Shown here piece by piece: positions 1-59,161 of a stretch of 59,161 bases of DNA. The notes beneath the pieces were generated by a model. That model worked only from the letters and a program-made list of their open reading frames with translations. It did not search any database and was not told the origin of the DNA. The position numbers were made by a program, and so were the translations under genes. Source of the DNA: Verrucomicrobiota bacterium (lineage in GTDB: Bacteria; Verrucomicrobiota; Verrucomicrobiia; Limisphaerales; PALSA-1396); the NCBI GenBank assembly GCA_016200005.1, contig JACQFP010000057.1, positions 1-59,161 on the forward strand, written 5' to 3'. How positions within the stretch are numbered: position 1 is the first letter of the stretch; the number at the start of each line of letters is the position of its first letter.

Positions 1-1
1 C

Positions 2-100
2 TACCGATATCAATTGACCCGCCAAGGCCGGCAGATCGTGACGGCGTTGCTGGCCGCCCGCCAGGCCGACGTGGAGAAACTCATGGCTCTGGCCGCCTAA
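2..100 (+). CDS. C-terminal tail of a truncated-by-window gene
   Basis: An open frame enters from the left edge and stops at TAA 98-100, giving 32 visible residues that begin YRYQLTRQGRQIV and end LMALAA. The pattern Y-x-L-T-x-x-G-R-x-I resembles the end of a winged-helix or transposase-associated protein, but there is too little to name a family. It is the only plus-strand coding sequence at this end and points toward the polysaccharide locus, which is convergent with it. Low-complexity filler (repeats of roughly GTGAAACGTGATGC) separates the two between about 165 and 240. Confidence 0.5.
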   Translation, partial: YRYQLTRQGRQIVTALLAARQADVEKLMALAA

Positions 101-381
101 ACTCTTTGTCAAAAATGCATGAACCTTCGTCATTGTATTACGGATCAAAGGCTAAAATACTGAAAAGCTGAAACGTGAAACGTGAAACGTGATGCGTGAT
201 GGGTGATGCGTGATGCGTGAAAAGCGGAACACGGATCAAAGCAAAAAGCTGAAATTGGGAAAACTGAAAATTGAGATCTAACCGCGAAATACGCGAAGCA
301 CGCGAAAGACGGCTGATTAAGATTAAGAGTAAGAGTAAGAACCGTTAGAGGACGGAGAGACGGAGGTCAGACGACGGCGTT

Positions 382-990
382 TCATGATTCGCCCTGCGCT
401 GCAATCACGCGTTGCTTGATAAGTTCCGCCGGGTTGCCACGATAAATGCCGAACGGTTCCAAGCTCTTAGTCGCAACCGAACCGGCGGTCAGCACGGCAT
501 GAGAACCGACGCTGACACCGGGGCCGACGAAGCAGGCCGCGCCAATCCACGCCCCCTGCTCCACTTGAATGGGTTTTGTGATCAGGTCGAAGCTTGGAGA
601 CTTGTAGTTATGATTTCCTGAACAGAGAAAGGCGCGCTGCGAGATGCAAACATTGTCAGTAATAGTGATGCGTTCCAGATTCAACAACCAACATTCTTCA
701 CCTAACCAGACGTGATCGCCGAGGGCCAGCTTCCATGGAAAGGTAATCTTAACGTGCGGCTTGATGACCACCCCACGCCCCACCGTTGCTCCGAACCACC
801 GCAGCACCGTGCATTTAAACCGAGACAACTTCAGCGGGCAAAGCTGGAATAGAATGATGCTTACGATAAGCCACAGGGGCTCCTTGAACGCGCTCGCCCC
901 GCGGTCAAACCCGCCCGTCGTGAACTTTGATAGATCAACCCGCAATTCGGGATCTAAACTAGTGACCTCTGGGCTGCCGCCTTTCATCAT
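382..990 (-). CDS. WcaF-like hexapeptide acetyltransferase
   Basis: 202 aa, the usual length of WcaF-type colanic-acid acetyltransferases, which transfer acetyl from acetyl-CoA to a sugar of the exopolysaccharide. The second half shows the left-handed beta-helix pattern (ITITDNVCISQRAFL, GAWIGAACFVGPGVSVG), the family histidine in CSGNHNYK and the terminal GNPAELIK motif that closes such enzymes. A hydrophobic stretch near residues 38-55 (EPLWLIVSIILFQLCPL) is also typical of WcaF. The start is one of two adjacent ATG codons (990 or 987). It is the last gene of the minus-strand polysaccharide operon and begins 24 bp after the preceding glycosyltransferase. Exact sugar acceptor unknown. Confidence 0.85.
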   Translation of the reverse strand: MMKGGSPEVTSLDPELRVDLSKFTTGGFDRGASAFKEPLWLIVSIILFQLCPLKLSRFKCTVLRWFGATVGRGVVIKPHVKITFPWKLALGDHVWLGEECWLLNLERITITDNVCISQRAFLCSGNHNYKSPSFDLITKPIQVEQGAWIGAACFVGPGVSVGSHAVLTAGSVATKSLEPFGIYRGNPAELIKQRVIAAQGES

Positions 991-1014
991 TTCAGTGTTT
1001 CCAATTTCCGTATC

Positions 1015-2187
1015 TCAGGATTTCAGGTGAACACACTTCGGCCTATTCTCCTGCCCGAGCAGCCACTCATAAACCTGAATCAAGTTTGCGATCGTCGTCT
1101 CCAAGCTAAACTGGCTCGCGAATGTCGTCGCCTTGACGCTCATTTCTTGACGCTTCTGCTCCGGCAATGCCATGGCTTCTCGCAGTGAAGCGGTCAACGC
1201 TGTCGCCGTAGGCGGGATATACCACCCGGCACCTCTCCCGGGTAACTCCTGCCACGGCGTACCGGTGGTAGTAATGACCGGGAGACCTGACAGAAGAGCC
1301 TCGGCGATGGAGTTCCCAAAATTCTCGAAATCGCTGGGCATCACAAAAAGTTTTGCCGAGGCGAGGGCGGCCCACTTTTTTGCCTGATTTAGTTCTCCTG
1401 TGAACAGAACGCTGTCAACACAGCGCACTTGGCGAACTAGGGCTTCAAGCTTACTTTTGTAACCCCGTTCGTCCGGGCCGGCGAGCACCAGCAGCCACCG
1501 GTCATGATGTTCACGCAAGGCCGCCCAAGCTTCAATGAGACGCGGCAATCCTTTAACGGGATGCATTCTTCCTAAATAAAGCAAAATGTCCTTCCCGGCA
1601 GGGACGCCGGCGCCCTTCTGAAACTCTGCGCTGGACAAAACAGCCGAGACGGCCGACGGCGCGACCGGGTTGGGGATGATTGCCACGGGATTACGAAGTC
1701 CGAACTGACGAAGGTGCTGGTGTTCGAGTTCTGACTTCGCATGGAGGCACTGGGCCTCGTGCAACGCCTGCGCCTGAAACCAGATGCGCACGGGTAACTT
1801 TTTCCACCAATGATAACTCAGTGCAGTCGGGGCCAACATGCCACAAGTAGCCACCAGATGAGGTAACCCACGGCAGCGTGAGGCGAGGTATGCAGAACGA
1901 TGCACATCCGTCCATAGGCCGTGCGAATGGATGATCTCACACGGCGCTTGAGCAAGGGCGCGGGCGAGTCTAGGGGAGCGGCGGAAGGTTCCCCACCGGG
2001 AGCGGCCAAATGTCGAAGTCTGCACACGAGGAGCGAAAACAATGGGTAGGCCATCATCTGGGTGGATGACACTAAAAACCTCTACGTGACACCCGGCTTC
2101 GGCCAAGCCTGCGGCGTACGCCGCAAGCGCAAAAACCGGACCGCCTTGCGCCCGACCGAGGTAGGGGATAACATGAGCCACCTTCAT
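1015..2187 (-). CDS. Glycosyltransferase, GT4 family
   Basis: 390 aa. The N-terminal GT-B fold starts MKVAHVIPYLGRAQGGP with the glycine-rich acceptor-side loop. The C-terminal half has the nucleotide-sugar site, YLGRMHPVKGLPRLIEAW and then the E-x7-E-type segment DFENFGNSIAEALLSGLP. The open frame extends about 105 codons further upstream, but that part has no family similarity. The ATG at 2187 lies where the fold begins and overlaps the upstream small ORF by 4 nt (ATGA), so I chose it. It probably adds one sugar of the repeat unit in the cytoplasm; donor and linkage cannot be read from sequence. Confidence 0.85.
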   Translation of the reverse strand: MKVAHVIPYLGRAQGGPVFALAAYAAGLAEAGCHVEVFSVIHPDDGLPIVFAPRVQTSTFGRSRWGTFRRSPRLARALAQAPCEIIHSHGLWTDVHRSAYLASRCRGLPHLVATCGMLAPTALSYHWWKKLPVRIWFQAQALHEAQCLHAKSELEHQHLRQFGLRNPVAIIPNPVAPSAVSAVLSSAEFQKGAGVPAGKDILLYLGRMHPVKGLPRLIEAWAALREHHDRWLLVLAGPDERGYKSKLEALVRQVRCVDSVLFTGELNQAKKWAALASAKLFVMPSDFENFGNSIAEALLSGLPVITTTGTPWQELPGRGAGWYIPPTATALTASLREAMALPEQKRQEMSVKATTFASQFSLETTIANLIQVYEWLLGQENRPKCVHLKS

Positions 2188-2528
2188 CCTAACTGGACTG
2201 CTTTCCAAACCTGGTGTGCATGAATTCGGTGAGTCTGGACCGCCATTGCAAACACTCGTGGAGGATCGGCCAAACCGGCGCTGCTTGTCTGGATCTGCAG
2301 TGGCAGCACGGCGAGGCACACAGGACTTCCGCTGCGAAGACTCGATCCTGCTGGTAGCCTTATTCCCAGTTCCAGCCGGACCGTTTCTTCGTCCATACCT
2401 TTCGGCAAGTTGAAAAAGGTGGTCCGATACCCACGATGAATCAAAGTCACAGCGTAAGTGACCACCGCAGGCAAGGAGCGCGCCACGGCCGTACTCGTAC
2501 AAAGAATAAAGTGCCCAATTTCTGCCAT
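2184..2528 (-). CDS. Small unknown protein between polymerase and GT4
   Basis: 114 aa, not recognised. In favour of a real gene are the AGAGG ribosome-binding site six bases before the ATG at 2528, a start 9 bp after the stop of the upstream membrane protein, and a 4-nt ATGA overlap with the next glycosyltransferase. The N-terminus (IGHFILCTSTAVARSLPAVV) reads like the first beta-alpha unit of a glycosyltransferase, but the rest has no fold I can name. It may therefore be the degraded remainder of a larger transferase. The competing frame of the downstream gene also crosses this stretch, so only one of the two can be coding here. Confidence 0.45.
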   Translation of the reverse strand: MAEIGHFILCTSTAVARSLPAVVTYAVTLIHRGYRTTFFNLPKGMDEETVRLELGIRLPAGSSLRSGSPVCLAVLPLQIQTSSAGLADPPRVFAMAVQTHRIHAHQVWKAVQLG

Positions 2529-2537
2529 CGTTCGCCT

Positions 2538-4205
2538 CTAATTCGTTGTACCCGGTGTGGCTTTCTTTGACACGACGCTTACTTGTAACCCATCCCCACC
2601 CGAACTCAATCTCTTACACGCAATAACGGACAACCCTCCGCCCCCATTCCGCAGCCTCTCCCGCCGACTAACTTCCCCGCATATCAAGTCGAGGATTCGC
2701 ACGCCTAGATAAACTATCACAAGGTTTCGTAAAGGATTGACTAGCCACTCCACATAATTACGCTCAAAGAAAATCAAGAGACTAAACGAGAAAGGTACGC
2801 CCAATATGACTGATCTTGCCGTAATCTCTCCGTACTGCAAGCGCCTCCAGACGCAGCCTATAACAGCGCCCATTCCCGCCATACAGACTAGTGCGCCGTA
2901 CCAATTAAAGTCAGCATAAACTGCTGCTATGGGTGTTGAGAGTTGGTCTTCAAACGCTAGCTTATATTCCAGAATCATAGTACGTTCTTCATCTGGAACG
3001 TCGTACTCACCCCCACCGATCCCTGGTTTCGAGGGCCACAACAACTTCGGGATCATTTTCTTGGCGCTGATCCAAGCGCACTTTCCCAACAAGAACCGCC
3101 CTTCCTCTCTAACCCTCGCCGCGACTATTCCGGCCGGCTCTTCTAGACCGGCCATGCGGAACGCGCTGTCTTGTTCAAGAGACCCAACGAATTCGTTATG
3201 GAGCGCCGGATCAAAAAATAGCACCGAGTGAAACGCACCCGGCAACAGTTGGATGTTTTGCCTAAGGTCGTTGTAACCAACATCGTCTGGATCATCGGGT
3301 CCGCCGCTCAATCGCTGACGCAATCCCACTGTGGTAGTTAAGTAAACTGTAACGACACCGACCACACACAGAACGTAATGTCTCAGCTTCCATCTGAACC
3401 CCGGGCGCCGACTCTGCAGGAGGGGAAAAATGGTCATAGCGAGCACATAAAATCTTCGGTTGCAGAGGACGAAGAAGAGCACCGGGAGGATTATGGAACT
3501 TGCATACGTCAAAAAGTAGCGGTTGGCATTGCCGCCCTTGCCTGCTTGCCATCGAATCCCAAAGCCTAGCACACCCAGAACCATGTACCCGGTCGGAGTA
3601 AATTCCTTCATTGTTGAAAGAAACAATTTTGGCAATATTTCCGCCGCTGTCGCGTAAGTAACTCCCAGAAGCACGGTCGCGTAAATCCAGTATGCCGCGA
3701 CCAGTTGCGAGACGTTCCACGTCTGCGCCGAACCGACAGGTAGGTTCCCGGAAATGGCGCTTTTGTACCCTAGCAGTAGCGCAAAAAGACAGGCGGCGGC
3801 ATACACCGCAGTTATGGGATAGTACGCGTAAGAGCCCGTGTTTTTGATAAGCATATCGTCGTATGCCCAAAGGCTGCACGGCACATTACCTATGCCGTAA
3901 TACAAAGCGAACGCCGCCGACACACACGATGCCGGGTTCAGCCATCTCAGGTTACCGGTGGTCTCAAGGCCCCAGTAAAGCGGAATCGAACAAACGCAAG
4001 CCAGCAGCCCGAAGACGGTGGACATTATCGCGACACGTCCATAACCCACCGAGTGGGACAGCCCTAGCAGACAAATAATGAGCGCCACACCCAGCCCGAC
4101 AGTCAAGCAACGCATATTAAAGAAGTTCGACACCCTGGTCGAGACCGGCGAAACACGAGAGTCACGCCGGGCTGCGGCGCGTGGTGCGCGAGAGGTTTTT
4201 AGCAT
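2538..4205 (-). CDS. Polytopic membrane protein, O-antigen polymerase-like
   Basis: About 555 aa with roughly a dozen hydrophobic segments, beginning at RCLTVGLGVALIICLLGL and ending near NLVIVYLGVRILDL, plus a large loop around residues 330-430. Length, topology and locus fit a Wzy/O-antigen-ligase-type polymerase or a related oligosaccharide-repeat-unit polymerase acting in the inner membrane, but I see no diagnostic catalytic motif. The frame is open up to 4454; I start at ATG 4205 because AAGGGT precedes it and it overlaps the stop of the methyltransferase by only 7 nt, while the longer N-terminus would be antisense-like junk over that gene. A polymerase beside an ABC exporter is unusual, since ABC-dependent pathways normally do without one. 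Confidence 0.7.
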   Translation of the reverse strand: MLKTSRAPRAAARRDSRVSPVSTRVSNFFNMRCLTVGLGVALIICLLGLSHSVGYGRVAIMSTVFGLLACVCSIPLYWGLETTGNLRWLNPASCVSAAFALYYGIGNVPCSLWAYDDMLIKNTGSYAYYPITAVYAAACLFALLLGYKSAISGNLPVGSAQTWNVSQLVAAYWIYATVLLGVTYATAAEILPKLFLSTMKEFTPTGYMVLGVLGFGIRWQAGKGGNANRYFLTYASSIILPVLFFVLCNRRFYVLAMTIFPLLQSRRPGFRWKLRHYVLCVVGVVTVYLTTTVGLRQRLSGGPDDPDDVGYNDLRQNIQLLPGAFHSVLFFDPALHNEFVGSLEQDSAFRMAGLEEPAGIVAARVREEGRFLLGKCAWISAKKMIPKLLWPSKPGIGGGEYDVPDEERTMILEYKLAFEDQLSTPIAAVYADFNWYGALVCMAGMGAVIGCVWRRLQYGEITARSVILGVPFSFSLLIFFERNYVEWLVNPLRNLVIVYLGVRILDLICGEVSRRERLRNGGGGLSVIACKRLSSGGDGLQVSVVSKKATPGTTN

Positions 4206-5005
4206 TGGGTACCCTTGATGGTTCTGACTAAGAAGGTGCGCGTTTGGATTGGGGAGGCTCTCCCACCCTCGATCAGATCGAAAGCGCGCAAGCCGGTTCG
4301 CAAGCTGCTCCACAGAATTAATCTCAGAAGACTCCTCAGCCCAATAATGGCGGGCCCGGTCTCCCGAAATTCGATCTGGACAAATCCAGTCAATTTTAGG
4401 AACTGCTGAATCGCAGGTGCGGAGTAGGCACGGCAGTGGGTGATGTCTCCCCAAACCAACTCACCTCCCCGGACAGATCCGGCGTTCGGTAACTGCATGA
4501 TCAGCCGGCCGCCCGTGCGCAGAGCCGTGTGGCAATCCTTCAGGAACTGTCTGGCTTGGTCCAATGACAAATGCTCAAAAAGATCGATCGCCAGCACGAC
4601 ATCGTAACTATTTGGGTGTTGTGCAAGGTACTGGAGCGCGTCAGCCTCAATCGCTTCAGGGTGGAGCCTCCGAGCCAGGGACACCTGCTCAGCGGAACGA
4701 TCCAACCCGGCCACACGCGTGTAGCCCCAGGCTTTAAGCGAATACAGCATGTTTCCATGCCCGCACCCGACGTCCAGAATCGCGGCATCTTTGGCGGGCG
4801 GCAGCCAGTCACGCAGATAATGGGCGTAGGTCCGCGCGAACCGGTTCAGAGACTTCTCGTCGCAGCCCACAACATCACCAATCTTGGTGCTGACGTACCT
4901 TTCGTACGCCTCATCTGCCACGGAAAGCGGCCTACTGATTCTGTTTGGTTCTTCCTTCATCAACTCGCTCAAGGTTCTGTTCAGGGCCGAACCGAAATCC
5001 CGCAC
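4199..5005 (-). CDS. Class I SAM-dependent methyltransferase
   Basis: 268 aa. Motif I is clear (ILDVGCGHGNMLYSL), followed by the acidic ribose-binding position in VAGLDRSAEQ and motif IV in YDVVLAIDLFEHLS, so this is a Rossmann-fold methyltransferase of the type that modifies sugars in polysaccharide loci. The frame begins with GTG at 5005; an ATG at 4960 (MKEEPNRIS) would shorten it by 15 residues and is equally possible because neither start has a strong Shine-Dalgarno. Its stop overlaps the start of the polymerase-like gene. The substrate is not deducible. Confidence 0.8.
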   Translation of the reverse strand: MRDFGSALNRTLSELMKEEPNRISRPLSVADEAYERYVSTKIGDVVGCDEKSLNRFARTYAHYLRDWLPPAKDAAILDVGCGHGNMLYSLKAWGYTRVAGLDRSAEQVSLARRLHPEAIEADALQYLAQHPNSYDVVLAIDLFEHLSLDQARQFLKDCHTALRTGGRLIMQLPNAGSVRGGELVWGDITHCRAYSAPAIQQFLKLTGFVQIEFRETGPAIIGLRSLLRLILWSSLRTGLRAFDLIEGGRASPIQTRTFLVRTIKGTQC

Positions 5006-5035
5006 GGCCCGGACGAGCCCTAATGAGACCCTGAC

Positions 5036-6151
5036 TTAGCGGCCACGGCCATCATGGAATGCCAAGATTTCGTCTGCCGCGCCATCCCGAGTATAACGAG
5101 AATCCCGGCACCTCCGGTGACCCGCTGCTCGTATACGAAGCCTCTCCTCAGGATTGGCCAGGTAGTATTTGACTTTCTCCGGCAAGTCGGCTTCCGACCG
5201 AAAGACCGCCACCTCGTGACCGGCGCTGAAGAAACGGCCCAGTTCGACCGTATCCTCGTGCAGCAAAAAGCCACCGGCCGCCGGAATCTGCCAAGTGCGG
5301 GTAGTGACACTATCACCGACGCGCGTACCACCACCGGGTTCGCTCAGGAGGCCAAGGTTGACCTTCGTAGCTCCATAAATGACCGATAGTTCGTCGCCGT
5401 AGGCTCCGCCTCCCCGCCAGCACCTGCGTAGGTTTGCAGCCGAACGTTCCCAGCCGGGCCCCCAAATGCGGACGTCGTTGCCGGGGCAAACCTGCACGAT
5501 GGCCCCGAGGAACTTTTCCTTCTTGGGCGACCAGCACCCAACGAAGGAAACATCGCAACCATAGTGGGCGAGCGTTTCCTTGGAAAGCGGTATCGGGCGA
5601 TGGACTTCCGGATCGAAACCGTGCATGACCAACCGGAGCGCTCGAACCCGGGATTTCAGCGCCGGATCATCAACATGAAATGATTTGGTCGTGAAAAGAC
5701 AGTCATAGAGCGGAAGGCAGGACCAGATTTCCGGACCGTGGTCCAGGAAACTGACATCGGGGTAAAAACAATAGAGAGCAAATCCCCGCCGGCGAAAGGC
5801 CTCAAGCGTGGAGGCGCGAAGCATCGTGCCCTTAAATACCAGGAGAAAATCAATGGCCGGGTTTTCCAGATGCCGAAGAATGGCCCGGTTGTAATTCGCA
5901 ACGAACTGGGGACGGCAAAGGCGGCGCAAGATACGCAAACTGAAGATTGACCAGTTCAGAGGGAAGGAATCCTCGGAACTCACCTCAATGAGGGCATGCC
6001 CCCTTCGGCGCAAGGCCGCCGCCAGGGCCCGAGCGTCCGATCCCCACCAGCCAGCGCCGAGAAACAGTATCAGACGACCACCTGGCTCATTGCCATAACG
6101 CTCCTCATGCATTCTGCTTACCGGTTCGGATGCTGTTGGAATGAATTTCAT
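5036..6151 (-). CDS. CgeB-type glycosyltransferase (GT1-like)
   Basis: 371 aa. The segment TTRTWQIPAAGGFLLHE followed by FRSEADLPEKVKYYLANPEE is the characteristic C-terminal signature of CgeB-like glycosyltransferases. The N-terminal half (LILFLGAGWWGSDARALAAAL) gives the first GT-B Rossmann unit. The ATG at 6151 overlaps the preceding gene by 4 nt (ATGA), implying translational coupling. CgeB proteins transfer sugars to surface structures; here it is expected to act in assembly of the locus glycan. Start region residues 1-24 have no homology-like pattern, so a later start at the second Met (residue 14) remains possible. Confidence 0.8.
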   Translation of the reverse strand: MKFIPTASEPVSRMHEERYGNEPGGRLILFLGAGWWGSDARALAAALRRRGHALIEVSSEDSFPLNWSIFSLRILRRLCRPQFVANYNRAILRHLENPAIDFLLVFKGTMLRASTLEAFRRRGFALYCFYPDVSFLDHGPEIWSCLPLYDCLFTTKSFHVDDPALKSRVRALRLVMHGFDPEVHRPIPLSKETLAHYGCDVSFVGCWSPKKEKFLGAIVQVCPGNDVRIWGPGWERSAANLRRCWRGGGAYGDELSVIYGATKVNLGLLSEPGGGTRVGDSVTTRTWQIPAAGGFLLHEDTVELGRFFSAGHEVAVFRSEADLPEKVKYYLANPEERLRIRAAGHRRCRDSRYTRDGAADEILAFHDGRGR

Positions 6152-7401
6152 GGCTGGTTTCCTCCCAGCATGGATCGTAGCCTCCGCACTACGGGTCGGT
6201 ACTGCTCGTCGTAGTTGTAGCGCTCCAAGTGCAGCCGGCGGCCGTGCTCCGCCATCCGTTTGTGGAGTGTTTTGTCATCCAGCAGGCGATGCACCGCGGC
6301 TGCCGCGCCTTCCACCGAATCCCAAGGAATGCACAACCCGAAGCCCTCCCCTTCGATGAACTCCACGGCCCCCGGATTGCGGTCCGCAATCTGAGGCAGA
6401 CCCAATGCCATGCACTCGAAGCGCTTATTGGAACCCATCGCCTGGTACTTCCAGTTGATGTTCACCGGCTCGAACACGGTCCACCCAAGGTCGGCGCCGG
6501 CGATGGTGGCGTAATGCTCCTCGAAAGACTGAAAGCCTGGGTTATGGAAAATAACCCGCCCGGCGACCCCCAGCTTGAGCGCCATCTGCTTCAAGCCCTC
6601 AGCGTATTCGGGGCCGGCCTTGCCCTTGATAACGAAGAAACTATTATTCGGCCATTGCGGCATCGAACGTATTGCCAGTTCAAGGCCATGCGTGGGCCCG
6701 ACCCAACCATGGTACAGGACTATTCCAGAATTCTCGGGAATTGCGTGGGCCAGTGTCTTTCGCAAAGTCGGCTCCGGTAGCCGCAGGATTGGGCGCGTGC
6801 AATTTGGAACAATCAGAGTTTTTTCAGGGTCTATTCCTGCTTTTTGAGCAAAGACCTCAGCGCGGGATTTGTCACAATTCGTGATCAGATCCGGGAGTTT
6901 TGCGTTGCGATAGACGTAACGGTTGGCCAGTGCCACGCTCCAACTTTCGCTGTGATCCTCCGGGATGTGATGAAAATGCCAGACTAGCTTCGCCCCATTC
7001 CGCCCAGCCGAATTCCCCACCGCGAGTGCCGCATCCGCGTCGCTAGCGATTACAACGCCCGGATGCAACCCCCGAACCAGCCGCCGAACGCGGCGGTGCA
7101 AGCGCCACACTTCCAGCATCCGGGCCGACAGAGGTCGCCGCACGCCGAAATTCTCGCCTAAGGAGAAACGCTCAATCGCACTGTTCAAGCCCGCTGCTGC
7201 ATTCTGCAAACCTGGCTTTCGACAGCAGGCAATGCTTACCCGAAAGCCTTCCTCAGCGAGGATGTTTGCCTGGTGGAGGGTAGGCGGAAGAATCTCGACG
7301 GGCGGCCGGGTGACAAACAGTATACGCGTTGCCCGGTTTAGGGCATCACCATGGAAACTCTTGCGGTCTCTGCGCTCATATTTTACTTTTAAATTTTCCA
7401 T
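6148..7401 (-). CDS. Glycosyltransferase, GT4-like
   Basis: 417 aa. GT-B organisation: RILFVTRPPVEILPPTLHQA at the N-terminus, SGIVLYHGWVGPTHGLELAI for the donor-side domain, and NKRFECMALGLPQIADR as the sugar-nucleotide binding helix. AGGA sits eight bases upstream of the ATG at 7401, and the gene starts 10 bp after the epimerase stop, so it belongs to the same transcript. It overlaps the CgeB-like gene at its 3' end. Probably adds a sugar to the lipid-linked chain; linkage unknown. Confidence 0.8.
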   Translation of the reverse strand: MENLKVKYERRDRKSFHGDALNRATRILFVTRPPVEILPPTLHQANILAEEGFRVSIACCRKPGLQNAAAGLNSAIERFSLGENFGVRRPLSARMLEVWRLHRRVRRLVRGLHPGVVIASDADAALAVGNSAGRNGAKLVWHFHHIPEDHSESWSVALANRYVYRNAKLPDLITNCDKSRAEVFAQKAGIDPEKTLIVPNCTRPILRLPEPTLRKTLAHAIPENSGIVLYHGWVGPTHGLELAIRSMPQWPNNSFFVIKGKAGPEYAEGLKQMALKLGVAGRVIFHNPGFQSFEEHYATIAGADLGWTVFEPVNINWKYQAMGSNKRFECMALGLPQIADRNPGAVEFIEGEGFGLCIPWDSVEGAAAAVHRLLDDKTLHKRMAEHGRRLHLERYNYDEQYRPVVRRLRSMLGGNQP

Positions 7402-7411
7402 ACCGGTTGTC

Positions 7412-8422
7412 CTAAGCCGCCTTCATTGCGTAGCGCTGCCAGTAATCCAAACACCGTCGAATGCCTTCTGTTAATGCGGTGCGGTAGCGGAAACCAAGCG
7501 ATTCCTGTAGTTGTGTAGAGCCATAACGTGCGAACACCCCTTCCGGCTTATCGGCCGTGTTCATCAGTTCAAGCCCGTTGCGGCTGCCATACACGATCTC
7601 CCAGGCCAGCGATGCGTAGTCGTTGAAACTGGTCGCGATGCCGGTGGACAGATTCACGCCACGGCCATCAGCCACCTTTTCTGATACCGCCAGCACGCCG
7701 TCAATACAATCCTCGATGTAAATGAAATCACGCATTTGGCGACCACTACCCCAGACGGTCATGGGGGTTTCGCCTCGCACAGCGCGCGTCAAGATGGCGG
7801 GAAACGGGTAGGTCATGTCCTGGTCCTCGCCATAGCCGGAGAAGGGACGGTAGCAAGTGATGTGGTGGCCGTGTCGCTCGTGGGTCAGCCGAGCCAGGTA
7901 TTCGCCTGTAAGTTTAGACCAGCCGTAGGTCAGATCCGGCTGACCGAGAAACTCGCCTTTGAACTCGATCATATCCTCGGTCAGTTCCCTGTGATGATCG
8001 TGCCGTTGGTGGGCAACCGGATACGCGGCGGACGAACTGAAGTAGTGGACACGTTTCGGGAGATATGCCAAGCGCGACAGCCAGTAGAAAAACTCGGCGT
8101 CGATGGACAGATCCACGGCCACGGCCAGGGGATCGTTTTCGATCACCAGTCGGCCCCCGACTACGGCCGCCAAGTGCACCACCACGTCGTATTGAGGCGT
8201 GTGAGACGGAGGACGCCGGAAGAAGTTGCGGCAGTCATCCCGAATCAACTCGACTCGCGATGGTTCCGGTCGCAGATGAGGCATCCAATTTTCGAGAGGC
8301 TGGCAGCCTGAACCGGGATAAAGATTGTCCACCAACGTCACTTCATATCCGCTTTTTGCCAGCCGCGCGCAGACATGTCGCCCCACGAAACCGGCTCCGC
8401 CGGTGATCAATGCTTTCATCAT
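7412..8422 (-). CDS. NAD-dependent sugar epimerase/dehydratase (SDR)
   Basis: 336 aa, extended short-chain dehydrogenase. The dinucleotide site is ALITGGAGFVGRHV, the acidic residue selecting NAD is in LVDNLYPG, and the catalytic Tyr-Lys pair is in TYGWSKLTGEY, with the serine triad region YFSSSAAYPV. Overall resemblance is to UDP-/GDP-sugar 4-epimerases and GDP-mannose 3,5-epimerase-like enzymes, so it probably provides an activated sugar for the locus. Start at one of two adjacent ATGs (8422/8419) behind GAGGAAAA. Substrate specificity cannot be decided from sequence alone. Confidence 0.85.
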   Translation of the reverse strand: MMKALITGGAGFVGRHVCARLAKSGYEVTLVDNLYPGSGCQPLENWMPHLRPEPSRVELIRDDCRNFFRRPPSHTPQYDVVVHLAAVVGGRLVIENDPLAVAVDLSIDAEFFYWLSRLAYLPKRVHYFSSSAAYPVAHQRHDHHRELTEDMIEFKGEFLGQPDLTYGWSKLTGEYLARLTHERHGHHITCYRPFSGYGEDQDMTYPFPAILTRAVRGETPMTVWGSGRQMRDFIYIEDCIDGVLAVSEKVADGRGVNLSTGIATSFNDYASLAWEIVYGSRNGLELMNTADKPEGVFARYGSTQLQESLGFRYRTALTEGIRRCLDYWQRYAMKAA

Positions 8423-8522
8423 GTTGATTTTCCTCGTGTAACTTTTGCGAATTCAGCCGGCGAGCAAAACTCCTGCCGTGCCCAACGATACCTTCGAGCG
8501 TGCCTCCGTCGGTTTTGGAATC

Positions 8523-9293
8523 TCACCATTGATTGGACTTGCGGAAAACACCGTTCGCTCGCACGAACGCCAAATCGACCTGGCCCAAGGCACCATCAAA
8601 GGGCCGCCGATAGAATTCTGTGATGTCGTAAAGCTCATAGCCTCGTTCTGCCATGAACTGTATGAGCTCTCGCGTCATAGGTTGCGCTGCACTTTCAAAG
8701 CGAAAAAGAGAAGTTTCGAGAATAAACACCTCCGTTCGGCCAAAGCATGTCGCAGCCCCTTTGAGAACTTCTAATTCAAATCCTTGAACATCCAGTTTGA
8801 CGAGGTCGGGGCATATCTCCCGTTTTGACAACAGGCCGTCCAGAGTCACGATCTTTGTTTTCCGTTGCTTACCGGTGCCAAGAAGTGAATCATCTGCTTT
8901 CGGCAGAAACGACGAACCCATGAGATCGCGGTAAACGCTCAGGACGAGTTCACCCTCTTCGCTTCCAGCTCCTGCGAGCACATACTCGACATTGCGATGC
9001 TCGCCGCATAACGCATCAAGGCAGGCCGTCATTTCAACTTGAGGCTCGATCAATAGAAAATCTGCTTCTGGAAAACTCTGCATCGCCATCCGCGTCCACC
9101 CTCCGGTGTTAGCCCCGACGTCAATGATTCCGCGACATCGAAATCCGCGCGCTCGGATGTCTTCGAGAAACATCCCCAGATTGGCGATTGGCCTTTCAAC
9201 GGTTCCAGGGACAAAAAACTTCGGCGACACGCGTACCAAGCGACAACCCAACAGTAGAACCATCGCGTCGGCAATTCTTCGGAGCCTGTTCAT
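8523..9293 (-). CDS. FkbM-family methyltransferase
   Basis: 256 aa. The hallmark FkbM features are present: IDVGANTGGWTRMAM (motif I), FLLIEPQVEM, the variable middle, VTLDGLL, and LVKLDVQGFELEVLKGA, which is the family signature. These enzymes O-methylate sugars or polyketides using SAM. The frame opens 15 bases earlier with TTG, but the ATG at 9293 is preferred. It is separated from the epimerase gene by 100 bp and from the upstream acyltransferase by about 137 bp, in both cases without an obvious promoter. Likely adds a methyl group to a sugar of the exported glycan. Confidence 0.85.
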   Translation of the reverse strand: MNRLRRIADAMVLLLGCRLVRVSPKFFVPGTVERPIANLGMFLEDIRARGFRCRGIIDVGANTGGWTRMAMQSFPEADFLLIEPQVEMTACLDALCGEHRNVEYVLAGAGSEEGELVLSVYRDLMGSSFLPKADDSLLGTGKQRKTKIVTLDGLLSKREICPDLVKLDVQGFELEVLKGAATCFGRTEVFILETSLFRFESAAQPMTRELIQFMAERGYELYDITEFYRRPFDGALGQVDLAFVRANGVFRKSNQW

Positions 9294-9430
9294 TTTAGTG
9301 TGTTCCAAGCAATAACAAAAGACATCGATGTCGGTCGGCGGTCCCTGAGAGACTTGTCGTCCCGATAAACCGGGGAATTGGGACGGACCTTTATTGAGAA
9401 ATGCTGCCTCGTTCAGGTGCTAGTGATGCA

Positions 9431-10060
9431 TCAACAGCCAGACCTGATTCTCCTCCGAATGAGGCGCGCCGGCGCTCCAGCCCAGATCTCCATCGCAGGA
9501 ATGGACGTGGTGACCACGGTGTTGGCCCCAATGACGGCCCCGCGCCCTATAACAAGACGTTCTGGCGGTTTGGTTTGAATCAGAGAGCCCCGCCCAATCC
9601 ACACGTCATCTTCGATGATGATGGAGCTGCTGACATCCGGTTGTTCTTTGGTTGGCCGAAGCGGATCCTCAAAAACGTGGGTTGTATCCCGGATTGAAAC
9701 GAATTCGCCGATGAGCACATTGTTTCCGATCGAGATTTGTCCACCACTGTGCAAATGGAAGTCGCGGTTGATCCAGAACTTGTTCCCAATGGTGACCCGG
9801 GCCTCAGGATTGACGTCGATTTCAAACATACAGCGGTCGCCGAGATACGAGTCGTCCCCCAGGCTCAGAAAGCCTCCCGGCGTCACCAAAAGATCGCGCC
9901 CCAGACGGATTCTGCGTCCCTTCCGACCCTTCGTGCAGCACTTGATATAAAGCAGAACGAAGCGCTCACGAAGACAGACCCACCGTCGGAAAGCCAACAC
10001 GAGGACGACGAATGGCGCGCGCCACCCATAACGGCGCCAAATTGTTTCAACTCGGTTCAT
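9431..10060 (-). CDS. Hexapeptide-repeat acyltransferase
   Basis: About 209 aa. A run of left-handed beta-helix hexapeptides covers residues 60-200 (SLGDDSYLGDRCMFEI, ISIGNNVLIGEFVSI, IIIEDDVWIGRGSLI, VIGRGAVIGANTVVT), with the end motif WAGAPARLIRRR. This is an acetyl- or succinyl-transferase of the WcaB/WbbJ/NodL group acting on sugars. The frame continues 57 codons upstream into the preceding gene; I start at ATG 10060, which overlaps the stop of the GT2 gene by 14 nt and begins a family-typical basic helix. It is the second acetyltransferase of the operon besides the one at 382-990. Confidence 0.82.
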   Translation of the reverse strand: MNRVETIWRRYGWRAPFVVLVLAFRRWVCLRERFVLLYIKCCTKGRKGRRIRLGRDLLVTPGGFLSLGDDSYLGDRCMFEIDVNPEARVTIGNKFWINRDFHLHSGGQISIGNNVLIGEFVSIRDTTHVFEDPLRPTKEQPDVSSSIIIEDDVWIGRGSLIQTKPPERLVIGRGAVIGANTVVTTSIPAMEIWAGAPARLIRRRIRSGC

Positions 10061-11054
10061 GTGACTTGGTTTCAATGCCGCCTGGCTTCTCAATGTGTGG
10101 ATAAGCCTTCCAGTTCGGGGCGACTGTTCGCGGCTCGATGTTACCCATGGCCGTGGCGTATGGGAAGCGGCTTGGCGACAACGCCCATCGCATATCTTCC
10201 AATTCGCAATTTGAGAGTCGCCAGAGCGCAACTGCGTCCTTCAACCAGCCACGCAGAATATATCGGGCCAGGAGGCGCAGATGGATGCCGACGAGATTTC
10301 GCATTGCTAAGGTCCGCTCCGATTCCGACAAGGGACAGTTCGGATGCAACAAGGCATCTCTTAGAATCCGAAACGATTCAGCCTGGGCCCCGATTGTTCG
10401 GCACCACCACCCCCTTTCAATTAGAACTCCCCCTTCCTGCTGCCCAGCATGGTAACGGTAAAACACCAAGCCTTGGATGGTGAAAAGAATCTGATGTCGG
10501 CGGGCGACAGTCAGATTGAATTCCATGTCGCTGGAGAGGTGCATGACCGGAAACCCGCCCACCTCCCAGAAAGTGTCTTTGCGAACAATGGCGAATGTAG
10601 GACCGTGACCCAACCCGCCGCTGCCCAGAAAATTGAGCCGATAAGCATCTCTGGGGCCTAACGCTACCGGATAAGCCCACTCCTCCCTTGGTTGATTGGC
10701 AAACCCCAGCCCGGCTTGCGGGAACATCTCCATCTGGTGGGTCATCACGTCCAGACAATGAGGATACAACATGTCATCCGCGTCGAGATACTTCAGGTAC
10801 TTGCCTCGAGCCAGTTTGGCCGCTCGATTTCGATTCTGGAACTGGCCCAGATTGATCTCGTTGACAAACAAGCGCACGCGCTGGTCAGAGGCGTAGCGCC
10901 GAGCGATTTCAACCGATCTGTCTTTTGAGCCGTCATCCACAACGATCAGTTCGAAGTCGGTGAACGTCTGCGCAAGCACGCTCTCAATGGCCTCCGCGAT
11001 GTACTGCTCGCGGTTGTAGGCTGTCATCAGGACGCTGACAAGGGGGTTACTCAT
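10047..11054 (-). CDS. Glycosyltransferase, GT2 family
   Basis: 335 aa GT-A enzyme. PLVSVLMTAYNREQYI, the nucleotide-binding ELIVVDDGSKDRS and the DxD-type metal site KYLDADDML are all present; the C-terminal third (residues 220-335) is alpha-helical and less conserved. Begins at ATG 11054. A 131-bp AT-rich gap separates it from the preceding glycosyltransferase, while its 3' end overlaps the acyltransferase. It should act in the cytoplasm on the growing glycan; donor sugar unknown. Confidence 0.87.
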   Translation of the reverse strand: MSNPLVSVLMTAYNREQYIAEAIESVLAQTFTDFELIVVDDGSKDRSVEIARRYASDQRVRLFVNEINLGQFQNRNRAAKLARGKYLKYLDADDMLYPHCLDVMTHQMEMFPQAGLGFANQPREEWAYPVALGPRDAYRLNFLGSGGLGHGPTFAIVRKDTFWEVGGFPVMHLSSDMEFNLTVARRHQILFTIQGLVFYRYHAGQQEGGVLIERGWWCRTIGAQAESFRILRDALLHPNCPLSESERTLAMRNLVGIHLRLLARYILRGWLKDAVALWRLSNCELEDMRWALSPSRFPYATAMGNIEPRTVAPNWKAYPHIEKPGGIETKSHEPS

Positions 11055-11185
11055 GGGGAAAAGTTCAAATCTGAAAGCAGAAATTGGAAATCAGAACACC
11101 AGACTGCTTGCTCCAAGAGCACGGGACGGCTTGCATTGTCAAAAAGCATAAATCATCAGTAAATTAGAAAGTTGAAGTCAGAGGC

Positions 11186-12397
11186 TCATCGTCCAAGGCG
11201 GCGCTGCGCACGGCGCAAGTTCTTGGCGAGCCAATTAGGTACCCAGGGGTGATTGATAAAACTGGCTGGCTGGAACTTCCACGAAACCGCCTCTGCCACG
11301 TAACGTCGGTGGTGGTCTTGCGCCTGTCGGATCGCCTCCAAGTGCCGCGCCACTTCCTTTTCGAAAGCATATTCCTCCCGCACCGTGCAGGCCGCCTCGG
11401 CAGACATGCGCCCGAGGTAGTCGCGGTCACGATCAAGCTGCCGAACCAAGGCCGTGACTTTGTCCACGTCGCCCAACTGCACGACAAAGCCGCTGTCGCC
11501 GTTTCGGATCGCCTCGCGGCAACCACAGGTTTCCGTGACGATGGGCACGCACCCGAATCTCATCGCTTCGAGCACGCTCAGGCCGAAGCCTTCGGATTCT
11601 GACAGGAGAAAGGTGAGGTGCGCCGTCTGCCACAATCCGTCCAGTTCGGATCTCGGCAAGAAGCCAGTAAACCCAACGTGGCCTTCCAAACCGCAAGCCG
11701 CCACTTGCCGTGTCAACTCACCACGCAACGGTCCGCCGCCTACAATACGTAATCGAAAATCCAGACCCGCTTCGCGCAAGCGACGCGCGACTTCGATCAT
11801 GTCACCGATGCGTTTGATGTGCGCGAGGCGGCCCGCAAACGCAATTTGGAGAGGCCCGGCAAAAGTGTGCGGGGGCGCCGCGCGCATGGAGGGCAGTCCG
11901 AGGGGAATTGCGGTGACCCCGATGTCCGCACCCGCAAGGCGGCGACGGAGTTCCTCTGCTGCCAGGTTGCTGACGGCAAAGATGTGGTCCAGGTATCCCA
12001 CAAACTCCGTGTTACACGCGAAGTCGTGCTCGTTGTAACCATGACAGGCACCGACGGCGACCGGGCGGCGGGGGCCGAGCAGACCGATCGCGCGGTAGGC
12101 CACGGAACTGGTGTTGGGATAGACGATGTCGAATGCTCCATCCCGGATGAAGTCAGCCATCCGGGTAAATACGTGATAACAGTTATCGAATGGCGAGTGG
12201 GCAAAGACACCTGCGGTGACACCGGTCGGGGCGGGAGGATTCGGCTCGCTCGCCGCTTCGCGCTGCTCAAAAAGGATATGCACTTCGTAGCCGAGGTTGC
12301 GAAAGGCTTCACTCAAATCAATGCAGAAGGATTGAAGACCGCCGATTCCAGAAGGCGATACGAACAAGAGTTTTGATTTGCGTTCCTGGGTGGACAT
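11186..12397 (-). CDS. Glycosyltransferase, GT4 family
   Basis: 403 aa, GT-B fold. LLFVSPSGIGGLQSFCIDLS forms the N-terminal acceptor lobe, IAFAGRLAHIKRIGDMIEVA the start of the donor lobe, and ESEGFGLSVLEAMRFGCVP carries the E-x7-E pair that binds the diphosphate sugar. Its ATG (12397) lies 11 bp downstream of the GT2 gene stop, so it is cotranscribed. Arginine-rich C-terminus (LAKNLRRAQRRLGR) may contact the membrane. Confidence 0.87.
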   Translation of the reverse strand: MSTQERKSKLLFVSPSGIGGLQSFCIDLSEAFRNLGYEVHILFEQREAASEPNPPAPTGVTAGVFAHSPFDNCYHVFTRMADFIRDGAFDIVYPNTSSVAYRAIGLLGPRRPVAVGACHGYNEHDFACNTEFVGYLDHIFAVSNLAAEELRRRLAGADIGVTAIPLGLPSMRAAPPHTFAGPLQIAFAGRLAHIKRIGDMIEVARRLREAGLDFRLRIVGGGPLRGELTRQVAACGLEGHVGFTGFLPRSELDGLWQTAHLTFLLSESEGFGLSVLEAMRFGCVPIVTETCGCREAIRNGDSGFVVQLGDVDKVTALVRQLDRDRDYLGRMSAEAACTVREEYAFEKEVARHLEAIRQAQDHHRRYVAEAVSWKFQPASFINHPWVPNWLAKNLRRAQRRLGR

Positions 12398-12408
12398 TTA
12401 CCAATCGT

Positions 12409-13518
12409 TCAGAGCGCAGCCCTCTTCGAAGCTCCCGCGCTGGCCGGGAACTTCGCCCGGCGCATATGACGGAGGAGTAGCCGCGCAATCTGCGACGTTC
12501 CCGCGGTTGAACACAAACCTCGCGCATGAACCGTCGCAACCTTGCGAAGCAACTGCCAACTATTAGTCGGATCGGTGTATGTCAGGTAATGCGCCTGCTT
12601 GAGGAGCGACGCGCAAAGTTCGCGTTTGGCCCATCGCCAGGTTGCAAGCTTTTCATTTTTCCGGGCACGCTCCAGCATTTCCTCCAGCAAAGCCAACGCG
12701 GGTGAAACTTCATCCGCCGCAATTGCATCGTACGCGCAGAGCAGCGTCCGCAAAGCCGCGGCCTTGTGCTCGTCCACGACGCGTCCAAGATAGCGCGAAA
12801 GCATCCGACGCGACACGCTTCTGGCAGATTTCTGCGTTTCCGATGCACGCACCGTGGTGGCGCACGCTGCATGGGTGCGCACCGTCAGCAACGGCTCGCG
12901 AAGATTCGCGAACTCCGTCCGCTCCGCCAAGCGCGCCCAGAGATCGTAGTCTTGAGCGGTAATGAAAGTTCCATCATAACCGCCCACCGCACGCACCTCG
13001 CTCGCCCGGTAGAGAACCCCGGCATGACTGAGGGAACTCTCCCAAAGTAGCCTGAACTTGATCATCGCGCTTTCGGTCGGCAAGGGCTGGAACCCAATAG
13101 CACGACCGTCGGCGGCGATACGATTATAACTGCTAGAAACGGCCCCAACCTCCGGGTGTTGACTGAGAAACTCCACTTGTCGCTCCAATCGCCTTGGATG
13201 GCAAAGATCGTCACCATCCGCACGCGCAATGAGCGGCGCGCGGCACACCGCGAGTCCGCGGTTCAGGGAAGCCGCCAGTTTCAGATTGCGCTCGTTACGA
13301 CGCAGAACGAACCGGTTATCGCGCTGCGCGTAGGCTCTCAAAATGGCCGGCGTCTCGTCCGTGCTTGCGTCGTCCACCACGAGAATCTCAAAGTCGGCAA
13401 AGGACTGACACAGCACGCTGTCCAGCGCGGCAGGCAAATATGGAGCGCAGTTGTACACGGCCACCAAGACGCTGACAGCCGGATCGCGCGGTTTGTTTTT
13501 GGTTTCCTGCACCAGCAT
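12409..13518 (-). CDS. Glycosyltransferase, GT2 family
   Basis: 369 aa. PAVSVLVAVYNCAPYLPAAL begins the GT-A domain, FEILVVDDASTDETP the nucleotide pocket, and LIARADGDDLCHPRRLERQ carries the DxD-like site. The C-terminal 120 residues are basic and helical, without a domain I recognise. It starts 6 bp after the polysaccharide deacetylase gene and is followed after 11 bp by the GT4 gene, so the three form one transcription unit. Confidence 0.87.
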   Translation of the reverse strand: MLVQETKNKPRDPAVSVLVAVYNCAPYLPAALDSVLCQSFADFEILVVDDASTDETPAILRAYAQRDNRFVLRRNERNLKLAASLNRGLAVCRAPLIARADGDDLCHPRRLERQVEFLSQHPEVGAVSSSYNRIAADGRAIGFQPLPTESAMIKFRLLWESSLSHAGVLYRASEVRAVGGYDGTFITAQDYDLWARLAERTEFANLREPLLTVRTHAACATTVRASETQKSARSVSRRMLSRYLGRVVDEHKAAALRTLLCAYDAIAADEVSPALALLEEMLERARKNEKLATWRWAKRELCASLLKQAHYLTYTDPTNSWQLLRKVATVHARGLCSTAGTSQIARLLLRHMRRAKFPASAGASKRAAL

Positions 13519-13524
13519 CTTGTG

Positions 13525-14274
13525 TCAATTCGCCGCGAGTATTCGGGACAACCGCCTGCGGACACGAAAGGAAAGCAACCGACGGGCAATTGGGCTGAGG
13601 CGATAACGGTCATGGTGCGTATTCATGGATTCGCTCAGCAGGTCGCGGTAAAGCCAGAACAAAGAGGATTGGTCATTGCGGGCTGGGCCGAGCACGGAAC
13701 AAGCGGCCACGTAACCGGCTTCCTGCGTGAGGCGAGCGACACTGCGATTGAACGCGCCTCCCGGATAGGCGAAAAACTGGACAGGGACTCCAAGCGCACC
13801 TTCCAAATCCTCCTTGCAACCAACGATCTCGTCCCGGGCCTGCTCTGGTAACAACTTGGTGAGATCTGGGTGGGTGCGCGTGTGGCCTCCGATGGTCATG
13901 CCCGCACGCAACATTTCCTGCAACTGCGCCGTGTTCATCTTTTCGGCATCATCTTTTCCTCGGTGGAGATGCCCGCTCGTCACAAAAAACGTCGCCGACA
14001 CCGAAAGCTCCTTGAGTACCGGCAACCCGAAGATGAAATTGTCCAACCACCCGTCGTCAAACGTCACCGCAACGGTCTTTGGGTCTTCAGCCCCGCGTTT
14101 GTGGATGTCGTCCACGAGTTCGGCCAGCGAGATAAAGCGGTAGCCGCGCCGCCGCAATTCGAGGAGTTGTCGTGAGAATCCTTCGGGCGTATGCATAAAC
14201 CGCCAGCCTTCGTTGGCCTCCCATCCGGGCGGCACGGCTTCCACCGGGGCAACGTGATGATACATCAGAATCAT
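13525..14274 (-). CDS. Polysaccharide deacetylase (NodB/CE4 domain)
   Basis: 249 aa. NodB homology motif 1 is TFDDGWLDN with the catalytic Asp and metal-binding Asp; motif 2 is GGHTRTHPDL with the two metal-binding His; FFAYPGGAFNRS is motif 3. CE4 enzymes remove N-acetyl groups from hexosamines. No signal peptide is visible (MILMYHHVAPVEAVPPG), so either the enzyme acts on cytoplasmic, lipid-linked intermediates or the true secretion signal is absent. Begins at ATG 14274, 25 bp after the methyltransferase stop. Confidence 0.87.
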   Translation of the reverse strand: MILMYHHVAPVEAVPPGWEANEGWRFMHTPEGFSRQLLELRRRGYRFISLAELVDDIHKRGAEDPKTVAVTFDDGWLDNFIFGLPVLKELSVSATFFVTSGHLHRGKDDAEKMNTAQLQEMLRAGMTIGGHTRTHPDLTKLLPEQARDEIVGCKEDLEGALGVPVQFFAYPGGAFNRSVARLTQEAGYVAACSVLGPARNDQSSLFWLYRDLLSESMNTHHDRYRLSPIARRLLSFRVRRRLSRILAAN

Positions 14275-14299
14275 TGCGGTGGCGGCTGTTGGGCGGATG

Positions 14300-15058
14300 T
14301 CATCGCGTGCTAGGAACGGAAAGCAATTCGTGGTCGGCGGTTCGTTTGGCGCTCAGCACGACCCCGAAATCAAGGTGCATCATCCGGTTGCGGCGTACCA
14401 GCCAGCGGCTAATAGTATTGCAGAAAAATCCCCAGAACCACCTCTTCGTGGGTGACTTAAATATGGTTTCCAGCCAGCAAAAGTCATCCACATGCATGCC
14501 GCAGCGCTCAGCCAATTGGTAGATGGTCTGCGGGCAGAACCAGCACGTGTGTTCAGGGTTGATCCCGGTCCAGCCGTCGAAAGCCACGTTAAAAAAGCGG
14601 TCGGCCGCGAGGGGATGCGGAGTCGTCACCAGTCCAATTCCGTCTTGACGCAAATGGTACGCGATCGTTTCCAGCAGGGCTCCCGGATTGGGGAGATGTT
14701 CGATAAGATCACCACAAACCACGACATCGAACTTCTCTTCCAACCGCATCGTCGTGGCGTCGGCCACAATCATGTTGTAACCCATGCCGTTAAGCTGGAC
14801 GACTTCCTTCTCCAGGATGTCAACACCGAGCACAGAACTGGCATTTGCGCGAATGACGTTGTGTAACCAACGTTCAGGCGCCTGAAAAAGCCGATCCAGC
14901 GAGTGTTGCACACAGCCGAGGTCGAGGACTTTTTTGCCCGCCACCCGGCTGCGGATAAACTCGGTCTTCGGCACATACGGCGCGTGACGAATGGTGGCGA
15001 TGAATTCCTGCGTGGACGAGTATTTCACTTGGATTCTTCGTTGTTGTTGGATTGGCAC
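14300..15058 (-). CDS. Class I SAM-dependent methyltransferase
   Basis: 252 aa. Motif I is VLDLGCVQHSLDRLF, slightly unusual in lacking the second glycine; the acidic motif is SVLGVDILEKE and motif IV is FDVVVCGDLIEHLPNPG. The start is GTG at 15058, four bases before the Wzt-like gene stop, so the two are coupled; a second in-frame GTG (VKYSSTQEF) is possible. Methyltransferases encoded next to Wzt-type ATPases can cap the non-reducing end of an ABC-exported polysaccharide and thereby set its length, as in E. coli O8/O9. This is an attractive role here but is inference from position only. Confidence 0.8.
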   Translation of the reverse strand: MPIQQQRRIQVKYSSTQEFIATIRHAPYVPKTEFIRSRVAGKKVLDLGCVQHSLDRLFQAPERWLHNVIRANASSVLGVDILEKEVVQLNGMGYNMIVADATTMRLEEKFDVVVCGDLIEHLPNPGALLETIAYHLRQDGIGLVTTPHPLAADRFFNVAFDGWTGINPEHTCWFCPQTIYQLAERCGMHVDDFCWLETIFKSPTKRWFWGFFCNTISRWLVRRNRMMHLDFGVVLSAKRTADHELLSVPSTR

Positions 15059-15062
15059 AGGC

Positions 15063-16487
15063 TCATTCGGCCTGCCCAGCAGTTACAATCGGAGGACAAC
15101 TCGACGGCGTGGGTTCAACGAGAATGTCGCCGTTGATGTAAATCGCGCCGTGATTCGACTGCGGAATCCGGCCTGTTCCGTAAACGTCTGCAGGTTCAAC
15201 CGTGAAAGCCAATGCCTGTTCCACAAAATCAACCCACGCATGCACGTCCTCCATCAGTGACACGCTCAGGAAATAGGATCCCGGCAGGAGCGGGTTCTGC
15301 GGGACATAAAGCCGTGCGACCCCTTGAACCGCGAATTCAGGTGTGCACGTCCGGTTACCGGTCATCAGGTTGTTCAGTGAAAACACCCGCCGTCCCATGC
15401 TGTCCTCGATACCGAATCCGAATATTGGCGACGCCACCGGCGATGAACACTTGAACTCAAAACAAAAATACACGGGCTGCCCCATGACGACGTTGTCAAC
15501 GCCCCGGTGGTCGGCGGTTTCGAGCCACACACGAACCACCGCCGGCTCCCGCGAATTGCGCCGTCCGGGATGGGTTCGCAGATCACCAGCACCCGGTGAA
15601 TTCGCGACACCCTGCTGAAGATAGAGCGGAATTATTTGGTCTGGCGGTCCTTCCTGTTTTAGCCGGCCCCATTCCAACATAACGATGCGTCCACAAAGAG
15701 ATTCCACCATCGGCATATTGTGGCTTACAAACAGCACCGTCCTTCCCTCTTTTCCCGCCACAGTTTGCATTTTGCCGAGACATTTTTTCTGGAACTCCGC
15801 GTCGCCGACGGCCAGCACTTCATCCACGATAAGGATTTCAGGCTCCAAGTGCGCGGCAACCGCAAACGCCAGCCGCACATACATGCCGCTGCTGTAGCGC
15901 TTGACCGGCGTGTCCAGAAACTTCTCCACTTCCGCAAACGCCACCATCTCGTCGAACTTCTTCCTGATCTCCACCCGGCTCATGCCAAGAATTGCGCCGT
16001 TCAGGAAAATGTTTTCGCGCCCAGTCAGTTCCGGATGAAACCCCGTTCCCACCTCCAACAAAGACGCAATGCGCCCTCTCACCTTCACCCGCCCTTCCGT
16101 CGGCTCGGTAATCCGGCTCAGAATTTTCAGCAGTGTTGATTTCCCCGCCCCGTTTCTTCCAATTATCCCCACCACTTCGCCCTGGCGAACCTCGAAATTT
16201 ATGGCGCGGAGTGCCCAAAATTCCTCGGTTCGGGAAACGCTGAAATGCTGAGACGCTGAAATATCCTTAAATTCTGAAACGCTGACATTCTGAAATTCTG
16301 AAATGAGTTTGGTTGTGTCGCCGGATTTCAGATTGTCAGGTTTTCCGCTTTTCAGCTTTTTGAAAAAGCAAACGGCTTTTTCCGCGATGACATCGCGGAG
16401 GGCGACGTAGCGCTGCCGCTCGCCTTGATGGCTGATACGATATTTTTTTCCAAGTCCCTCCACCCGGATGATAACATCATCACTCAT
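15063..16487 (-). CDS. wzt: Wzt-like polysaccharide ABC transporter ATPase
   Basis: 474 aa. The nucleotide-binding domain (about 1-260) has Walker [13 protein letters not shown] near residue 107, the H-type signature [11 protein letters not shown] near 197 and Walker [13 protein letters not shown] near 214. The C-terminal 200 residues form a separate beta-rich domain like that of O8/O9a Wzt, which recognises the finished glycan for export. Residues about 47-82 are a low-complexity linker encoded by TGAAATTCTGAAACGC-like filler. It starts directly on the stop codon of the SGNH gene (TAAATG). The matching permease is 12 kb upstream at 28371-29195. This is the only intact copy among four wzt-like sequences in the window. 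Confidence 0.9.
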
Positions 16488-17444
16488 TTAACGACCAATC
16501 CCATTTCTCATCAAGCCCTCGGCGAGCTCTCGACTGAAAGTGGAAGCGCCTTTGCGGTTGAGGTGACCCGCGTTATAAAAATTTTGTTTTTCCGTGGTAA
16601 TATGGCTTTCCGAATAGTCGAGGAATAGAGTATTGGAGTTGGTCGAAAGGGACCGGAGGGTTTCTCTCATGAGGGTGAAGTCCACTACGTTGTGCATCTC
16701 CTGGTAAAACGGTGGCAGGACCAGAACCACCTTCCTCCCGCTAGCGGCGATTCGAACTATGGCGTCACGGTAGTTCTGCAGTACCCGATCGTTCACTTCG
16801 GCCTGGAACAATTTCATGCTCTTGAGGTGCTCATCCTGATCGGGGTCCCAGCCCCGATCAACAGGGGCCTGCCCACTTGAGCCGTTAAGGAGATCAACTC
16901 CCTTGAGGTAGTTAGCCCAACCAATGGCGGCGTTCTTATAATAAACGTGAGACACCGCGATCAATTTATAAAAGGGAATGTAGCGGCACTTCCAGGCAAG
17001 GTCCGGCTGCACAGCCACCAGGGCATTGTATATGCGTTGGTTTCTAATGTGGGCGGCATACCGCTCTATGGATGTCAAACTGCACGTCGGCTCGAACGAG
17101 AAATAGGTTTCAACCATCACCACACATTTGTTGCTGACCGAGTAAGCGTTGTATTCGTCGATTAGCCCTTTGTATTGCGAGAACCGCGTTCCATCGATGC
17201 AGCAATTAAAAGAAGACAAGCCGCATTCGCGATTTAAGATCAGAGGGTCGATTCCGGCTTCGCCGACCGAGGAGCCGAAAATAATAATCTCGGGATCAAT
17301 CTTATGCTCCGCGATCAAGTTCACCTTCCACGTCTGGGAGTACGTGCTGTGCTTAACGCCGAAATCCACCACATAAACAAAAAGGCTCATCCCCAAAAGA
17401 AAGAGGACGATAAAGAAAAAGGTGGATTTGAGAGATTTGCGCAA
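16488..17444 (-). CDS. SGNH-like acyl-transfer partner of the MBOAT protein
   Basis: 318 aa. One N-terminal membrane anchor (FFFIVLFLLGMSLFVYVV) is followed by an exported domain with EIIIFGSSVGEAGIDPLIL, matching block I of SGNH hydrolases (catalytic Ser in GSS), and near the end FYNAGHLNRKGASTFS, which matches the block V His region (normally DxxH; here NAGH). Such proteins work with MBOAT acyltransferases, as AlgX/AlgJ/DltD-like proteins do, to O-acetylate polysaccharide in the periplasm. The gene lies 7 bp behind the MBOAT gene. The start is TTG at 17444, because the only ATG downstream would remove half of the anchor. Confidence 0.72.
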   Translation of the reverse strand: MRKSLKSTFFFIVLFLLGMSLFVYVVDFGVKHSTYSQTWKVNLIAEHKIDPEIIIFGSSVGEAGIDPLILNRECGLSSFNCCIDGTRFSQYKGLIDEYNAYSVSNKCVVMVETYFSFEPTCSLTSIERYAAHIRNQRIYNALVAVQPDLAWKCRYIPFYKLIAVSHVYYKNAAIGWANYLKGVDLLNGSSGQAPVDRGWDPDQDEHLKSMKLFQAEVNDRVLQNYRDAIVRIAASGRKVVLVLPPFYQEMHNVVDFTLMRETLRSLSTNSNTLFLDYSESHITTEKQNFYNAGHLNRKGASTFSRELAEGLMRNGIGR

Positions 17445-17451
17445 AGGGAAT

Positions 17452-18897
17452 TTAGAATTGAAAATAAATGAACTGGTGAGTCTCGAACACGCCGAATACT
17501 ATGATTGCAAAAGCGGTGGCATAATAAACCGGCCAAGACACCCAAACTGGCGCCCGCTTAAGCCTAGCAACGGCTCCATTTGCGATAAGCCACTCGGCGA
17601 AAAACAGAAATGGTACGAGGCAGACTGAACAAAGAAATTTCCAGTGGGCCAGCCCTAAATATGTGCTGGGTAGGCCGTGGGGGTCCGGGTGGGCCAAGGC
17701 AAAAAATGCGCCCGATTCATCCCGGGTGAGGAGGTGCGTCAGGATGTACGTCGCATCATGCAGGGAGCTTGCGCGAAAAAATATCCAGGTAATATTCACC
17801 AAACCAAAGGTGAGAAAGACCTTCAGCACCGAAGGAAGTCTGGGAAACTTGAACGTTTTTGCTGCCAACATTTCGCTGATGCAAAAGGCGCCGTTGAGCA
17901 GGCCCCAAATGACAAATGTCCAGTGGGCGCCATGCCAAAAGCCGCTCAGCAAGAAAACGATGGCTACATTTAGGCACCAGCGGGGCACCGGCACGCGGTT
18001 TCCGCCCAATGGAATATAAACGTAGTCCTTGAACCAGCTCATCAGCGATATATGCCAACGCCTCCAGAATTCGGATATGCTTTTCGAAAAGTACGGCTGC
18101 CGGAAATTGACCATAAGATTGAAGCCGAGGATTCTGGCGGTGCCGACGGCAATTTCCGAGTAGCCGGAGAAATCGCAGTAGATCTGGACAGCAAACAGAA
18201 CCGTAGCCAGCATCAGGGGAAAGCCAGACCACCCTTCCGGTGAATTGTACACTGTGTCAACCATGCCGGCTAGCCGATCGGCAACCACCACTTTCTTGAA
18301 GAGCCCCCACAGTATGTGCTCCGCTCCAGAAAAAAGATTGTCCCAGGTAAAATGCCGCTTTTCCTGAATCTGCCGAAGAAGGTGCCCTGGGCGTTCGATG
18401 GGGCCGGCCACCAATTGAGGGAAAAACATTACATAAAGTGCGTATCGGCCGAAATGTTTTTCGGCCTTTTGAGCGCCACGGTAAACCTCGATCGTGTAGC
18501 TCATCGCTTGGAAGGTGTGAAACGATAAGCCGATGGGCAGTATGATCGCCAGGACCGGAAGACTAGAGTTGAAATGAGACCAGAGGCATAGCGCGTTCCA
18601 ATTTATTGCGAAAAAATTGTAATACTTGAAGACGGCCAGCATGCCGACGTTTATAAATATGCTAGCGCCAAGAAACGTTTTTCGCCGGAAACCCAATGAG
18701 GGTTCAATCAGTAGCCCGGCGAAGTAATCCACAGTGATGGTTACGAAGAGAATCAGTATGTAGGCCGGAATAAAAGCCATGTAAAAAAGGCAACTGGCTA
18801 GAAGCAACCAAGCCCACTGGAACCGATGCGGCAACAAAAAGTAGCCGAGCACTACGGTCGGGAAGAAGACCAAGAAGTCAAAAGAGTTAAATAACAT
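17452..18897 (-). CDS. MBOAT O-acyltransferase (AlgI/DltB-like)
   Basis: About 481 aa, multi-pass membrane enzyme. MLFNSFDFLVFFPTVV is the canonical AlgI-type N-terminus, FPQLVAGPIERPGHLL and RRWHISLMSWFKDYVYIPLG are family motifs, and the invariant catalytic histidine lies in LSGFWHGAHWTFVIWG near residue 320. The frame extends upstream to 19056, but the ATG at 18897 matches the family start and has AAAGGA about 10 bases upstream. It passes acyl groups, usually acetyl, across the membrane to the SGNH partner encoded next. The 440-bp gap upstream, behind a terminator, suggests that a promoter for the following 18 kb operon lies there. Confidence 0.9.
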   Translation of the reverse strand: MLFNSFDFLVFFPTVVLGYFLLPHRFQWAWLLLASCLFYMAFIPAYILILFVTITVDYFAGLLIEPSLGFRRKTFLGASIFINVGMLAVFKYYNFFAINWNALCLWSHFNSSLPVLAIILPIGLSFHTFQAMSYTIEVYRGAQKAEKHFGRYALYVMFFPQLVAGPIERPGHLLRQIQEKRHFTWDNLFSGAEHILWGLFKKVVVADRLAGMVDTVYNSPEGWSGFPLMLATVLFAVQIYCDFSGYSEIAVGTARILGFNLMVNFRQPYFSKSISEFWRRWHISLMSWFKDYVYIPLGGNRVPVPRWCLNVAIVFLLSGFWHGAHWTFVIWGLLNGAFCISEMLAAKTFKFPRLPSVLKVFLTFGLVNITWIFFRASSLHDATYILTHLLTRDESGAFFALAHPDPHGLPSTYLGLAHWKFLCSVCLVPFLFFAEWLIANGAVARLKRAPVWVSWPVYYATAFAIIVFGVFETHQFIYFQF

Positions 18898-19337
18898 CAG
18901 TGAAAATCCTTTCGCTCTTCCGGGATGCAAAATTCCGCTCGCAAGGAGGAGGGCAATACCGACCGCAGCCGACAACACAGCGGGCCAGTCGAGCCGAGAT
19001 TCGCCGCAGAGTGGAGACCAGCAGCTTTCGCCCAGCACGCCGCCCACTGCCTTCAAGAACTAAAGGAGATGCTACTTCTACGGCGGATGTTTTATCAAAT
19101 GTCCCACGTAATTTTAATATTTCAGACGATAGCAATCCGAACCTGCAAGTGATGTGTTTTAGGACGCAGGAATAAAAAGCGACCTCGTGTCCCAAAGCGT
19201 CCAGTTCTCTCGCGAGGTCGCAGACGTGAAATCGTCAGGACGTTAAAATTGCAATGCGCAAGTCTATGACCTATCGGGGTTTCATGGCACCGTTCTGATT
19301 TCTCCAAAGGGCTTGGGCTGAGAGGAGCGGAGCGGCG
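18898..19337 (-). other. Gene-free 440 bp; probable operon promoter region
   Basis: No coding sequence is convincing here. The stretch contains the terminator of the YdcF-like gene (19171-19221), followed on the minus strand by an AT-rich part around 19085-19140 (ACGTAATTTTAATATTTCAG on the plus strand). This would be a natural place for the promoter of the MBOAT-to-WcaF operon. I could not assign -35/-10 hexamers with confidence and saw no ops/JUMPstart-like GGCGGTAGC. Confidence 0.4.
19171..19221 (-). terminator. Rho-independent terminator after the YdcF-like gene
   Basis: On the minus strand a 9-bp perfect stem (GCGACCTCG paired with CGAGGTCGC, arms at 19213-19221 and 19179-19187) is followed at once by TTTTTATT. 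It lies about 115 bp downstream of the stop of the gene at 19338-20027 and separates that transcript from the MBOAT operon. Confidence 0.75.
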
Positions 19338-20027
19338 CTAGTATTTCAAAACGTAGTAGATGAATTTCAGAACTTCATTTTGAAAGTTGAGCACACCGCC
19401 TTCTGTTTTCCACCAGGATAGGGAGTCGCATTCGCTCGCGGACAGTGCGACAACGCGCACGTTCGTCGCTGTTGTTTTGAGTCGTTTAGTAAAAATCCAT
19501 TTGGCCCGCCGGGAATGAAACAGATCCGTGGGAATGATGACGCTTTTGGCCGAAGAACTTTTCGCCCATCGCGCCACGGCCAGAGATTCGTCGGAGGTAT
19601 TGGAAACCGATTCCCCGATTACTGAAATTGCATTTGCAGGAACGCCTTGCCGCAACACCACTTCGGTCATTGATTCTGTTTCACCCTTCGTTATGCCGAC
19701 GGTGTCCGTTGGGTTTCGTCTGACCTTTACAATTAGAACCCGGGGCGCGAAACCCAGATGATAAAGCCGGGCCGCCTCGAAGGGACGCTGTTGTAAGCCG
19801 CCGCCGAGAACTACAATCGCGTCCGCCTTTTCCAGTTTATCATTCACAATCCATGTTTGTGCGCACCAGGTCAGGAAGTCAGCGCGGACCATCCACAACA
19901 AAGCGACAATTAAGAATAGATACCCGGGCCGGATCAGCCAACGGCAACGATGCAGCCTCCCAGGGGTGGTATGCGACTCGCTGTGGCTGCATTGTTTGCG
20001 ACCCGGCTCGGTGATCAGTGCAGGCAT
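19338..20027 (-). CDS. YdcF/ElyC/SanA-like (DUF218) membrane-anchored protein
   Basis: 229 aa. An N-terminal membrane segment (GYLFLIVALLWMV) is followed by the DUF218 core: DAIVVLGGGLQQRPFEAARL, GETESMTEVVLRQG, ISVIGESVSNTSDESLAVA and VIIPTDLFHSRRA, which carry the conserved acidic, Thr and His/Arg positions. Family members such as ElyC and SanA act in envelope integrity; their biochemical activity is uncertain. A YdcF-like gene inside polysaccharide loci is common in this kind of genome. It has its own terminator and is flanked upstream by 1.2 kb without clear genes, so it is probably a single-gene unit. Confidence 0.78.
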   Translation of the reverse strand: MPALITEPGRKQCSHSESHTTPGRLHRCRWLIRPGYLFLIVALLWMVRADFLTWCAQTWIVNDKLEKADAIVVLGGGLQQRPFEAARLYHLGFAPRVLIVKVRRNPTDTVGITKGETESMTEVVLRQGVPANAISVIGESVSNTSDESLAVARWAKSSSAKSVIIPTDLFHSRRAKWIFTKRLKTTATNVRVVALSASECDSLSWWKTEGGVLNFQNEVLKFIYYVLKY

Positions 20028-20231
20028 GAGAAGGCAAAGGCTGAAATCAGACCGGGGAGCGCACGCGGCCCGCGTGTCGTTTTACGCGCCCTCGCGGAAA
20101 ACCCAGATCGGTAAGTGAACATCTTAAACCGCAGATGGACGCAGATACCCAACAAAATGCTGAAACGCTGCCCAGTGAAGTAGGAACAAACTTCACGGGC
20201 CAATGAAAAACTGAAATGCGGAGATTCGACC

Positions 20232-20315
20232 GCGGCGATGAATCGACCGCACTCCAGACGCTCCGCGAGGTTTCGACTGCCATCTGCGTTCATGTTCCCC
20301 CATCTGCGGTTAGAA
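20232..20315 (+). repeat. Dispersed 85-bp repeat, copy 1
   Basis: First of seven related copies. Shared elements in order are GCGGCGATRAATCG, GCACTCCAGACGCT, GCGAG or GCGAA, then CATCTGCGTTCATG and CCATCTGCGGTT. All copies in the window have the same orientation, opposite to the surrounding genes. In reverse the copies tend to keep an open frame that looks like a short peptide (RNLAERLECGRFIAA), but they are far too many and too short to be genes. Confidence 0.8.
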
Positions 20316-20380
20316 TTCCGGGACCGTCCTCAGTATTTCCAATATGACATCCGCAATCTCTGCGCTTCGCCCGTCCGCTT

Positions 20381-20600
20381 GTGCACGTTTGCGAGCATGC
20401 CACGCCCGTGTCGGCACAGGCGTTGTGCCGCCCGGCACACGGCGTGTGTCCCGGTGCACAAGGGCTGTGCGGCGCCCGCCAGGCCCTGTGCCGTCGGCCA
20501 CCAGGCCGGTGGTTGAGTTGACATCGCGTGGGTACATGAGCACGCCTCTTGTTCGGGCAGTCACAAAGGGTGTGCGCGAGGGCGCACGGTCAGCCGGACG
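20381..20600. other. GC-rich chain of short hairpins
   Basis: Successive inverted repeats built on GCACA/TGTGC: CGGCACA-ggcgt-TGTGCCG (about 20413-20431), CACAC-ggc-GTGTG (about 20436-20452) and GTGCG-cgaggg-CGCAC (about 20571-20590). The composition differs sharply from the AT-richer filler on both sides. It could be a structured RNA, a decayed repeat or a protein-binding array; no function is evident. Confidence 0.35.
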
Positions 20601-21296
20601 CCGCACAAACGCTCTTTGACATCTGGCAACCATGGACATGGCGCTCGCTAAGGGCTGATTTGCAGCAACTTGCATGGTAGGAGACGAGGCACTAAGCAAA
20701 AGCTGACAGAGTTGAGAGTTCAAAGTTGAGCGTTGAGGGTTGACCCCGGCCTCAGCTATCGGGGTAGAGGGTTGACCCCGGCCTCGGAGCGCGAACCGCC
20801 GAGTCCGCGCGATCCCATCCGGTGTTGGAGTTCACGCTTTAGCGTGTCCGATGAGCCAGAGGGGAATCAGGTGAGCAGCCCTGTTTATGATTTCGAAATC
20901 GCGCCTCGGGACCATGAACCATTGGCCGATCCAAGCCGGATCAAAAGCGATCTTGACGCGCGCGTGCCCGGCACTGCCTGTTGCCATCCAGGCCAACGTA
21001 TTTCGCGCAATAATGCCTTATGTCGGAACGAGTAAGACATTTAAAATATTTGTTGCATCCACAACAGGACGTGGAAAGTTCAAGCATCGTACCCAAGGTA
21101 TTGCGATGGGCGGAAGGTTCCGCGATGCGCCTTGGTGTTCAGAAGATCCGCCTTGAAGGAGGCAACGCCGGTCCAAAGCGCGCGCGGATGCGCCGCTTCT
21201 GAAACACCGTTTTTTCACTTTCCCCAGCCTCACGGTGAAGTTGGGGAATTTCGGTAAACAAACAAACAAACAAACATCCGAAAGGAGGTGAATAGC

Positions 21297-21677
21297 ATGA
21301 AGATTAATCCAAAACGGATCGCCAAACGGCTGCAGACGGTGATTGATGGCTGGGAAAGACTTCGACCTTCGAAGACTTTTGCCGGCATGACTCTTGATGA
21401 CTTCAAATCCAGAGTCGCACCATCATTGAGCACCCGCGTGGACCTGTCCACGCTGCAAACGCAGGCGACGAACTCGCGCACGACGCGCCATCAGTCAGAC
21501 ATCGTCAGTAATGACCTTGCGAACCTGGTGGTCAACGCCGTGAAGGGTGATCCGGAGGAGGGAGAGGACGGGCCTCTCTACGCCGCCTTGGGGTACATCC
21601 CGAAAAGTGCGAGGCGAAGTGGCCTTACCCGCAAGAGTTCGACCACTCCGCCCGTGGACACCGCAGCCGGCAAGTAG
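21297..21677 (+). CDS. Conserved hypothetical protein with strong RBS
   Basis: 126 aa, plus strand, opposite to its neighbours. A textbook AAAGGAGGTGAATAGC ribosome-binding site precedes ATG 21297, so this start beats the GTG nine bases earlier, which lies inside the Shine-Dalgarno. The layout RIAKRLQTVIDGWERLRPS, FAGMTLDDFKSRVAPSL, then LVVNAVKGDPEEGEDGPLY and YIPKSARRSGLTRK matches a small protein I recall as recurrent and functionally unknown in Verrucomicrobia and related phyla; the recall is general, not a database result. A Rho-independent terminator follows, so it is a monocistronic and probably well-expressed gene. Confidence 0.8.
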   Translation: MKINPKRIAKRLQTVIDGWERLRPSKTFAGMTLDDFKSRVAPSLSTRVDLSTLQTQATNSRTTRHQSDIVSNDLANLVVNAVKGDPEEGEDGPLYAALGYIPKSARRSGLTRKSSTTPPVDTAAGK

Positions 21678-21694
21678 CCCGCTGCAGTCGGTAA

Positions 21695-21734
21695 CAAGGG
21701 CCGGGTCCTTACTCGATCCGGCCCCCTTTGTTTC
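21695..21734 (+). terminator. Rho-independent terminator of the 21297 gene
   Basis: An inverted repeat pairs AAGGGCCGGGTC with GATCCGGCCCCCTT (one small bulge) around a CTTACTC loop and is followed by TTTGTTTC. It begins 18 bp after the stop codon on the plus strand. Confidence 0.8.
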
Positions 21735-21858
21735 AACGCGTGGTTGAAAAAAATGTTGGTGAAAAGTCAAAGTATTGCTGCCGCCGGTTAGCTTCTGAGT
21801 AACACCACAACTACTCATGCCTTGCGCCATAAATCAAATGAAAAGTAAGTTTTATTTT

Positions 21859-22587
21859 TCAAGCTCGGCAACGCGGGCAATGATAACTGGATAACGCGGC
21901 GGCCTTCCGGGCCAAATGCGCCGCCACCGCAAATGCCAGCCGCACATACATCCCGCTGCTGTAACGTTTCACCGGTGTGTCCAAAAACTTTTCCACTTCA
22001 GCGAACGCCACAATCTCGTCGAACTTCTTTTTGATCTCCGCCCGGTGCATTCCCAGAATCGCGCCGTTCAGGAAAATGTTTTCCCGCCCCGTCAGTTCCG
22101 GATGAAACCCTGTTCCCACTTCCAACACGCTCGCCACGCGCCCCTTGATCCGCACCCGTCCTTCCGTCGGCTCGGTGATGCGGCTCAGGATTTTGAGCAA
22201 CGTGCTTTTACCTGCCCCGTTGCGACCAATGATCCCCACCACTTCGCCCTGGCGCACTTCAAAGCTCACATTTTTCAAGGCCCAGAAGTCTTCGGAGGAC
22301 GGTTGAGAGTTGATAGTTGCCTCCGGCTCGGCTTCCGGCGCGGAGCCTACAGCGTGGAGCGCGACTACGGCTCGGAGAGAGGGTTGAGAGGAATTCGACA
22401 CCTCACCCTGTCCTCTCCCCGGTCGAGGCGGAGAGGGTGCGCCGCGACGGAACAAAGCGCGAAAGGGAGCGGCGCATTTTTGCGCGATGACGTCGCGGAG
22501 CGCGACGTAACGCTGGCGCTCGCCACTCTGGTGGCGAATACGATACTTCTTCCCTAAACCTTCTACGGAAATGATGATGTCACTCAT
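21859..22587 (-). pseudogene. Truncated Wzt-like ATPase (fragment 1)
   Basis: 242 codons remain. [17 protein letters not shown], Walker [28 protein letters not shown] and the ABC signature [17 protein letters not shown] are intact. Similarity then ends abruptly near 21912 and the frame finishes with an unrelated tail ([17 protein letters not shown]). Walker B, the switch histidine and the whole C-terminal glycan-binding domain are missing, so ATPase activity is not expected. The linker before [11 protein letters not shown] consists of low-complexity filler (about 22290-22460). It is closest in sequence to the intact copy at 15063-16487 and to fragment 2 at 23171. Confidence 0.85.
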
Positions 22588-22638
22588 GGGTGCGGGGGCA
22601 AGAAGAGTGGAGAGCGGAATCAGGCGGCAGGCATCGTC

Positions 22639-22941
22639 TTAAAGTATCGGGCGATTTCTTCCGATCCAATACTCGGGTCGCCGATGGCCGTGGGCGACAG
22701 CCAAAACCCAGATGGTATCGAGCCAAATGTGGTAGGCGATGTAATAGCGGAACACTTTGAGATTCACGCGTCGGTAACCTTTTGACCTCAGGCGTGGTAG
22801 TTCTGGATGCTCCCGAATCCAAAGCATTGTCCTGCGTGCTTCCTCTTTCAAACGTATGCCAAGGCCTGGTTCGATTGCTTCGTAGCGTGCCACCGCTTCA
22901 TTCAGTTTGGCCTCGGCTTCCTGAAGAATTTCCAGGTTCAC
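22639..22941 (-). CDS. ParE/RelE-family toxin
   Basis: 100 aa. LQEAEAKLNEAVARYEAIEP, the GLGIRLKEEARRTM helix and the C-terminal strand IWVLAVAHGHRRPEYW match the ParE fold, whose members poison gyrase (ParE) or cleave mRNA (RelE). The start is GTG at 22941 and overlaps the antitoxin stop by 4 nt (GTGA), the normal arrangement of such modules. The pair sits between two truncated wzt copies, so it is a cassette inserted in the exporter region. I see no inactivating change. Confidence 0.87.
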   Translation of the reverse strand: MNLEILQEAEAKLNEAVARYEAIEPGLGIRLKEEARRTMLWIREHPELPRLRSKGYRRVNLKVFRYYIAYHIWLDTIWVLAVAHGHRRPEYWIGRNRPIL

Positions 22942-23174
22942 GAAGGGAAGCGACGATCGAGATCGGCAAACACATCTTCCAAAGACCTTGTCGTGGCCGC
23001 GCCGGTTTCCACCGCTTTCATCCGGCGGCAGATTTCGTCCTCCCAGGCAGCCTCGGCTTGCGGGGAAAATTCCTGGTCGTCTTCAGAAAGCTCCAAGAGG
23101 ATTCGCGCCAGCACGATTCGCTGGTCGGACGGCAGTTCCAAAGCATCTTTGGCGAGTTCAGAAATCGCTTTCAT
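22938..23174 (-). CDS. Antitoxin of the ParE-type module
   Basis: 78 aa, addiction-module-component type: [20 protein letters not shown] at the N-terminus and an acidic centre ([19 protein letters not shown]), the usual length and composition. It should neutralise the toxin encoded immediately downstream. Its ATG (23174) overlaps by 4 nt the stop of the preceding truncated wzt frame (ATGA), so translation of the antitoxin may now be coupled to the broken ATPase fragment. Confidence 0.85.
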
Positions 23175-23692
23175 GGAAAAAAGGATAGGCTTTTGGACGC
23201 CAGGTGTCGAGCCTCGGTTTGCTGATTTGGAAGCAGGCCGAAAATATTCTCGCGTCCCGTCAGTTCCGGGTGAAAGCCGGTGCCCACCTCCAACAAAGAC
23301 GCAATGCGTCCTCTCACATTCACCCGGCCTTCCGTCGGCTCCGTGATGCGGCTCAGAATTTTGAGCAACGTGCTTTTCCCCGCCCAGTTGCGACCAATGA
23401 TGCCGACGACTTCGCCCTGGCGCACTTCAAAGCTCACATTTTTGAGTGCCCAGAAGTCTTCGGAGGACGGAGGACGGAGGACGGAGGACGGATCGGGCTG
23501 GCCTCTGGCCTCTGACTTCCGTCTTCCGGCTTCAGAACTCCGTCTTCCGGCTTCCGGCTTCCGTCTTCTGAAAAGGCTTTTCGCCTTTTCCGCGATGACA
23601 TCGCGCAGGGCGACGTAGCCGCGTCCCTGCTGCTGATGGGCAATGCGGTATTTCTTGCCCAAGTTCTCGACGGAGATGATGATGTCACTCAT
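23171..23692 (-). pseudogene. Truncated Wzt-like ATPase (fragment 2)
   Basis: About 173 codons from [20 protein letters not shown]. Similarity to Wzt stops at TGRENIF near 23244 and the remainder ([18 protein letters not shown]) is unrelated. The Walker A reads GRNWAGKST, where the family has GRNGAGKST, so even the P-loop is damaged. The linker before [11 protein letters not shown] is made of CCGGCTTCCGTCTT-type repeats (about 23455-23580). Ends four bases into the antitoxin gene. Not expected to function. Confidence 0.85.
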
Positions 23693-23751
23693 CCGAACGT
23701 GGCGGAGGAAAACAGCAGACAACTGGAATCGGCGGAATCAAACCGGACAAG

Positions 23752-23961
23752 CTACGCTGACTGAAGGTGCGGCTCAATGAAAGGCGGATGAAGCAGATAC
23801 TCCATTACCTCCGCCTGCATTCGTTCAATCTCAAGGCGATAGCCGCCGGCGACAGCATCGAATTCTTCCGGGCGGGCGGTTCGTCGCAACGTCACCAACC
23901 ATTGTTGAAACTGCTCGATGCGATCCTGTGTCGCCTTGAGTTCTTGCTCGTTGGTTATCAT
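23752..23961 (-). CDS. Small protein, antitoxin/HTH N-terminus-like
   Basis: 69 aa from ATG 23961, or 78 aa from a TTG at 23988. ITNEQELKATQDRIEQFQQW plus a long helix (FDAVAGGYRLEIERMQAEV) resembles the N-terminal helical part found on HigA/XRE-type antitoxins, but no helix-turn-helix follows. It may be an orphan remnant. AAAGGA lies 13 bases before the ATG. It sits between fragment 2 of wzt and the HepT pseudogene, in the middle of the toxin-antitoxin cluster. Confidence 0.5.
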   Translation of the reverse strand: MITNEQELKATQDRIEQFQQWLVTLRRTARPEEFDAVAGGYRLEIERMQAEVMEYLLHPPFIEPHLQSA

Positions 23962-23984
23962 ACATTTGCTTGTTTCCTTTGGAT

Positions 23985-24337
23985 TCAAAAGGAATAACCA
24001 GTTGCTTTCAACTCCGCCTCCAACTGTTGCGCCAGCGGTGGAATTTTGCTTTGCACAATATCCCAGATGATCTCGTCGTCCACGGTGTCATAGCCGTGAA
24101 TCAGCCGGTGGCGCAGGCCCACAATCCTCGGCAACTCCGGAATTCTCTCTGCCAAACTGGAATCCGCCGCGCCCGCCTTGCCCAGCGCTTCGCCAATAAT
24201 TTCAAATTGTCGCTCCACGGCGGAACGAACCATTTCGCTGGCGGAAAATTGTGCCAAGTCCAGGGGGCGGTGAATTTTCGGATGCGCCGCGCGGCTTCCA
24301 ACGCATCCAATAGTCGTTTGGCCGTCTCAACCTCCAT
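23985..24337 (-). pseudogene. hepT: Frameshifted HepT-like HEPN toxin
   Basis: The N-terminus (ETAKRLLDALEAARRIRKFT) is in one frame and the rest (QFSASEMVRSAVERQFEIIG through the HEPN motif RHRLIHGY and EIIWDIV) is in another. The two join at a CCCCC run (plus-strand GGGGG, 24263-24267); one extra C restores a complete ~115-aa HepT. HepT is the RNase or AMPylation target of MntA-HepT systems. Its start overlaps the mntA stop by 11 nt, the normal arrangement. Either a genuine inactivation, a phase-variable homopolymer, or a sequencing error. Confidence 0.82.
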
Positions 24338-24635
24338 AAAGGGTGCGCCGCTCCGCTGCAATCACCCGCTGCAAGATGGGATTGCGCAAGGAACGCTCCG
24401 TCAATAAATCCACCGGCCGCGCGAAGAGTTTTTCCAACGCTTCCGCCAGGGCCAGATACCGATCCGCATAGCCGCGGCCGTGCGGGCCGGCGAACCGCAC
24501 CACGAAATCCAAATCACTTTTAGCGGGATCAAAATCCGCGCGCACGGCGGAGCCAAACACGTCCAGGCGTTCCACTCCGAGCCGGCCGCATACGGCGGCA
24601 ATTCCCTCACGGTGATTCTCCAAAAGAAAAGTCAT
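24327..24635 (-). CDS. mntA: MntA-like minimal nucleotidyltransferase antitoxin
   Basis: 102 aa. The motif VFGSAVRADFDPAKSDLDFV holds the Gly-Ser and the paired aspartates of the Pol-beta superfamily fold. MntA antitoxins AMPylate a tyrosine next to the HepT HEPN site and so silence it. The gene is intact while the partner hepT is frameshifted. ATG at 24635; the preceding 300 bp contain a copy of the dispersed repeat. Confidence 0.87.
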   Translation of the reverse strand: MTFLLENHREGIAAVCGRLGVERLDVFGSAVRADFDPAKSDLDFVVRFAGPHGRGYADRYLALAEALEKLFARPVDLLTERSLRNPILQRVIAAERRTLYGG

Positions 24636-24773
24636 GGGGAAATCATTTTCCCGATTCCAACTTGAGTTGCAACAACGTTCATATTCACAAGATGTTTGAT
24701 TCCATTCGCCGTGTCAATTTGGGATAAAGCGCGTTCCGCACTTTCAACACGTTCGCCAAGCGGCCAGGCAAAA

Positions 24774-24856
24774 GCGGCGATGAATCGCGCGCACTCCAAA
24801 CGCTCCGCGAGGTTTCGACTGCGATCTGCGTTCATGTTCGGCCATCTGCGGTTGAA
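24774..24856 (+). repeat. Dispersed 85-bp repeat, copy 2
   Basis: Contains GCGGCGATGAATCGCGCGCA, CTCCAAACGCTCCGCGAGG and CATCTGCGGTTGAAAATC. It lies between mntA and the next nucleotidyltransferase pair. Confidence 0.8.
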
Positions 24857-24936
24857 AATCAGGGGCCGGCTTTCAGCTTTTCACAGTTTCAGCTTTTGCT
24901 GTGTAAATCGGCGTTCCTCCGCTCCAGGCGTGAACT

Positions 24937-25335
24937 TCAATGCTGCGCCGTGAATTCCACCTCGCCTGGCCGTGATGGCGTGACACGACCGGCAGGTCCC
25001 AAGGGAGGCAAGGCAATATCGCGCACCATCCAGGCCGGAACTTCGGGCGGGACGGCGGAGCGATTGCCCAGGACTTCCCGCAACCGGTTCACCGCCGTAA
25101 CCATGCGAAACAGCCGCGCATTGGCCTGATACCCCGCCAACCGCTTGAGCGCGCGGGCCGATACGTCCGGCGCTTCTGGTAATCGTTGATGCAAGGCCGC
25201 CGCCCAATCGGCCGCCTCCCGCAGAGCCGCGAGGTCGTGCGCAGTTCCCTGTTCCACCCCGTTCCAGATTTCATTCAGGCGGGCGGGATGAAAGGCCAGT
25301 TCATAGGCCAGTTGCAACTTTTCCCGGACGTTCAT
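24937..25335 (-). CDS. Unknown protein paired with a nucleotidyltransferase
   Basis: 132 aa, mainly helical (MNVREKLQLAYELAFHPARL, DLAALREAADWAAALHQRLP), proline-rich tail. No family recognised. The ATG at 25335 overlaps the stop of the nucleotidyltransferase by 4 nt (ATGA), so the two are one cassette; by analogy with other cassettes in this stretch it may be the partner of a toxin-antitoxin-like pair, but that is inference from arrangement only. The open frame extends 99 codons further into the upstream gene and is not used. Confidence 0.6.
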   Translation of the reverse strand: MNVREKLQLAYELAFHPARLNEIWNGVEQGTAHDLAALREAADWAAALHQRLPEAPDVSARALKRLAGYQANARLFRMVTAVNRLREVLGNRSAVPPEVPAWMVRDIALPPLGPAGRVTPSRPGEVEFTAQH

Positions 25336-25874
25336 TTGAGCCAGCGATGGCAATCGCGGTGCAGATTCTTCAAGTTTTCCACGACCATCATATCCGCCCG
25401 AAAGGCGTCCGGCAATCTTTGAACCGCCTGCGCGATGGCCTCCATGCCGAGCCGTCCGTGGATCATCAGGAACTGTATGTCCGCCTGGTCGGTGGGATCG
25501 TAACGAATCAACTTGCTCGCGGTCAGATCCGCTGCGCTCACCGTGAAGACTGTCAGATGCTCTCCCTGCCACAAAACCACCCGTCCCCCCATCGCGGGAT
25601 CGGCCAGGCACAAACGCAGCGGGCCGATCCATTCAATATGATCCCCGGCAAAATCCGCCGGCGGGTTGACCGGCAGCCCAATCTGCGCGGCGGCGCGGCG
25701 AAACTGGGTCTCATCGACCTTGCTGTAGGGACCGGCGATGTCCACGTCGAGGCTGATGCGGCCTTCTTCGCCCAACAACATGCAGGCCGCGCTGCCGAAG
25801 ACACACATCTCCGCCGTTCCCTTCAGCGCGCCGTCCAATTTCCCCAGATAAGTTTGCAACGCGGCGTTGTCCAT
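25332..25874 (-). CDS. AbiEii/DUF6036-type nucleotidyltransferase
   Basis: 180 aa. CVFGSAACMLLGEEGRISLD then VDIAGPYSKV gives the Gly-Ser and D-x-D pattern of minimal nucleotidyltransferases. LTVFTVSAADLTASKLIRY is the conserved Ala/Lys helix of this group, followed by YDPTDQADIQFL. Such proteins occur in two-gene modules that behave as toxin-antitoxin or abortive-infection systems. Intact, unlike the related gene at 26651-27185. Confidence 0.78.
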   Translation of the reverse strand: MDNAALQTYLGKLDGALKGTAEMCVFGSAACMLLGEEGRISLDVDIAGPYSKVDETQFRRAAAQIGLPVNPPADFAGDHIEWIGPLRLCLADPAMGGRVVLWQGEHLTVFTVSAADLTASKLIRYDPTDQADIQFLMIHGRLGMEAIAQAVQRLPDAFRADMMVVENLKNLHRDCHRWLK

Positions 25875-26311
25875 GAATCCGTTTCCATGCGAATTACAAA
25901 ATGCTCAGGCCGTCAGCATTTGCTGCCATCGTGAAAGTGAGAATCCAAAACATCGCGTTCGGCAGTCGGCAATCAAAGTCCGTTCCCGTTTTAAACAAAC
26001 CCGCCAGATGCAAAAACAGAAATGGGGAAAGCGGAAAACTGAAAAGCGCCGATAAATCGCGCGCACTCCAGACGCGGCGCGAGTTCTTGGCCAACATCTG
26101 CGTTCATGTTCCTCCATCTGCGGTTAATAGTCTGGAGCCGTTTTCAGCGATTCGGAGTCTCAACATTCAACATTCAACATTCAACTCTCAATCCGGATAG
26201 CCGAGGTCGGGGCCAACACTCAACTCTCAACCATCAACTCTCAACTGTTTTGATTAGAGCCTCATCACCTCGTCTCCTACAATTTCAGTGTTTTAGCATT
26301 TCAGCTTTTGA
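25875..26311. other. 437 bp of filler with one dispersed repeat
   Basis: No gene. Contains dispersed-repeat copy 3, a tandem run of TCAACAT/TCAACTC units (26159-26196 and 26217-26245), and the reverse of a second shared block (GTAGGAGACGAGGTGATGAG on the minus strand, about 26252-26281) that also occurs at 20680 and 29284. Confidence 0.6.
26045..26130 (+). repeat. Dispersed 85-bp repeat, copy 3
   Basis: GCGCCGATAAATCGCGCGCA, CTCCAGACGCGGCGCGAGTT, CATCTGCGTTCATGTTCC and CATCTGCGGTTAATAG in the same order as in the other copies. Confidence 0.8.
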
Positions 26312-26635
26312 TTAAAGCCTCGTCTGCTGCGATTCCACATTCCGGCTTTTCCGCCGGTCAAGGGCCTGCTCAAAACTGACCAGCTCCCGCAGCAACGCGT
26401 TGTCGCGCGAGTAGGCGTCGCCGCCCTCCTCCCGGAGCAGGCGATACAGTTGCCGTTCCGGTTCGGGCAAGGGATTGGCGACGACCGACGGTAGGAGGCC
26501 CGCCCGGCTCAAGCGCGACCGCGCGATGCCCACCAGACACGCGGCAATGGTGGTTCGTCCGGCCTGAAAGTCGGCCAGGCCCGCCCGCAGGAGCGCTTCG
26601 CCCGGCAACCCTTTGAGCAAATCATCCGGTGACAT
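26312..26635 (-). CDS. Unknown protein downstream of a broken nucleotidyltransferase
   Basis: 107 aa beginning MSPDDLLKGLPGEALLRAGL, helical, with EPERQLYRLLREEGGDAYSR in the C-terminal half. Not recognised. It starts 15 bp after the end of the frameshifted nucleotidyltransferase, in the same relation as 24937-25335 to 25332-25874, so it probably was the partner gene of that cassette. The frame itself is intact. Confidence 0.6.
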   Translation of the reverse strand: MSPDDLLKGLPGEALLRAGLADFQAGRTTIAACLVGIARSRLSRAGLLPSVVANPLPEPERQLYRLLREEGGDAYSRDNALLRELVSFEQALDRRKSRNVESQQTRL

Positions 26636-26650
26636 GGCAGGGTGGCGGGT

Positions 26651-27185
26651 TCAGGGTTGGGCGTCACTCCGGCAGAATTCCCGGACGGCGGCGGCAAACG
26701 TGGCGGGATCGATCGCCGGATAACGGATCAGTTGCGGCTGGAGGAGGAAAAGTTCCCGCAGGCGGTCCCTGGTGATGAGCTGGGTGCGCAACAGGGAGCG
26801 AACGTCCTGCAGATCACGGTCGTGGCGGCGTTGTAATTTGGAGAGGGCCTGGCCCGTAGGGATCGTAATGGAAAAAATCGAGCCAGCCGTGTCGTGCGAT
26901 GAACAGGCTGCGTTCGCGCCAACCCGGTAAGGCGGGAATAAAATCGTCCGGGCTGGCCAGTTCCACATTGATGTCCAGTTCCTCCTTCAACGTTGCGAGC
27001 GCCTCAAAGAGGCCGGGCGGCTCGGGGTCCGATTTCATCAAGTCAACGTCGATGGTCGTGTCCCGCCAGCCATGCAGCACGGCGGTGGCCCCACCCGTCA
27101 GGTAGATGCTGCCGGCGCCCCGCACCCGCGCGCCGAGCGCCGCCATGAAGGCTTCCAGCTTGGCCTGGTTGGTTTCGGCGCGCAT
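26651..27185 (-). pseudogene. Frameshifted AbiEii-like nucleotidyltransferase
   Basis: The first part (27185 down to about 26855) reads SIYLTGGATAVLHGWRDTTI, then DVDLM and LFIARHGWLDFFHYDPYG, a clear nucleotidyltransferase with the TGG and D-x-D motifs. The second part continues in another frame as GQALSKLQRRHDRDLQDVRS to AVREFCRSD. One additional base in the CCC at 26853-26855 explains the break (TAC GGC CAG became TAC GGG CCA). The complete protein would have about 177 residues. Presumed inactive. Confidence 0.8.
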
Positions 27186-27231
27186 CCGCTAGAACGCTGA
27201 AATGCCGTAAGCCTGAAATGCTGGAATCAAC

Positions 27232-27316
27232 AGCGGCGATAAATCGCGCGCATTCCAAACGCAGCGCGAGTTCTTAATCCACCCTCTGCGTTCATTTTCC
27301 TTCATCTGCGGTTGAA
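27232..27316 (+). repeat. Dispersed 85-bp repeat, copy 4
   Basis: GCGGCGATAAATCGCGCGCA, TTCCAAACGCAGCGCGAGTT and CATCTGCGGTTGAAATTCC. More diverged than copies 6 and 7. Confidence 0.78.
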
Positions 27317-27374
27317 ATTCCGGTGCCGTTCTCAGCGTTTCCGCTTTTCAGCATTTCAGCTTTTTGTTCTGGCG

Positions 27375-27416
27375 CTTCTTGCCCAGATTCTCGACCTGAA
27401 TGATCGTTTCACTCAT
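27375..27416 (-). pseudogene. Minimal 5' remnant of a Wzt-like ATPase (fragment 3)
   Basis: From ATG 27416 the minus strand reads MSETIIQVENLGKK, the same N-terminus as the three other wzt-like sequences (M-S-x-x-I-I-x-V-E-x-L-G-K-K). It breaks off after 14 codons, where the intact copies continue YRI. Filler (CTGAAATGCTGAAAAGC on the minus strand) follows. It is the first wzt start codon met downstream of the permease gene and probably marks the original wzm-wzt junction. Confidence 0.7.
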
Positions 27417-27464
27417 TGCGGCAGAAAAAACGGAGGACGGAAGTCGGAGGACGTAGGTCACATG

Positions 27465-27841
27465 TCAGAGAACAGCGGCACCGCTCCAGTTGCTCAAGAA
27501 TTCGAGGTTGTCTGCCATTTCGGCAGCGGTCCTGGCATCGGCGATTTTCAATAAACGCCTCATTTCCTCGCCAATGGAAATGACTTGTTGTTCGCCAATG
27601 ATGATGCCCGCGTGGTGACGTCCTTGCCGCATGAATTCCGAGTGGAGACGACAGAAATCAGACGCATTGTAAGTGTAAATGGCACGCCCCTGTTCAAAAG
27701 CCCACGCCAACTGCTCTTCGTCTGAACATTACAACAGTGCCAACTCCCGGCTCGATGAAACATCCAATCCGCGATGACGCAGCGCATTCAACAAGGATGG
27801 GCGTCCGCATCTTCATCCAAGTGAAGCTTTGGCGCGCTCAA
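27465..27841 (-). pseudogene. Decayed DUF5615 PIN-like toxin
   Basis: Fragments in order on the minus strand: KLHLDEDADAHP (with the first catalytic Asp/Glu cluster), then after a one-base deletion near 27798 SLLNALRHRGLDV, then a TAA at 27729-27731, then SDEEQLAWAFEQGRAIYTYN and ASDFCRLHSEFM to the end. Together these reconstruct a DUF5615-type PIN-like protein, the usual partner of DUF433 antitoxins. Two independent lesions make a sequencing error less likely than for hepT. Confidence 0.8.
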
Positions 27842-27843
27842 GC

Positions 27844-28146
27844 TTAAGGTTCGGTTGACCGTTTGCGTTCAAGACTGCGGCAGACCGCGCGCTCGTCCTC
27901 AAGGCATTTCTCAATTTCTTCCCGGTGCAGATGGTAATAGGCCAGCGCGACATGAATTTCTGCCGGCGTGAGCGTGGACAATCGCTCGCCAATCTCCTCG
28001 ATGGTCAACCCCAATTTCCACCAACCCGCGACCCGATGGACCCCAATACGATGTCCTCTAAGACAGGGTTTTCCGCCAAGAATCCCCGGCGTACGGATGA
28101 TCATGGAATCCAACTCCGTTGACGATGTTTGCGCAACCGCACTCAT
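27844..28146 (-). CDS. DUF433-family antitoxin-like protein
   Basis: 100 aa. SMIIRTPGILGGKPCLRGHR then IGVHRVAGWWKLGLTIEEI is the complete DUF433 motif, a winged helix-turn-helix used by antitoxins of PIN-like toxins; LTPAEIHVALAYYHLHREEI closes the domain. Followed after 3 bp by the decayed toxin gene. DUF433 usually begins near the internal Met (SMIIRTPG); the ATG at 28146 adds 14 residues. Retained although its partner is dead. Confidence 0.87.
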   Translation of the reverse strand: MSAVAQTSSTELDSMIIRTPGILGGKPCLRGHRIGVHRVAGWWKLGLTIEEIGERLSTLTPAEIHVALAYYHLHREEIEKCLEDERAVCRSLERKRSTEP

Positions 28147-28370
28147 GTTGACAACATGCTGGTTCGCGGATGAGGCGTCAAGCCGCCTCCCGCGCCAGCG
28201 CAGGCCGGGCGGAATCCACCTCGGAACAAAAACGATTTTCGGGCGTCGAGATCCTCAAAGCTCATGCTCATATTGGGTTGTGTGCTAGGAGTTAGGAGTT
28301 AGCAGTTCGGATTCTGCATCTTCGATCTTCCATCTTCTATCTACGATCTCCCAACTTCGCTCTTTCGCCC

Positions 28371-29195
28371 TCAAATCACATCCGCAAACGTCCGCTCCAT
28401 TTTGCGGAAATACCAGATGCCGCTGCTCGTGAGCAGGACCACGATGACCACGGACAACAGGACGGCGGACCAATCCAACGGTGATTGGCCGCGCAGTAAA
28501 GCCCAGCGGAAGCCGTCGATCACACCGACCATCGGGTTGAGCGCGTAGAGTAACCGCCATTTCTCCGGGACGATGCTGCTGCTGAAACCCACGGGCGAGA
28601 TGTAGAGGCCAAACTGGACGATGAAGGGAATGATGTAACGGAAGTCGCGATACTCCACGTTCAACGCGCAAAGCCAAAGTCCAAGTCCGAATGAAGCCCC
28701 AAAAGCCAGGATGATGAAAGCCGGAAGCAGCCACAGCCGCCAGTCGGGCAGGAATTGATACCAGACCATCATCACGGCCATCAGCCCGCACGTGATGAGA
28801 AAATCCACGAAGCTGGTGATGACCGAGCCGGCGGGGATGATCAAGCGCGGGAAATAAATTTTCGAGATGAGATTGGCGTTGCCGACGAGGCTGTTGCTGG
28901 ATTCGCCGAGGGCGGTGGAAAAGAATTGCCAGGGCAACATGCCGGCCATGACCAGCAGGGCGTAGGGCACAGCGCCGGGCGCCGGCAGCTTGGCGATGCG
29001 GCTGAACACGATGGTGAAAACAATCATCGTGAGGAATGGTCGAATCACCGCCCACGCAATGCCCACGACGGTCTGTTTGTAGCGGACGAGGATGTCGCGC
29101 CACGCGAGGAAAAAGAACAGTTCCCGATAACGCCAAAGGTCGCGCCAGTAGTTGCGCTCCGCGCGTCCGGGTTCAATGACTAATTCTTGGTCCAT
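28371..29195 (-). CDS. wzm: ABC-2 polysaccharide export permease (Wzm-like)
   Basis: 274 aa, six hydrophobic segments. FFLAWRDILVRYKQTVVGIA and WAVIRPFLTMIVFTIVF at the N-terminus, FPRLIIPAGSVITSFVDFLI in the middle and LYALNPMVGVIDGFRW before the last helix are characteristic of O-antigen and teichoic acid exporters (TagG/KpsM/Wzm). It needs a Wzt ATPase; the nearest intact one is at 15063-16487, with three broken wzt copies between. The ATG at 29195 (MDQELVIEPG) is chosen over a longer frame that begins in filler. Confidence 0.9.
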   Translation of the reverse strand: MDQELVIEPGRAERNYWRDLWRYRELFFFLAWRDILVRYKQTVVGIAWAVIRPFLTMIVFTIVFSRIAKLPAPGAVPYALLVMAGMLPWQFFSTALGESSNSLVGNANLISKIYFPRLIIPAGSVITSFVDFLITCGLMAVMMVWYQFLPDWRLWLLPAFIILAFGASFGLGLWLCALNVEYRDFRYIIPFIVQFGLYISPVGFSSSIVPEKWRLLYALNPMVGVIDGFRWALLRGQSPLDWSAVLLSVVIVVLLTSSGIWYFRKMERTFADVI

Positions 29196-29367
29196 GAGAA
29201 GAGAAATCAAAAGCAGAGAGCAGAGAGTAGAAAGTAGCACATCTGAAATACTGAAACGCTGAAACGCTGAGATACTGAAATCGTAGGAGACGAGGTGACG
29301 AGGCTCAGGCTAAGAATGTTGAGAGTTAAGAGTTCAGAGTTGATAGTTGAAATGCTGAAAACCAAAA

Positions 29368-29450
29368 GCGGCGATGAATCGCCCGCACTCCAGACGCTCC
29401 GCGAGGGCTCGAGTGCCATCTGCGTTCATGGTCTCCCATCTGCGGTTAAA
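29368..29450 (+). repeat. Dispersed 85-bp repeat, copy 5
   Basis: GCGGCGATGAATCGCCCGCA, CTCCAGACGCTCCGCGAGGG and CATCTGCGGTTAAAAGTC. Confidence 0.8.
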
Positions 29451-29809
29451 AGTCGGGAGTCGTTTTCGGGTCTATCAATTTCGGCAAGTTGGAGCTGAAA
29501 TCCAACAGCGGCGATAAATCGCGCGCACTCCAGACGCTGCGCGAATTCTTGACCTCCATCTGTGTCCACCTGCGGTTGCAACTCCGGGGCCGTTTTCAGT
29601 TTTCAAAATTTCAGCTTTCAGCTTTTCCACTTTTCAGCGTTTCAGTTTTTCCGCTTTCAGGATTTGATTCGTATCTGCGTTTATGTTCCCCCATCTGCGG
29701 TTAAAAGTCGGGAGTCGTTTTCGGGTCTATCAATTTCGGCAAGTTGGAGCTGAAATCCAACAGCGGCGATAAATCGCGCGCACTCCAGACGCTGCGCGAA
29801 TTCTTGACC
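29435..29809 (+). repeat. Exact 120-bp direct duplication (29435-29554 = 29690-29809)
   Basis: Both units start CCCATCTGCGGTTAAAAGTC and end GCGCGAATTCTTGACC; I found no mismatch when reading them side by side. Each unit spans the end of one dispersed repeat, a 55-bp unique spacer (GGGAGTCGTTTTCGGG...) and the first half of the next dispersed repeat. The offset is 255 bp, indicating recent local duplication. Confidence 0.85.
29508..29577 (+). repeat. Dispersed 85-bp repeat, copy 6
   Basis: GCGGCGATAAATCGCGCGCA, CTCCAGACGCTGCGCGAATT, then a shortened end (CATCTGTGTCCACCTGCGGTT). First half is identical with copy 7. Confidence 0.8.
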
Positions 29810-29842
29810 GCCATCTGGTTAATCTGTGTCCATCTGCGGTTA
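29762..29842 (+). repeat. Dispersed 85-bp repeat, copy 7
   Basis: Same first half as copy 6; the end reads CATCTGGTTAATCTGTGTCC then CATCTGCGGTTAAGC. Confidence 0.8.
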
Positions 29843-30066
29843 AGCACGTTTATTTTCCGATCTGGGTTTTCCGCGAGGGCGCGTAAAACGACACGCGAGC
29901 TTCCGGCTCGGAGACTACAGCTCGGAGAGCCGCGTGTGCTCCCCATTCCGATTTCCGCTTTCTGCTTTCCAAATTTCCAATTTTCTCTGGCCCGTGAAGT
30001 CTCCCCTGACCCGTGGAATCTGTTTCGTATTCCACTGGGGATTGGCCCGTGAAGTCTTTCGCTACT

Positions 30067-33000
30067 TCACCGGGCTACTTCACCGGGCAGGATTTCAGAT
30101 TCCCTGTCTTCCCGCCGCATCAAGTCCTCGCAGGCTTGCACAACGTCGTTCGTTTGAATGCGACTAAGACACTCGTTCCGGCGCTCGAGACATTCCATCA
30201 ACCCGCAACCTTCGCAATCAATCTCCGAGCGCAGCACCCGATGCTCGACGCCATAGGGATACCACAAACCCGGATGCGCGCGCGCGGAGAACACGGCCAC
30301 GCAGGGTGTCCGGACGGCCGCCGCCAGATGCATCGTGCCGGTGTCATTGCCGAAAAACAGCACACAGCGTTTCAAGGCCGCCGCCGCCCCGCGCACGGAG
30401 AGCGCGCCCGCCGCGTTGTAACCACGTCCCCACATTCGCAGGAGGCGACCGGCCAGGGCCGCATCCTCGGCGCCACCGAAAACCACCGGCCAGAAGTCGT
30501 GACGTTCGATCAATTCCCTCACGACCTGCCCGAAGCGTTCCTCCGGCCAGCGTTTGGCCGGCATCTTGGAACCGGGACCGATGCCGATCCAGGGACGAAG
30601 ATCGGAGACCGGAGATCGGAGATCCGAGCTTATGCTGCCGCCCACTGCCCAATGCTTTTCGTCCTCCGTCCTCCTTCCTCCGTGCTCTGCGCTTTGGCGC
30701 GCCAGCCAGTCATCGACCTCGCAGTTTTCCGCGTCGCCCAGTTTCAATTCCAACGAGCCGTGGCCGGCTTGCGGCACGGCGATGCCGTCCACCGCCAGGC
30801 GCGCGAGCAACAAGTCCGCTTCCGACGGCATGGCCGCGAGCGGCTGATCCGGCGTTTTGGCGGGTGCTTCGGAGAAGCCGCTGGTGCCGATAAAATCCCG
30901 GATGCCAGCGGCGGCGAAGAATTTGCGATCACGCGCGACCTGGTCCGGCGTGCGGTTGCTGGGGGCAAGGTAAACCAACGCATCGAAGCGACGGCGCCGC
31001 AGTTTGAGCATCAGCCGCAACATGCGTTGGGCGCGGAGCAATTTGCCGGTGGTGGTCTCGTCCACGACATAGGATTCAAAGCGATTGAAAAGCCCGGCGC
31101 GCTTCAGGAGGTCCGCCGCGAGCACATGCCGTTTGCCGGGATGCCGGTCGCACAGCAGCGTCAGGCTGGCGTCGGGAAAATGTTTTCGGACCGCCCACAT
31201 CGCCGGCAGGGCGATGATGGTGTCACCGAGCTGGCCAATGCGGAAAACCAGGATGCGTTTGGGGAGAAATCCTGAAACGCTGAAACGCTGAGAAACTGAA
31301 CCGGGGAGTGCGGAGTGCGGAGAACGGTAGCCGTCGGACGGAGAGCGGGGAGCGGGGATGGGGGAAGGTTGAGAGTTGAGAGTTGACCCCGACAGCAGCA
31401 ATCGGGGTTGAGGTTGAGGGTTGATTGGCAGGGAGCGGGAACGTTTGCCTAAAACCAGCAGGTCCGGGCCGGCGAATCTTTGGTAAACCTCCTTCGCCCA
31501 GCCGCGCAAACCGCGCCCAGCCGATTGCTGATTTCCGATTTGCGATTTGCGATTTGCGATTTCCCATTTCTGCTTTCTGCTTTCTGCTTTCTCTTTTTCC
31601 TCGAGGAGCCATTCGCGCACGGGAATCAAAAACCCGGTTTTGGGACGGGCCAGCACGGCAGCAGGGAGCGGGCAGCGCGGAGTGCGGGCCAGGTCGAGCT
31701 TGGTCGGCGGCGCGGCGCAGGTGAGCGACGGCGCGAGGGCGCGCAGCAGCGTCACGTCCACCAGGGGCACGCGGATTTCCAGGGAGTGCGCCATGCCCGC
31801 CCAGTCCGAGTCGCGCAAAAGCTGGTTGCGCATATACCAGCAGGATTCCAGGCAGGAAACCCGGGCGTGCGGACTGCGCAAGCCGTCGAGCGATTCTTCC
31901 AAGCGGAGGAGCGGCTGGAGTTCCGACCAGCCCTGCCGCACGAGGTCGGGATCGAGAATCTCGGGCAATTCCCACGGCATGAACATGCCGCGGCGCAGGA
32001 GATACGCACCGCCATAGGTGCCGCCGTATTCAAACAGCCCGGCGTATTTCGGCGAGGTGAAATGTTTCACGACGGGAGCGCAGACGATGCGTAAGCTTTT
32101 CCCGAAAATACCCGAAGTACCCAAGGACCCAAGGGCACGAACAGAGCGCGGCAGTTGTTTGAAACTTGGATAGCCGCCAAAGAGTTCGTCGCCCCCGAGG
32201 CCGGACAGGGCGACCTTGAGGGAGGTCTGGGCCGCGGCGAGGCTGACGAAGTAGGTGTTGACGCCGTCGGTGGAGGGCTGGTCCATGGCGTGGAAGAGGC
32301 GTTCGACGTGCGCGCGAAAGTCGGCGCGGCTGACCCAGATGGTTTGATGTTGGGCGCCGTATTGCGCGGCGACGGTTTCGGCCAGCGGGGTTTCATCGTA
32401 GGGTGTGCCGCGATATTCCTCGAAGCCAAGCGTCACGGTGCGCAACCGGCCGCCTTGTTCCGCCGCGAGGGCCGCGAGGGTGGTGGAATCCAGACCGGAG
32501 GACAGGAAAACCCCGACGGGAACGTCCGCGATGAGGTGGTGCGCGACGGAGTCGCGGAGGGAGTCGTTCAGCGTTGAAGGTTGAGAGTTGAGAGTCTCCC
32601 TCTCCGCTCTGGGGAGAGGGCCGGGGTGAGGTGCCCGCCTTCCATCTTCGATCTTCGATCTTCCAACGGACGGTTCGGCGGAACGGAGGATTTCCGTAAT
32701 TGAGCAAAACGTTCGTTCCCGACGCTCGCCGTTCTGGCCTACCCACAACGTCGTTCCGGCCGGCAGCGAACGGATTCCGCGATGCAGCGTGTACGGTCCG
32801 GGCACGTGACCCCAAAGGAAAAAGCCGACGTGCCCCGCTGGATCGGGCGCAGTATCAACCCGTTTGCCGGCGAGCAGGGCTTTGACTTGCGAGGCGACAC
32901 GGATCGCTTTGCCATCATCCGAATAGTAAAGCGGTTTGATGCCAAACGGGTCGCGCGCCATGAAGAGACCCTTCTTGCGCTCGTCCCAAATGGCAAAGGC

Positions 33001-33378
33001 ATACATGCCGCGCAGCTTTTGCAGCATCCCGTCCCCGTCAAGCTGATACAGGTGCAGCAGAATTTCGGTATCGCTCTGAGAACTGAAGCGTCGCCCCTTC
33101 GCCTCCAGTTCCGCGCGCAGTTCGCGATAGTTGTAAATCTCGCCGTTGAAAGTGACGACGAGCGCGCCGTCCTGACTCTTCATCGGCTGGGCACCGGTCG
33201 GCGATAGATCAATGATCGAAAGGCGGCGGTGGCCGAGGCCAATATGGCCATCGGCGGAACACCAAGTGCCGGACCCGTCGGGGCCGCGGGCGGTCATGGC
33301 GTCGCGGATAGCCGTCAACTCCGTGCGGTCAATCGGCTCGCCCGTACGATAATTGAAGATGGCAGCAATGCCGCACAT
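30067..33378 (-). CDS. Asparagine synthetase fused to GT9 heptosyltransferase-like domain
   Basis: One 1103-aa frame. Residues 1-610 are glutamine-dependent asparagine synthetase: MCGIAAIFN with the catalytic Cys2, FNGEIYNYRELR, ARDPFGIKPLYY and the PP-loop FLSSGLDSTTLAALA. Residues 720-1103 are a GT9 transferase: RILVFRIGQLGDTIIALPA, GIGPGSKMPAKRWP and FFGNDTGTMHLAAAVRTPCV. Four stretches, about 32565-32670, 31520-31600, 31270-31440 and 30595-30690, are translated low-complexity filler of the same type as the intergenic DNA. AsnB-like amidotransferases in glycan loci amidate sugars or peptides. Either a true fusion or two adjacent genes whose spacer has lost its stops; no good internal start was found for the GT9 part. 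Confidence 0.82.
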   Translation of the reverse strand: MCGIAAIFNYRTGEPIDRTELTAIRDAMTARGPDGSGTWCSADGHIGLGHRRLSIIDLSPTGAQPMKSQDGALVVTFNGEIYNYRELRAELEAKGRRFSSQSDTEILLHLYQLDGDGMLQKLRGMYAFAIWDERKKGLFMARDPFGIKPLYYSDDGKAIRVASQVKALLAGKRVDTAPDPAGHVGFFLWGHVPGPYTLHRGIRSLPAGTTLWVGQNGERRERTFCSITEILRSAEPSVGRSKIEDGRRAPHPGPLPRAERETLNSQPSTLNDSLRDSVAHHLIADVPVGVFLSSGLDSTTLAALAAEQGGRLRTVTLGFEEYRGTPYDETPLAETVAAQYGAQHQTIWVSRADFRAHVERLFHAMDQPSTDGVNTYFVSLAAAQTSLKVALSGLGGDELFGGYPSFKQLPRSVRALGSLGTSGIFGKSLRIVCAPVVKHFTSPKYAGLFEYGGTYGGAYLLRRGMFMPWELPEILDPDLVRQGWSELQPLLRLEESLDGLRSPHARVSCLESCWYMRNQLLRDSDWAGMAHSLEIRVPLVDVTLLRALAPSLTCAAPPTKLDLARTPRCPLPAAVLARPKTGFLIPVREWLLEEKEKAESRKQKWEIANRKSQIGNQQSAGRGLRGWAKEVYQRFAGPDLLVLGKRSRSLPINPQPQPRLLLSGSTLNSQPSPIPAPRSPSDGYRSPHSALPGSVSQRFSVSGFLPKRILVFRIGQLGDTIIALPAMWAVRKHFPDASLTLLCDRHPGKRHVLAADLLKRAGLFNRFESYVVDETTTGKLLRAQRMLRLMLKLRRRRFDALVYLAPSNRTPDQVARDRKFFAAAGIRDFIGTSGFSEAPAKTPDQPLAAMPSEADLLLARLAVDGIAVPQAGHGSLELKLGDAENCEVDDWLARQSAEHGGRRTEDEKHWAVGGSISSDLRSPVSDLRPWIGIGPGSKMPAKRWPEERFGQVVRELIERHDFWPVVFGGAEDAALAGRLLRMWGRGYNAAGALSVRGAAAALKRCVLFFGNDTGTMHLAAAVRTPCVAVFSARAHPGLWYPYGVEHRVLRSEIDCEGCGLMECLERRNECLSRIQTNDVVQACEDLMRREDRESEILPGEVAR

Positions 33379-33441
33379 CAGGAGTGCTTCGTTTGATTCA
33401 ACTTCATGGGGCTTGGCCCTATCGTTCTGCCTGCTGCCCTC

Positions 33442-34545
33442 TTACAAACCCATCATTACGTCGGCAATCCGTCCGGCCGTCTGGCCGTCCCAGTATTCGG
33501 GCCGTGGCGGTGACGACTTCGACCCGCGAAGCGACTCTGCTGCCGCCTCAACAATCCTCGCGCAGCGGCTGGCGACCAGTCGATTGGTGCCCGACGTGAG
33601 CGTGATGGGCCGCTCCGTGTTGGGCCGGACCGTCAGACAGGGAATCCCCAGGTATGTGGTCTCCTCCTGCACGCCTCCCGAATCCGTGATGACCAGTGCG
33701 GCGGTATTCATCAGGGCAAGAAAATCCAGGTATCCGAGCGGTTCGATCAACCGCAGCGTGGTATTCGGCAAAGCCATTGCCAGACCGACTATTTGCTTCC
33801 GAGTTCGGGGATGGACCGGAAAAACCACGGACCGGCGGCGTGATATTTCCGCCATCGCCTGCAGGATTTCCCGCAGCGCGCCCGCGTCATCAACATTCGA
33901 GGGCCGGTGGAGGGTGACCAGCACATGCTCTCGCGGTTCCAAGCCGAGGCGGCTCAGGATCGGCCGTTGCTGCGCTTTCGGGAGCAATTTCACCAAGGTG
34001 TCGATCATCACATTCCCGACGCAATGAATTTTTTGCGACTCGACTCCCTCGCGAAGAAGGTTCGCGTTTCCGTCTTTCGAAGGGGTAAAAAGAAGGTCGG
34101 ATATCTGATCGGTCAGCAAACGATTGATTTCTTCCGGCATGGTCCGGTCACCCGACCGTAACCCGGCTTCCACATGGGCGATCCGCACGCCGAGTTTCGA
34201 ACAGACCAGCGCGCAAGCCAGCGTCGAATTCACATCGCCCACCACCATCACCCAGTCCGGCCGATGTTTCGCGAGTACCGGCTCAAAAGCCGTCATTACG
34301 GCCGCCGTCTGGGCCGCGTGGGATCCGGAACCGACGTTCAGGAACTCATCGGGTGTTGGTATTTCGAGCTGCTCGAAGAACACCTGGGACATGTTGTAGT
34401 CGTAGTGTTGCCCGGTATGCACCAGCACCTGCTGGAATTGTTCAGGTCGCCTGGCCATTTCAGACATGATCGGCGCCACCTTGGGAAAGTTGGGGCGGGC
34501 GCCCACAATATGCATGATTTTCAGCATGGCTCGTTTCGCAGTCAT
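33442..34545 (-). CDS. wecB: UDP-N-acetylglucosamine 2-epimerase (non-hydrolysing)
   Basis: 367 aa, usual length. MHIVGARPNFPKVAPIM, LVHTGQHYDYNMSQVFF, VVGDVNSTLACAL, HVEAGLRSGDRTMPEE and ITDSGGVQEETTYLGIPCL are the family blocks, carrying the acidic catalytic residues and the UDP site. It makes UDP-ManNAc, a precursor for many surface polysaccharides. Three possible ATGs (34545, 34527, 34515); GGTGGA sits just ahead of 34545. The gene is the first enzyme of the locus downstream of the two regulators. Confidence 0.93.
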   Translation of the reverse strand: MTAKRAMLKIMHIVGARPNFPKVAPIMSEMARRPEQFQQVLVHTGQHYDYNMSQVFFEQLEIPTPDEFLNVGSGSHAAQTAAVMTAFEPVLAKHRPDWVMVVGDVNSTLACALVCSKLGVRIAHVEAGLRSGDRTMPEEINRLLTDQISDLLFTPSKDGNANLLREGVESQKIHCVGNVMIDTLVKLLPKAQQRPILSRLGLEPREHVLVTLHRPSNVDDAGALREILQAMAEISRRRSVVFPVHPRTRKQIVGLAMALPNTTLRLIEPLGYLDFLALMNTAALVITDSGGVQEETTYLGIPCLTVRPNTERPITLTSGTNRLVASRCARIVEAAAESLRGSKSSPPRPEYWDGQTAGRIADVMMGL

Positions 34546-34594
34546 TCCACCAGACGACTTTGGTTTGCGGCTCTGATGTCTGGCATGGCCGGTG

Positions 34595-34735
34595 TCACTT
34601 GAATTGGATGGACCCGTCCTCGGAATCTGGCGCGCCGGGCGTTTCGGCGGGACCCGGTCGGCTAATCATCCATAGCCCCAACATCAAAACACCAATCGCC
34701 AAGACCGCGATCAGCATAATCAGCCGACGCTCCAT
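34595..34735 (-). CDS. 46-aa single-pass membrane protein
   Basis: From ATG 34735 the minus strand reads MERRLIMLIAVLAIGVLMLG then LWMISRPGPAETPG to a TGA at 34595. This is a basic start, one 20-residue membrane helix and an acidic Pro/Gly tail, the layout of small inner-membrane proteins. The upstream GAAGAAG is only a weak ribosome-binding site. It fits between the regulator genes and wecB in the same direction. Unknown function; being short it could be fortuitous, but the hydrophobic profile is good. Confidence 0.5.
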   Translation of the reverse strand: MERRLIMLIAVLAIGVLMLGLWMISRPGPAETPGAPDSEDGSIQFK

Positions 34736-35060
34736 TCTTCTTCGCCGGCTGCGATGGCGCTTTCGATGACTCAAACCGGTGGAAAACTTGTTGCCAGGAA
34801 GGGATACCCCTCCGCTCCTGGGGATCGACCAAGTGCCGCACGGTCACCAGTCGGTCACCGGATCCCGGAGCGCCGACGGGCGGAGCGACTCCCGGCGTGG
34901 ATAAGGCTACGCCCCGTCAATTCGCATTGCGAGTTGACTCGAGCATACTGACGCTGTCATCCGCACAATCTGGTTTTCCCGTCACACCCGCGCCACGTTG
35001 GCACCCCTCGCCATTCCCTCAAAAACCGAAGCGGCCTACCCTGCGCATGGGACTCCGCAA

Positions 35061-35603
35061 TCAACCTTCCAAAATGCTCACGACCATCGGCAAAAACCGC
35101 CGGCCCTTCTGCTCCCAGCTCTGCAGCATGTTGATGCGACCGCCCACCCGCGCGCGCTCCGCCGGGGGCAGTTGCTTCACCATGGCACGGATATGTTCGA
35201 GGCGCTTCAAGCCGCCGTCCAAATGCGGCAGGATCTGGTCATTGAGATAGCGCCGCACGAGGGTCCGCAACTCGGCCACGGCTTCGTAATGAATGCGCCG
35301 ATCGCCGCGCATGTACACCATGTTGATCATGCCGACGCCGCGCAAAAATTTAAGGCCCATGCTCGCCGAGCCTTTGCTGATGCCCAGCCGCCGGATCAAA
35401 TCGTCCAGCGCGAGAGGCTGGGCGGAAATAAACAACAGTCCGTAAATCTCGGCAAAGGAGCGCGGCTGGCCCAGCACGCGGGACATCTGCACGAACAGGG
35501 TGATGATCTCCGATTCCAGCGGATTCAAACCCCCGTCAGAGTTACGAGGATTTCGAATGGGGGTGAGCCTTATTTGCGCAACAGTCGGTTTCATGGCTGC
35601 CAT
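35061..35603 (-). CDS. GbsR/MarR-type transcriptional regulator
   Basis: 180 aa. A winged helix covers residues 30-110: FVQMSRVLGQPRSFAEIYGL, LALDDLIRRLGISKGSASMG (recognition helix) and MVYMRGDRRIHYEAV (wing). A C-terminal dimerisation helix follows. This is the GbsR layout, a MarR relative. Genes of this type next to NusG-like antiterminators and polysaccharide operons suggest local control of the locus; ligand unknown. Two starts are possible (35603, 35594). Confidence 0.82.
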   Translation of the reverse strand: MAAMKPTVAQIRLTPIRNPRNSDGGLNPLESEIITLFVQMSRVLGQPRSFAEIYGLLFISAQPLALDDLIRRLGISKGSASMGLKFLRGVGMINMVYMRGDRRIHYEAVAELRTLVRRYLNDQILPHLDGGLKRLEHIRAMVKQLPPAERARVGGRINMLQSWEQKGRRFLPMVVSILEG

Positions 35604-35703
35604 TTTTACACGGTTCGTATCGGTATGTTCAAGAAAAATCGAACACCATTTTGGGATTGAATCCGGGGTTAGATGTCAGGGCCGGGTCCAAGCCTTGGCT
35701 TCG

Positions 35704-36192
35704 CTAAATAGGTTCGAGGAGGTCCGCCTCGAGTTTGACGGCCGCAGCCTGGTTGATGAAATCGAGTCGCAGCAAAACCGTGCTCAGGCCGTGACGTTGC
35801 TCGACCCAGCCTTCAATGCCTTGCAACGGCCCTGCCCGGATCCGCACGCGCATGCCTTCGCCAATCGACGGCGCCAGGCGCACCCCGACGTTCGCCTCCA
35901 ACGCGAGCAGAATGTCCTGCAATTGTTTTTGGAACGTCTCCTGATCCAGGACTTCAAGGAGATTGGCCACGTGCTCGTTTTGGCGGATCAGATTCCGATC
36001 CGCCGGATCAAGTTCCAAAAAGACATAACCGGGAAAGAGGGGTTTGCGGAACACGACGGTTTTGCCCCGGTACTTGTGCGCCAGTTCGTAACAAGGCAAT
36101 GTCGTGGCAATGGCCACCCGACGGCAGTATTGCGCCAGTTTTTTCTCCCGGCGCGGCCGCGTATGGGCCACGAACCAACGTATTGCTGACAC
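35704..36192 (-). CDS. NusG-paralogue antiterminator (RfaH/UpxY-like)
   Basis: About 162 aa from GTG 36192. The NGN domain starts IRWFVAHTRPRREKKLAQYC and contains LFPGYVFLELDPADRNLI. The KOW domain is EGMRVRIRAGPLQGIEGWVE. This is the size and organisation of specialised NusG paralogues that ride on RNA polymerase through long polysaccharide operons. It is the first gene of the minus-strand locus, exactly where UpxY/LoaP/RfaH genes usually sit. The frame opens to 36315, but the extra 41 residues have no NGN similarity. Confidence 0.87.
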   Translation of the reverse strand: MSAIRWFVAHTRPRREKKLAQYCRRVAIATTLPCYELAHKYRGKTVVFRKPLFPGYVFLELDPADRNLIRQNEHVANLLEVLDQETFQKQLQDILLALEANVGVRLAPSIGEGMRVRIRAGPLQGIEGWVEQRHGLSTVLLRLDFINQAAAVKLEADLLEPI

Positions 36193-36840
36193 AGCCCAAA
36201 GATTCAGAGCCGCGCCGGTGATGTCAACCCGAAGCTGCGATTGAATGCCAGGTGAAACTTGTCGCAAATGCTCGCAAGCCCGGAGGGGAGCGTCGCTCGC
36301 CGACTGGACGGGCATCGTCGAAACCGAATTGTTCGCGCAGACCTACAAGAGTTACGGACTTGCCACCGTCCGTTATCCGCTCTTGAAAATCGAAGCGCGT
36401 GTCGAACCGTTTGAGAATCGGCGAGGATTCTCACTGCGGCTAGTGCGAGCCGGACCGCCGCGTAAACTGCCGTTTGCGCCGTGACCAACGCGCCGTTTGC
36501 TTCGGTCCACGGGCTTTCGGTCGCCCCTTTCCCTCTCTCGACCACGCCCGTTCCCCTTCGTAAACCGCGCGCTCGTCACGAGCAAGCATCCGCACAGTGT
36601 CGCATGAACGGCGGGCTTCCGTCTGAGGCTCGGCGGCGGGCGTTGCGCTCCGGCTGCGATTCGCTAGCTGCTCCTCTCCGCTCTCCGCTCCACTTTCCCC
36701 GCTCGCCGCCCGCAGACCGAAGCACAAAAACCAGAACCCGTTGGAATTGATGCTAGTTTTGGCTTGGCCAATCATTGCGAGCGGCAATATTTAAGAGAAG
36801 TCCGGCATCGGCCAAGCGCGATAAACTCTCGACCAGTTCA
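36193..36840. other. 648 bp without a confident gene
   Basis: Probable promoter region of the polysaccharide locus on the left and the scar of the truncated recombinase on the right. A plus-strand frame (36245-36484, ending VRAGPPRKLPFAP) and several minus-strand frames are arginine-rich and not recognisable. I looked for a tRNA 3' end as an integration site and found none. Confidence 0.4.
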
Positions 36841-37728
36841 TCATAGGTATCCGCACTGCTTGGCGCGCTCCGCCCAGGCGTAGCGGTAGGAGTGCAGCGA
36901 GACACCTTTGATACCAAGTCCGACGCACCGCTGTTTGAACTCCGTGGCACGGTCGCCAGCGCGAACCGTTTGGAGGTAGGGAAACAACGGGCCAACGACG
37001 GGGAGGCGGCGCAAAATCGCCTCAATGTCCTCGCCAAAGTGAATCATGGCGAGGCTGCCGGTTTTCTGACGGGCGTAGGCGACGGTTTGATTGGGCCAGT
37101 CCACGTCCTCCGCCTTGAGGCTGGCAATGTCACTCTGCGACCCGCCCAGATGCCAGCACAGCTCGTAAAAGTTGCGGCGTTCCGGGTTCTTCTCCCGCTC
37201 AATGATGAGCTGGTGCTCCTCGACGGTGATGGCCCGCTTCGGCTGGAAACGAACTTCCGGCCAGAGACGCTTGGGAATGAGCGGCCACGGCAGCCAGTTC
37301 ATCGAAAGGCAAAAGTTGTGAAGTTTCCGCAGATGGACATTGGTGCTGACCGTGCCCGCCTTGAGGCAGGCCAGAAGCTGCTCCGCCTGAGTCTCGATGA
37401 TGATACGATCGCGAATCCCGTCCAAGGCGGTCTCCTTTGCGGCCCGGCGCCAGCGATCCTGGGTGGAACCGCTCTTGGTCTCGACAATCGCATCCAGGGC
37501 GTTTTGCCAGATCCGGTTGGAGACGCCGGAATCAGTGCCGGCCAGGTATGCCTTGGCGATTTGAAGATTCAGTTGCGGCTGGCGCACGGATTCGTTGCGC
37601 GCATTGAGCAACGTCGTGGCCTCGGCACGGTTTTTTGTGCCGAGACTTTCCTGCTTTTTTGTTTGGGTATCTTCGACGTAGAACATGCCGCCGAGTTTGC
37701 GGCGGTAGAGGATGAAACGATTTTTCAT
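36841..37728 (-). pseudogene. Tyrosine recombinase lacking its catalytic tyrosine
   Basis: 295 codons. SAM-like core-binding domain at about 45-150 and catalytic domain from RAITVEEHQLIIEREKNPER. HLGGSQSDIASLKAEDVDW is the box I region, KTGSLAMIHF the beta-sheet Lys region and VSLHSYRYAWAERAKQCGYL the H-x-x-R box II. A TGA follows immediately, whereas family members continue for about 25 residues with the nucleophilic Tyr. No continuation is evident in the other frames downstream. It therefore marks a recombination scar at about 36840 and cannot recombine DNA by itself. Confidence 0.8.
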
Positions 37729-38216
37729 AGCTCAGACTTTTGGTCCGACGCTATGAGGCCGCGCGCGGCTTTGGGTGTATCGGCTACACCAAACGGGCTG
37801 CGAATCCTGTCTTCACCAGTGGCCCGATATTTCGGGTTTTTGCTCAATGTTTACAGCGGTTTTGACCCTACTGGCACTTCCACTGGCACTGACACCCGCA
37901 TTTTCGGGCTGCCAGACGAGTTGTGACCTCGTTTTTGACCAGTATTTACCGAGTAATCGTTGGGTATTGGCCAGTTTTATTTTCACTGGCACTTCCACTG
38001 GCACTTGCCTCCTCTGGTTTCTGCAACTGGCTGCCTTTCGGCAACTTGAAAGTTGGAGGCGGAGGTCGGAATCGGGCGGCTAATGCCCTGTTGACGGTTG
38101 AAATATGGCTTATTTCATTGGGGATTTCAATAAAAATCAGCTAACCACCTTTAACTATCTTTAACCCCCTTACTGAAGATTTCACTGAAGGTTCTCCATC
38201 CGATTATGGCAGCAGA
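37729..38216. other. 488-bp non-coding region with direct repeats
   Basis: Between the recombinase start and the AbiEii gene. The only notable structure is the pair of 21-bp direct repeats (separate entry). Around 38130-38160 the DNA is AT-rich (AATAAAAATCAGCTAACC). No coding frame is convincing. Confidence 0.5.
37870..38005. repeat. Two 21-bp direct repeats upstream of the recombinase
   Basis: ACTGGCACTTCCACTGGCAC followed by T occurs at 37870-37890 and 37985-38005, 115 bp apart. Each unit is itself an internal repeat (ACTGGCACT twice). Position directly upstream of a tyrosine recombinase gene suggests arm-type binding sites or an att region, but this is inference. Confidence 0.6.
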
Positions 38217-39134
38217 TTATACGGCAAGTCTTGCGCGAAGTTCCTCAGCCTGTTGAGTGAACTTGCCCAAGTTGGACTTCTTGAGTTTGGCAAGATTTTG
38301 GAGCTTCCACCGAATCGCTGGCAGGTGCGACAGGTGCAGGCACTTCATCAACTGCCAGTCGGGTTCAGCCGCGACAAGGCCGAGCAGAAAATTTCGTTGG
38401 CTCGCTGTCAGCACGGCGGGCAATTCCTTTTTCAGTTTGCGCCGGACCTGCTGCAACTCTACCAGCGTGATCGGATTCCGCGCCATGCCCGCAAACTCAT
38501 TCTCAAAAGCCGACGACATATCTACATCGCGCGAGAACAAGACTTCATGCACCGGGCGGTTGTGGCCGGCGAGATAGCAGACGAAACACTCGACAACCTC
38601 CGCTATGAGTCCGCCGCGCTCGAAGAGACCGCGAACATCGAACAGGTCGCGCGGATGTTGGCGATCCATCGCGGCGACGAGCTTACTGCCGTAAAGTTCG
38701 GACGTGGCCAGAACCGGCACGGACAATTCCGTGGTGAAAAGCTTCCGCGCCTCGTTGCCGAGCTGCCGTGTTTCCACCGGCATCACAGTGCCGCGAAAAA
38801 CATGATTCACCTCCACCTTCACCTGGTTGCGCCCCCGCCGGATGAACAGTTTGATTTCGTCGCCGTCCTTGGTGGCTGAGGCATCAGCTTCCAGACCGGC
38901 TTTGGCAAGTCGCTTCCGCACGGCTTCCAACCCCTTTGAAATGGATTTCAGAGCCTCGTCACGAGTCGCTTGGTGGTCGGTGTAAACCACGTCAATGTCC
39001 ACCGACAACCGTGGCATGTCCTCGATGAAAAGGTTGATTGCCGTGCCCCCTTTCATCGCGAAATGCGGCGTCTCGAAAATTGCGGGAGCGCTTTCGAGCA
39101 AGAGCCGGACGAGTTCAATGTAGGTTTTGTCCAT
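38217..39134 (-). CDS. AbiEii-family nucleotidyltransferase toxin
   Basis: 305 aa, full length. FAMKGGTAINLFIEDMPRLS then VDIDVVY gives the G-G-T-A motif and the D-x-D pair; QVKVEVNHVFRG and TSELYGSKLVAAMDRQHPRD then LFDV are the conserved motifs III and IV with the catalytic Lys/Asp. AbiEii transfers nucleotides to targets such as tRNA ends and causes abortive infection. The ATG overlaps the antitoxin stop by one base (TAATG), the standard AbiEi-AbiEii coupling. Confidence 0.87.
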   Translation of the reverse strand: MDKTYIELVRLLLESAPAIFETPHFAMKGGTAINLFIEDMPRLSVDIDVVYTDHQATRDEALKSISKGLEAVRKRLAKAGLEADASATKDGDEIKLFIRRGRNQVKVEVNHVFRGTVMPVETRQLGNEARKLFTTELSVPVLATSELYGSKLVAAMDRQHPRDLFDVRGLFERGGLIAEVVECFVCYLAGHNRPVHEVLFSRDVDMSSAFENEFAGMARNPITLVELQQVRRKLKKELPAVLTASQRNFLLGLVAAEPDWQLMKCLHLSHLPAIRWKLQNLAKLKKSNLGKFTQQAEELRARLAV

Positions 39135-39904
39135 TACGGCTTCAGCACGAGCGTCGTTCCGTCTTTAAGGCGAGCAGACCAGCGACTGTTCCCTTGTCGG
39201 TTTCCCGTCGCCTTTTTTGCAGCGGCTGCCCACGGCAAGCCTAATTCCTCGGCCCAGCGCACAGAAAGCCGCGCGACTTTGACGCGCTGGCAGTTCTTCA
39301 GCAGCGTGGTCAACACCTCTGGTCGCAGCGACCTTGCGCCCTCCATGATATTGCGGGCTTCTTCGATTCCCTGGTGAAGACCCACTTCACTTAACATTTC
39401 CAGCAATGCTCTTTCCGGCACAGAGACAAGAACCCCGCCAGGTGTTTCCGGCAACGGCTGTAAACCGAATTGTTTTGGCAGCTTGGATGAAAATAGGTTT
39501 CGCGCCGTGTAGCGCGAGGGAAACCGTTTCTGAAACCATTCCGGCAATCTGGTCTTGTCCCCACCCCACAATGAGAGCGGCTCGCGCGCTGGCAGATTGT
39601 GACGGACACCGCGCCACGCCAGAGCCGTCTTGCCGCCGACGTGAAAGCCCGTCACCTGACGCGACAGAAATTTCAAACAATCCTCCCTGCTCAAGGTATC
39701 GTTGGGATACATGAAGACGCCGCGCCCCAGACGCAGCAGCCATCCCGACTTCAAATAATGATGCGCCAGCGCCGACGACACGCCCAGCTTCGTCAATTCA
39801 TGATGGTCGAACGGCGTCCCTCGCGGGAAGGCCGTTTGCAGGCTTTTGATTAGATTAGGCGTTTGCAGGCTTTTGATTAGATTAGGGCGAATAGTTAAAG
39901 CCAC
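39134..39904 (-). CDS. AbiEi-like antitoxin
   Basis: 256 aa. An N-terminal winged helix-turn-helix (HELTKLGVSSALAHHYLKSG then WLLRLGRGVFMYP) is followed by the AbiEi antitoxin/COG5340-like domain (TGFHVGGKTALAWRGV, VSVPERALLEMLSEVG). It represses its own operon and counters AbiEii in characterised systems. The start is GTG at 39904 with no clear ribosome-binding site. Residues 8-25 are an exact nine-residue duplication (NLIKSLQTP, NLIKSLQTA). Confidence 0.83.
   Translation of the reverse strand: MALTIRPNLIKSLQTPNLIKSLQTAFPRGTPFDHHELTKLGVSSALAHHYLKSGWLLRLGRGVFMYPNDTLSREDCLKFLSRQVTGFHVGGKTALAWRGVRHNLPAREPLSLWGGDKTRLPEWFQKRFPSRYTARNLFSSKLPKQFGLQPLPETPGGVLVSVPERALLEMLSEVGLHQGIEEARNIMEGARSLRPEVLTTLLKNCQRVKVARLSVRWAEELGLPWAAAAKKATGNRQGNSRWSARLKDGTTLVLKP
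39834..39887 (-). repeat. 27-bp tandem duplication inside AbiEi
   Basis: GTTTGCAGGCTTTTGATTAG plus ATTAGGC/ATTAGGG occurs twice head to tail on the plus strand (39834-39860 and 39861-39887, 26 of 27 identical). It keeps the frame and adds nine residues before the winged helix. Confidence 0.85.
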
Positions 39905-40467
39905 GCTTGAACAATAGCGCCTAAATCAAGCACAAGGCAAGGCGATTATCACCCCGGTCTTAAATCAGACATGCACACTCCAAGCGTGCCTTCCTAAGCG
40001 CCATCCCTCCCGGCGAAGCGAGCGCAGTCAAGGTGGAGACGCGGGGCAAAGGGGCGTTCGACCTTGACGGCGCGAACGAGCCATACAATTGCAGGCGCAA
40101 GGCACGCTGGTCTCGGTGATTCGACCAGGCTTCAGTTTGCCGTGGAAGCGCAATTCAAAGATTGTCGGTGTGCTGGTTTGTCGGCTAATCTCAACGAGTT
40201 CAGAATAGCAAAAATGACGACCAACTAAATTTTTAACAAAACACAATTCGCGTAGCTTCGGCTGCTGTCCACTACGAAACTGGTAATTTCAACTTGGAAG
40301 ACAGCGCTCGACGCACGCCCCGCCTGGGGCGTGCCGAAAGCGTTCTTCCAAGGGCATACCAGTGCCTGTAGTGGGACGTGATTAAGCACGTCCCTCTTGT
40401 TTTTAGGCACTCGTTCCCTTGGAGACAGTCAACCAGACAGGGCTGATTCGCACGCGAGCGAACAGCC
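39905..40467 (+). ncRNA. Candidate structured RNA upstream of the defence operon
   Basis: This 563-bp gap has no gene but contains two nested inverted-repeat structures. Structure A: AGCGTGCCTT (39983-39992) with AAGGCACGCT (40099-40108), GCGCC with GGCGC (39998-40002/40094-40098), and inner GTCAAGGT (40027-40034) with ACCTTGAC (40061-40068). Structure B: CCACTAC/GTAGTGG (40269-40275/40368-40374), ACTGGTA/TACCAGT (40279-40285/40357-40363), CTTGGAAGA/TCTTCCAAG (40293-40301/40344-40352) and GCACGCCCC/GGGGCGTGC (40313-40321/40326-40334). Structure B runs into a Rho-independent terminator. Could be an RNA gene, a leader attenuating the downstream operon, or a palindromic mobile element (MITE). 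Confidence 0.45.
40373..40404 (+). terminator. Rho-independent terminator or attenuator before the helicase gene
   Basis: Perfect 8-bp stem GGGACGTG/CACGTCCC with loop ATTAAG, followed by TCTTGTTTTT. It lies 64 bp before the helicase ATG and overlaps the last two bases of the large hairpin B, so formation of one could affect the other. Confidence 0.8.
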
Positions 40468-43400
40468 ATGCCTCGAATCTTCGACAATATCGAAGCCGAT
40501 TTGCTCCCCGCGTTGGAGCAAACGCTTCTCGTTTCTGACCGCGCCGACTTTTGCGTCGGCTATTTCAATCTTCGCGGCTGGAAACAAATTGACGGTTGTA
40601 TTGACCAGTGGCCGGGTGGTGCAGATCACCAGTGCCGCCTGCTGGTCGGGATGCAACGATTGCCGCAGGAAGATTTGCGAGCTGCGTTCAGCCTGACTCA
40701 AGGCCATGACCAACTCGACAATCAGACTGCGCTGCGGCTCAAAAAGAAGCTGGCCGAGGAATTTCGCAATCAATTGACCTTTGGCGTGCCGACGAACGCC
40801 GACGAAGTGGGGCTGCGTCGTTTGGCCGCGCAGATCAATTCCGGGAAGCTCGTAGTCAAACTGTTCCTCCGTCATACGCTTCACGCCAAACTTTACCTGT
40901 GCTTCCGACCCGACCCGGTCAGTCCGATTATCGGTTATCTCGGCAGCAGCAATCTCACATTTTCCGGCTTGTCGAATCAAGGCGAACTCAACGTGGATGT
41001 GGTTGACCATGACGCCGCGCTCAAGCTCACCAAATGGTTTGAAGACCGCTGGAACGACAAGTGGTGCGTGGATATTTCTGCCGAGTTGGTGCAGGTCATT
41101 GAACAAAGCTGGGCGCGCGAAGTCGCGCTTCCGCCATATTATATCTACGTCAAGATGGCATATCATCTGGCGCAGGAGGCGCGCGCCGGTCTGTCGGAAT
41201 TTCGCATCCCGCCTGAATTCGGAAATCGCCTGTTTGATTACCAGGTCGCCGCCGTAAAAATTGCCGCACACCATCTCAACAAGCGCAACGGCGTTCTCAT
41301 CGGCGATGTCGTTGGCTTGGGCAAAACGCTCATGGCCACGGCGCTGGCGAAAATCTTTCAGGACGATCATTTCACCGAAACGCTCATCATCTGCCCAAAA
41401 AATCTGGTCAAAATGTGGGAGGACTATGTTTCTGAATATCGCCTGCTCGCAAAGGTGATGTCCGTCACAAAAGCCATGCGCGAGTTGCCCGAACTGCGCC
41501 GTTACCGTGTCGTGTTGATTGATGAAAGCCATAATCTCCGCAATCGTAGCGGCAAAAAATATCGCGCCATTCAGGAATACATTCAGGAAAACGAGAGCAA
41601 GTGCATTTTGCTTTCGGCAACTCCCTACAACAAAACCTACCTCGATTTGTCCAATCAGCTACGGCTGTTTGTGGCAGAGGACAAGGATTTGGGCATCCGC
41701 CCAGAACGACTGTTGCGCGACATCGGGGAAACCGAATTCCTCCGCCGTCATCAATGCCCCGTGCGTTCGCTGGCGGCGTTTGAGAAAAGTGAATACACCG
41801 ACGATTGGCGCGAACTGATGCGGCTTTACATGGTGCGCCGCACACGCAGTTTCATTCAGGATAATTACGCCACGCCCGATCCGGCCACTGGCCGCAAATT
41901 TCTTACCTTTGAGGACGGTAGCCGTTCTTACTTTCCCGAACGCGTGCCGAAAACGGTCACGTTCAAAATTGACGAGCAAAATTCCAACGACCAATACGCC
42001 CGGCTTTACGCGCCGGATGTGGTCTCGGCCATCAACGCGCTGAATCTTCCGCGCTACGGTCTGGCGAACTATGTCGCCGCCACGCCGCACAAATCGCCGA
42101 CGCCAGCCGAAGCCAAACAGCTTCAAGACCTGTCCCGCGCGGGCAAGCGCCTCATGGGTTTTTGCCGCACGAATCTGTTCAAGCGGTTGGAAAGCAGCGG
42201 CGAGGCGTTTCAGCAGTCCATCGAGCGGCACATTTTGAGAAATCATATTTTCCTTCACGCCATTGAAAATAATTTGTCGCTGCCGCTCGGCACGCAGGAT
42301 TCCGGCCTGCTGGACGTGGGCAATTACGACGAGGATGTGGACGATGAAAACGCCGAAGCTGAATTGATTGATGACGATGATGGCGGAGCGCAAAAGCCCC
42401 CGCAGGTGTTGAATCTCCGCGACATTGCGGACTTCAAGCAGCGTGCCGCTGAAGTTTATCAACAATACGCCACGCAGTTCAAAAGACGGTTCACCTGGCT
42501 GCGTCCCGACCTGTTTGTGAAATCGCTGCGGAAAGATTTGGACGATGACGCCGCCAGCTTGTTGAAAGTCCTCACTGGCTGCGGTGATTGGAAACCCGAC
42601 ACGGATGCAAAACTCGACGCGCTGTTCAATCTGCTCACAAAAAAGCACGCAAAGGAAAAAGTCATCGTCTTCACACAGTTCGCCGACACCGTGCGGTATC
42701 TCGAAACCCAGCTTCGCGCCCGCGGCTTGCAGCAATTCGCGGGCGTCACTGGTAAAGATGAAGACCCGACCGGCTATGCGTGGCGATTCAGCCCCAACAG
42801 CAACCGGCATGAGACCAACAAAACTAATCCGGCATTCCGGCCAGAAAATGAACTCCGCGTGCTGCTGGCAACCGATGTGTTAAGCGAAGGCCAGAATTTG
42901 CAGGACGCGGCCATCATCGTGAATTTCGATTTACCGTGGGCCATCATTCGTTTGATTCAACGTGCGGGCCGTGTTGACCGTATCGGCCAGAAGTCCGAAA
43001 AAATCCTGTGCTATTCATTCCTGCCTGCTGATGGCGTCAATCGCATCATCCGCCTCCGCGAACGCGTTCGCCAACGTTTGCATGAAAACCGTGAAGTTGT
43101 CGGCACGGACGAAGCCTTTTTCGAGGATGAAAGTGAAAAGCAAAAGCTGCTCGATCTGTATCACGAAAAGGCCGGCATCCTCGACGGCGAGGCCGATGCC
43201 GAAGTGGATTTGTCATCATTCGCTTACCAGATTTGGAAAAACGCCACCGACAAATCACCCGAACTCAAGAGCGCCATCGAAGCGTTGCCGGAAGTGGTGT
43301 ATTCCACAAAGAGTTTTGCCACTGCCGAGAAAAAGCCGCCGGGTGTGCTGGTTTATCTCCGCACCGCCGAGGGCAACGACGCACTCGCCTGGGTGGACAA

Positions 43401-43878
43401 GGACGGCAACAACGTCACCCAATCGCAATTTGAAATTCTAAAAGCAGCCGAATGTTTGCCGGACACGTCCGCGTTGACCCGGCAGGAAAATCATCATCCG
43501 CTCGTCAGAAAAGGCGTGGAGTTTGTCGTCGCCGAGGAAAAAACGGTCGGCGGTCAGCTTGGGCGTCCCTCTGGCGCTCGATTCCGCACCTATGAACGTC
43601 TGAAACGCTATGCCGAACAGGTCAAAGGCATGTTGTTCGACACGCCGCAACTCGCCAAGACCATTGAGGAAATTTACCGATTCCCGCTCCGGCAATCCGC
43701 GACCGACACGCTCAACCGCCAGCTTCGATCCGGCATTTCTGACGAAAAACTGGCCGAACTTGTCATGGCCCTGCGCGATGACGACCGCCTGTGCATCGTC
43801 CACGAGGAGGAGCAAACGCATGAACCCCGGATTATCTGCTCGCTCGGCCTGGCTGCGCCGGAAAATTCCGCGTCCTGA
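40468..43878 (+). CDS. PLD-domain SNF2-like helicase
   Basis: 1136 aa. An N-terminal phospholipase-D-like domain (HAKLY near residue 138, [10 protein letters not shown] near 155, one HKD-type motif without the usual Asp) is fused to an SF2 helicase. Helicase motifs are Walker [11 protein letters not shown] near 283, DESH box [10 protein letters not shown] near 350, motif [13 protein letters not shown], and [13 protein letters not shown] and [11 protein letters not shown] near 833. A charged C-terminal region of 250 residues follows. This architecture occurs in restriction-like and DISARM-like defence loci, where it couples ATP-driven translocation to nuclease or target sensing. It is the first gene of a plus-strand operon; the methyltransferase starts 8 bp downstream. 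Confidence 0.87.
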
Positions 43879-43886
43879 AATACGCC

Positions 43887-46800
43887 ATGCCAGTCAACGT
43901 CAATCGCGTCCGCCAACTCCTTAAGAATTTTGATTTTCCCGCGCTGTTCCGCGAAGAACTTGGCTGGGACACTCACAATGCCTCGCTCGAAATTCAACTC
44001 GACGGCCAGCCGCAAAAACTTCAGGCCGTCGCCCAGAAGCGCGGCATGGTCGCTTTGCATTGCCCCACGCCTGCGGGCGGGCGTTTACCGGAATACTCTA
44101 TTCGCCGCAAAATCGAGCAGCAGGTCGCCAAGGCCGCGCATGAACATCTGATTATTTTCACTGACGCCGCGCAGACCACGCAAATCTGGCAGTGGGTGAA
44201 GCGCGAGCCGGGCAAACCTGCCGCCTGTCGCGAACACACTTTTCACAAGTCGCAAACAGGCGACGCTCTGATCCAGAAACTCGAAGTCATCGCGTTCACG
44301 CTCGTCGAGGAAGAAACCCTCGTGCTGATTGATGTGACCCGTCGCGCTCGCGCAGGTTTCGACGTCGAGCGTGTCACAAAACGGTTCTACGAAATCTTTC
44401 AGAAGGAACACACGGCGTTTCTGAAATTTATCACCGGCATCACCGAGAGCACGGACCACGAATGGTATGCGTCCGTCATGCTCAACCGCCTGATGTTCGT
44501 TTATTTTATCCAGCGTAAGGGCTTTCTCGACGGCGACCGCGATTATCTTCGTCACCGGCTCGACCGTTGCCAGAAGGAAAAGGGCCGGGACAATTTCTAT
44601 TCGTTCTACCGCTATTTTTTGCTACGGCTGTTCCATGAAGGCTTCGGCAAACGTCCGAAGGAGCGCGCGGCGGACTTGGAAAAACTCATCGGTCGTATCC
44701 CATACCTCAATGGCGGAATGTTCGAGCGTCACGACATCGAAAAACGCTACGGCGATGAAATCCAGATTCCCGACAAGGCGTTCGAGCGTATCTTCGATTA
44801 CTTCGACCAATATCAGTGGCATCTGGACGAACGCCCGTTGCGCGCCGACAACGAGATCAATCCTGACGTGCTCGGCTACATCTTCGAGAAATACATCAAC
44901 CAGAAACAAATGGGGGCGTATTACACCAAGGAAGACATTACCGAATACATTGGCAAAAACACGGTGTTGCCATTCCTGTTTGATGCCGCGCGGCCCAAAT
45001 GCAAAATCGCTTTTGAAAATTTCAACGGCCCGACGATTTGGGATTTGCTCCGCGAAAATCCTGACCGCTATATCTACAACGCGGTCACGAAGGGCGCGAC
45101 AATTCCGCTGCCAAAAGAAATCCATGCCGGGATCAAAGACGTGTCCAAGCGCGACGGCTGGAACAAGCCCGCTCCCGTCGAGTTTGCATTGCCGACGGAA
45201 ATCTGGCGCGAAGTCGTTGCTCGTCGCCGTCGTTATACCGAACTGAAATCAAAGATCGCCAATCGCGAAGTCACCAATATCAACGACCTCGTCACGCTCA
45301 ATCTCGACATCCGCCAGTTCGCGCAGGACGTGATTGAAAACTGCGAAGGCCCGGAACTGCTCCGCGCCTTCTGGCACGCCATTGAACGTGTGACTATCCT
45401 CGACCCGACGTGCGGTTCGGGTGCGTTTCTGTTCGCTGCGCTCAACATTCTTGAGCCGCTTTATGAAGCCTGCCTCGACCGCATGGAAGCGTTTGTGGCC
45501 GAACTCGACCGCTCAGGCGAAAAGTACCGGCCTGAAAAATTTTCTGATTTCCGCAAGGTGCTGGAGCGCGTGGCCGCGCACCCCAGCCGCCGCTATTTTA
45601 TTTTCAAAAGCATCATCCTGAACAATCTCTTCGGCGTGGACATCATGGAAGAGGCCGTGGAAATCTGCAAACTGCGCCTGTTCCTCAAGCTCGCCGCGCA
45701 GGTCGAGCCGGATGCTGCCAAGGAAAATCTCGGCATCGAGCCGCTGCCGGACATTGATTTCAACATCCGTGCCGGCAACACGCTCGTGGGCTACGCCACG
45801 GCGGATGAGGTGAAACGCTGCATGAAGGAATTTGGCGGCGGCCAGATGCGCCTGGGCGTTGATGACGAGTTGAACAGCTACGCGCGCTTTCTCGACCGGC
45901 TGCAAATTGCCGATGCCGCGTGGCGCAGTTTTCGCCAGCAGCAGACCGAACTTGGCGGGCGCGTGACCGTGGAGGACAAAGCCGAACTAAAATCCAAGTT
46001 GAAGGCGCTGGAAGATGAACTCAACCGCTACCTTGCGGGCGACTACGGCGTGAAAGCGGGTGACAAAACCACCTACGCCAAGTGGGTGAAATCGCACCAG
46101 CCGTTCCACTGGTTCGTGGAATTTTACGGCATCGTCAGCAACGGCGGGTTTGATGTCATTATAGGCAATCCGCCGTATGTTGAAAAACGCACGGTCGAAT
46201 CGCAATACCGACTTACGAGCTATGAAACCGAAACGACCAATAATTTATACGCTTATTGCTCGGAACGCGCGTTTGATCTGCTCATACAAAACGGTCGCTT
46301 CGGTTTCATCGTTCCGCTTTCATCACTTTCAACTGACAAGTTTGAACCTTTGCAAAAACTTGTATTGGGTCTGGGTTCGGTATGGTTGAGTAATTTTGAT
46401 GACCGCCCGTCGCGACTTTTCGACGGTCTCGAACATATTCAACTCACAATAATCCTAACGGCCAAAACGGGAGGCACGCCCACATTACCTTTCACGACTA
46501 TGTGTCGCAAATGGTCGTCCATTGAACGCCCTCATCTTTTTGCCACCCTGCGCTACGCGCAATTACATCGATCATATCTTCAAGGCAGCGTTGCAAAAGC
46601 TGGTGGTGATATTGAAGTCGATATTCTGGACAAACTTTGGGCCAAAAAGACAACTCTTACGAATTGGTCGCGCGATACCGGCAAATTCAGAATTTTCTAT
46701 ACGCGTAAAGTTCACGCGTTTCTTAACGTGTTGGATTTTGTGCCTAAGATTTACGACGGTCGTGGCAAGCTCCGCGACCCATCGGAACAGAAAACACTGG

Positions 46801-47210
46801 AGTTTGATTCCAAATCGTTTTCCGAGTCTGCCCTTTGCGCCCTGAACTCAACGCTTTTCCGGTGGTTTTTGTCAACATTCAGCGATTGCCGCAACTTAAA
46901 TTGTCGTGAAGTTTTATCGCTGCCTATTGAACTTTCGCAGGTGGTTGAGAAGGAAGGAACACACGTAACAAAACTGGCAAAGTCGCTTTCGGAAAGTTTG
47001 CAACGGACTTCGGAAACACGCGAAATGAGATTCAAGGATGATGTGTTAAAGGTGCAGTGCATTATCCCGCGATTCTCCAAACCCATCCTCGACGAAATTG
47101 ACCGGGTGCTGGCGCGGCACTACGGCTTCACGGCGGAGGAGTTGGACTTCATCCTGAACTACGACATCAAATACCGCCTCGGTCGTGACACTGAATCCGA
47201 TGCGGAATGA
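43887..47210 (+). CDS. Eco57I-type DNA adenine methyltransferase/restriction protein
   Basis: 1107 aa. Motif I ILDPTCGSGAFLF (near residue 505) and motif IV VIIGNPPYVE (near 760) define an N6-adenine methyltransferase of the Eco57I/PglX group. QMGAYYTKEDITEYI is the conserved segment before it. The N-terminal 330 residues (RKIEQQVAKAAHEHLIIF, DAAQTTQIWQWVKR) resemble the front part of large type IIG/ISP-like enzymes, but I cannot identify a PD-D/ExK triad. The C-terminal 300 residues would be the target-recognition region. Likely methylates host DNA and, with the helicase, discriminates foreign DNA. Confidence 0.87.
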   Translation: MPVNVNRVRQLLKNFDFPALFREELGWDTHNASLEIQLDGQPQKLQAVAQKRGMVALHCPTPAGGRLPEYSIRRKIEQQVAKAAHEHLIIFTDAAQTTQIWQWVKREPGKPAACREHTFHKSQTGDALIQKLEVIAFTLVEEETLVLIDVTRRARAGFDVERVTKRFYEIFQKEHTAFLKFITGITESTDHEWYASVMLNRLMFVYFIQRKGFLDGDRDYLRHRLDRCQKEKGRDNFYSFYRYFLLRLFHEGFGKRPKERAADLEKLIGRIPYLNGGMFERHDIEKRYGDEIQIPDKAFERIFDYFDQYQWHLDERPLRADNEINPDVLGYIFEKYINQKQMGAYYTKEDITEYIGKNTVLPFLFDAARPKCKIAFENFNGPTIWDLLRENPDRYIYNAVTKGATIPLPKEIHAGIKDVSKRDGWNKPAPVEFALPTEIWREVVARRRRYTELKSKIANREVTNINDLVTLNLDIRQFAQDVIENCEGPELLRAFWHAIERVTILDPTCGSGAFLFAALNILEPLYEACLDRMEAFVAELDRSGEKYRPEKFSDFRKVLERVAAHPSRRYFIFKSIILNNLFGVDIMEEAVEICKLRLFLKLAAQVEPDAAKENLGIEPLPDIDFNIRAGNTLVGYATADEVKRCMKEFGGGQMRLGVDDELNSYARFLDRLQIADAAWRSFRQQQTELGGRVTVEDKAELKSKLKALEDELNRYLAGDYGVKAGDKTTYAKWVKSHQPFHWFVEFYGIVSNGGFDVIIGNPPYVEKRTVESQYRLTSYETETTNNLYAYCSERAFDLLIQNGRFGFIVPLSSLSTDKFEPLQKLVLGLGSVWLSNFDDRPSRLFDGLEHIQLTIILTAKTGGTPTLPFTTMCRKWSSIERPHLFATLRYAQLHRSYLQGSVAKAGGDIEVDILDKLWAKKTTLTNWSRDTGKFRIFYTRKVHAFLNVLDFVPKIYDGRGKLRDPSEQKTLEFDSKSFSESALCALNSTLFRWFLSTFSDCRNLNCREVLSLPIELSQVVEKEGTHVTKLAKSLSESLQRTSETREMRFKDDVLKVQCIIPRFSKPILDEIDRVLARHYGFTAEELDFILNYDIKYRLGRDTESDAE

Positions 47211-47725
47211 AACCCATCGCGCTCAACGCTACTGACGCTCGTTATCCTGCGCGTTTTGCCTCTGGCTCGTTGCCGCAATTGTCCGCCTTCGGCAATCTCA
47301 ACCTGCTCGCATTGCCGAAAACGGCGCTTTTTTGTTCCACCCGTTGCCCCGGCCAAGCCATCCTCGCTGCCTACGACCAAGCCGCCCGCTGGCGTGATGC
47401 CGGTCGCTGCATTATCAGCGGGTTTCATTCGCCGGTGGAAAAGGAATGTCTCCGCATTCTCCTGCGCGGCAGTCAGCCCGTCATCATCTGCCCCGCCCGC
47501 AGTCTGGAAAAAATGCGTCTCGTATCGGGCTGGCAAAAATCTTTGGCCGATGGCCGGCTCTTGATTCTGTCCTGTTTCACCGGACGCGACCGCCGCGTCA
47601 CCGGCGCTCTGGCTGTCCGCCGCAACGAGTTCATCGCTGCTCTGGCGGATGAAGTCTGGTTCGCCCACATCACCCCCGGCGGCGAGATGCAACGCTTGGC
47701 ACACAAAATTGCTGCACAGGATTGA
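47207..47725 (+). CDS. DprA/SLOG-like protein of the defence operon
   Basis: 172 aa. Segments LFCSTRCPGQAILAAYDQAA, CIISGFHSPVEKECLRILLR and QPVIICPARSLEKMRL reproduce the Rossmann-like core of the DprA/SLOG superfamily (the Smf/DprA family binds single-stranded DNA; other SLOG proteins bind nucleotides). It overlaps the methyltransferase stop by 4 nt (ATGA), so it is an integral third component. It lacks the SAM and winged-helix domains of a competence DprA. Role unknown: DNA-end or nucleotide sensing are candidates. Confidence 0.75.
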   Translation: MKPIALNATDARYPARFASGSLPQLSAFGNLNLLALPKTALFCSTRCPGQAILAAYDQAARWRDAGRCIISGFHSPVEKECLRILLRGSQPVIICPARSLEKMRLVSGWQKSLADGRLLILSCFTGRDRRVTGALAVRRNEFIAALADEVWFAHITPGGEMQRLAHKIAAQD

Positions 47726-47735
47726 TTTCGTTCGT

Positions 47736-48284
47736 ATGCAGATCATTCGTGCCGTGCAGGTGAGCGCCGATCATTACGCGAGCACAAGCTTTCATCAGGG
47801 TATTGAGCCTCCGGTTGAATGCCCTCATTGTGATGCGAGGGATGCGCTAAAGGCGTTGGGTTATTATTCCCGCAACATTACCAGCACAGAACACGGGGTT
47901 TTACGCATTTTTGTGCGGCGGTTTCGATGTAGTCTTTGTGGCAAAACGGTCAGCATCCTTCCATCATTCGCACAACCATACCGACTGGTTTTGAATGCCA
48001 CGATAAATGAGTTTTTCGGCGGGACTTTAGGCACGAACTCACTTTCATGGCTCTCGCTTCTGCAACAATACTGGAACCGGTTCACTAAATGGATTCCAGA
48101 AATTAACCATGTCATAAAGTCCGTGGTGGAGCGTTCGCCTCCTCACCCGGACTCCGGCGGATGGTGGCAGGTTATAGTCGCGGCTTTCGGCAACCTCGAA
48201 AAAATCACCGGAATGCTTGTGAGTAGATTCGGTGTCACTCTGTTTGGTCGTTACCGCTGCCATTCACCTTGTGCCGAGAAATGA
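47736..48284 (+). CDS. Zinc-ribbon DUF6431-like (transposon-associated) protein
   Basis: 182 aa from ATG 47736. ECPHCDARDALKALGYYSRN and FVRRFRCSLCGKTVSILPSF give a C-x2-C ... C-x2-C zinc ribbon followed by the PSFAQPYR motif typical of DUF6431/IS-associated proteins; TNSLSWLSLLQQYWNRFTKW is a helical region. Starts 10 bp after the SLOG-like gene and is followed by a terminator, so it may be cotranscribed with the defence operon. It could be an insertion-element remnant instead of a fourth component. Confidence 0.65.
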   Translation: MQIIRAVQVSADHYASTSFHQGIEPPVECPHCDARDALKALGYYSRNITSTEHGVLRIFVRRFRCSLCGKTVSILPSFAQPYRLVLNATINEFFGGTLGTNSLSWLSLLQQYWNRFTKWIPEINHVIKSVVERSPPHPDSGGWWQVIVAAFGNLEKITGMLVSRFGVTLFGRYRCHSPCAEK

Positions 48285-48382
48285 GCCGCCGTGAATCCGC
48301 TCCACACAACTTAGCTATTTTCCTGAATAGCAATCCGTGGAAATCTTTCCGCGCCAATGAAAAGTGCCACTAAATCATTTTT

Positions 48383-48418
48383 GCGCGCCGAACGAAGTGT
48401 TCAAGGCGCGTTGCTTTT
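48383..48418 (+). terminator. Rho-independent terminator after the zinc-ribbon gene
   Basis: Nested stem GCGCC-GAAC-gaagt-GTTC-aa-GGCGC followed by GTTGCTTTT, about 100 bp after the stop at 48284. It ends the helicase/methyltransferase transcript ahead of the recombinase genes. Confidence 0.65.
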
Positions 48419-48482
48419 AAAAATCAGGGAACAGGCAAACCGCAATTGTGATCTCATCGTCAGCGGCTGCTGATTCATTTGT

Positions 48483-48665
48483 ATGAATACAGTAAATACA
48501 GAATTACCAACCAAGAGCGCCGCCGTTTATGTCAGGAAGTCCAAGAAACACCGACGATTTTCGATCAGCAACCAGGCGCGTGCGATTCGCAAATACGCCA
48601 AGCACCGGGGATTGAGAATTGAAAAGGCATACTTTGACTCGGCAAAACAGCCGATTGAGCGATAA
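48483..48665 (+). CDS. 60-aa mini-resolvase (serine-recombinase N-terminus only)
   Basis: The whole protein corresponds to the first 55 residues of the catalytic domain of the next gene: AAVYVRKSKKHRRFSISNQA aligns with AAAYVRMSTEHQQYSTSNQM, and RGLRIEKAYFDSAKQP with RGMQITKDYSDAGKSG. The catalytic Ser and the N-terminal Arg are kept, but everything after the first beta-alpha-beta unit is missing. It stops 3 bp before the full-length gene, so translation could be coupled. Either a degraded duplicate or a small regulatory protein. Confidence 0.6.
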   Translation: MNTVNTELPTKSAAVYVRKSKKHRRFSISNQARAIRKYAKHRGLRIEKAYFDSAKQPIER

Positions 48666-48668
48666 AAT

Positions 48669-50231
48669 ATGGAGCCTATTCAAAACAACTTAGAAGACCA
48701 AGGACTGCCACCCGTCAACGCCGCTGCTTATGTCCGAATGTCCACGGAACACCAGCAGTATTCGACCAGTAACCAGATGGATGTCATCAGGGATTTTGCC
48801 AAACGCCGTGGAATGCAAATCACCAAAGACTATTCTGACGCGGGCAAAAGCGGGTTGAATATCCAAGGACGCGAAGCGTTGGCGCAAATGATTAAGGATG
48901 TTCAGGACGGAAAAGTAAATTTCTCCTCCATCCTTGTATATGATGTCAGCCGCTGGGGACGGTTTCAGGATGCCGACGAAAGCGCCTATTATGAATACAT
49001 CTGCCGCCGGGCGGGAGTGGCGGTTCATTACTGCGCCGAGCAGTTTGAAAATGACGGCAGCCCTGTTTCTACGATTGTCAAAGGCGTCAAGCGCGCGATG
49101 GCTGGTGAATACAGTCGCGAATTGTCATCCAAGGTGTTTCAGGGAGCCTGCCGCTTGATTCAGTTGGGTTACAAACAGGGCGGCACGGCCGGATTTGGCC
49201 TGCGACGGATGTTGATTGACCAGAACGGCCAGCACAAAGCCGCGCTCAAGATGGGCGAACACAAAAGCTTGCAAACAGACCGGGTGATTTTGATTCCCGG
49301 CCCGGATGAGGAGGTCAAAATTGTTCATTGGATTTATCAGACTTTTATTAACGAAGGGAAAAGCGAATCAGAAATCGCCAGATCGTTGAATGTTCAAGGC
49401 TTGGTCACAGACTTTGGACGCGCATGGAACCGGGCCACTGTTCATCAGGTGCTCACCAACGAGAAATACATTGGCAACAATGTTTATCATCGCACCTCCT
49501 TCAAATTAAAACTCAAGCATGTGGCCAATCCGCAGGAAAAGTGGATTCGCGCTGACGGAATATTTGAAGGGATTGTCGAGCCAAGTTTTTTTCATACAGC
49601 GCAGGGAATCATTCTGGCTCGCAGCCGGAAGCTCACCAATGATGAAATGCTGGACAAACTGCGTGGCGTATTGAGCAAGCATGGACGCATTTGCGGCATG
49701 CTGATTGACGAGGCTGACGACCTTCCTTCCAGCACGGCATTTAGTCACCGTTTCGGCAGCTTGGTATCCGCCTACCGGTTAATCGGCTACGATCCGGGCA
49801 TTGATTACAGTTTCATTGAAATCAACCGCAAGCTGCGTAAACAACATCCTGAAATCGTCGCGTCGGTGATTCGGCAAATTCAGGGTTTGGGCGCAGTCGC
49901 CACCCTTGATGAGCAGACACAATTGCTTCACCTGAATAATGAACTGCGCATTTCCATCGTGATGTGCCGCAATATTATTACACCCGCCGGTTCATCGCGG
50001 TGGGTCGTACGATTGGATGAGGGGCTGAAGCCGGACATTACCGTCGCTGTTCGGATGGACGCCAACAATGAAGGCATCCGCGACTACTATTTACTGCCAG
50101 CGATCGACATGACATGGGAAAATCTGCGCACCGCAGAAGAGAATGGCGTTTACTTGGATGGCTACCGGTTTGATACGTTGGATTATTTTTTAGGCATGGC
50201 CGAGCGCATCAAGATTCAGGAGGCTGCATGA
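48669..50231 (+). CDS. Large serine recombinase
   Basis: 520 aa. Resolvase domain: AAYVRMSTEHQQYSTSNQMD with the nucleophilic Ser, DAGKSGLNIQGREAL and LVYDVSRWGRFQDADES with the catalytic Arg residues. The recombinase domain spans about 165-290 (KQGGTAGFGLRRML, EIARSLNVQGLVTDFGRAWN, RATVHQVLTNEKYIG). The C-terminal 220 residues have no C4 zinc ribbon or long coiled coil, unlike phage integrases of this class. The stop overlaps the first ParB-like gene by 4 nt. It probably mobilises this island; the target site is not visible. Confidence 0.88.
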   Translation: MEPIQNNLEDQGLPPVNAAAYVRMSTEHQQYSTSNQMDVIRDFAKRRGMQITKDYSDAGKSGLNIQGREALAQMIKDVQDGKVNFSSILVYDVSRWGRFQDADESAYYEYICRRAGVAVHYCAEQFENDGSPVSTIVKGVKRAMAGEYSRELSSKVFQGACRLIQLGYKQGGTAGFGLRRMLIDQNGQHKAALKMGEHKSLQTDRVILIPGPDEEVKIVHWIYQTFINEGKSESEIARSLNVQGLVTDFGRAWNRATVHQVLTNEKYIGNNVYHRTSFKLKLKHVANPQEKWIRADGIFEGIVEPSFFHTAQGIILARSRKLTNDEMLDKLRGVLSKHGRICGMLIDEADDLPSSTAFSHRFGSLVSAYRLIGYDPGIDYSFIEINRKLRKQHPEIVASVIRQIQGLGAVATLDEQTQLLHLNNELRISIVMCRNIITPAGSSRWVVRLDEGLKPDITVAVRMDANNEGIRDYYLLPAIDMTWENLRTAEENGVYLDGYRFDTLDYFLGMAERIKIQEAA

Positions 50232-51118
50232 AAGATGAAATTAAAATGATTCCGATTGATCGGAGTCGTATTCTGAATCCAAGACATCGCGACCGGAAAA
50301 AATTTGAGATTATTGTCCAGAGCATCAAAAATCTGGGATTAAAGAAGCCGATTCAAGTCAGCCTGCGGTCGGCCCAGGAGGAGGAAGGTGCGGGATACGA
50401 TTTGGTGTGCGGCCAGGGCCGGATCGAGGCGTTCATTGCGTTGGGGCACAAAGAAATTCCGGCCGTAGTCGTCGAAATTTCAAAAGAGGAACGTTTGCTT
50501 CGCAGCTTGATTGAGAACATGGCCCGGCGATACCCAGCACCCCTGGCCCTGATCCGTGAGATTGAGCGGCTTAAAGCAGCAGGTTACAACAATGCTGAAA
50601 TTGCGAGAAAACTCGATATTGATAATACGATGGTAGCGGGCTTAATCGCCCTCAAGAATGCGGGAGAGGAACGACTGTTGGATGCGGCCACCAGCGGACG
50701 GATTCCCCTCGGCGTTGCAATGGACATCGCCAAGACGGATAGCGTGGAAGCGCAACGTGAATTGCTCAAAGCGTTTGAAACCAAACAGCTCAACTATATA
50801 TCCATCCGGGTAGTGAAGCGCATAATTGACCAGCGACGCTTCGCGGGCAAGCAACGTGACACTAGCAATCGCGCCGGGCGGAAGAAACTTACCAGCGCCG
50901 AGAGCCTGGTAAATGCGTATCGGCGAGAGAGCCAGAAGCAAAAACTGATGATACGGAAAGCCAAGATTTGTGACGCCAAACTGGTCTTCATCGTGACAGC
51001 ATTGGATAAACTTCTCAGTGACGAAAACTTCATGACCCTTCTGCGGGCCGAATCCCTTCCCACCATGCCGAAATATCTGTGGGCCAAACTCGGAGCGAAA
51101 CACAAGGAGGCTGCATGA
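50228..51118 (+). CDS. ParB/RepB-like protein 1
   Basis: 296 aa. The N-terminal ParB domain holds LNPRHRDRKKFEIIVQSIKN, the CTP-binding-type box LVCGQGRIEAFIALGHKEIP and ENMARRYPAPLALIREIERL. It is followed by a helix-turn-helix (YNNAEIARKLDIDNTMVAG) and a RepB-like C-terminal region. ParB proteins bind DNA sites and can spread along DNA by CTP-controlled clamping. The start is ATGA-coupled to the recombinase with AGGAGG in front, so the two proteins are probably made in fixed proportion. It may guide the recombinase or partition an excised circle; inference. Confidence 0.85.
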   Translation: MKDEIKMIPIDRSRILNPRHRDRKKFEIIVQSIKNLGLKKPIQVSLRSAQEEEGAGYDLVCGQGRIEAFIALGHKEIPAVVVEISKEERLLRSLIENMARRYPAPLALIREIERLKAAGYNNAEIARKLDIDNTMVAGLIALKNAGEERLLDAATSGRIPLGVAMDIAKTDSVEAQRELLKAFETKQLNYISIRVVKRIIDQRRFAGKQRDTSNRAGRKKLTSAESLVNAYRRESQKQKLMIRKAKICDAKLVFIVTALDKLLSDENFMTLLRAESLPTMPKYLWAKLGAKHKEAA

Positions 51119-51990
51119 CTGATGTAAAAATTGGATTTGAAATGCAGAAGATACGGCTCTCACTGGCCGTGATTCTTCCGGTACGGCAGTTGAAGGACCC
51201 GCAGAAGAACATCCGGCGCTACCAAAAAATCCGTGCATCTATCAAGGAAGCCGGGCTGGTTGAACCGCTTGTGGTTCACCCGCAGAAGGACACATCTGGC
51301 ACATATCTGCTTTTGGATGGTCATCTCCGGTATTTTGCGCTGAAAGAACTCGGCGAGACCGAAGTGGACTGTATCATTGCCAACGACGACGAAAGCTTCA
51401 CCTATAATGCGCGCGTCAGTCGGCTGGCACCCATTCAGGAACACAAAATGATAGTAAAAGCAGTTCGTAATGGGGTGAAGCCGGAACGGATTGCAGCGGC
51501 GCTGAACATTCCCGTTGGGAATGTACGTGCGTCAATGAAACTATTGGACGGTATTCACGAGGAGGCCGCTGATTTATTGAAAGACAAGGCCATCAGTCCC
51601 AAGGCCATTCATTTGCTTAAACAAGTCACTTGCGTGCGGCAAATCGAAATCGCGGAGTTGATGGTCAGCGCCAACAATTACACGGCTGGCTATGCGGAGG
51701 CTTTGGTTTTGGGGACACCGAAAGATCAGTTGGCGCAACCTGAGAAACCGAAGGTCAAAGAGGGCTTGTCAGCCGAAGAAATTGGCAAGATGGAGCAGGA
51801 GATGGAATCTCTTGAGCACGATCTCAAAGCTGTTGAGGAATCCTACGGAGAAAACATGCTGAACCTTACCCTGGCTCGCGGCTATATTAAAAAGCTCATC
51901 GACAATGCCAAAGTTGTCAGGTTCTTGAATGGGAATTATCCTGACATTTTCTCTGAATTTGAGGCGATTGCAACCGCCGAGACTTTGTGA
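51115..51990 (+). CDS. ParB/RepB-like protein 2
   Basis: 291 aa, a paralogue of the preceding gene. QKIRASIKEAGLVEPLVVHP, the box LLLDGHLRYFALKELG, SRLAPIQEHKMIVKAVRNGV and the helix-turn-helix ERIAAALNIPVGNVRASMKL are present. The C-terminal half contains a heptad-like region (EIGKMEQEMESLEHDLKAVE) suitable for dimerisation. ATG 51115 is ATGA-coupled to gene 1 behind AAGGAGG. The stop lies only 6 bp from the stop of the convergent GIY-YIG gene, so there is no room for a terminator between the two operons. Confidence 0.85.
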   Translation: MTDVKIGFEMQKIRLSLAVILPVRQLKDPQKNIRRYQKIRASIKEAGLVEPLVVHPQKDTSGTYLLLDGHLRYFALKELGETEVDCIIANDDESFTYNARVSRLAPIQEHKMIVKAVRNGVKPERIAAALNIPVGNVRASMKLLDGIHEEAADLLKDKAISPKAIHLLKQVTCVRQIEIAELMVSANNYTAGYAEALVLGTPKDQLAQPEKPKVKEGLSAEEIGKMEQEMESLEHDLKAVEESYGENMLNLTLARGYIKKLIDNAKVVRFLNGNYPDIFSEFEAIATAETL

Positions 51991-51996
51991 TGTGAA

Positions 51997-52830
51997 TCAA
52001 CCAGCTTCTACGGGGCGCGTGTCGGCTGCCAGTTGATCAAGCGAGACCTCAAAAGCTTCTTCGATGAAGGCTCGTGTAATTGGTTGAGTTGCTAACGAAG
52101 CAACCACGCGTTGTGGTGTGTAGAGACCGCTATTTTTTCGGAAGTGGCCGGGTTTGGGCGCTGTTTTCTGCCAGTCAATAGCCACGAGATACTGCGCTCG
52201 CTCTGGGTCGTCGGCGTTCTCGAAAAGCCCAGGTTGAGCAAGTTTGTGTCGTGGAAGCGGTTTCCCTTTGAAACGGAATCGTTTCACAGCTAGGGAGCGT
52301 TGCTGCACTATGCCGACACCCAAAAACCCGCATTGACGCTGATAGGCCGCGACAACATCGCCGGGTTGCAGGCGTTCGAGTTGCTCACTCCAGTTCCGAC
52401 CATGCCCAGCCGCAATAAATCCAAAGCACATACAGTCGTCCCAAGAGCGCTGCGGCCCTTCGCTTACATTGACATAATAAATACTGTTGTGGAAATCGAA
52501 ACCGGGCAACTTCATGTGCATCGTATGCTGCGGCCGGAAATGGCTGGAATAGTGACCCGCACTTTGGTTGGTCAAATTCCGTCCCAGCTTCCAAATCAGA
52601 GTGGTTTCGACAAGCAGCGCCTCGGCAGCCGAAAGCCCCTTGGCGATGACACGGACGATAGGCTCTAGCCCCTCTTTGCGAATTGCTGCGATGCGCTCGG
52701 CCTTTTCTGACGGGCCGTTATCTTTCAAATGGCTCTCTTTGCGCCCGCCGCAGCCTTTGCCGTAGTAGAATTCCTCGAAGTTACGAGGATCAACATAGAG
52801 ATACACGTAGAAATCGGCACGCTCGTTCAT
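51997..52830 (-). CDS. GIY-YIG nuclease fused to an EVE/PUA-like domain
   Basis: 277 aa. Residues 5-115 are a GIY-YIG nuclease: YVYLYVDPRNFEEFYYGKGC with the paired Tyr, Arg in GCGGRKESH, catalytic Glu in ALLVETTLIWKLGRNLTN. Residues 135-210 match an EVE/PUA-type pocket: RSWDDCMCFGFIAAGHGRNW, LQPGDVVAAYQRQCGFLGVG. EVE domains bind modified bases, so this looks like a modification-dependent restriction enzyme. The frame opens to 52959, but MNERADF at 52830 starts the nuclease domain; ribosome-binding site weak. It is the third gene of the AddBA-like operon, 85 bp after addA. Confidence 0.78.
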   Translation of the reverse strand: MNERADFYVYLYVDPRNFEEFYYGKGCGGRKESHLKDNGPSEKAERIAAIRKEGLEPIVRVIAKGLSAAEALLVETTLIWKLGRNLTNQSAGHYSSHFRPQHTMHMKLPGFDFHNSIYYVNVSEGPQRSWDDCMCFGFIAAGHGRNWSEQLERLQPGDVVAAYQRQCGFLGVGIVQQRSLAVKRFRFKGKPLPRHKLAQPGLFENADDPERAQYLVAIDWQKTAPKPGHFRKNSGLYTPQRVVASLATQPITRAFIEEAFEVSLDQLAADTRPVEAG

Positions 52831-52915
52831 GGGTGGTGATGTTAATTGAAAATCGGCTTCCTGGACAAGCTCGCTGCTTATGAGCATCAATAGTGCTGTG
52901 TCCAACAGACAGCAG

Positions 52916-55900
52916 CTATACATTGCCATCGAGCAGCACCTCAACGAAACCGCCGCCAACGGCGAAGTGTATCCACACGCTTGCGACAGGCAGTTTCAGT
53001 TTCTTCAGCGCCTCGCGATACAGCGCAAGTTGGCCGCTGTAAGAAACAGCTTCGGTTGGCCACTCGGAGCGCTTGCCGGGGAATGATTTGTGGTCAATGA
53101 GAATCCAGCCATTGCTTGTTTCCACCAGCATATCAATGAAGCCCTCGATGCGTTGATCCGATTCATTTGTGGTCGCAATCGGAATTTCCACGAGCACCTG
53201 TTTCGGATGAAATTGCTGTTCAAGACTGGCGCGAAACTGGTCCACCGTCTGGAGAACGTCCTCGCCTTTGAGGTGATCGCTCAATTCGTATCCGAGTAGA
53301 ATACGCTGGATGGTTTCCAGTCTTCGAGCATGGCCGGGATTGACGAACTCGGCAGCGAAAATGGCGTGCAGTGCATCTCCCAAGTCCGCTTCTTCCAGCG
53401 CACCGGAGAATGGCAAGCGCGGGCCAATCTCAATGATTCTTCCAATACGACTTCCTAGAAGTTGCGATTGACGCGATGGCGTCAACCGAGCCGACAGTTT
53501 TGGCGTCGGTGTCAACGGAGCAGGAAACCAAGCGTAAGTTGAATCCATCTTGGCTGATGCGATTTCAGCGGGAGGCGTCAGTTGCAGGGTTTGCAAGCTG
53601 AGTGTCGTCTTGTCAGGCAAGACGAGTTGGTCTCTACCCGGTTGCAACCACTGAGCTTGCAGTCCTTCCAGCCACGGCGCGGGCTGGTCTTTCTCTCGGA
53701 CAAGCACCAACAAATCGCGTGCTCGGGTCAAACCCACATAGAGCAACCGGAGTTCTTCCTCCACCGCTTTGCGCAAAGCGGCGAGGCCGATGTCGCCAGC
53801 TTCCACGTTCGTATGCAGCGGGATTCCGGTTTCTTGCTGGCCGAAGGGCCACGGCCAAAATCGGAGACGACGATTTGCCAGCGGCTGATTGAGGTCGAAT
53901 GATTTTGTCGGGTCAGCCGGTATTACGGTGACTTCCCACAGGCGAGGCCGAGGCTCGGTATTCAGGTCGGTGCAGATGACGATGGGCCATTCAAGCCCTT
54001 TGGCCTGATGGTAGGTGCTTACGAAGATGGCATTGACCTGCGCATCCGTTGCCTTCAAATCCGCTTCCGAATCAGCGAGGAAGTCGCACCAATTTAGAAA
54101 GCTGGCGATGGTGGCCGGAGTATGATTCTTCGCCGCTGCCTGCTCGTATTTCACCGCGATGGCGCGTAGCGATTCCAGATTGGCACGGCGTTGGGATGCT
54201 CGTGTTACGGTAGAACCCCAAGCGGACACGGTCGCGAATACACCACCATCATGCAGGGCGACATCCAGCGCCTCGCTGGGTGAGAGCACATTCAACCGGG
54301 CGCGGGCCTGCTCCAAGGCCACAATCGCGGGATGAACAAAATCTCCTTCAAGTCCCCAGCGGTCACTCCTGATTCGCTCAGTCTCCTGTCGCGCCTTTGC
54401 GACATATTTCAGGCGGCTCTCGAGCCATTCCTCCGGTTGCTGGGCCGCTTCCAACGCAACGATTTCTGCCGATGCGAGCGAGTCGGTTGGGTCTGCCAGC
54501 CGTCGAAGACAAGCCAAAGCGAGCCTGGCTTCAGGCGTGGCCAGCAAACCACTTTGAGACAACGTGACCGTATATCCGCGTTGCGTCAGCTTCGCGGCGA
54601 TTGTTGCAGCGGCCAGATTGGTGCGGCACAACACCGCCATGTCGCGTGGCTCTATCGGGCGGAGGCGTTCACGATTCAGTCGGTCTTGAACAACTAATTT
54701 GTCTCCGCGACTGAGCAATTGAACGATCCCGTCGGCAAGTGTGATAGCGCGCTGGTCGTTGGTGAGTTTTTTCAGCGCACCATTACCCTTATTGAATTGA
54801 CTCCCAACCTTCCTGACTTGTTCAACGACTGCCTTGATTAAGTCGGGGTCACTGTTGCGAAACCCGTAGATGGCCTGCTTTACGTCACCCACCCAGACAG
54901 TCTCGCGGGCGAGCGTGGCCAATTGCATGAATAAGGCGAGTTGGAGGGGGCTGGTATCCTGGAACTCATCCACAACGAGCAGATCCAATTCGTGGCTGAG
55001 AGTATCGCGCACCTGTGCTTGGTCGCGCAGTAATTGAAACGCCCGTTGCTCAAGGTCGGAGAAATCCAGCAGGCCACGCTCTTCTTTGAGGCGTTGGAAC
55101 TCTGTCAAAGAAAGCTGCGCCACGGAAAATAGCAGCATTGTGTAATCCCGGATGTGCTCGTGAAGCTGCGGGTGAGTCTCGACGCGATTTGCCAACGCCG
55201 TAACCGCAGCGGCATCAGCCTGACTTTTCTTGCCTGGCTGCTTTTTGCTTAGCTTGATCCAATCACTCCACGGCAACCGATGCGCTTCGAGCGCCCTCAA
55301 AGCATCTTGGAGCAGTTCCAAATAGTCCGCGGCGACCCCGGTTTCGTCTCCATTCTTGGAGATGCGATCCATAGCCGATGTGATGGCCGCAGCCAACTGG
55401 TCGTCAAGGTTGTCAGTCGTAGGAGCAGGCAGAAACGCCAGCAGTTCGTCAATACTTTGCCGCCCCATGTCTGCCAACGAAACTGGTGGGAAGTCGTTGG
55501 CGCGTGCTGCGTCAAGCAACGCTCGCACTTGTCGCTTCCAAAAGTATTCAAAGGTTCGGGAGTCCTTCTGTCCGAGAATATCAGCAAGGCGTTGTAGCCG
55601 ATTAAGTGTGCCGAAGTCCACTGCGGTCTCAATGGCTTGAATCAGCAGCGAGGCGGCATCATCTTCTGCGAGGATTTCAATGCGGGGCGAAATGCCGGCC
55701 TCAAATGCAAAGCGTTCCAGCAATTGACCGCAAACGCCGTGAACTGTCCCCATCAGGCTCTCGTGCAATCGCTCCGCTAATGGAGGGTGCCCGGAGTTGT
55801 AGAGACGCCGTCGCACGCGCTCGCGCAGTTCCTGCGCCGCTTTGACCGTGTAGGTGGTTGCGATCAACCCGCCCGGGCGGCACAATCCTTTCGAGAGCCG

Positions 55901-55978
55901 GTCCTCAATAACCTCCGTGATACGGTGGGTTTTGCCGCTGCCGGCGCTGGCGCTGATGAACGTGATATTCGTTTTCAC
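52916..55978 (-). CDS. addA: AddA-like UvrD helicase-nuclease
   Basis: 1020 aa. SF1A helicase: Walker A SASAGSGKTHRITEV (residues 9-23), Walker B LLVVDEFQDTSPLQLAL, motif III WVGDVKQAIYGFRNSDP, VSTYHQAKGLEWPIVI and motif VI RLLYVGLTRARDLLVLV. C-terminal RecB-type nuclease with GDALHAIFAAEF, GFIDMLVETSNGWILIDHKS and YSGQLALYREAL (His, Asp, D-x-K and Gln/Tyr motifs intact). It starts with GTG at 55978, overlapping the addB stop by 4 nt. AddAB resects double-strand ends and degrades foreign DNA. Somewhat shorter than typical AddA (about 1150-1230). Confidence 0.87.
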   Translation of the reverse strand: MKTNITFISASAGSGKTHRITEVIEDRLSKGLCRPGGLIATTYTVKAAQELRERVRRRLYNSGHPPLAERLHESLMGTVHGVCGQLLERFAFEAGISPRIEILAEDDAASLLIQAIETAVDFGTLNRLQRLADILGQKDSRTFEYFWKRQVRALLDAARANDFPPVSLADMGRQSIDELLAFLPAPTTDNLDDQLAAAITSAMDRISKNGDETGVAADYLELLQDALRALEAHRLPWSDWIKLSKKQPGKKSQADAAAVTALANRVETHPQLHEHIRDYTMLLFSVAQLSLTEFQRLKEERGLLDFSDLEQRAFQLLRDQAQVRDTLSHELDLLVVDEFQDTSPLQLALFMQLATLARETVWVGDVKQAIYGFRNSDPDLIKAVVEQVRKVGSQFNKGNGALKKLTNDQRAITLADGIVQLLSRGDKLVVQDRLNRERLRPIEPRDMAVLCRTNLAAATIAAKLTQRGYTVTLSQSGLLATPEARLALACLRRLADPTDSLASAEIVALEAAQQPEEWLESRLKYVAKARQETERIRSDRWGLEGDFVHPAIVALEQARARLNVLSPSEALDVALHDGGVFATVSAWGSTVTRASQRRANLESLRAIAVKYEQAAAKNHTPATIASFLNWCDFLADSEADLKATDAQVNAIFVSTYHQAKGLEWPIVICTDLNTEPRPRLWEVTVIPADPTKSFDLNQPLANRRLRFWPWPFGQQETGIPLHTNVEAGDIGLAALRKAVEEELRLLYVGLTRARDLLVLVREKDQPAPWLEGLQAQWLQPGRDQLVLPDKTTLSLQTLQLTPPAEIASAKMDSTYAWFPAPLTPTPKLSARLTPSRQSQLLGSRIGRIIEIGPRLPFSGALEEADLGDALHAIFAAEFVNPGHARRLETIQRILLGYELSDHLKGEDVLQTVDQFRASLEQQFHPKQVLVEIPIATTNESDQRIEGFIDMLVETSNGWILIDHKSFPGKRSEWPTEAVSYSGQLALYREALKKLKLPVASVWIHFAVGGGFVEVLLDGNV

Positions 55979-58725
55979 GCGTCCGCCCTCCAGCCGGTCA
56001 AGGCATCAAAGTCGTTATACCTGGCATGGTCTTCGTTGGAAGCCCAATGGGGGAGCGGCGGAGTTGAATCAGGAGCTTCATCAGGACTTTCAGACGCATC
56101 TAGGCCAACCGTTGTGAGTTCAATCCAACCCTCATCGAGTTGTTGCCGCCGCCACCGCCAGACATGCTCGAAATCAGTCCAGCACTGGTGAAGCTCGCCT
56201 GGTGGGAACTTGGATGTGACAACTTTCGCCTCCGGGCAAAATGTTTTCGCAGTCGCGATAAGCCGTCGCCGCCGAAGCAGGAAGAACGCGCTTGCGGGCC
56301 AATCCTTCTGCCCCTGACCGCGCAAAACATGACCATAAATTGCCAGTTGCAACGGGCGGTTTTCTTGAAGTTCCTTTTCCCGAACTTTCCTTCCGCCAAA
56401 TTTCAAATCCACCACCGCAATACCGTCCTGCTGGTTTCGCACCAGCAAATCAATGATGCCGCTTATCTGCCCTCCGGCAAATGAGACCGGTTGCAGCGTT
56501 TCATTCGCGCGGGCTTCCACCACTTTTGCCTGGCGCAACTGAAATAAGAGTTGCCACATAGCCTGCCTTCCCAATTCCAGCAGCCCCAGAGCGTCGGCAC
56601 GCTTTCCCGGAAGCAGCAGGTTTGCGCCTTCTTGTTCGAGCAGTGGCGGCCATACTCCTTCCAGCCACGAATCTAATTCTGACTGCGAGCATGTTTGCCA
56701 GTTGATTGAATTTCCCGCGACCAGTAAGAGATCGAGCATACGATGAAGCAGCGTGCCTTCCTGCCGGTAATCGGCTTGCAGGCGCAAACTGGCAACTGGT
56801 CCAGCTTTCAACCCGGCCTTGTATTGCAGCACCCACGCGCTTGGGTCGTAAATAAATTTCTCGGCACTCGAATATGACTCCACCTCCCGAGGTTGAAGAT
56901 GCTCGGAAGTGTTCGTTTTCCACCAGCGACTCAACGCCGGCAGCGGACGATGGTTCACCTGCACAAAATGCCACGGCGCGGCGGCCTTGCCGGTAGAAAT
57001 CAAGTGATCCAAATCAACGACCGGTAACGGCTTGCTCTCCTTATCAAGAAGTGAAACCAATCGAGTTAATAGAGGATGGTGGGCGACTGGTTCTCCGGCA
57101 CGTTCGCGAGGATAAACCAGAATCAGTTGCTTCTTAGCTGACAAGATTGGGCGAAGCCATCGCTCAGTTTCCATGACAGCCAAGGTTTCTGGCGTGGGAA
57201 ACTCGACGCCGTGTGCTCGCAGTTGCTCCAGTTCTTGAGTTGTCCACGGCAATCTGGCCGGTGGAAGCGGCTCGCTGAAATTCCACCACACCACATTGTC
57301 CACCGGCTCATTGACAGCACTTGGATGCGCCACACGGTGAATGTGGCCGAGTTCTTCCATTGCAGACCCGCCCGGCCAGCCCGTTCCGCTGACTTGATGC
57401 AATAAGCGCTCCAACTGACTTCGAGCGATGGTGGGTTGTGATTGGAGCAGTTCAGCCATTTCGGAACTGAGTGAGGCGAGCGCTCGAAATTGATGCACCT
57501 CGATTATCGAAACGCCGTCAGCAACCGACTGGAGCGCGGCCAAACGGGCCACTCGCACACAGCATTCCGAAAGTTTTGGGCCACTTGCTCCTGCCTTGGC
57601 ATCAAACTCGGCGACGAGCAGCCAGTCTTTCAAGTCCTGGTCGATTCGCTCCGTAGCGGCCTGCTTCTCAACCGCACTGAGTGTGCCAAAATTTTCGATA
57701 CTCTCCTTGGTGGCCGCAATTGCCGCCTTCCACTGCGGCCCTCCGACACCAGGACAATCCGCAATGACGTTCGCCAGTTTGAATCGCAGCACGCCAGCGA
57801 CCGGACAGGCAGGATGTGCGAGAAATTCGAGCAGGGCGCGGGGATTAACAGGTTTCCAATAAAGTCGCAATGCAAGCAACAGCACCTGCGGGATTGGGCG
57901 CGCGGTCGAACCGGGCTGGAATCCCACCGTCGGTTCATCCAGCGACGAAAGCGCTTGCTCCAAAGGCGAGGCGCTTTCTGCTGCAACAATCGTGACCTCC
58001 ACGTTTGACACTTGCCGAAGATGCTGAAGCAATTGTGCTGTGCCGTATGCAAGCGTGATTTCGGAGAACGCAGTGACGCACAAAATTGACCGGTCTCCGT
58101 TCAATTTGAGTCGTTGCGTGGGATTATCTTTCCGTAACAACGACTGGATGCGACCAAGGTCAGTGGTTTCACCAGTGAGATTAGCCTCTGGATTAAAAGC
58201 AGCCGGTTCGTAACGCGCTCCAAGCTTTGCACAAATCAGCCGCCAGAGTTTCGGCAGGTGACTCGGCGAGTTGCGCACAGCTAACCAATCGAGATTGGGA
58301 GAGCGGGAGTTGAGTTCAAGCAGAACGGAACGAAGCCGGTCTGACGTGCCGGGCGAAAGGCGTTTCCCAGTCCGTGCTTCCACGGCAACTATGTCTTGAA
58401 TCCTTATCGTGTCGTCGGCTGATGCCAATCCATCCCATCCAACTTCGATCAAGTCATCCCGCCATTTCAGCAAGGTTTCTGCGACGGCGTAGGAGTCTCG
58501 CCTGAAAGATTCGCTGAAAAACATCGGGCGCTCGGTCACAAGTTCTTCAAGAATTTGCCGAAATTGAAATACTCGAAGCGCAGAGCTGGTTGCCTTTGCC
58601 TTTAGTCCCAACCGTGTTTCAAGAAACTGGAGGAGACCCAACGGTCCGTACATGGGCATAGCCAATGTCTGCTTCGGGAGAAGCGAGGCATACCCATCAA
58701 GGCACAGGCCAAAGCCAACTTTCAT
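55975..58725 (-). CDS. addB: AddB-like nuclease subunit
   Basis: 916 aa from ATG 58725, preceded by a perfect AAAGGAG six bases upstream. The frame is open further upstream through the CRISPR repeats, but that stretch is repeat translation and is excluded. The N-terminal two thirds have no Walker A (GLCLDGYASLLP at the start) as in the inactivated helicase half of AddB. The C-terminal nuclease shows SGIIDLLVRNQQDGIAVVDL then KFGG and PLQLAIYGHVL, the D ... D-x-K ... Q-x3-Y pattern near residues 755-800. I do not see the four-cysteine iron-sulfur cluster of Bacillus AddB. First gene of the operon; the CRISPR array begins 107 bp upstream of its start codon. Confidence 0.83.
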   Translation of the reverse strand: MKVGFGLCLDGYASLLPKQTLAMPMYGPLGLLQFLETRLGLKAKATSSALRVFQFRQILEELVTERPMFFSESFRRDSYAVAETLLKWRDDLIEVGWDGLASADDTIRIQDIVAVEARTGKRLSPGTSDRLRSVLLELNSRSPNLDWLAVRNSPSHLPKLWRLICAKLGARYEPAAFNPEANLTGETTDLGRIQSLLRKDNPTQRLKLNGDRSILCVTAFSEITLAYGTAQLLQHLRQVSNVEVTIVAAESASPLEQALSSLDEPTVGFQPGSTARPIPQVLLLALRLYWKPVNPRALLEFLAHPACPVAGVLRFKLANVIADCPGVGGPQWKAAIAATKESIENFGTLSAVEKQAATERIDQDLKDWLLVAEFDAKAGASGPKLSECCVRVARLAALQSVADGVSIIEVHQFRALASLSSEMAELLQSQPTIARSQLERLLHQVSGTGWPGGSAMEELGHIHRVAHPSAVNEPVDNVVWWNFSEPLPPARLPWTTQELEQLRAHGVEFPTPETLAVMETERWLRPILSAKKQLILVYPRERAGEPVAHHPLLTRLVSLLDKESKPLPVVDLDHLISTGKAAAPWHFVQVNHRPLPALSRWWKTNTSEHLQPREVESYSSAEKFIYDPSAWVLQYKAGLKAGPVASLRLQADYRQEGTLLHRMLDLLLVAGNSINWQTCSQSELDSWLEGVWPPLLEQEGANLLLPGKRADALGLLELGRQAMWQLLFQLRQAKVVEARANETLQPVSFAGGQISGIIDLLVRNQQDGIAVVDLKFGGRKVREKELQENRPLQLAIYGHVLRGQGQKDWPASAFFLLRRRRLIATAKTFCPEAKVVTSKFPPGELHQCWTDFEHVWRWRRQQLDEGWIELTTVGLDASESPDEAPDSTPPLPHWASNEDHARYNDFDALTGWRADA

Positions 58726-58831
58726 CGTCTCCTTTGTGTAGTTGGATCGGATGAGTTCGATTGTTCTTTTGCAGGCATGTCGAAATGCTAACAAAACCGC
58801 TGAACTCGGCAACGCTTTGCGGATACGAAGT

Positions 58832-59161
58832 GCTTCAACGGGGCCGCGCCCGCGCGGGCGCGGAGTGTTGTCCAGCCGTTGTCCACGGAGAGGACGCAAT
58901 TCTCGCTTCAACGGGGCCGCGCCCGCGCGGGCGCGGAGTGCGATGGGACTGTAGATATTTGGGCAAAAGTAGATGAGCTTCAACGGGGCCGCGCCCGCGC
59001 GGGCGCGGAGTGCCGACTTGCTGCTCAAACCGCAATCCATCGAAAGCCTGCTTCAACGGGGCCGCGCCCGCGCGGGCGCGGAGTGTTCCAAGTCCGTTTA
59101 TTCCCGGCGCTCCTGACGATTGGCTTCAACGGGGCCGCGCCCGCGCGGGCGCGGAGTGCTT
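58832..59161. CRISPR. CRISPR array, five identical repeats, cut by window edge
   Basis: Exact 36-bp repeats at 58832-58867, 58905-58940, 58977-59012, 59050-59085 and 59123-59158, with unrelated spacers of 37, 36, 37 and 37 bp. The repeat starts GCTTCAACGGGG on the plus strand, contains the 20-bp perfect palindrome CCGCGCCCGCGCGGGCGCGG and ends AGTG. Read on the minus strand it ends GTTGAAGC, close to the common ATTGAAAC 3' end. Transcription to the left, toward addB, with the leader beyond the right edge is therefore more likely, but not proven. No repeat seen is degenerate and no cas gene is in view. Subtype cannot be assigned; a GC-rich hairpin repeat of this length fits type I. Confidence 0.95.

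Follow-up and report, generated by a model that had tools for sequence, protein, structure and literature searches.

Does an AddAB-like helicase-nuclease encoded directly beside a CRISPR array take part in CRISPR immunity, or do two independent defence systems merely lie next to each other? This question is raised by a contig (JACQFP010000057.1 of assembly GCA_016200005.1) from a Verrucomicrobiota bacterium of the order Limisphaerales, all 59,161 nucleotides of which were analysed and are referred to as "the window" in this study; there is no sequence past either end. Fragments that RecBCD makes at DNA ends have been reported to give rise to new spacers, yet RecBCD and AddAB are general host machines. 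If a RecBCD-class pair does belong to Cas4-using CRISPR loci, the origin of prespacers could be tested directly via one operon, and a helicase-nuclease would join the list of CRISPR accessory genes.

An AddB-AddA pair next to a CRISPR array

The gene addB (55975..58725, minus strand) encodes an AddB/AdnA-like subunit of 916 residues. Its mechanical reading frame extends through the repeats to 59040, and the homologues begin at the ATG at 58725. It overlaps by 4 bp with addA (52916..55978, minus strand; 1020 residues), which is in line with the translational coupling proposed in a previous, sequence-only reading of this locus. The AddA-like subunit consists of a UvrD helicase and a C-terminal PD-(D/E)XK nuclease, carries recognizable helicase motifs (Walker A SASAGSGKT, DEFQD, GDVKQ and VGLTRARD), and matches PF00580, PF13361 and PF12705 as well as the structure 3u44_A; its score against the addA_Gpos equivalog, 185.7 bits, is below the cut-off of 707.65. 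The N-terminal part of AddB is helicase-like with no visible Walker A, and its C-terminus is a RecB-type nuclease (PF12705), whose residues H661, D759, D773, K775, Q793 and Y797 are invariant among 19 aligned sequences. The NCBIfam AddB models gave no match on this protein. When AddB profiles were compared with the PDB, the 19-row profile matched an AdnA chain over positions 503-785 (E 1e-7), and the 8-row profile matched nothing convincing. The five best Foldseek hits of the AddB model were two AddB, two AdnA and one RecC chain, all with TM-scores below 0.3 from a model with a pLDDT of 55. Judged from motifs and modelled fold, the pair is of the AddAB/AdnAB kind, with an AddA-type subunit and a RecB-nuclease partner of helicase-like fold, and the two proteins would form a heterodimeric helicase-nuclease.

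The CRISPR array (58832..59158, minus strand) reaches the contig end and consists of five 36-bp repeats, all perfect copies (starting at 58832, 58905, 58977, 59050 and 59123), plus four spacers of 36-37 bp. As the five exact copies are in register and the repeat core has no other occurrence in the assembly, the array is beyond chance. From the last repeat to the addB ATG there are 106 bp (58726..58831, minus strand), so that the close spacing noticed earlier holds, with a count of 106 instead of 107 bp. The minus-strand form of the repeat has the ending ...CCCCGTTGAAGC-3', and a repeat 3' end of this kind usually gives the direction of transcription; provided that this rule applies, the array is transcribed toward addB, which is then at the trailer end. 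A search of Rfam with the GC-rich palindromic repeat gave no match near the gathering score, and the 22-base cores of the four spacers each had zero exact matches in viral_contigs. The array is thus genuine, as are the two genes for AddB-like and AddA-like proteins.

CRISPR linkage among close and distant relatives

The repeat family of the window is seen beside type I-G genes in other genomes of the order: of 18 array loci retrieved, four had their proteins tested, and I-G models scored over the cut-off at all four. The I-G loci of other genomes carry Cas4/1. The repeat search matched 50 of 320 genomes, many by single matches at three mismatches, with a reversed control also matching in some genomes; follow-up was confined to places with several copies and to single copies located at a contig end. 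A three-copy repeat at the locus L040 falls within an open reading frame (10917-12398) and, in our judgement, is not a CRISPR.

Nine close AddB members were identified, the window included. CRISPR linkage was found for six of these, two (L045 and L108) have their context cut off by contig ends, and one (L109, at 39%) has no CRISPR in its flanks of 9.3 and 4.6 kb. Three of the linked loci, those of the window and of two genomes of other families, lie beside I-G-family arrays. At L044, AddB is 79% identical to that of the window, and the array is likewise 106 bp upstream across a homologous interval of the same length; at L110, AddB is 84% identical over the 187 remaining residues, about four-fifths of addB is missing, and the final 20 repeat bases directly precede the truncated gene. 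The fourth linked locus is of type I-C, with the order WYL, then AddB-AddA-cas3c-cas5c-cas8c-cas7c-cas4-cas1-array on one contig (L105/L163). The remaining two are of type V-B (L106/L203 and L107/L202): AddA is followed by Cas12b, a Cas4/1 fusion and the array, placing AddBA 5' of the operon, with Cas2 seen in L202 only. L106 and L203 were joined by alignment across a contig break, and the join of L107 and L202 spans approximately 2.7 kb of missing sequence. The I-C and V-B loci have Cas4 with Cas1 and different effectors.

In a phylogenetic tree, the six linked loci, which represent three contexts only, fall within one clade of seven members (support 92/96, which is under the program's mark of 95), the seventh being L045. 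When labels were shuffled 500 times, a number of changes this low was reached once. Of 19 distant AddB loci, none had CRISPR within the flanks; 15 of these loci had at least about 2.4 kb on each side, and four (L037, L043, L113 and L114) were cut. Both V-B links came from a cas1 search of the close-member genomes, a follow-up not equalled for the distant loci with cut flanks. Among the neighbour-gene controls, CRISPR was present at 0 of 3 GIY loci and at 3 of 15 recombinase-ParB loci (L115 and L165-L178), L115 being included because of its array. The controls were screened using cas queries of the three subtypes and an array finder, and this finder failed to pick up the arrays of L044 and L163, which are short or varied. 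Linkage to CRISPR therefore recurs for AddBA above other genes of the island, as would be looked for in a CRISPR accessory gene, in a small sample with three contexts and uneven follow-up.

Outside this clade, AddB matches occur in 26 plasmid records (25-29% among the 20 matches listed). At the five plasmid loci inspected, the pair was near a WYL gene (three loci) or near CBASS, SIR2, AbiE or restriction genes, or had no such neighbour. Two scans of viral_contigs confirmed no AddB, and one unannotated phage record matches AddB at 30%. The wider AddBA family thus has the look of a free-standing operon of two genes that occurs in defence islands and on plasmids, at times with a WYL gene alongside.

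Accessory status and neighbouring genes

Among 320 genomes of the order, 12 have AddB. A second AddA, of the housekeeping type, is encoded on another contig (C26) of the source genome, scoring 829.6 bits, above the addA_Gpos cut-off. The pair is accessory, and its candidacy as the housekeeping copy was rejected on both counts. The sequence-only reading had named two observations that would speak against it, namely that this is the sole housekeeping addAB and that relatives show no conserved CRISPR neighbourhood; neither was made, as there is a second AddA above the cut-off and the CRISPR neighbourhood recurs in relatives.

The same reading had extended the linked set to a third gene, described as a GIY-YIG/EVE fusion that would act as a modification-dependent nuclease. 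This gene (51997..52830, minus strand; 277 residues) does encode a GIY-YIG protein (PF22945, E 2.5e-8) with a C-terminal part like that of PDC-S11 (PADLOC match, E 3e-31). The EVE part was not confirmed: there was no Pfam EVE match in the protein and four homologues, only a sub-threshold PUA-like match in one of the four (E 0.07), and a structure model from one sequence was uninformative (pLDDT 34). Apart from the source genome, eight genomes contain a close AddB member, and no GIY match was found in any of them; we therefore rejected the gene as part of the AddBA unit. It is probably a neighbour outside the conserved unit, and the proposed modification-dependent nuclease is not supported, the gene being independent of the pair and its reader domain unconfirmed. 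What survives is an accessory module of AddB and AddA linked to CRISPR (I-G-family repeats in three genomes, I-C in one and V-B in two), for which a role in adaptation may be proposed. Another neighbour is a module of DUF6431, serine recombinase and two ParB/RepB genes (47649..51990, plus strand), 3 of 15 such loci being beside I-G-family repeats. With an AbiE pair, SNF2-PLD and IIG genes and the recombinase-ParB module, the window is a defence island.

Undetected cas genes and probable decay of the window copy

Genes for Cas1 and Csb2 beyond the window contig were sought by family searches. Csb2, the marker of type I-G, was not found in the source assembly, nor in the genome of L044 (G443) or in G590, and cas1 was not found in G443 despite its array. 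The genomes of L109 and L108 likewise gave no cas1, so that three of nine close-member genomes had none in this search. The only Cas4/1 fusion in the source genome adjoins Cas12b, at a type V-B locus with no AddBA beside it. The arrays beside AddBA may accordingly be orphans. However, contig breaks can hide genes, as G456 illustrates: its I-G cas genes are on L116, yet the genome search gave no csb2.

Compared with L044 (4148-4330), about 61 codons are missing in frame from the window addA, with the junction at 54799..54801 (minus strand). This deletion, not mentioned previously, takes out the helicase motif IV region (SWRS in L044), which is present in AddA of L044 and L045. Neither reading frame is interrupted in the window, and the nuclease residues are retained. 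Damage is therefore seen in two of the three array-linked copies (the AddA deletion in the window and the AddB truncation at L110), the L044 pair being complete. With motif IV gone from AddA and Csb2 not found in the assembly, the window locus is probably a partly decayed example.

Discussion

Gene content, catalytic residues and linkage were observed directly, and the fact that the pair adjoins three kinds of CRISPR locus suggests that AddBA was recruited to CRISPR immunity. As these subtypes share Cas4-bearing adaptation and not the effector, an end-processing role that supplies prespacers is favoured. Our best explanation, which we consider about evenly balanced between right and wrong, is that AddBA was recruited to CRISPR loci in one clade, most likely as a supplier of prespacers for Cas4-type adaptation. 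This clade, in the present verrucomicrobial order, would have come to reside at CRISPR loci whose subtypes (I-G, I-C and V-B) rely on adaptation of the Cas4 type. There AddBA would most likely enter free double-stranded ends of invader DNA, unwind and cut them, and pass the fragments to Cas4-Cas1-Cas2, destroying the invader at the same time; the I-G-family arrays next to AddBA would be served by working cas genes. More tentatively, and somewhat short of even confidence, AddBA might be a dedicated RecBCD-class prespacer generator swapped among I-G, I-C and V-B loci, making capture independent of housekeeping AddAB and Chi.

Instead, AddBA might be an independent anti-phage helicase-nuclease, with its CRISPR linkage due to clustering in islands. 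This would account for the absence of CRISPR at the 19 distant loci, for the varied surroundings of the plasmid pairs, and for L109 and the three close-member genomes where no cas1 was found; the window is itself a defence island, and defence genes cluster anyway. We nevertheless regard it as rather unlikely, as linkage, across three subtypes, holds for all but one of the seven close members whose context could be read; the array spacing is identical at 79% identity; AddBA sits between WYL and cas3 within the row of cas genes; and other island genes are linked less often. A role in interference, with target DNA being degraded from Cas12b or Cas3 breaks or from the R-loop, would agree with the I-C and V-B loci, where the effector genes have AddBA as the gene pair immediately on their 5' side. 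Cas12b only cuts, and a processive degrader would add clearance. However, a helicase-nuclease, Cas3, is already part of types I-C and I-G, and the three subtypes have different effectors but similar adaptation modules, which makes this role improbable.

For the window copy, a possible, if doubtful, alternative is that an orphan array and a broken AddBA are relics of a lost type I-G system. The motif IV deletion, the truncation at L110 and the failure to find csb2 in three genomes or cas1 in G443 are in keeping with this, but both frames are open and keep their nuclease residues, L044 has a complete pair, and G456 shows that contig breaks can conceal csb2. This alternative concerns the window copy and not the clade, and is compatible with recruitment as a prespacer supplier. 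Lastly, AddB and the array might together be an RNA-guided system that has no cas genes, comparable to an AddB-like protein described with CRISPR-like arrays in PMC10910872. We consider this very improbable: although neither cas1 nor csb2 was found in the L044 genome, in other genomes the window repeat family adjoins cas genes of type I-G, and other members of this AddBA clade occur in cas-bearing loci of types I-C and V-B.

The pair resembles AddAB of Bacillus and AdnAB of mycobacteria in being two genes, for an AddA with a UvrD motor and nuclease and for an AddB-like RecB-type nuclease partner, but differs in falling far under the AddA equivalog cut-off, being accessory, and being CRISPR-linked in one clade. 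No description of AddAB-like genes inside cas operons was found among the literature matches listed. In E. coli, type V-B adaptation reportedly captures fragments produced by RecBCD (PMC9419969). Chromosomal RecBCD/AddAB, as presented there, shares with our proposal an action at free DNA ends, but is a general host enzyme encoded away from the CRISPR locus. The system of PMC10910872 also has an AddB-like nuclease/helicase beside an array of interspaced repeats, but is described as cas-less and distinct from CRISPR, whereas here the repeats are of the I-G family and relatives are in I-C and V-B loci. Finally, UvrD-Cas4 (PMC5704561) similarly combines an SF1 helicase with a Cas4/RecB-family nuclease in defence contexts, some with WYL, but there the two are either fused in a single chain or encoded by separate genes, UvrD and Cas4-like, and restriction genes are often present, whereas the present pair has two large AddAB-like subunits.

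AddB and AddA beside the CRISPR array

The genome holding the window (G000) comprises 6.54 Mb in 87 contigs. The window is the entire contig C57, and its right end carries a CRISPR array of five identical 36-bp repeats with spacers of 36-37 bp. In the order given by the sequence-only reading, the array is followed by a row of genes, all on the minus strand: addB (55975-58725), with 106 bp between the array and its start codon, addA (52916-55978), which overlaps addB by 4 bp, and a GIY-YIG gene (51997-52830). Because the core of the repeat occurs nowhere else in the G000 assembly, the sequence beyond the array is missing from the assembly. The array is presumably transcribed toward addB, by the usual rule for its repeat end.

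According to Pfam, the window AddA consists of a UvrD-type helicase and a C-terminal PD-(D/E)XK nuclease, and AddB contains a nuclease domain only. An AddB profile built from 19 sequences matched mycobacterial AdnA, while one built from eight gave nothing convincing, and the first matches of a low-confidence AlphaFold model of AddB (pLDDT 55) were AddB, AdnA and RecC chains, at TM <0.3. AddA scored 185.7 bits against the best AddA model, far under the equivalog cut-off of 707.65 bits, and a second AddA (1224 aa, contig C26 of the same genome) exceeded that cut-off with 829.6 bits. These matches, the low AddA score and the separate C26 gene show that the window pair is AddAB/AdnAB-like and not the housekeeping copy; the refutation proposed earlier, that this is the only housekeeping copy and that relatives lack a conserved CRISPR neighbourhood, fails in view of the second AddA and the linkage in relatives described below. 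AddB residues H661, D759, D773, K775, Q793 and Y797, which we take to be the catalytic set, are invariant across 19 aligned sequences. No Walker A motif was seen in the helicase-like part of AddB, and no AddB-specific PADLOC model matched the protein.

CRISPR linkage of the close AddB members

Nine close AddB loci, the window included, were compared (AddB identity 36-84%). L044, from a Verrucomicrobia MAG (AddB 79%; the same contig recurs as G492:C311, in another family), has two repeats of the type I-G family at its contig end, the nearer one 106 bp ahead of addB, and shares 79% DNA identity with the window across addB, the interval and one repeat. In a third family, the final 20 bases of such a repeat form the start of the L110 contig, immediately ahead of addB, an arrangement that may be a misassembly given this location; the first four-fifths or so of this addB are missing, and the addA after it is intact. 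Compared with its L044 counterpart, the window AddA has an in-frame deletion of 183 bp, so that the motif IV stretch is gone, with the remaining helicase motifs and nuclease residues kept. As two of the three array-linked copies are thus damaged (window AddA and L110 AddB; L044 is intact), the function of the window's own pair is in doubt.

The other linked members belong to cas loci of other subtypes (I-C and V-B) or adjoin them across contig breaks. On contig C55 of G630 (L105 and L163), a few array repeats, cas1, cas4, cas7c, cas8c, cas5c, cas3c, AddA, AddB and a divergent WYL gene were found, with 191 bp between AddA and cas3; cas2 was not identified at this locus. The contig of L106 ends inside AddA, and L203, from the same genome, picks up the C-terminal part of AddA about five residues later in an alignment across the break; after about 0.8 kb come Cas12b, a Cas4-Cas1 fusion (Cas4/1) and an array. 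Similarly, the contig of L107 ends inside AddB, and L202, from the same genome, opens with the C-terminal end of an AddA; a Cas12b ORF lies 81 bp away, and Cas4/1, Cas2 and a long array come next. Contig ends cut off the context of L045, which has 191 bp left downstream, and of L108, which has 0 bp; one cas1 is on another contig of the L045 genome, and none was found in the L108 genome. L109 has no CRISPR in flanks of 9.3 and 4.6 kb, and a RtcR-type CARF regulator is present there. An ORF upstream of AddBA in L045 (1847-2668), without a PADLOC match, resembles a NADAR-type protein, judging by motif.

In all, six of nine close loci (6/7 with resolved context) are CRISPR-linked, against 0/19 distant AddB loci, four of which have cut flanks. 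The control screen used 14 cas proteins of I-G, I-C and V-B as queries plus a strict array finder, which overlooked L044 and L163, whose arrays are short or varied; CRISPR loci of further types would be picked up only through relatedness to the queries. The V-B links came from a cas1 search of eight close-member genomes, a follow-up confined to close members. In the tree, the six linked members fall inside one seven-member clade with support of 92/96, below the program's 95 mark; near-copies contribute to this result, and the six loci represent three contexts.

AddB homologues, close and distant, were found in 12/320 genomes of the order, 8/387 sampled from the phylum and 2/58 in the first set of relatives, the window genome being counted each time. 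AddB is an accessory gene.

Repeat type and cas genes

Elsewhere in the order, the window repeat family adjoins type I-G genes: 18 array loci were fetched, and all four tested (L116, L118, L127 and L131) gave proteins over I-G cut-offs. Array-linked AddBA occurs in three genomes (G000 and those of L044 and L110), and these yielded neither the I-G marker Csb2 nor the I-G Cas4/1 fusion; no cas1 was found in the L044 genome. The arrays beside AddBA may be orphan arrays. However, G456 carries I-G cas4/1 and Cas3-extension genes on L116 and yet shows no Csb2, so the missing Csb2 is explicable by assembly gaps.

The window's genome also has a Cas1c-like gene (L009 9122-10180); the 19.9 kb of L009 yielded no array. 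Three Cas12b-like ORFs (L008 11209-15444, 1411 aa; L202 4289-8989, 1566 aa; L203 1510-5829, 1439 aa) exceed the PADLOC Cas12b profiles (1000-1130 positions); all are accompanied by Cas4/1 fusions, and one locus is in the window's own genome.

Possible role of AddBA

The most likely role of AddBA, to which we would give about an even chance, is the supply of fragments from DNA ends to a Cas4-bearing adaptation module: an AddAB-type enzyme would enter free DNA ends, and the fragments so made would be supplied to the Cas4-Cas1 module. The I-C and V-B loci studied here have Cas4 with Cas1, separate or fused, and differ in their effectors, and the I-G loci of the order have the Cas4/1 fusion. According to PMC9419969, the V-A and V-B systems take up fragments made by RecBCD during adaptation in E. 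coli. AddBA might instead act in interference.

Alternatively, AddBA might be a stand-alone defence. On plasmids, AddB-AddA pairs with a WYL gene nearby (L209 8992-15831, L211 4106-13826 and L213 6553-13834) are likely to be such an operon; CBASS and AbiE genes are also near the L211 pair. The closest precedent is described in PMC10910872: CRISPR-like arrays that lack cas genes and adjoin an AddB-like nuclease/helicase. Among the papers listed by the literature searches, none was found to describe AddAB-like gene pairs within operons of type I-C or V-B.

GIY-YIG gene and other neighbours

The inclusion of the GIY-YIG gene in a CRISPR-AddBA set could not be upheld. It matched 9/320 genomes, its own included, but none of those of the other close AddB members, and the loci of its three best homologues were free of CRISPR signs (0/3 in the control screen); a genome with a distant AddBA (G489) gave a short match. 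The most fitting reading is that of a separate gene outside the AddBA unit.

A module of DUF6431, a serine recombinase and two ParB/RepB-like genes lies at 47649-51990, and its second ParB has matches in 31/320 genomes of the order. Three of 15 such loci in the control screen, one of the three fetched because of its array, abut I-G-family repeats, at about 10 bp from the array in L165. An SNF2-PLD helicase and a type IIG restriction-methylase (40468-47210) recur as neighbours in a Spirochaetia locus that also has an AddBA pair (L046 1-4253; 53% and 47% identical, the latter cut off). The AbiEi/AbiEii pair (38217-40472) adjoins short DNA stretches that also occur downstream of AddA in L044 and in L110, which suggests that insertion in the window lineage accounts for the difference over the roughly 12 kb that follow addA.
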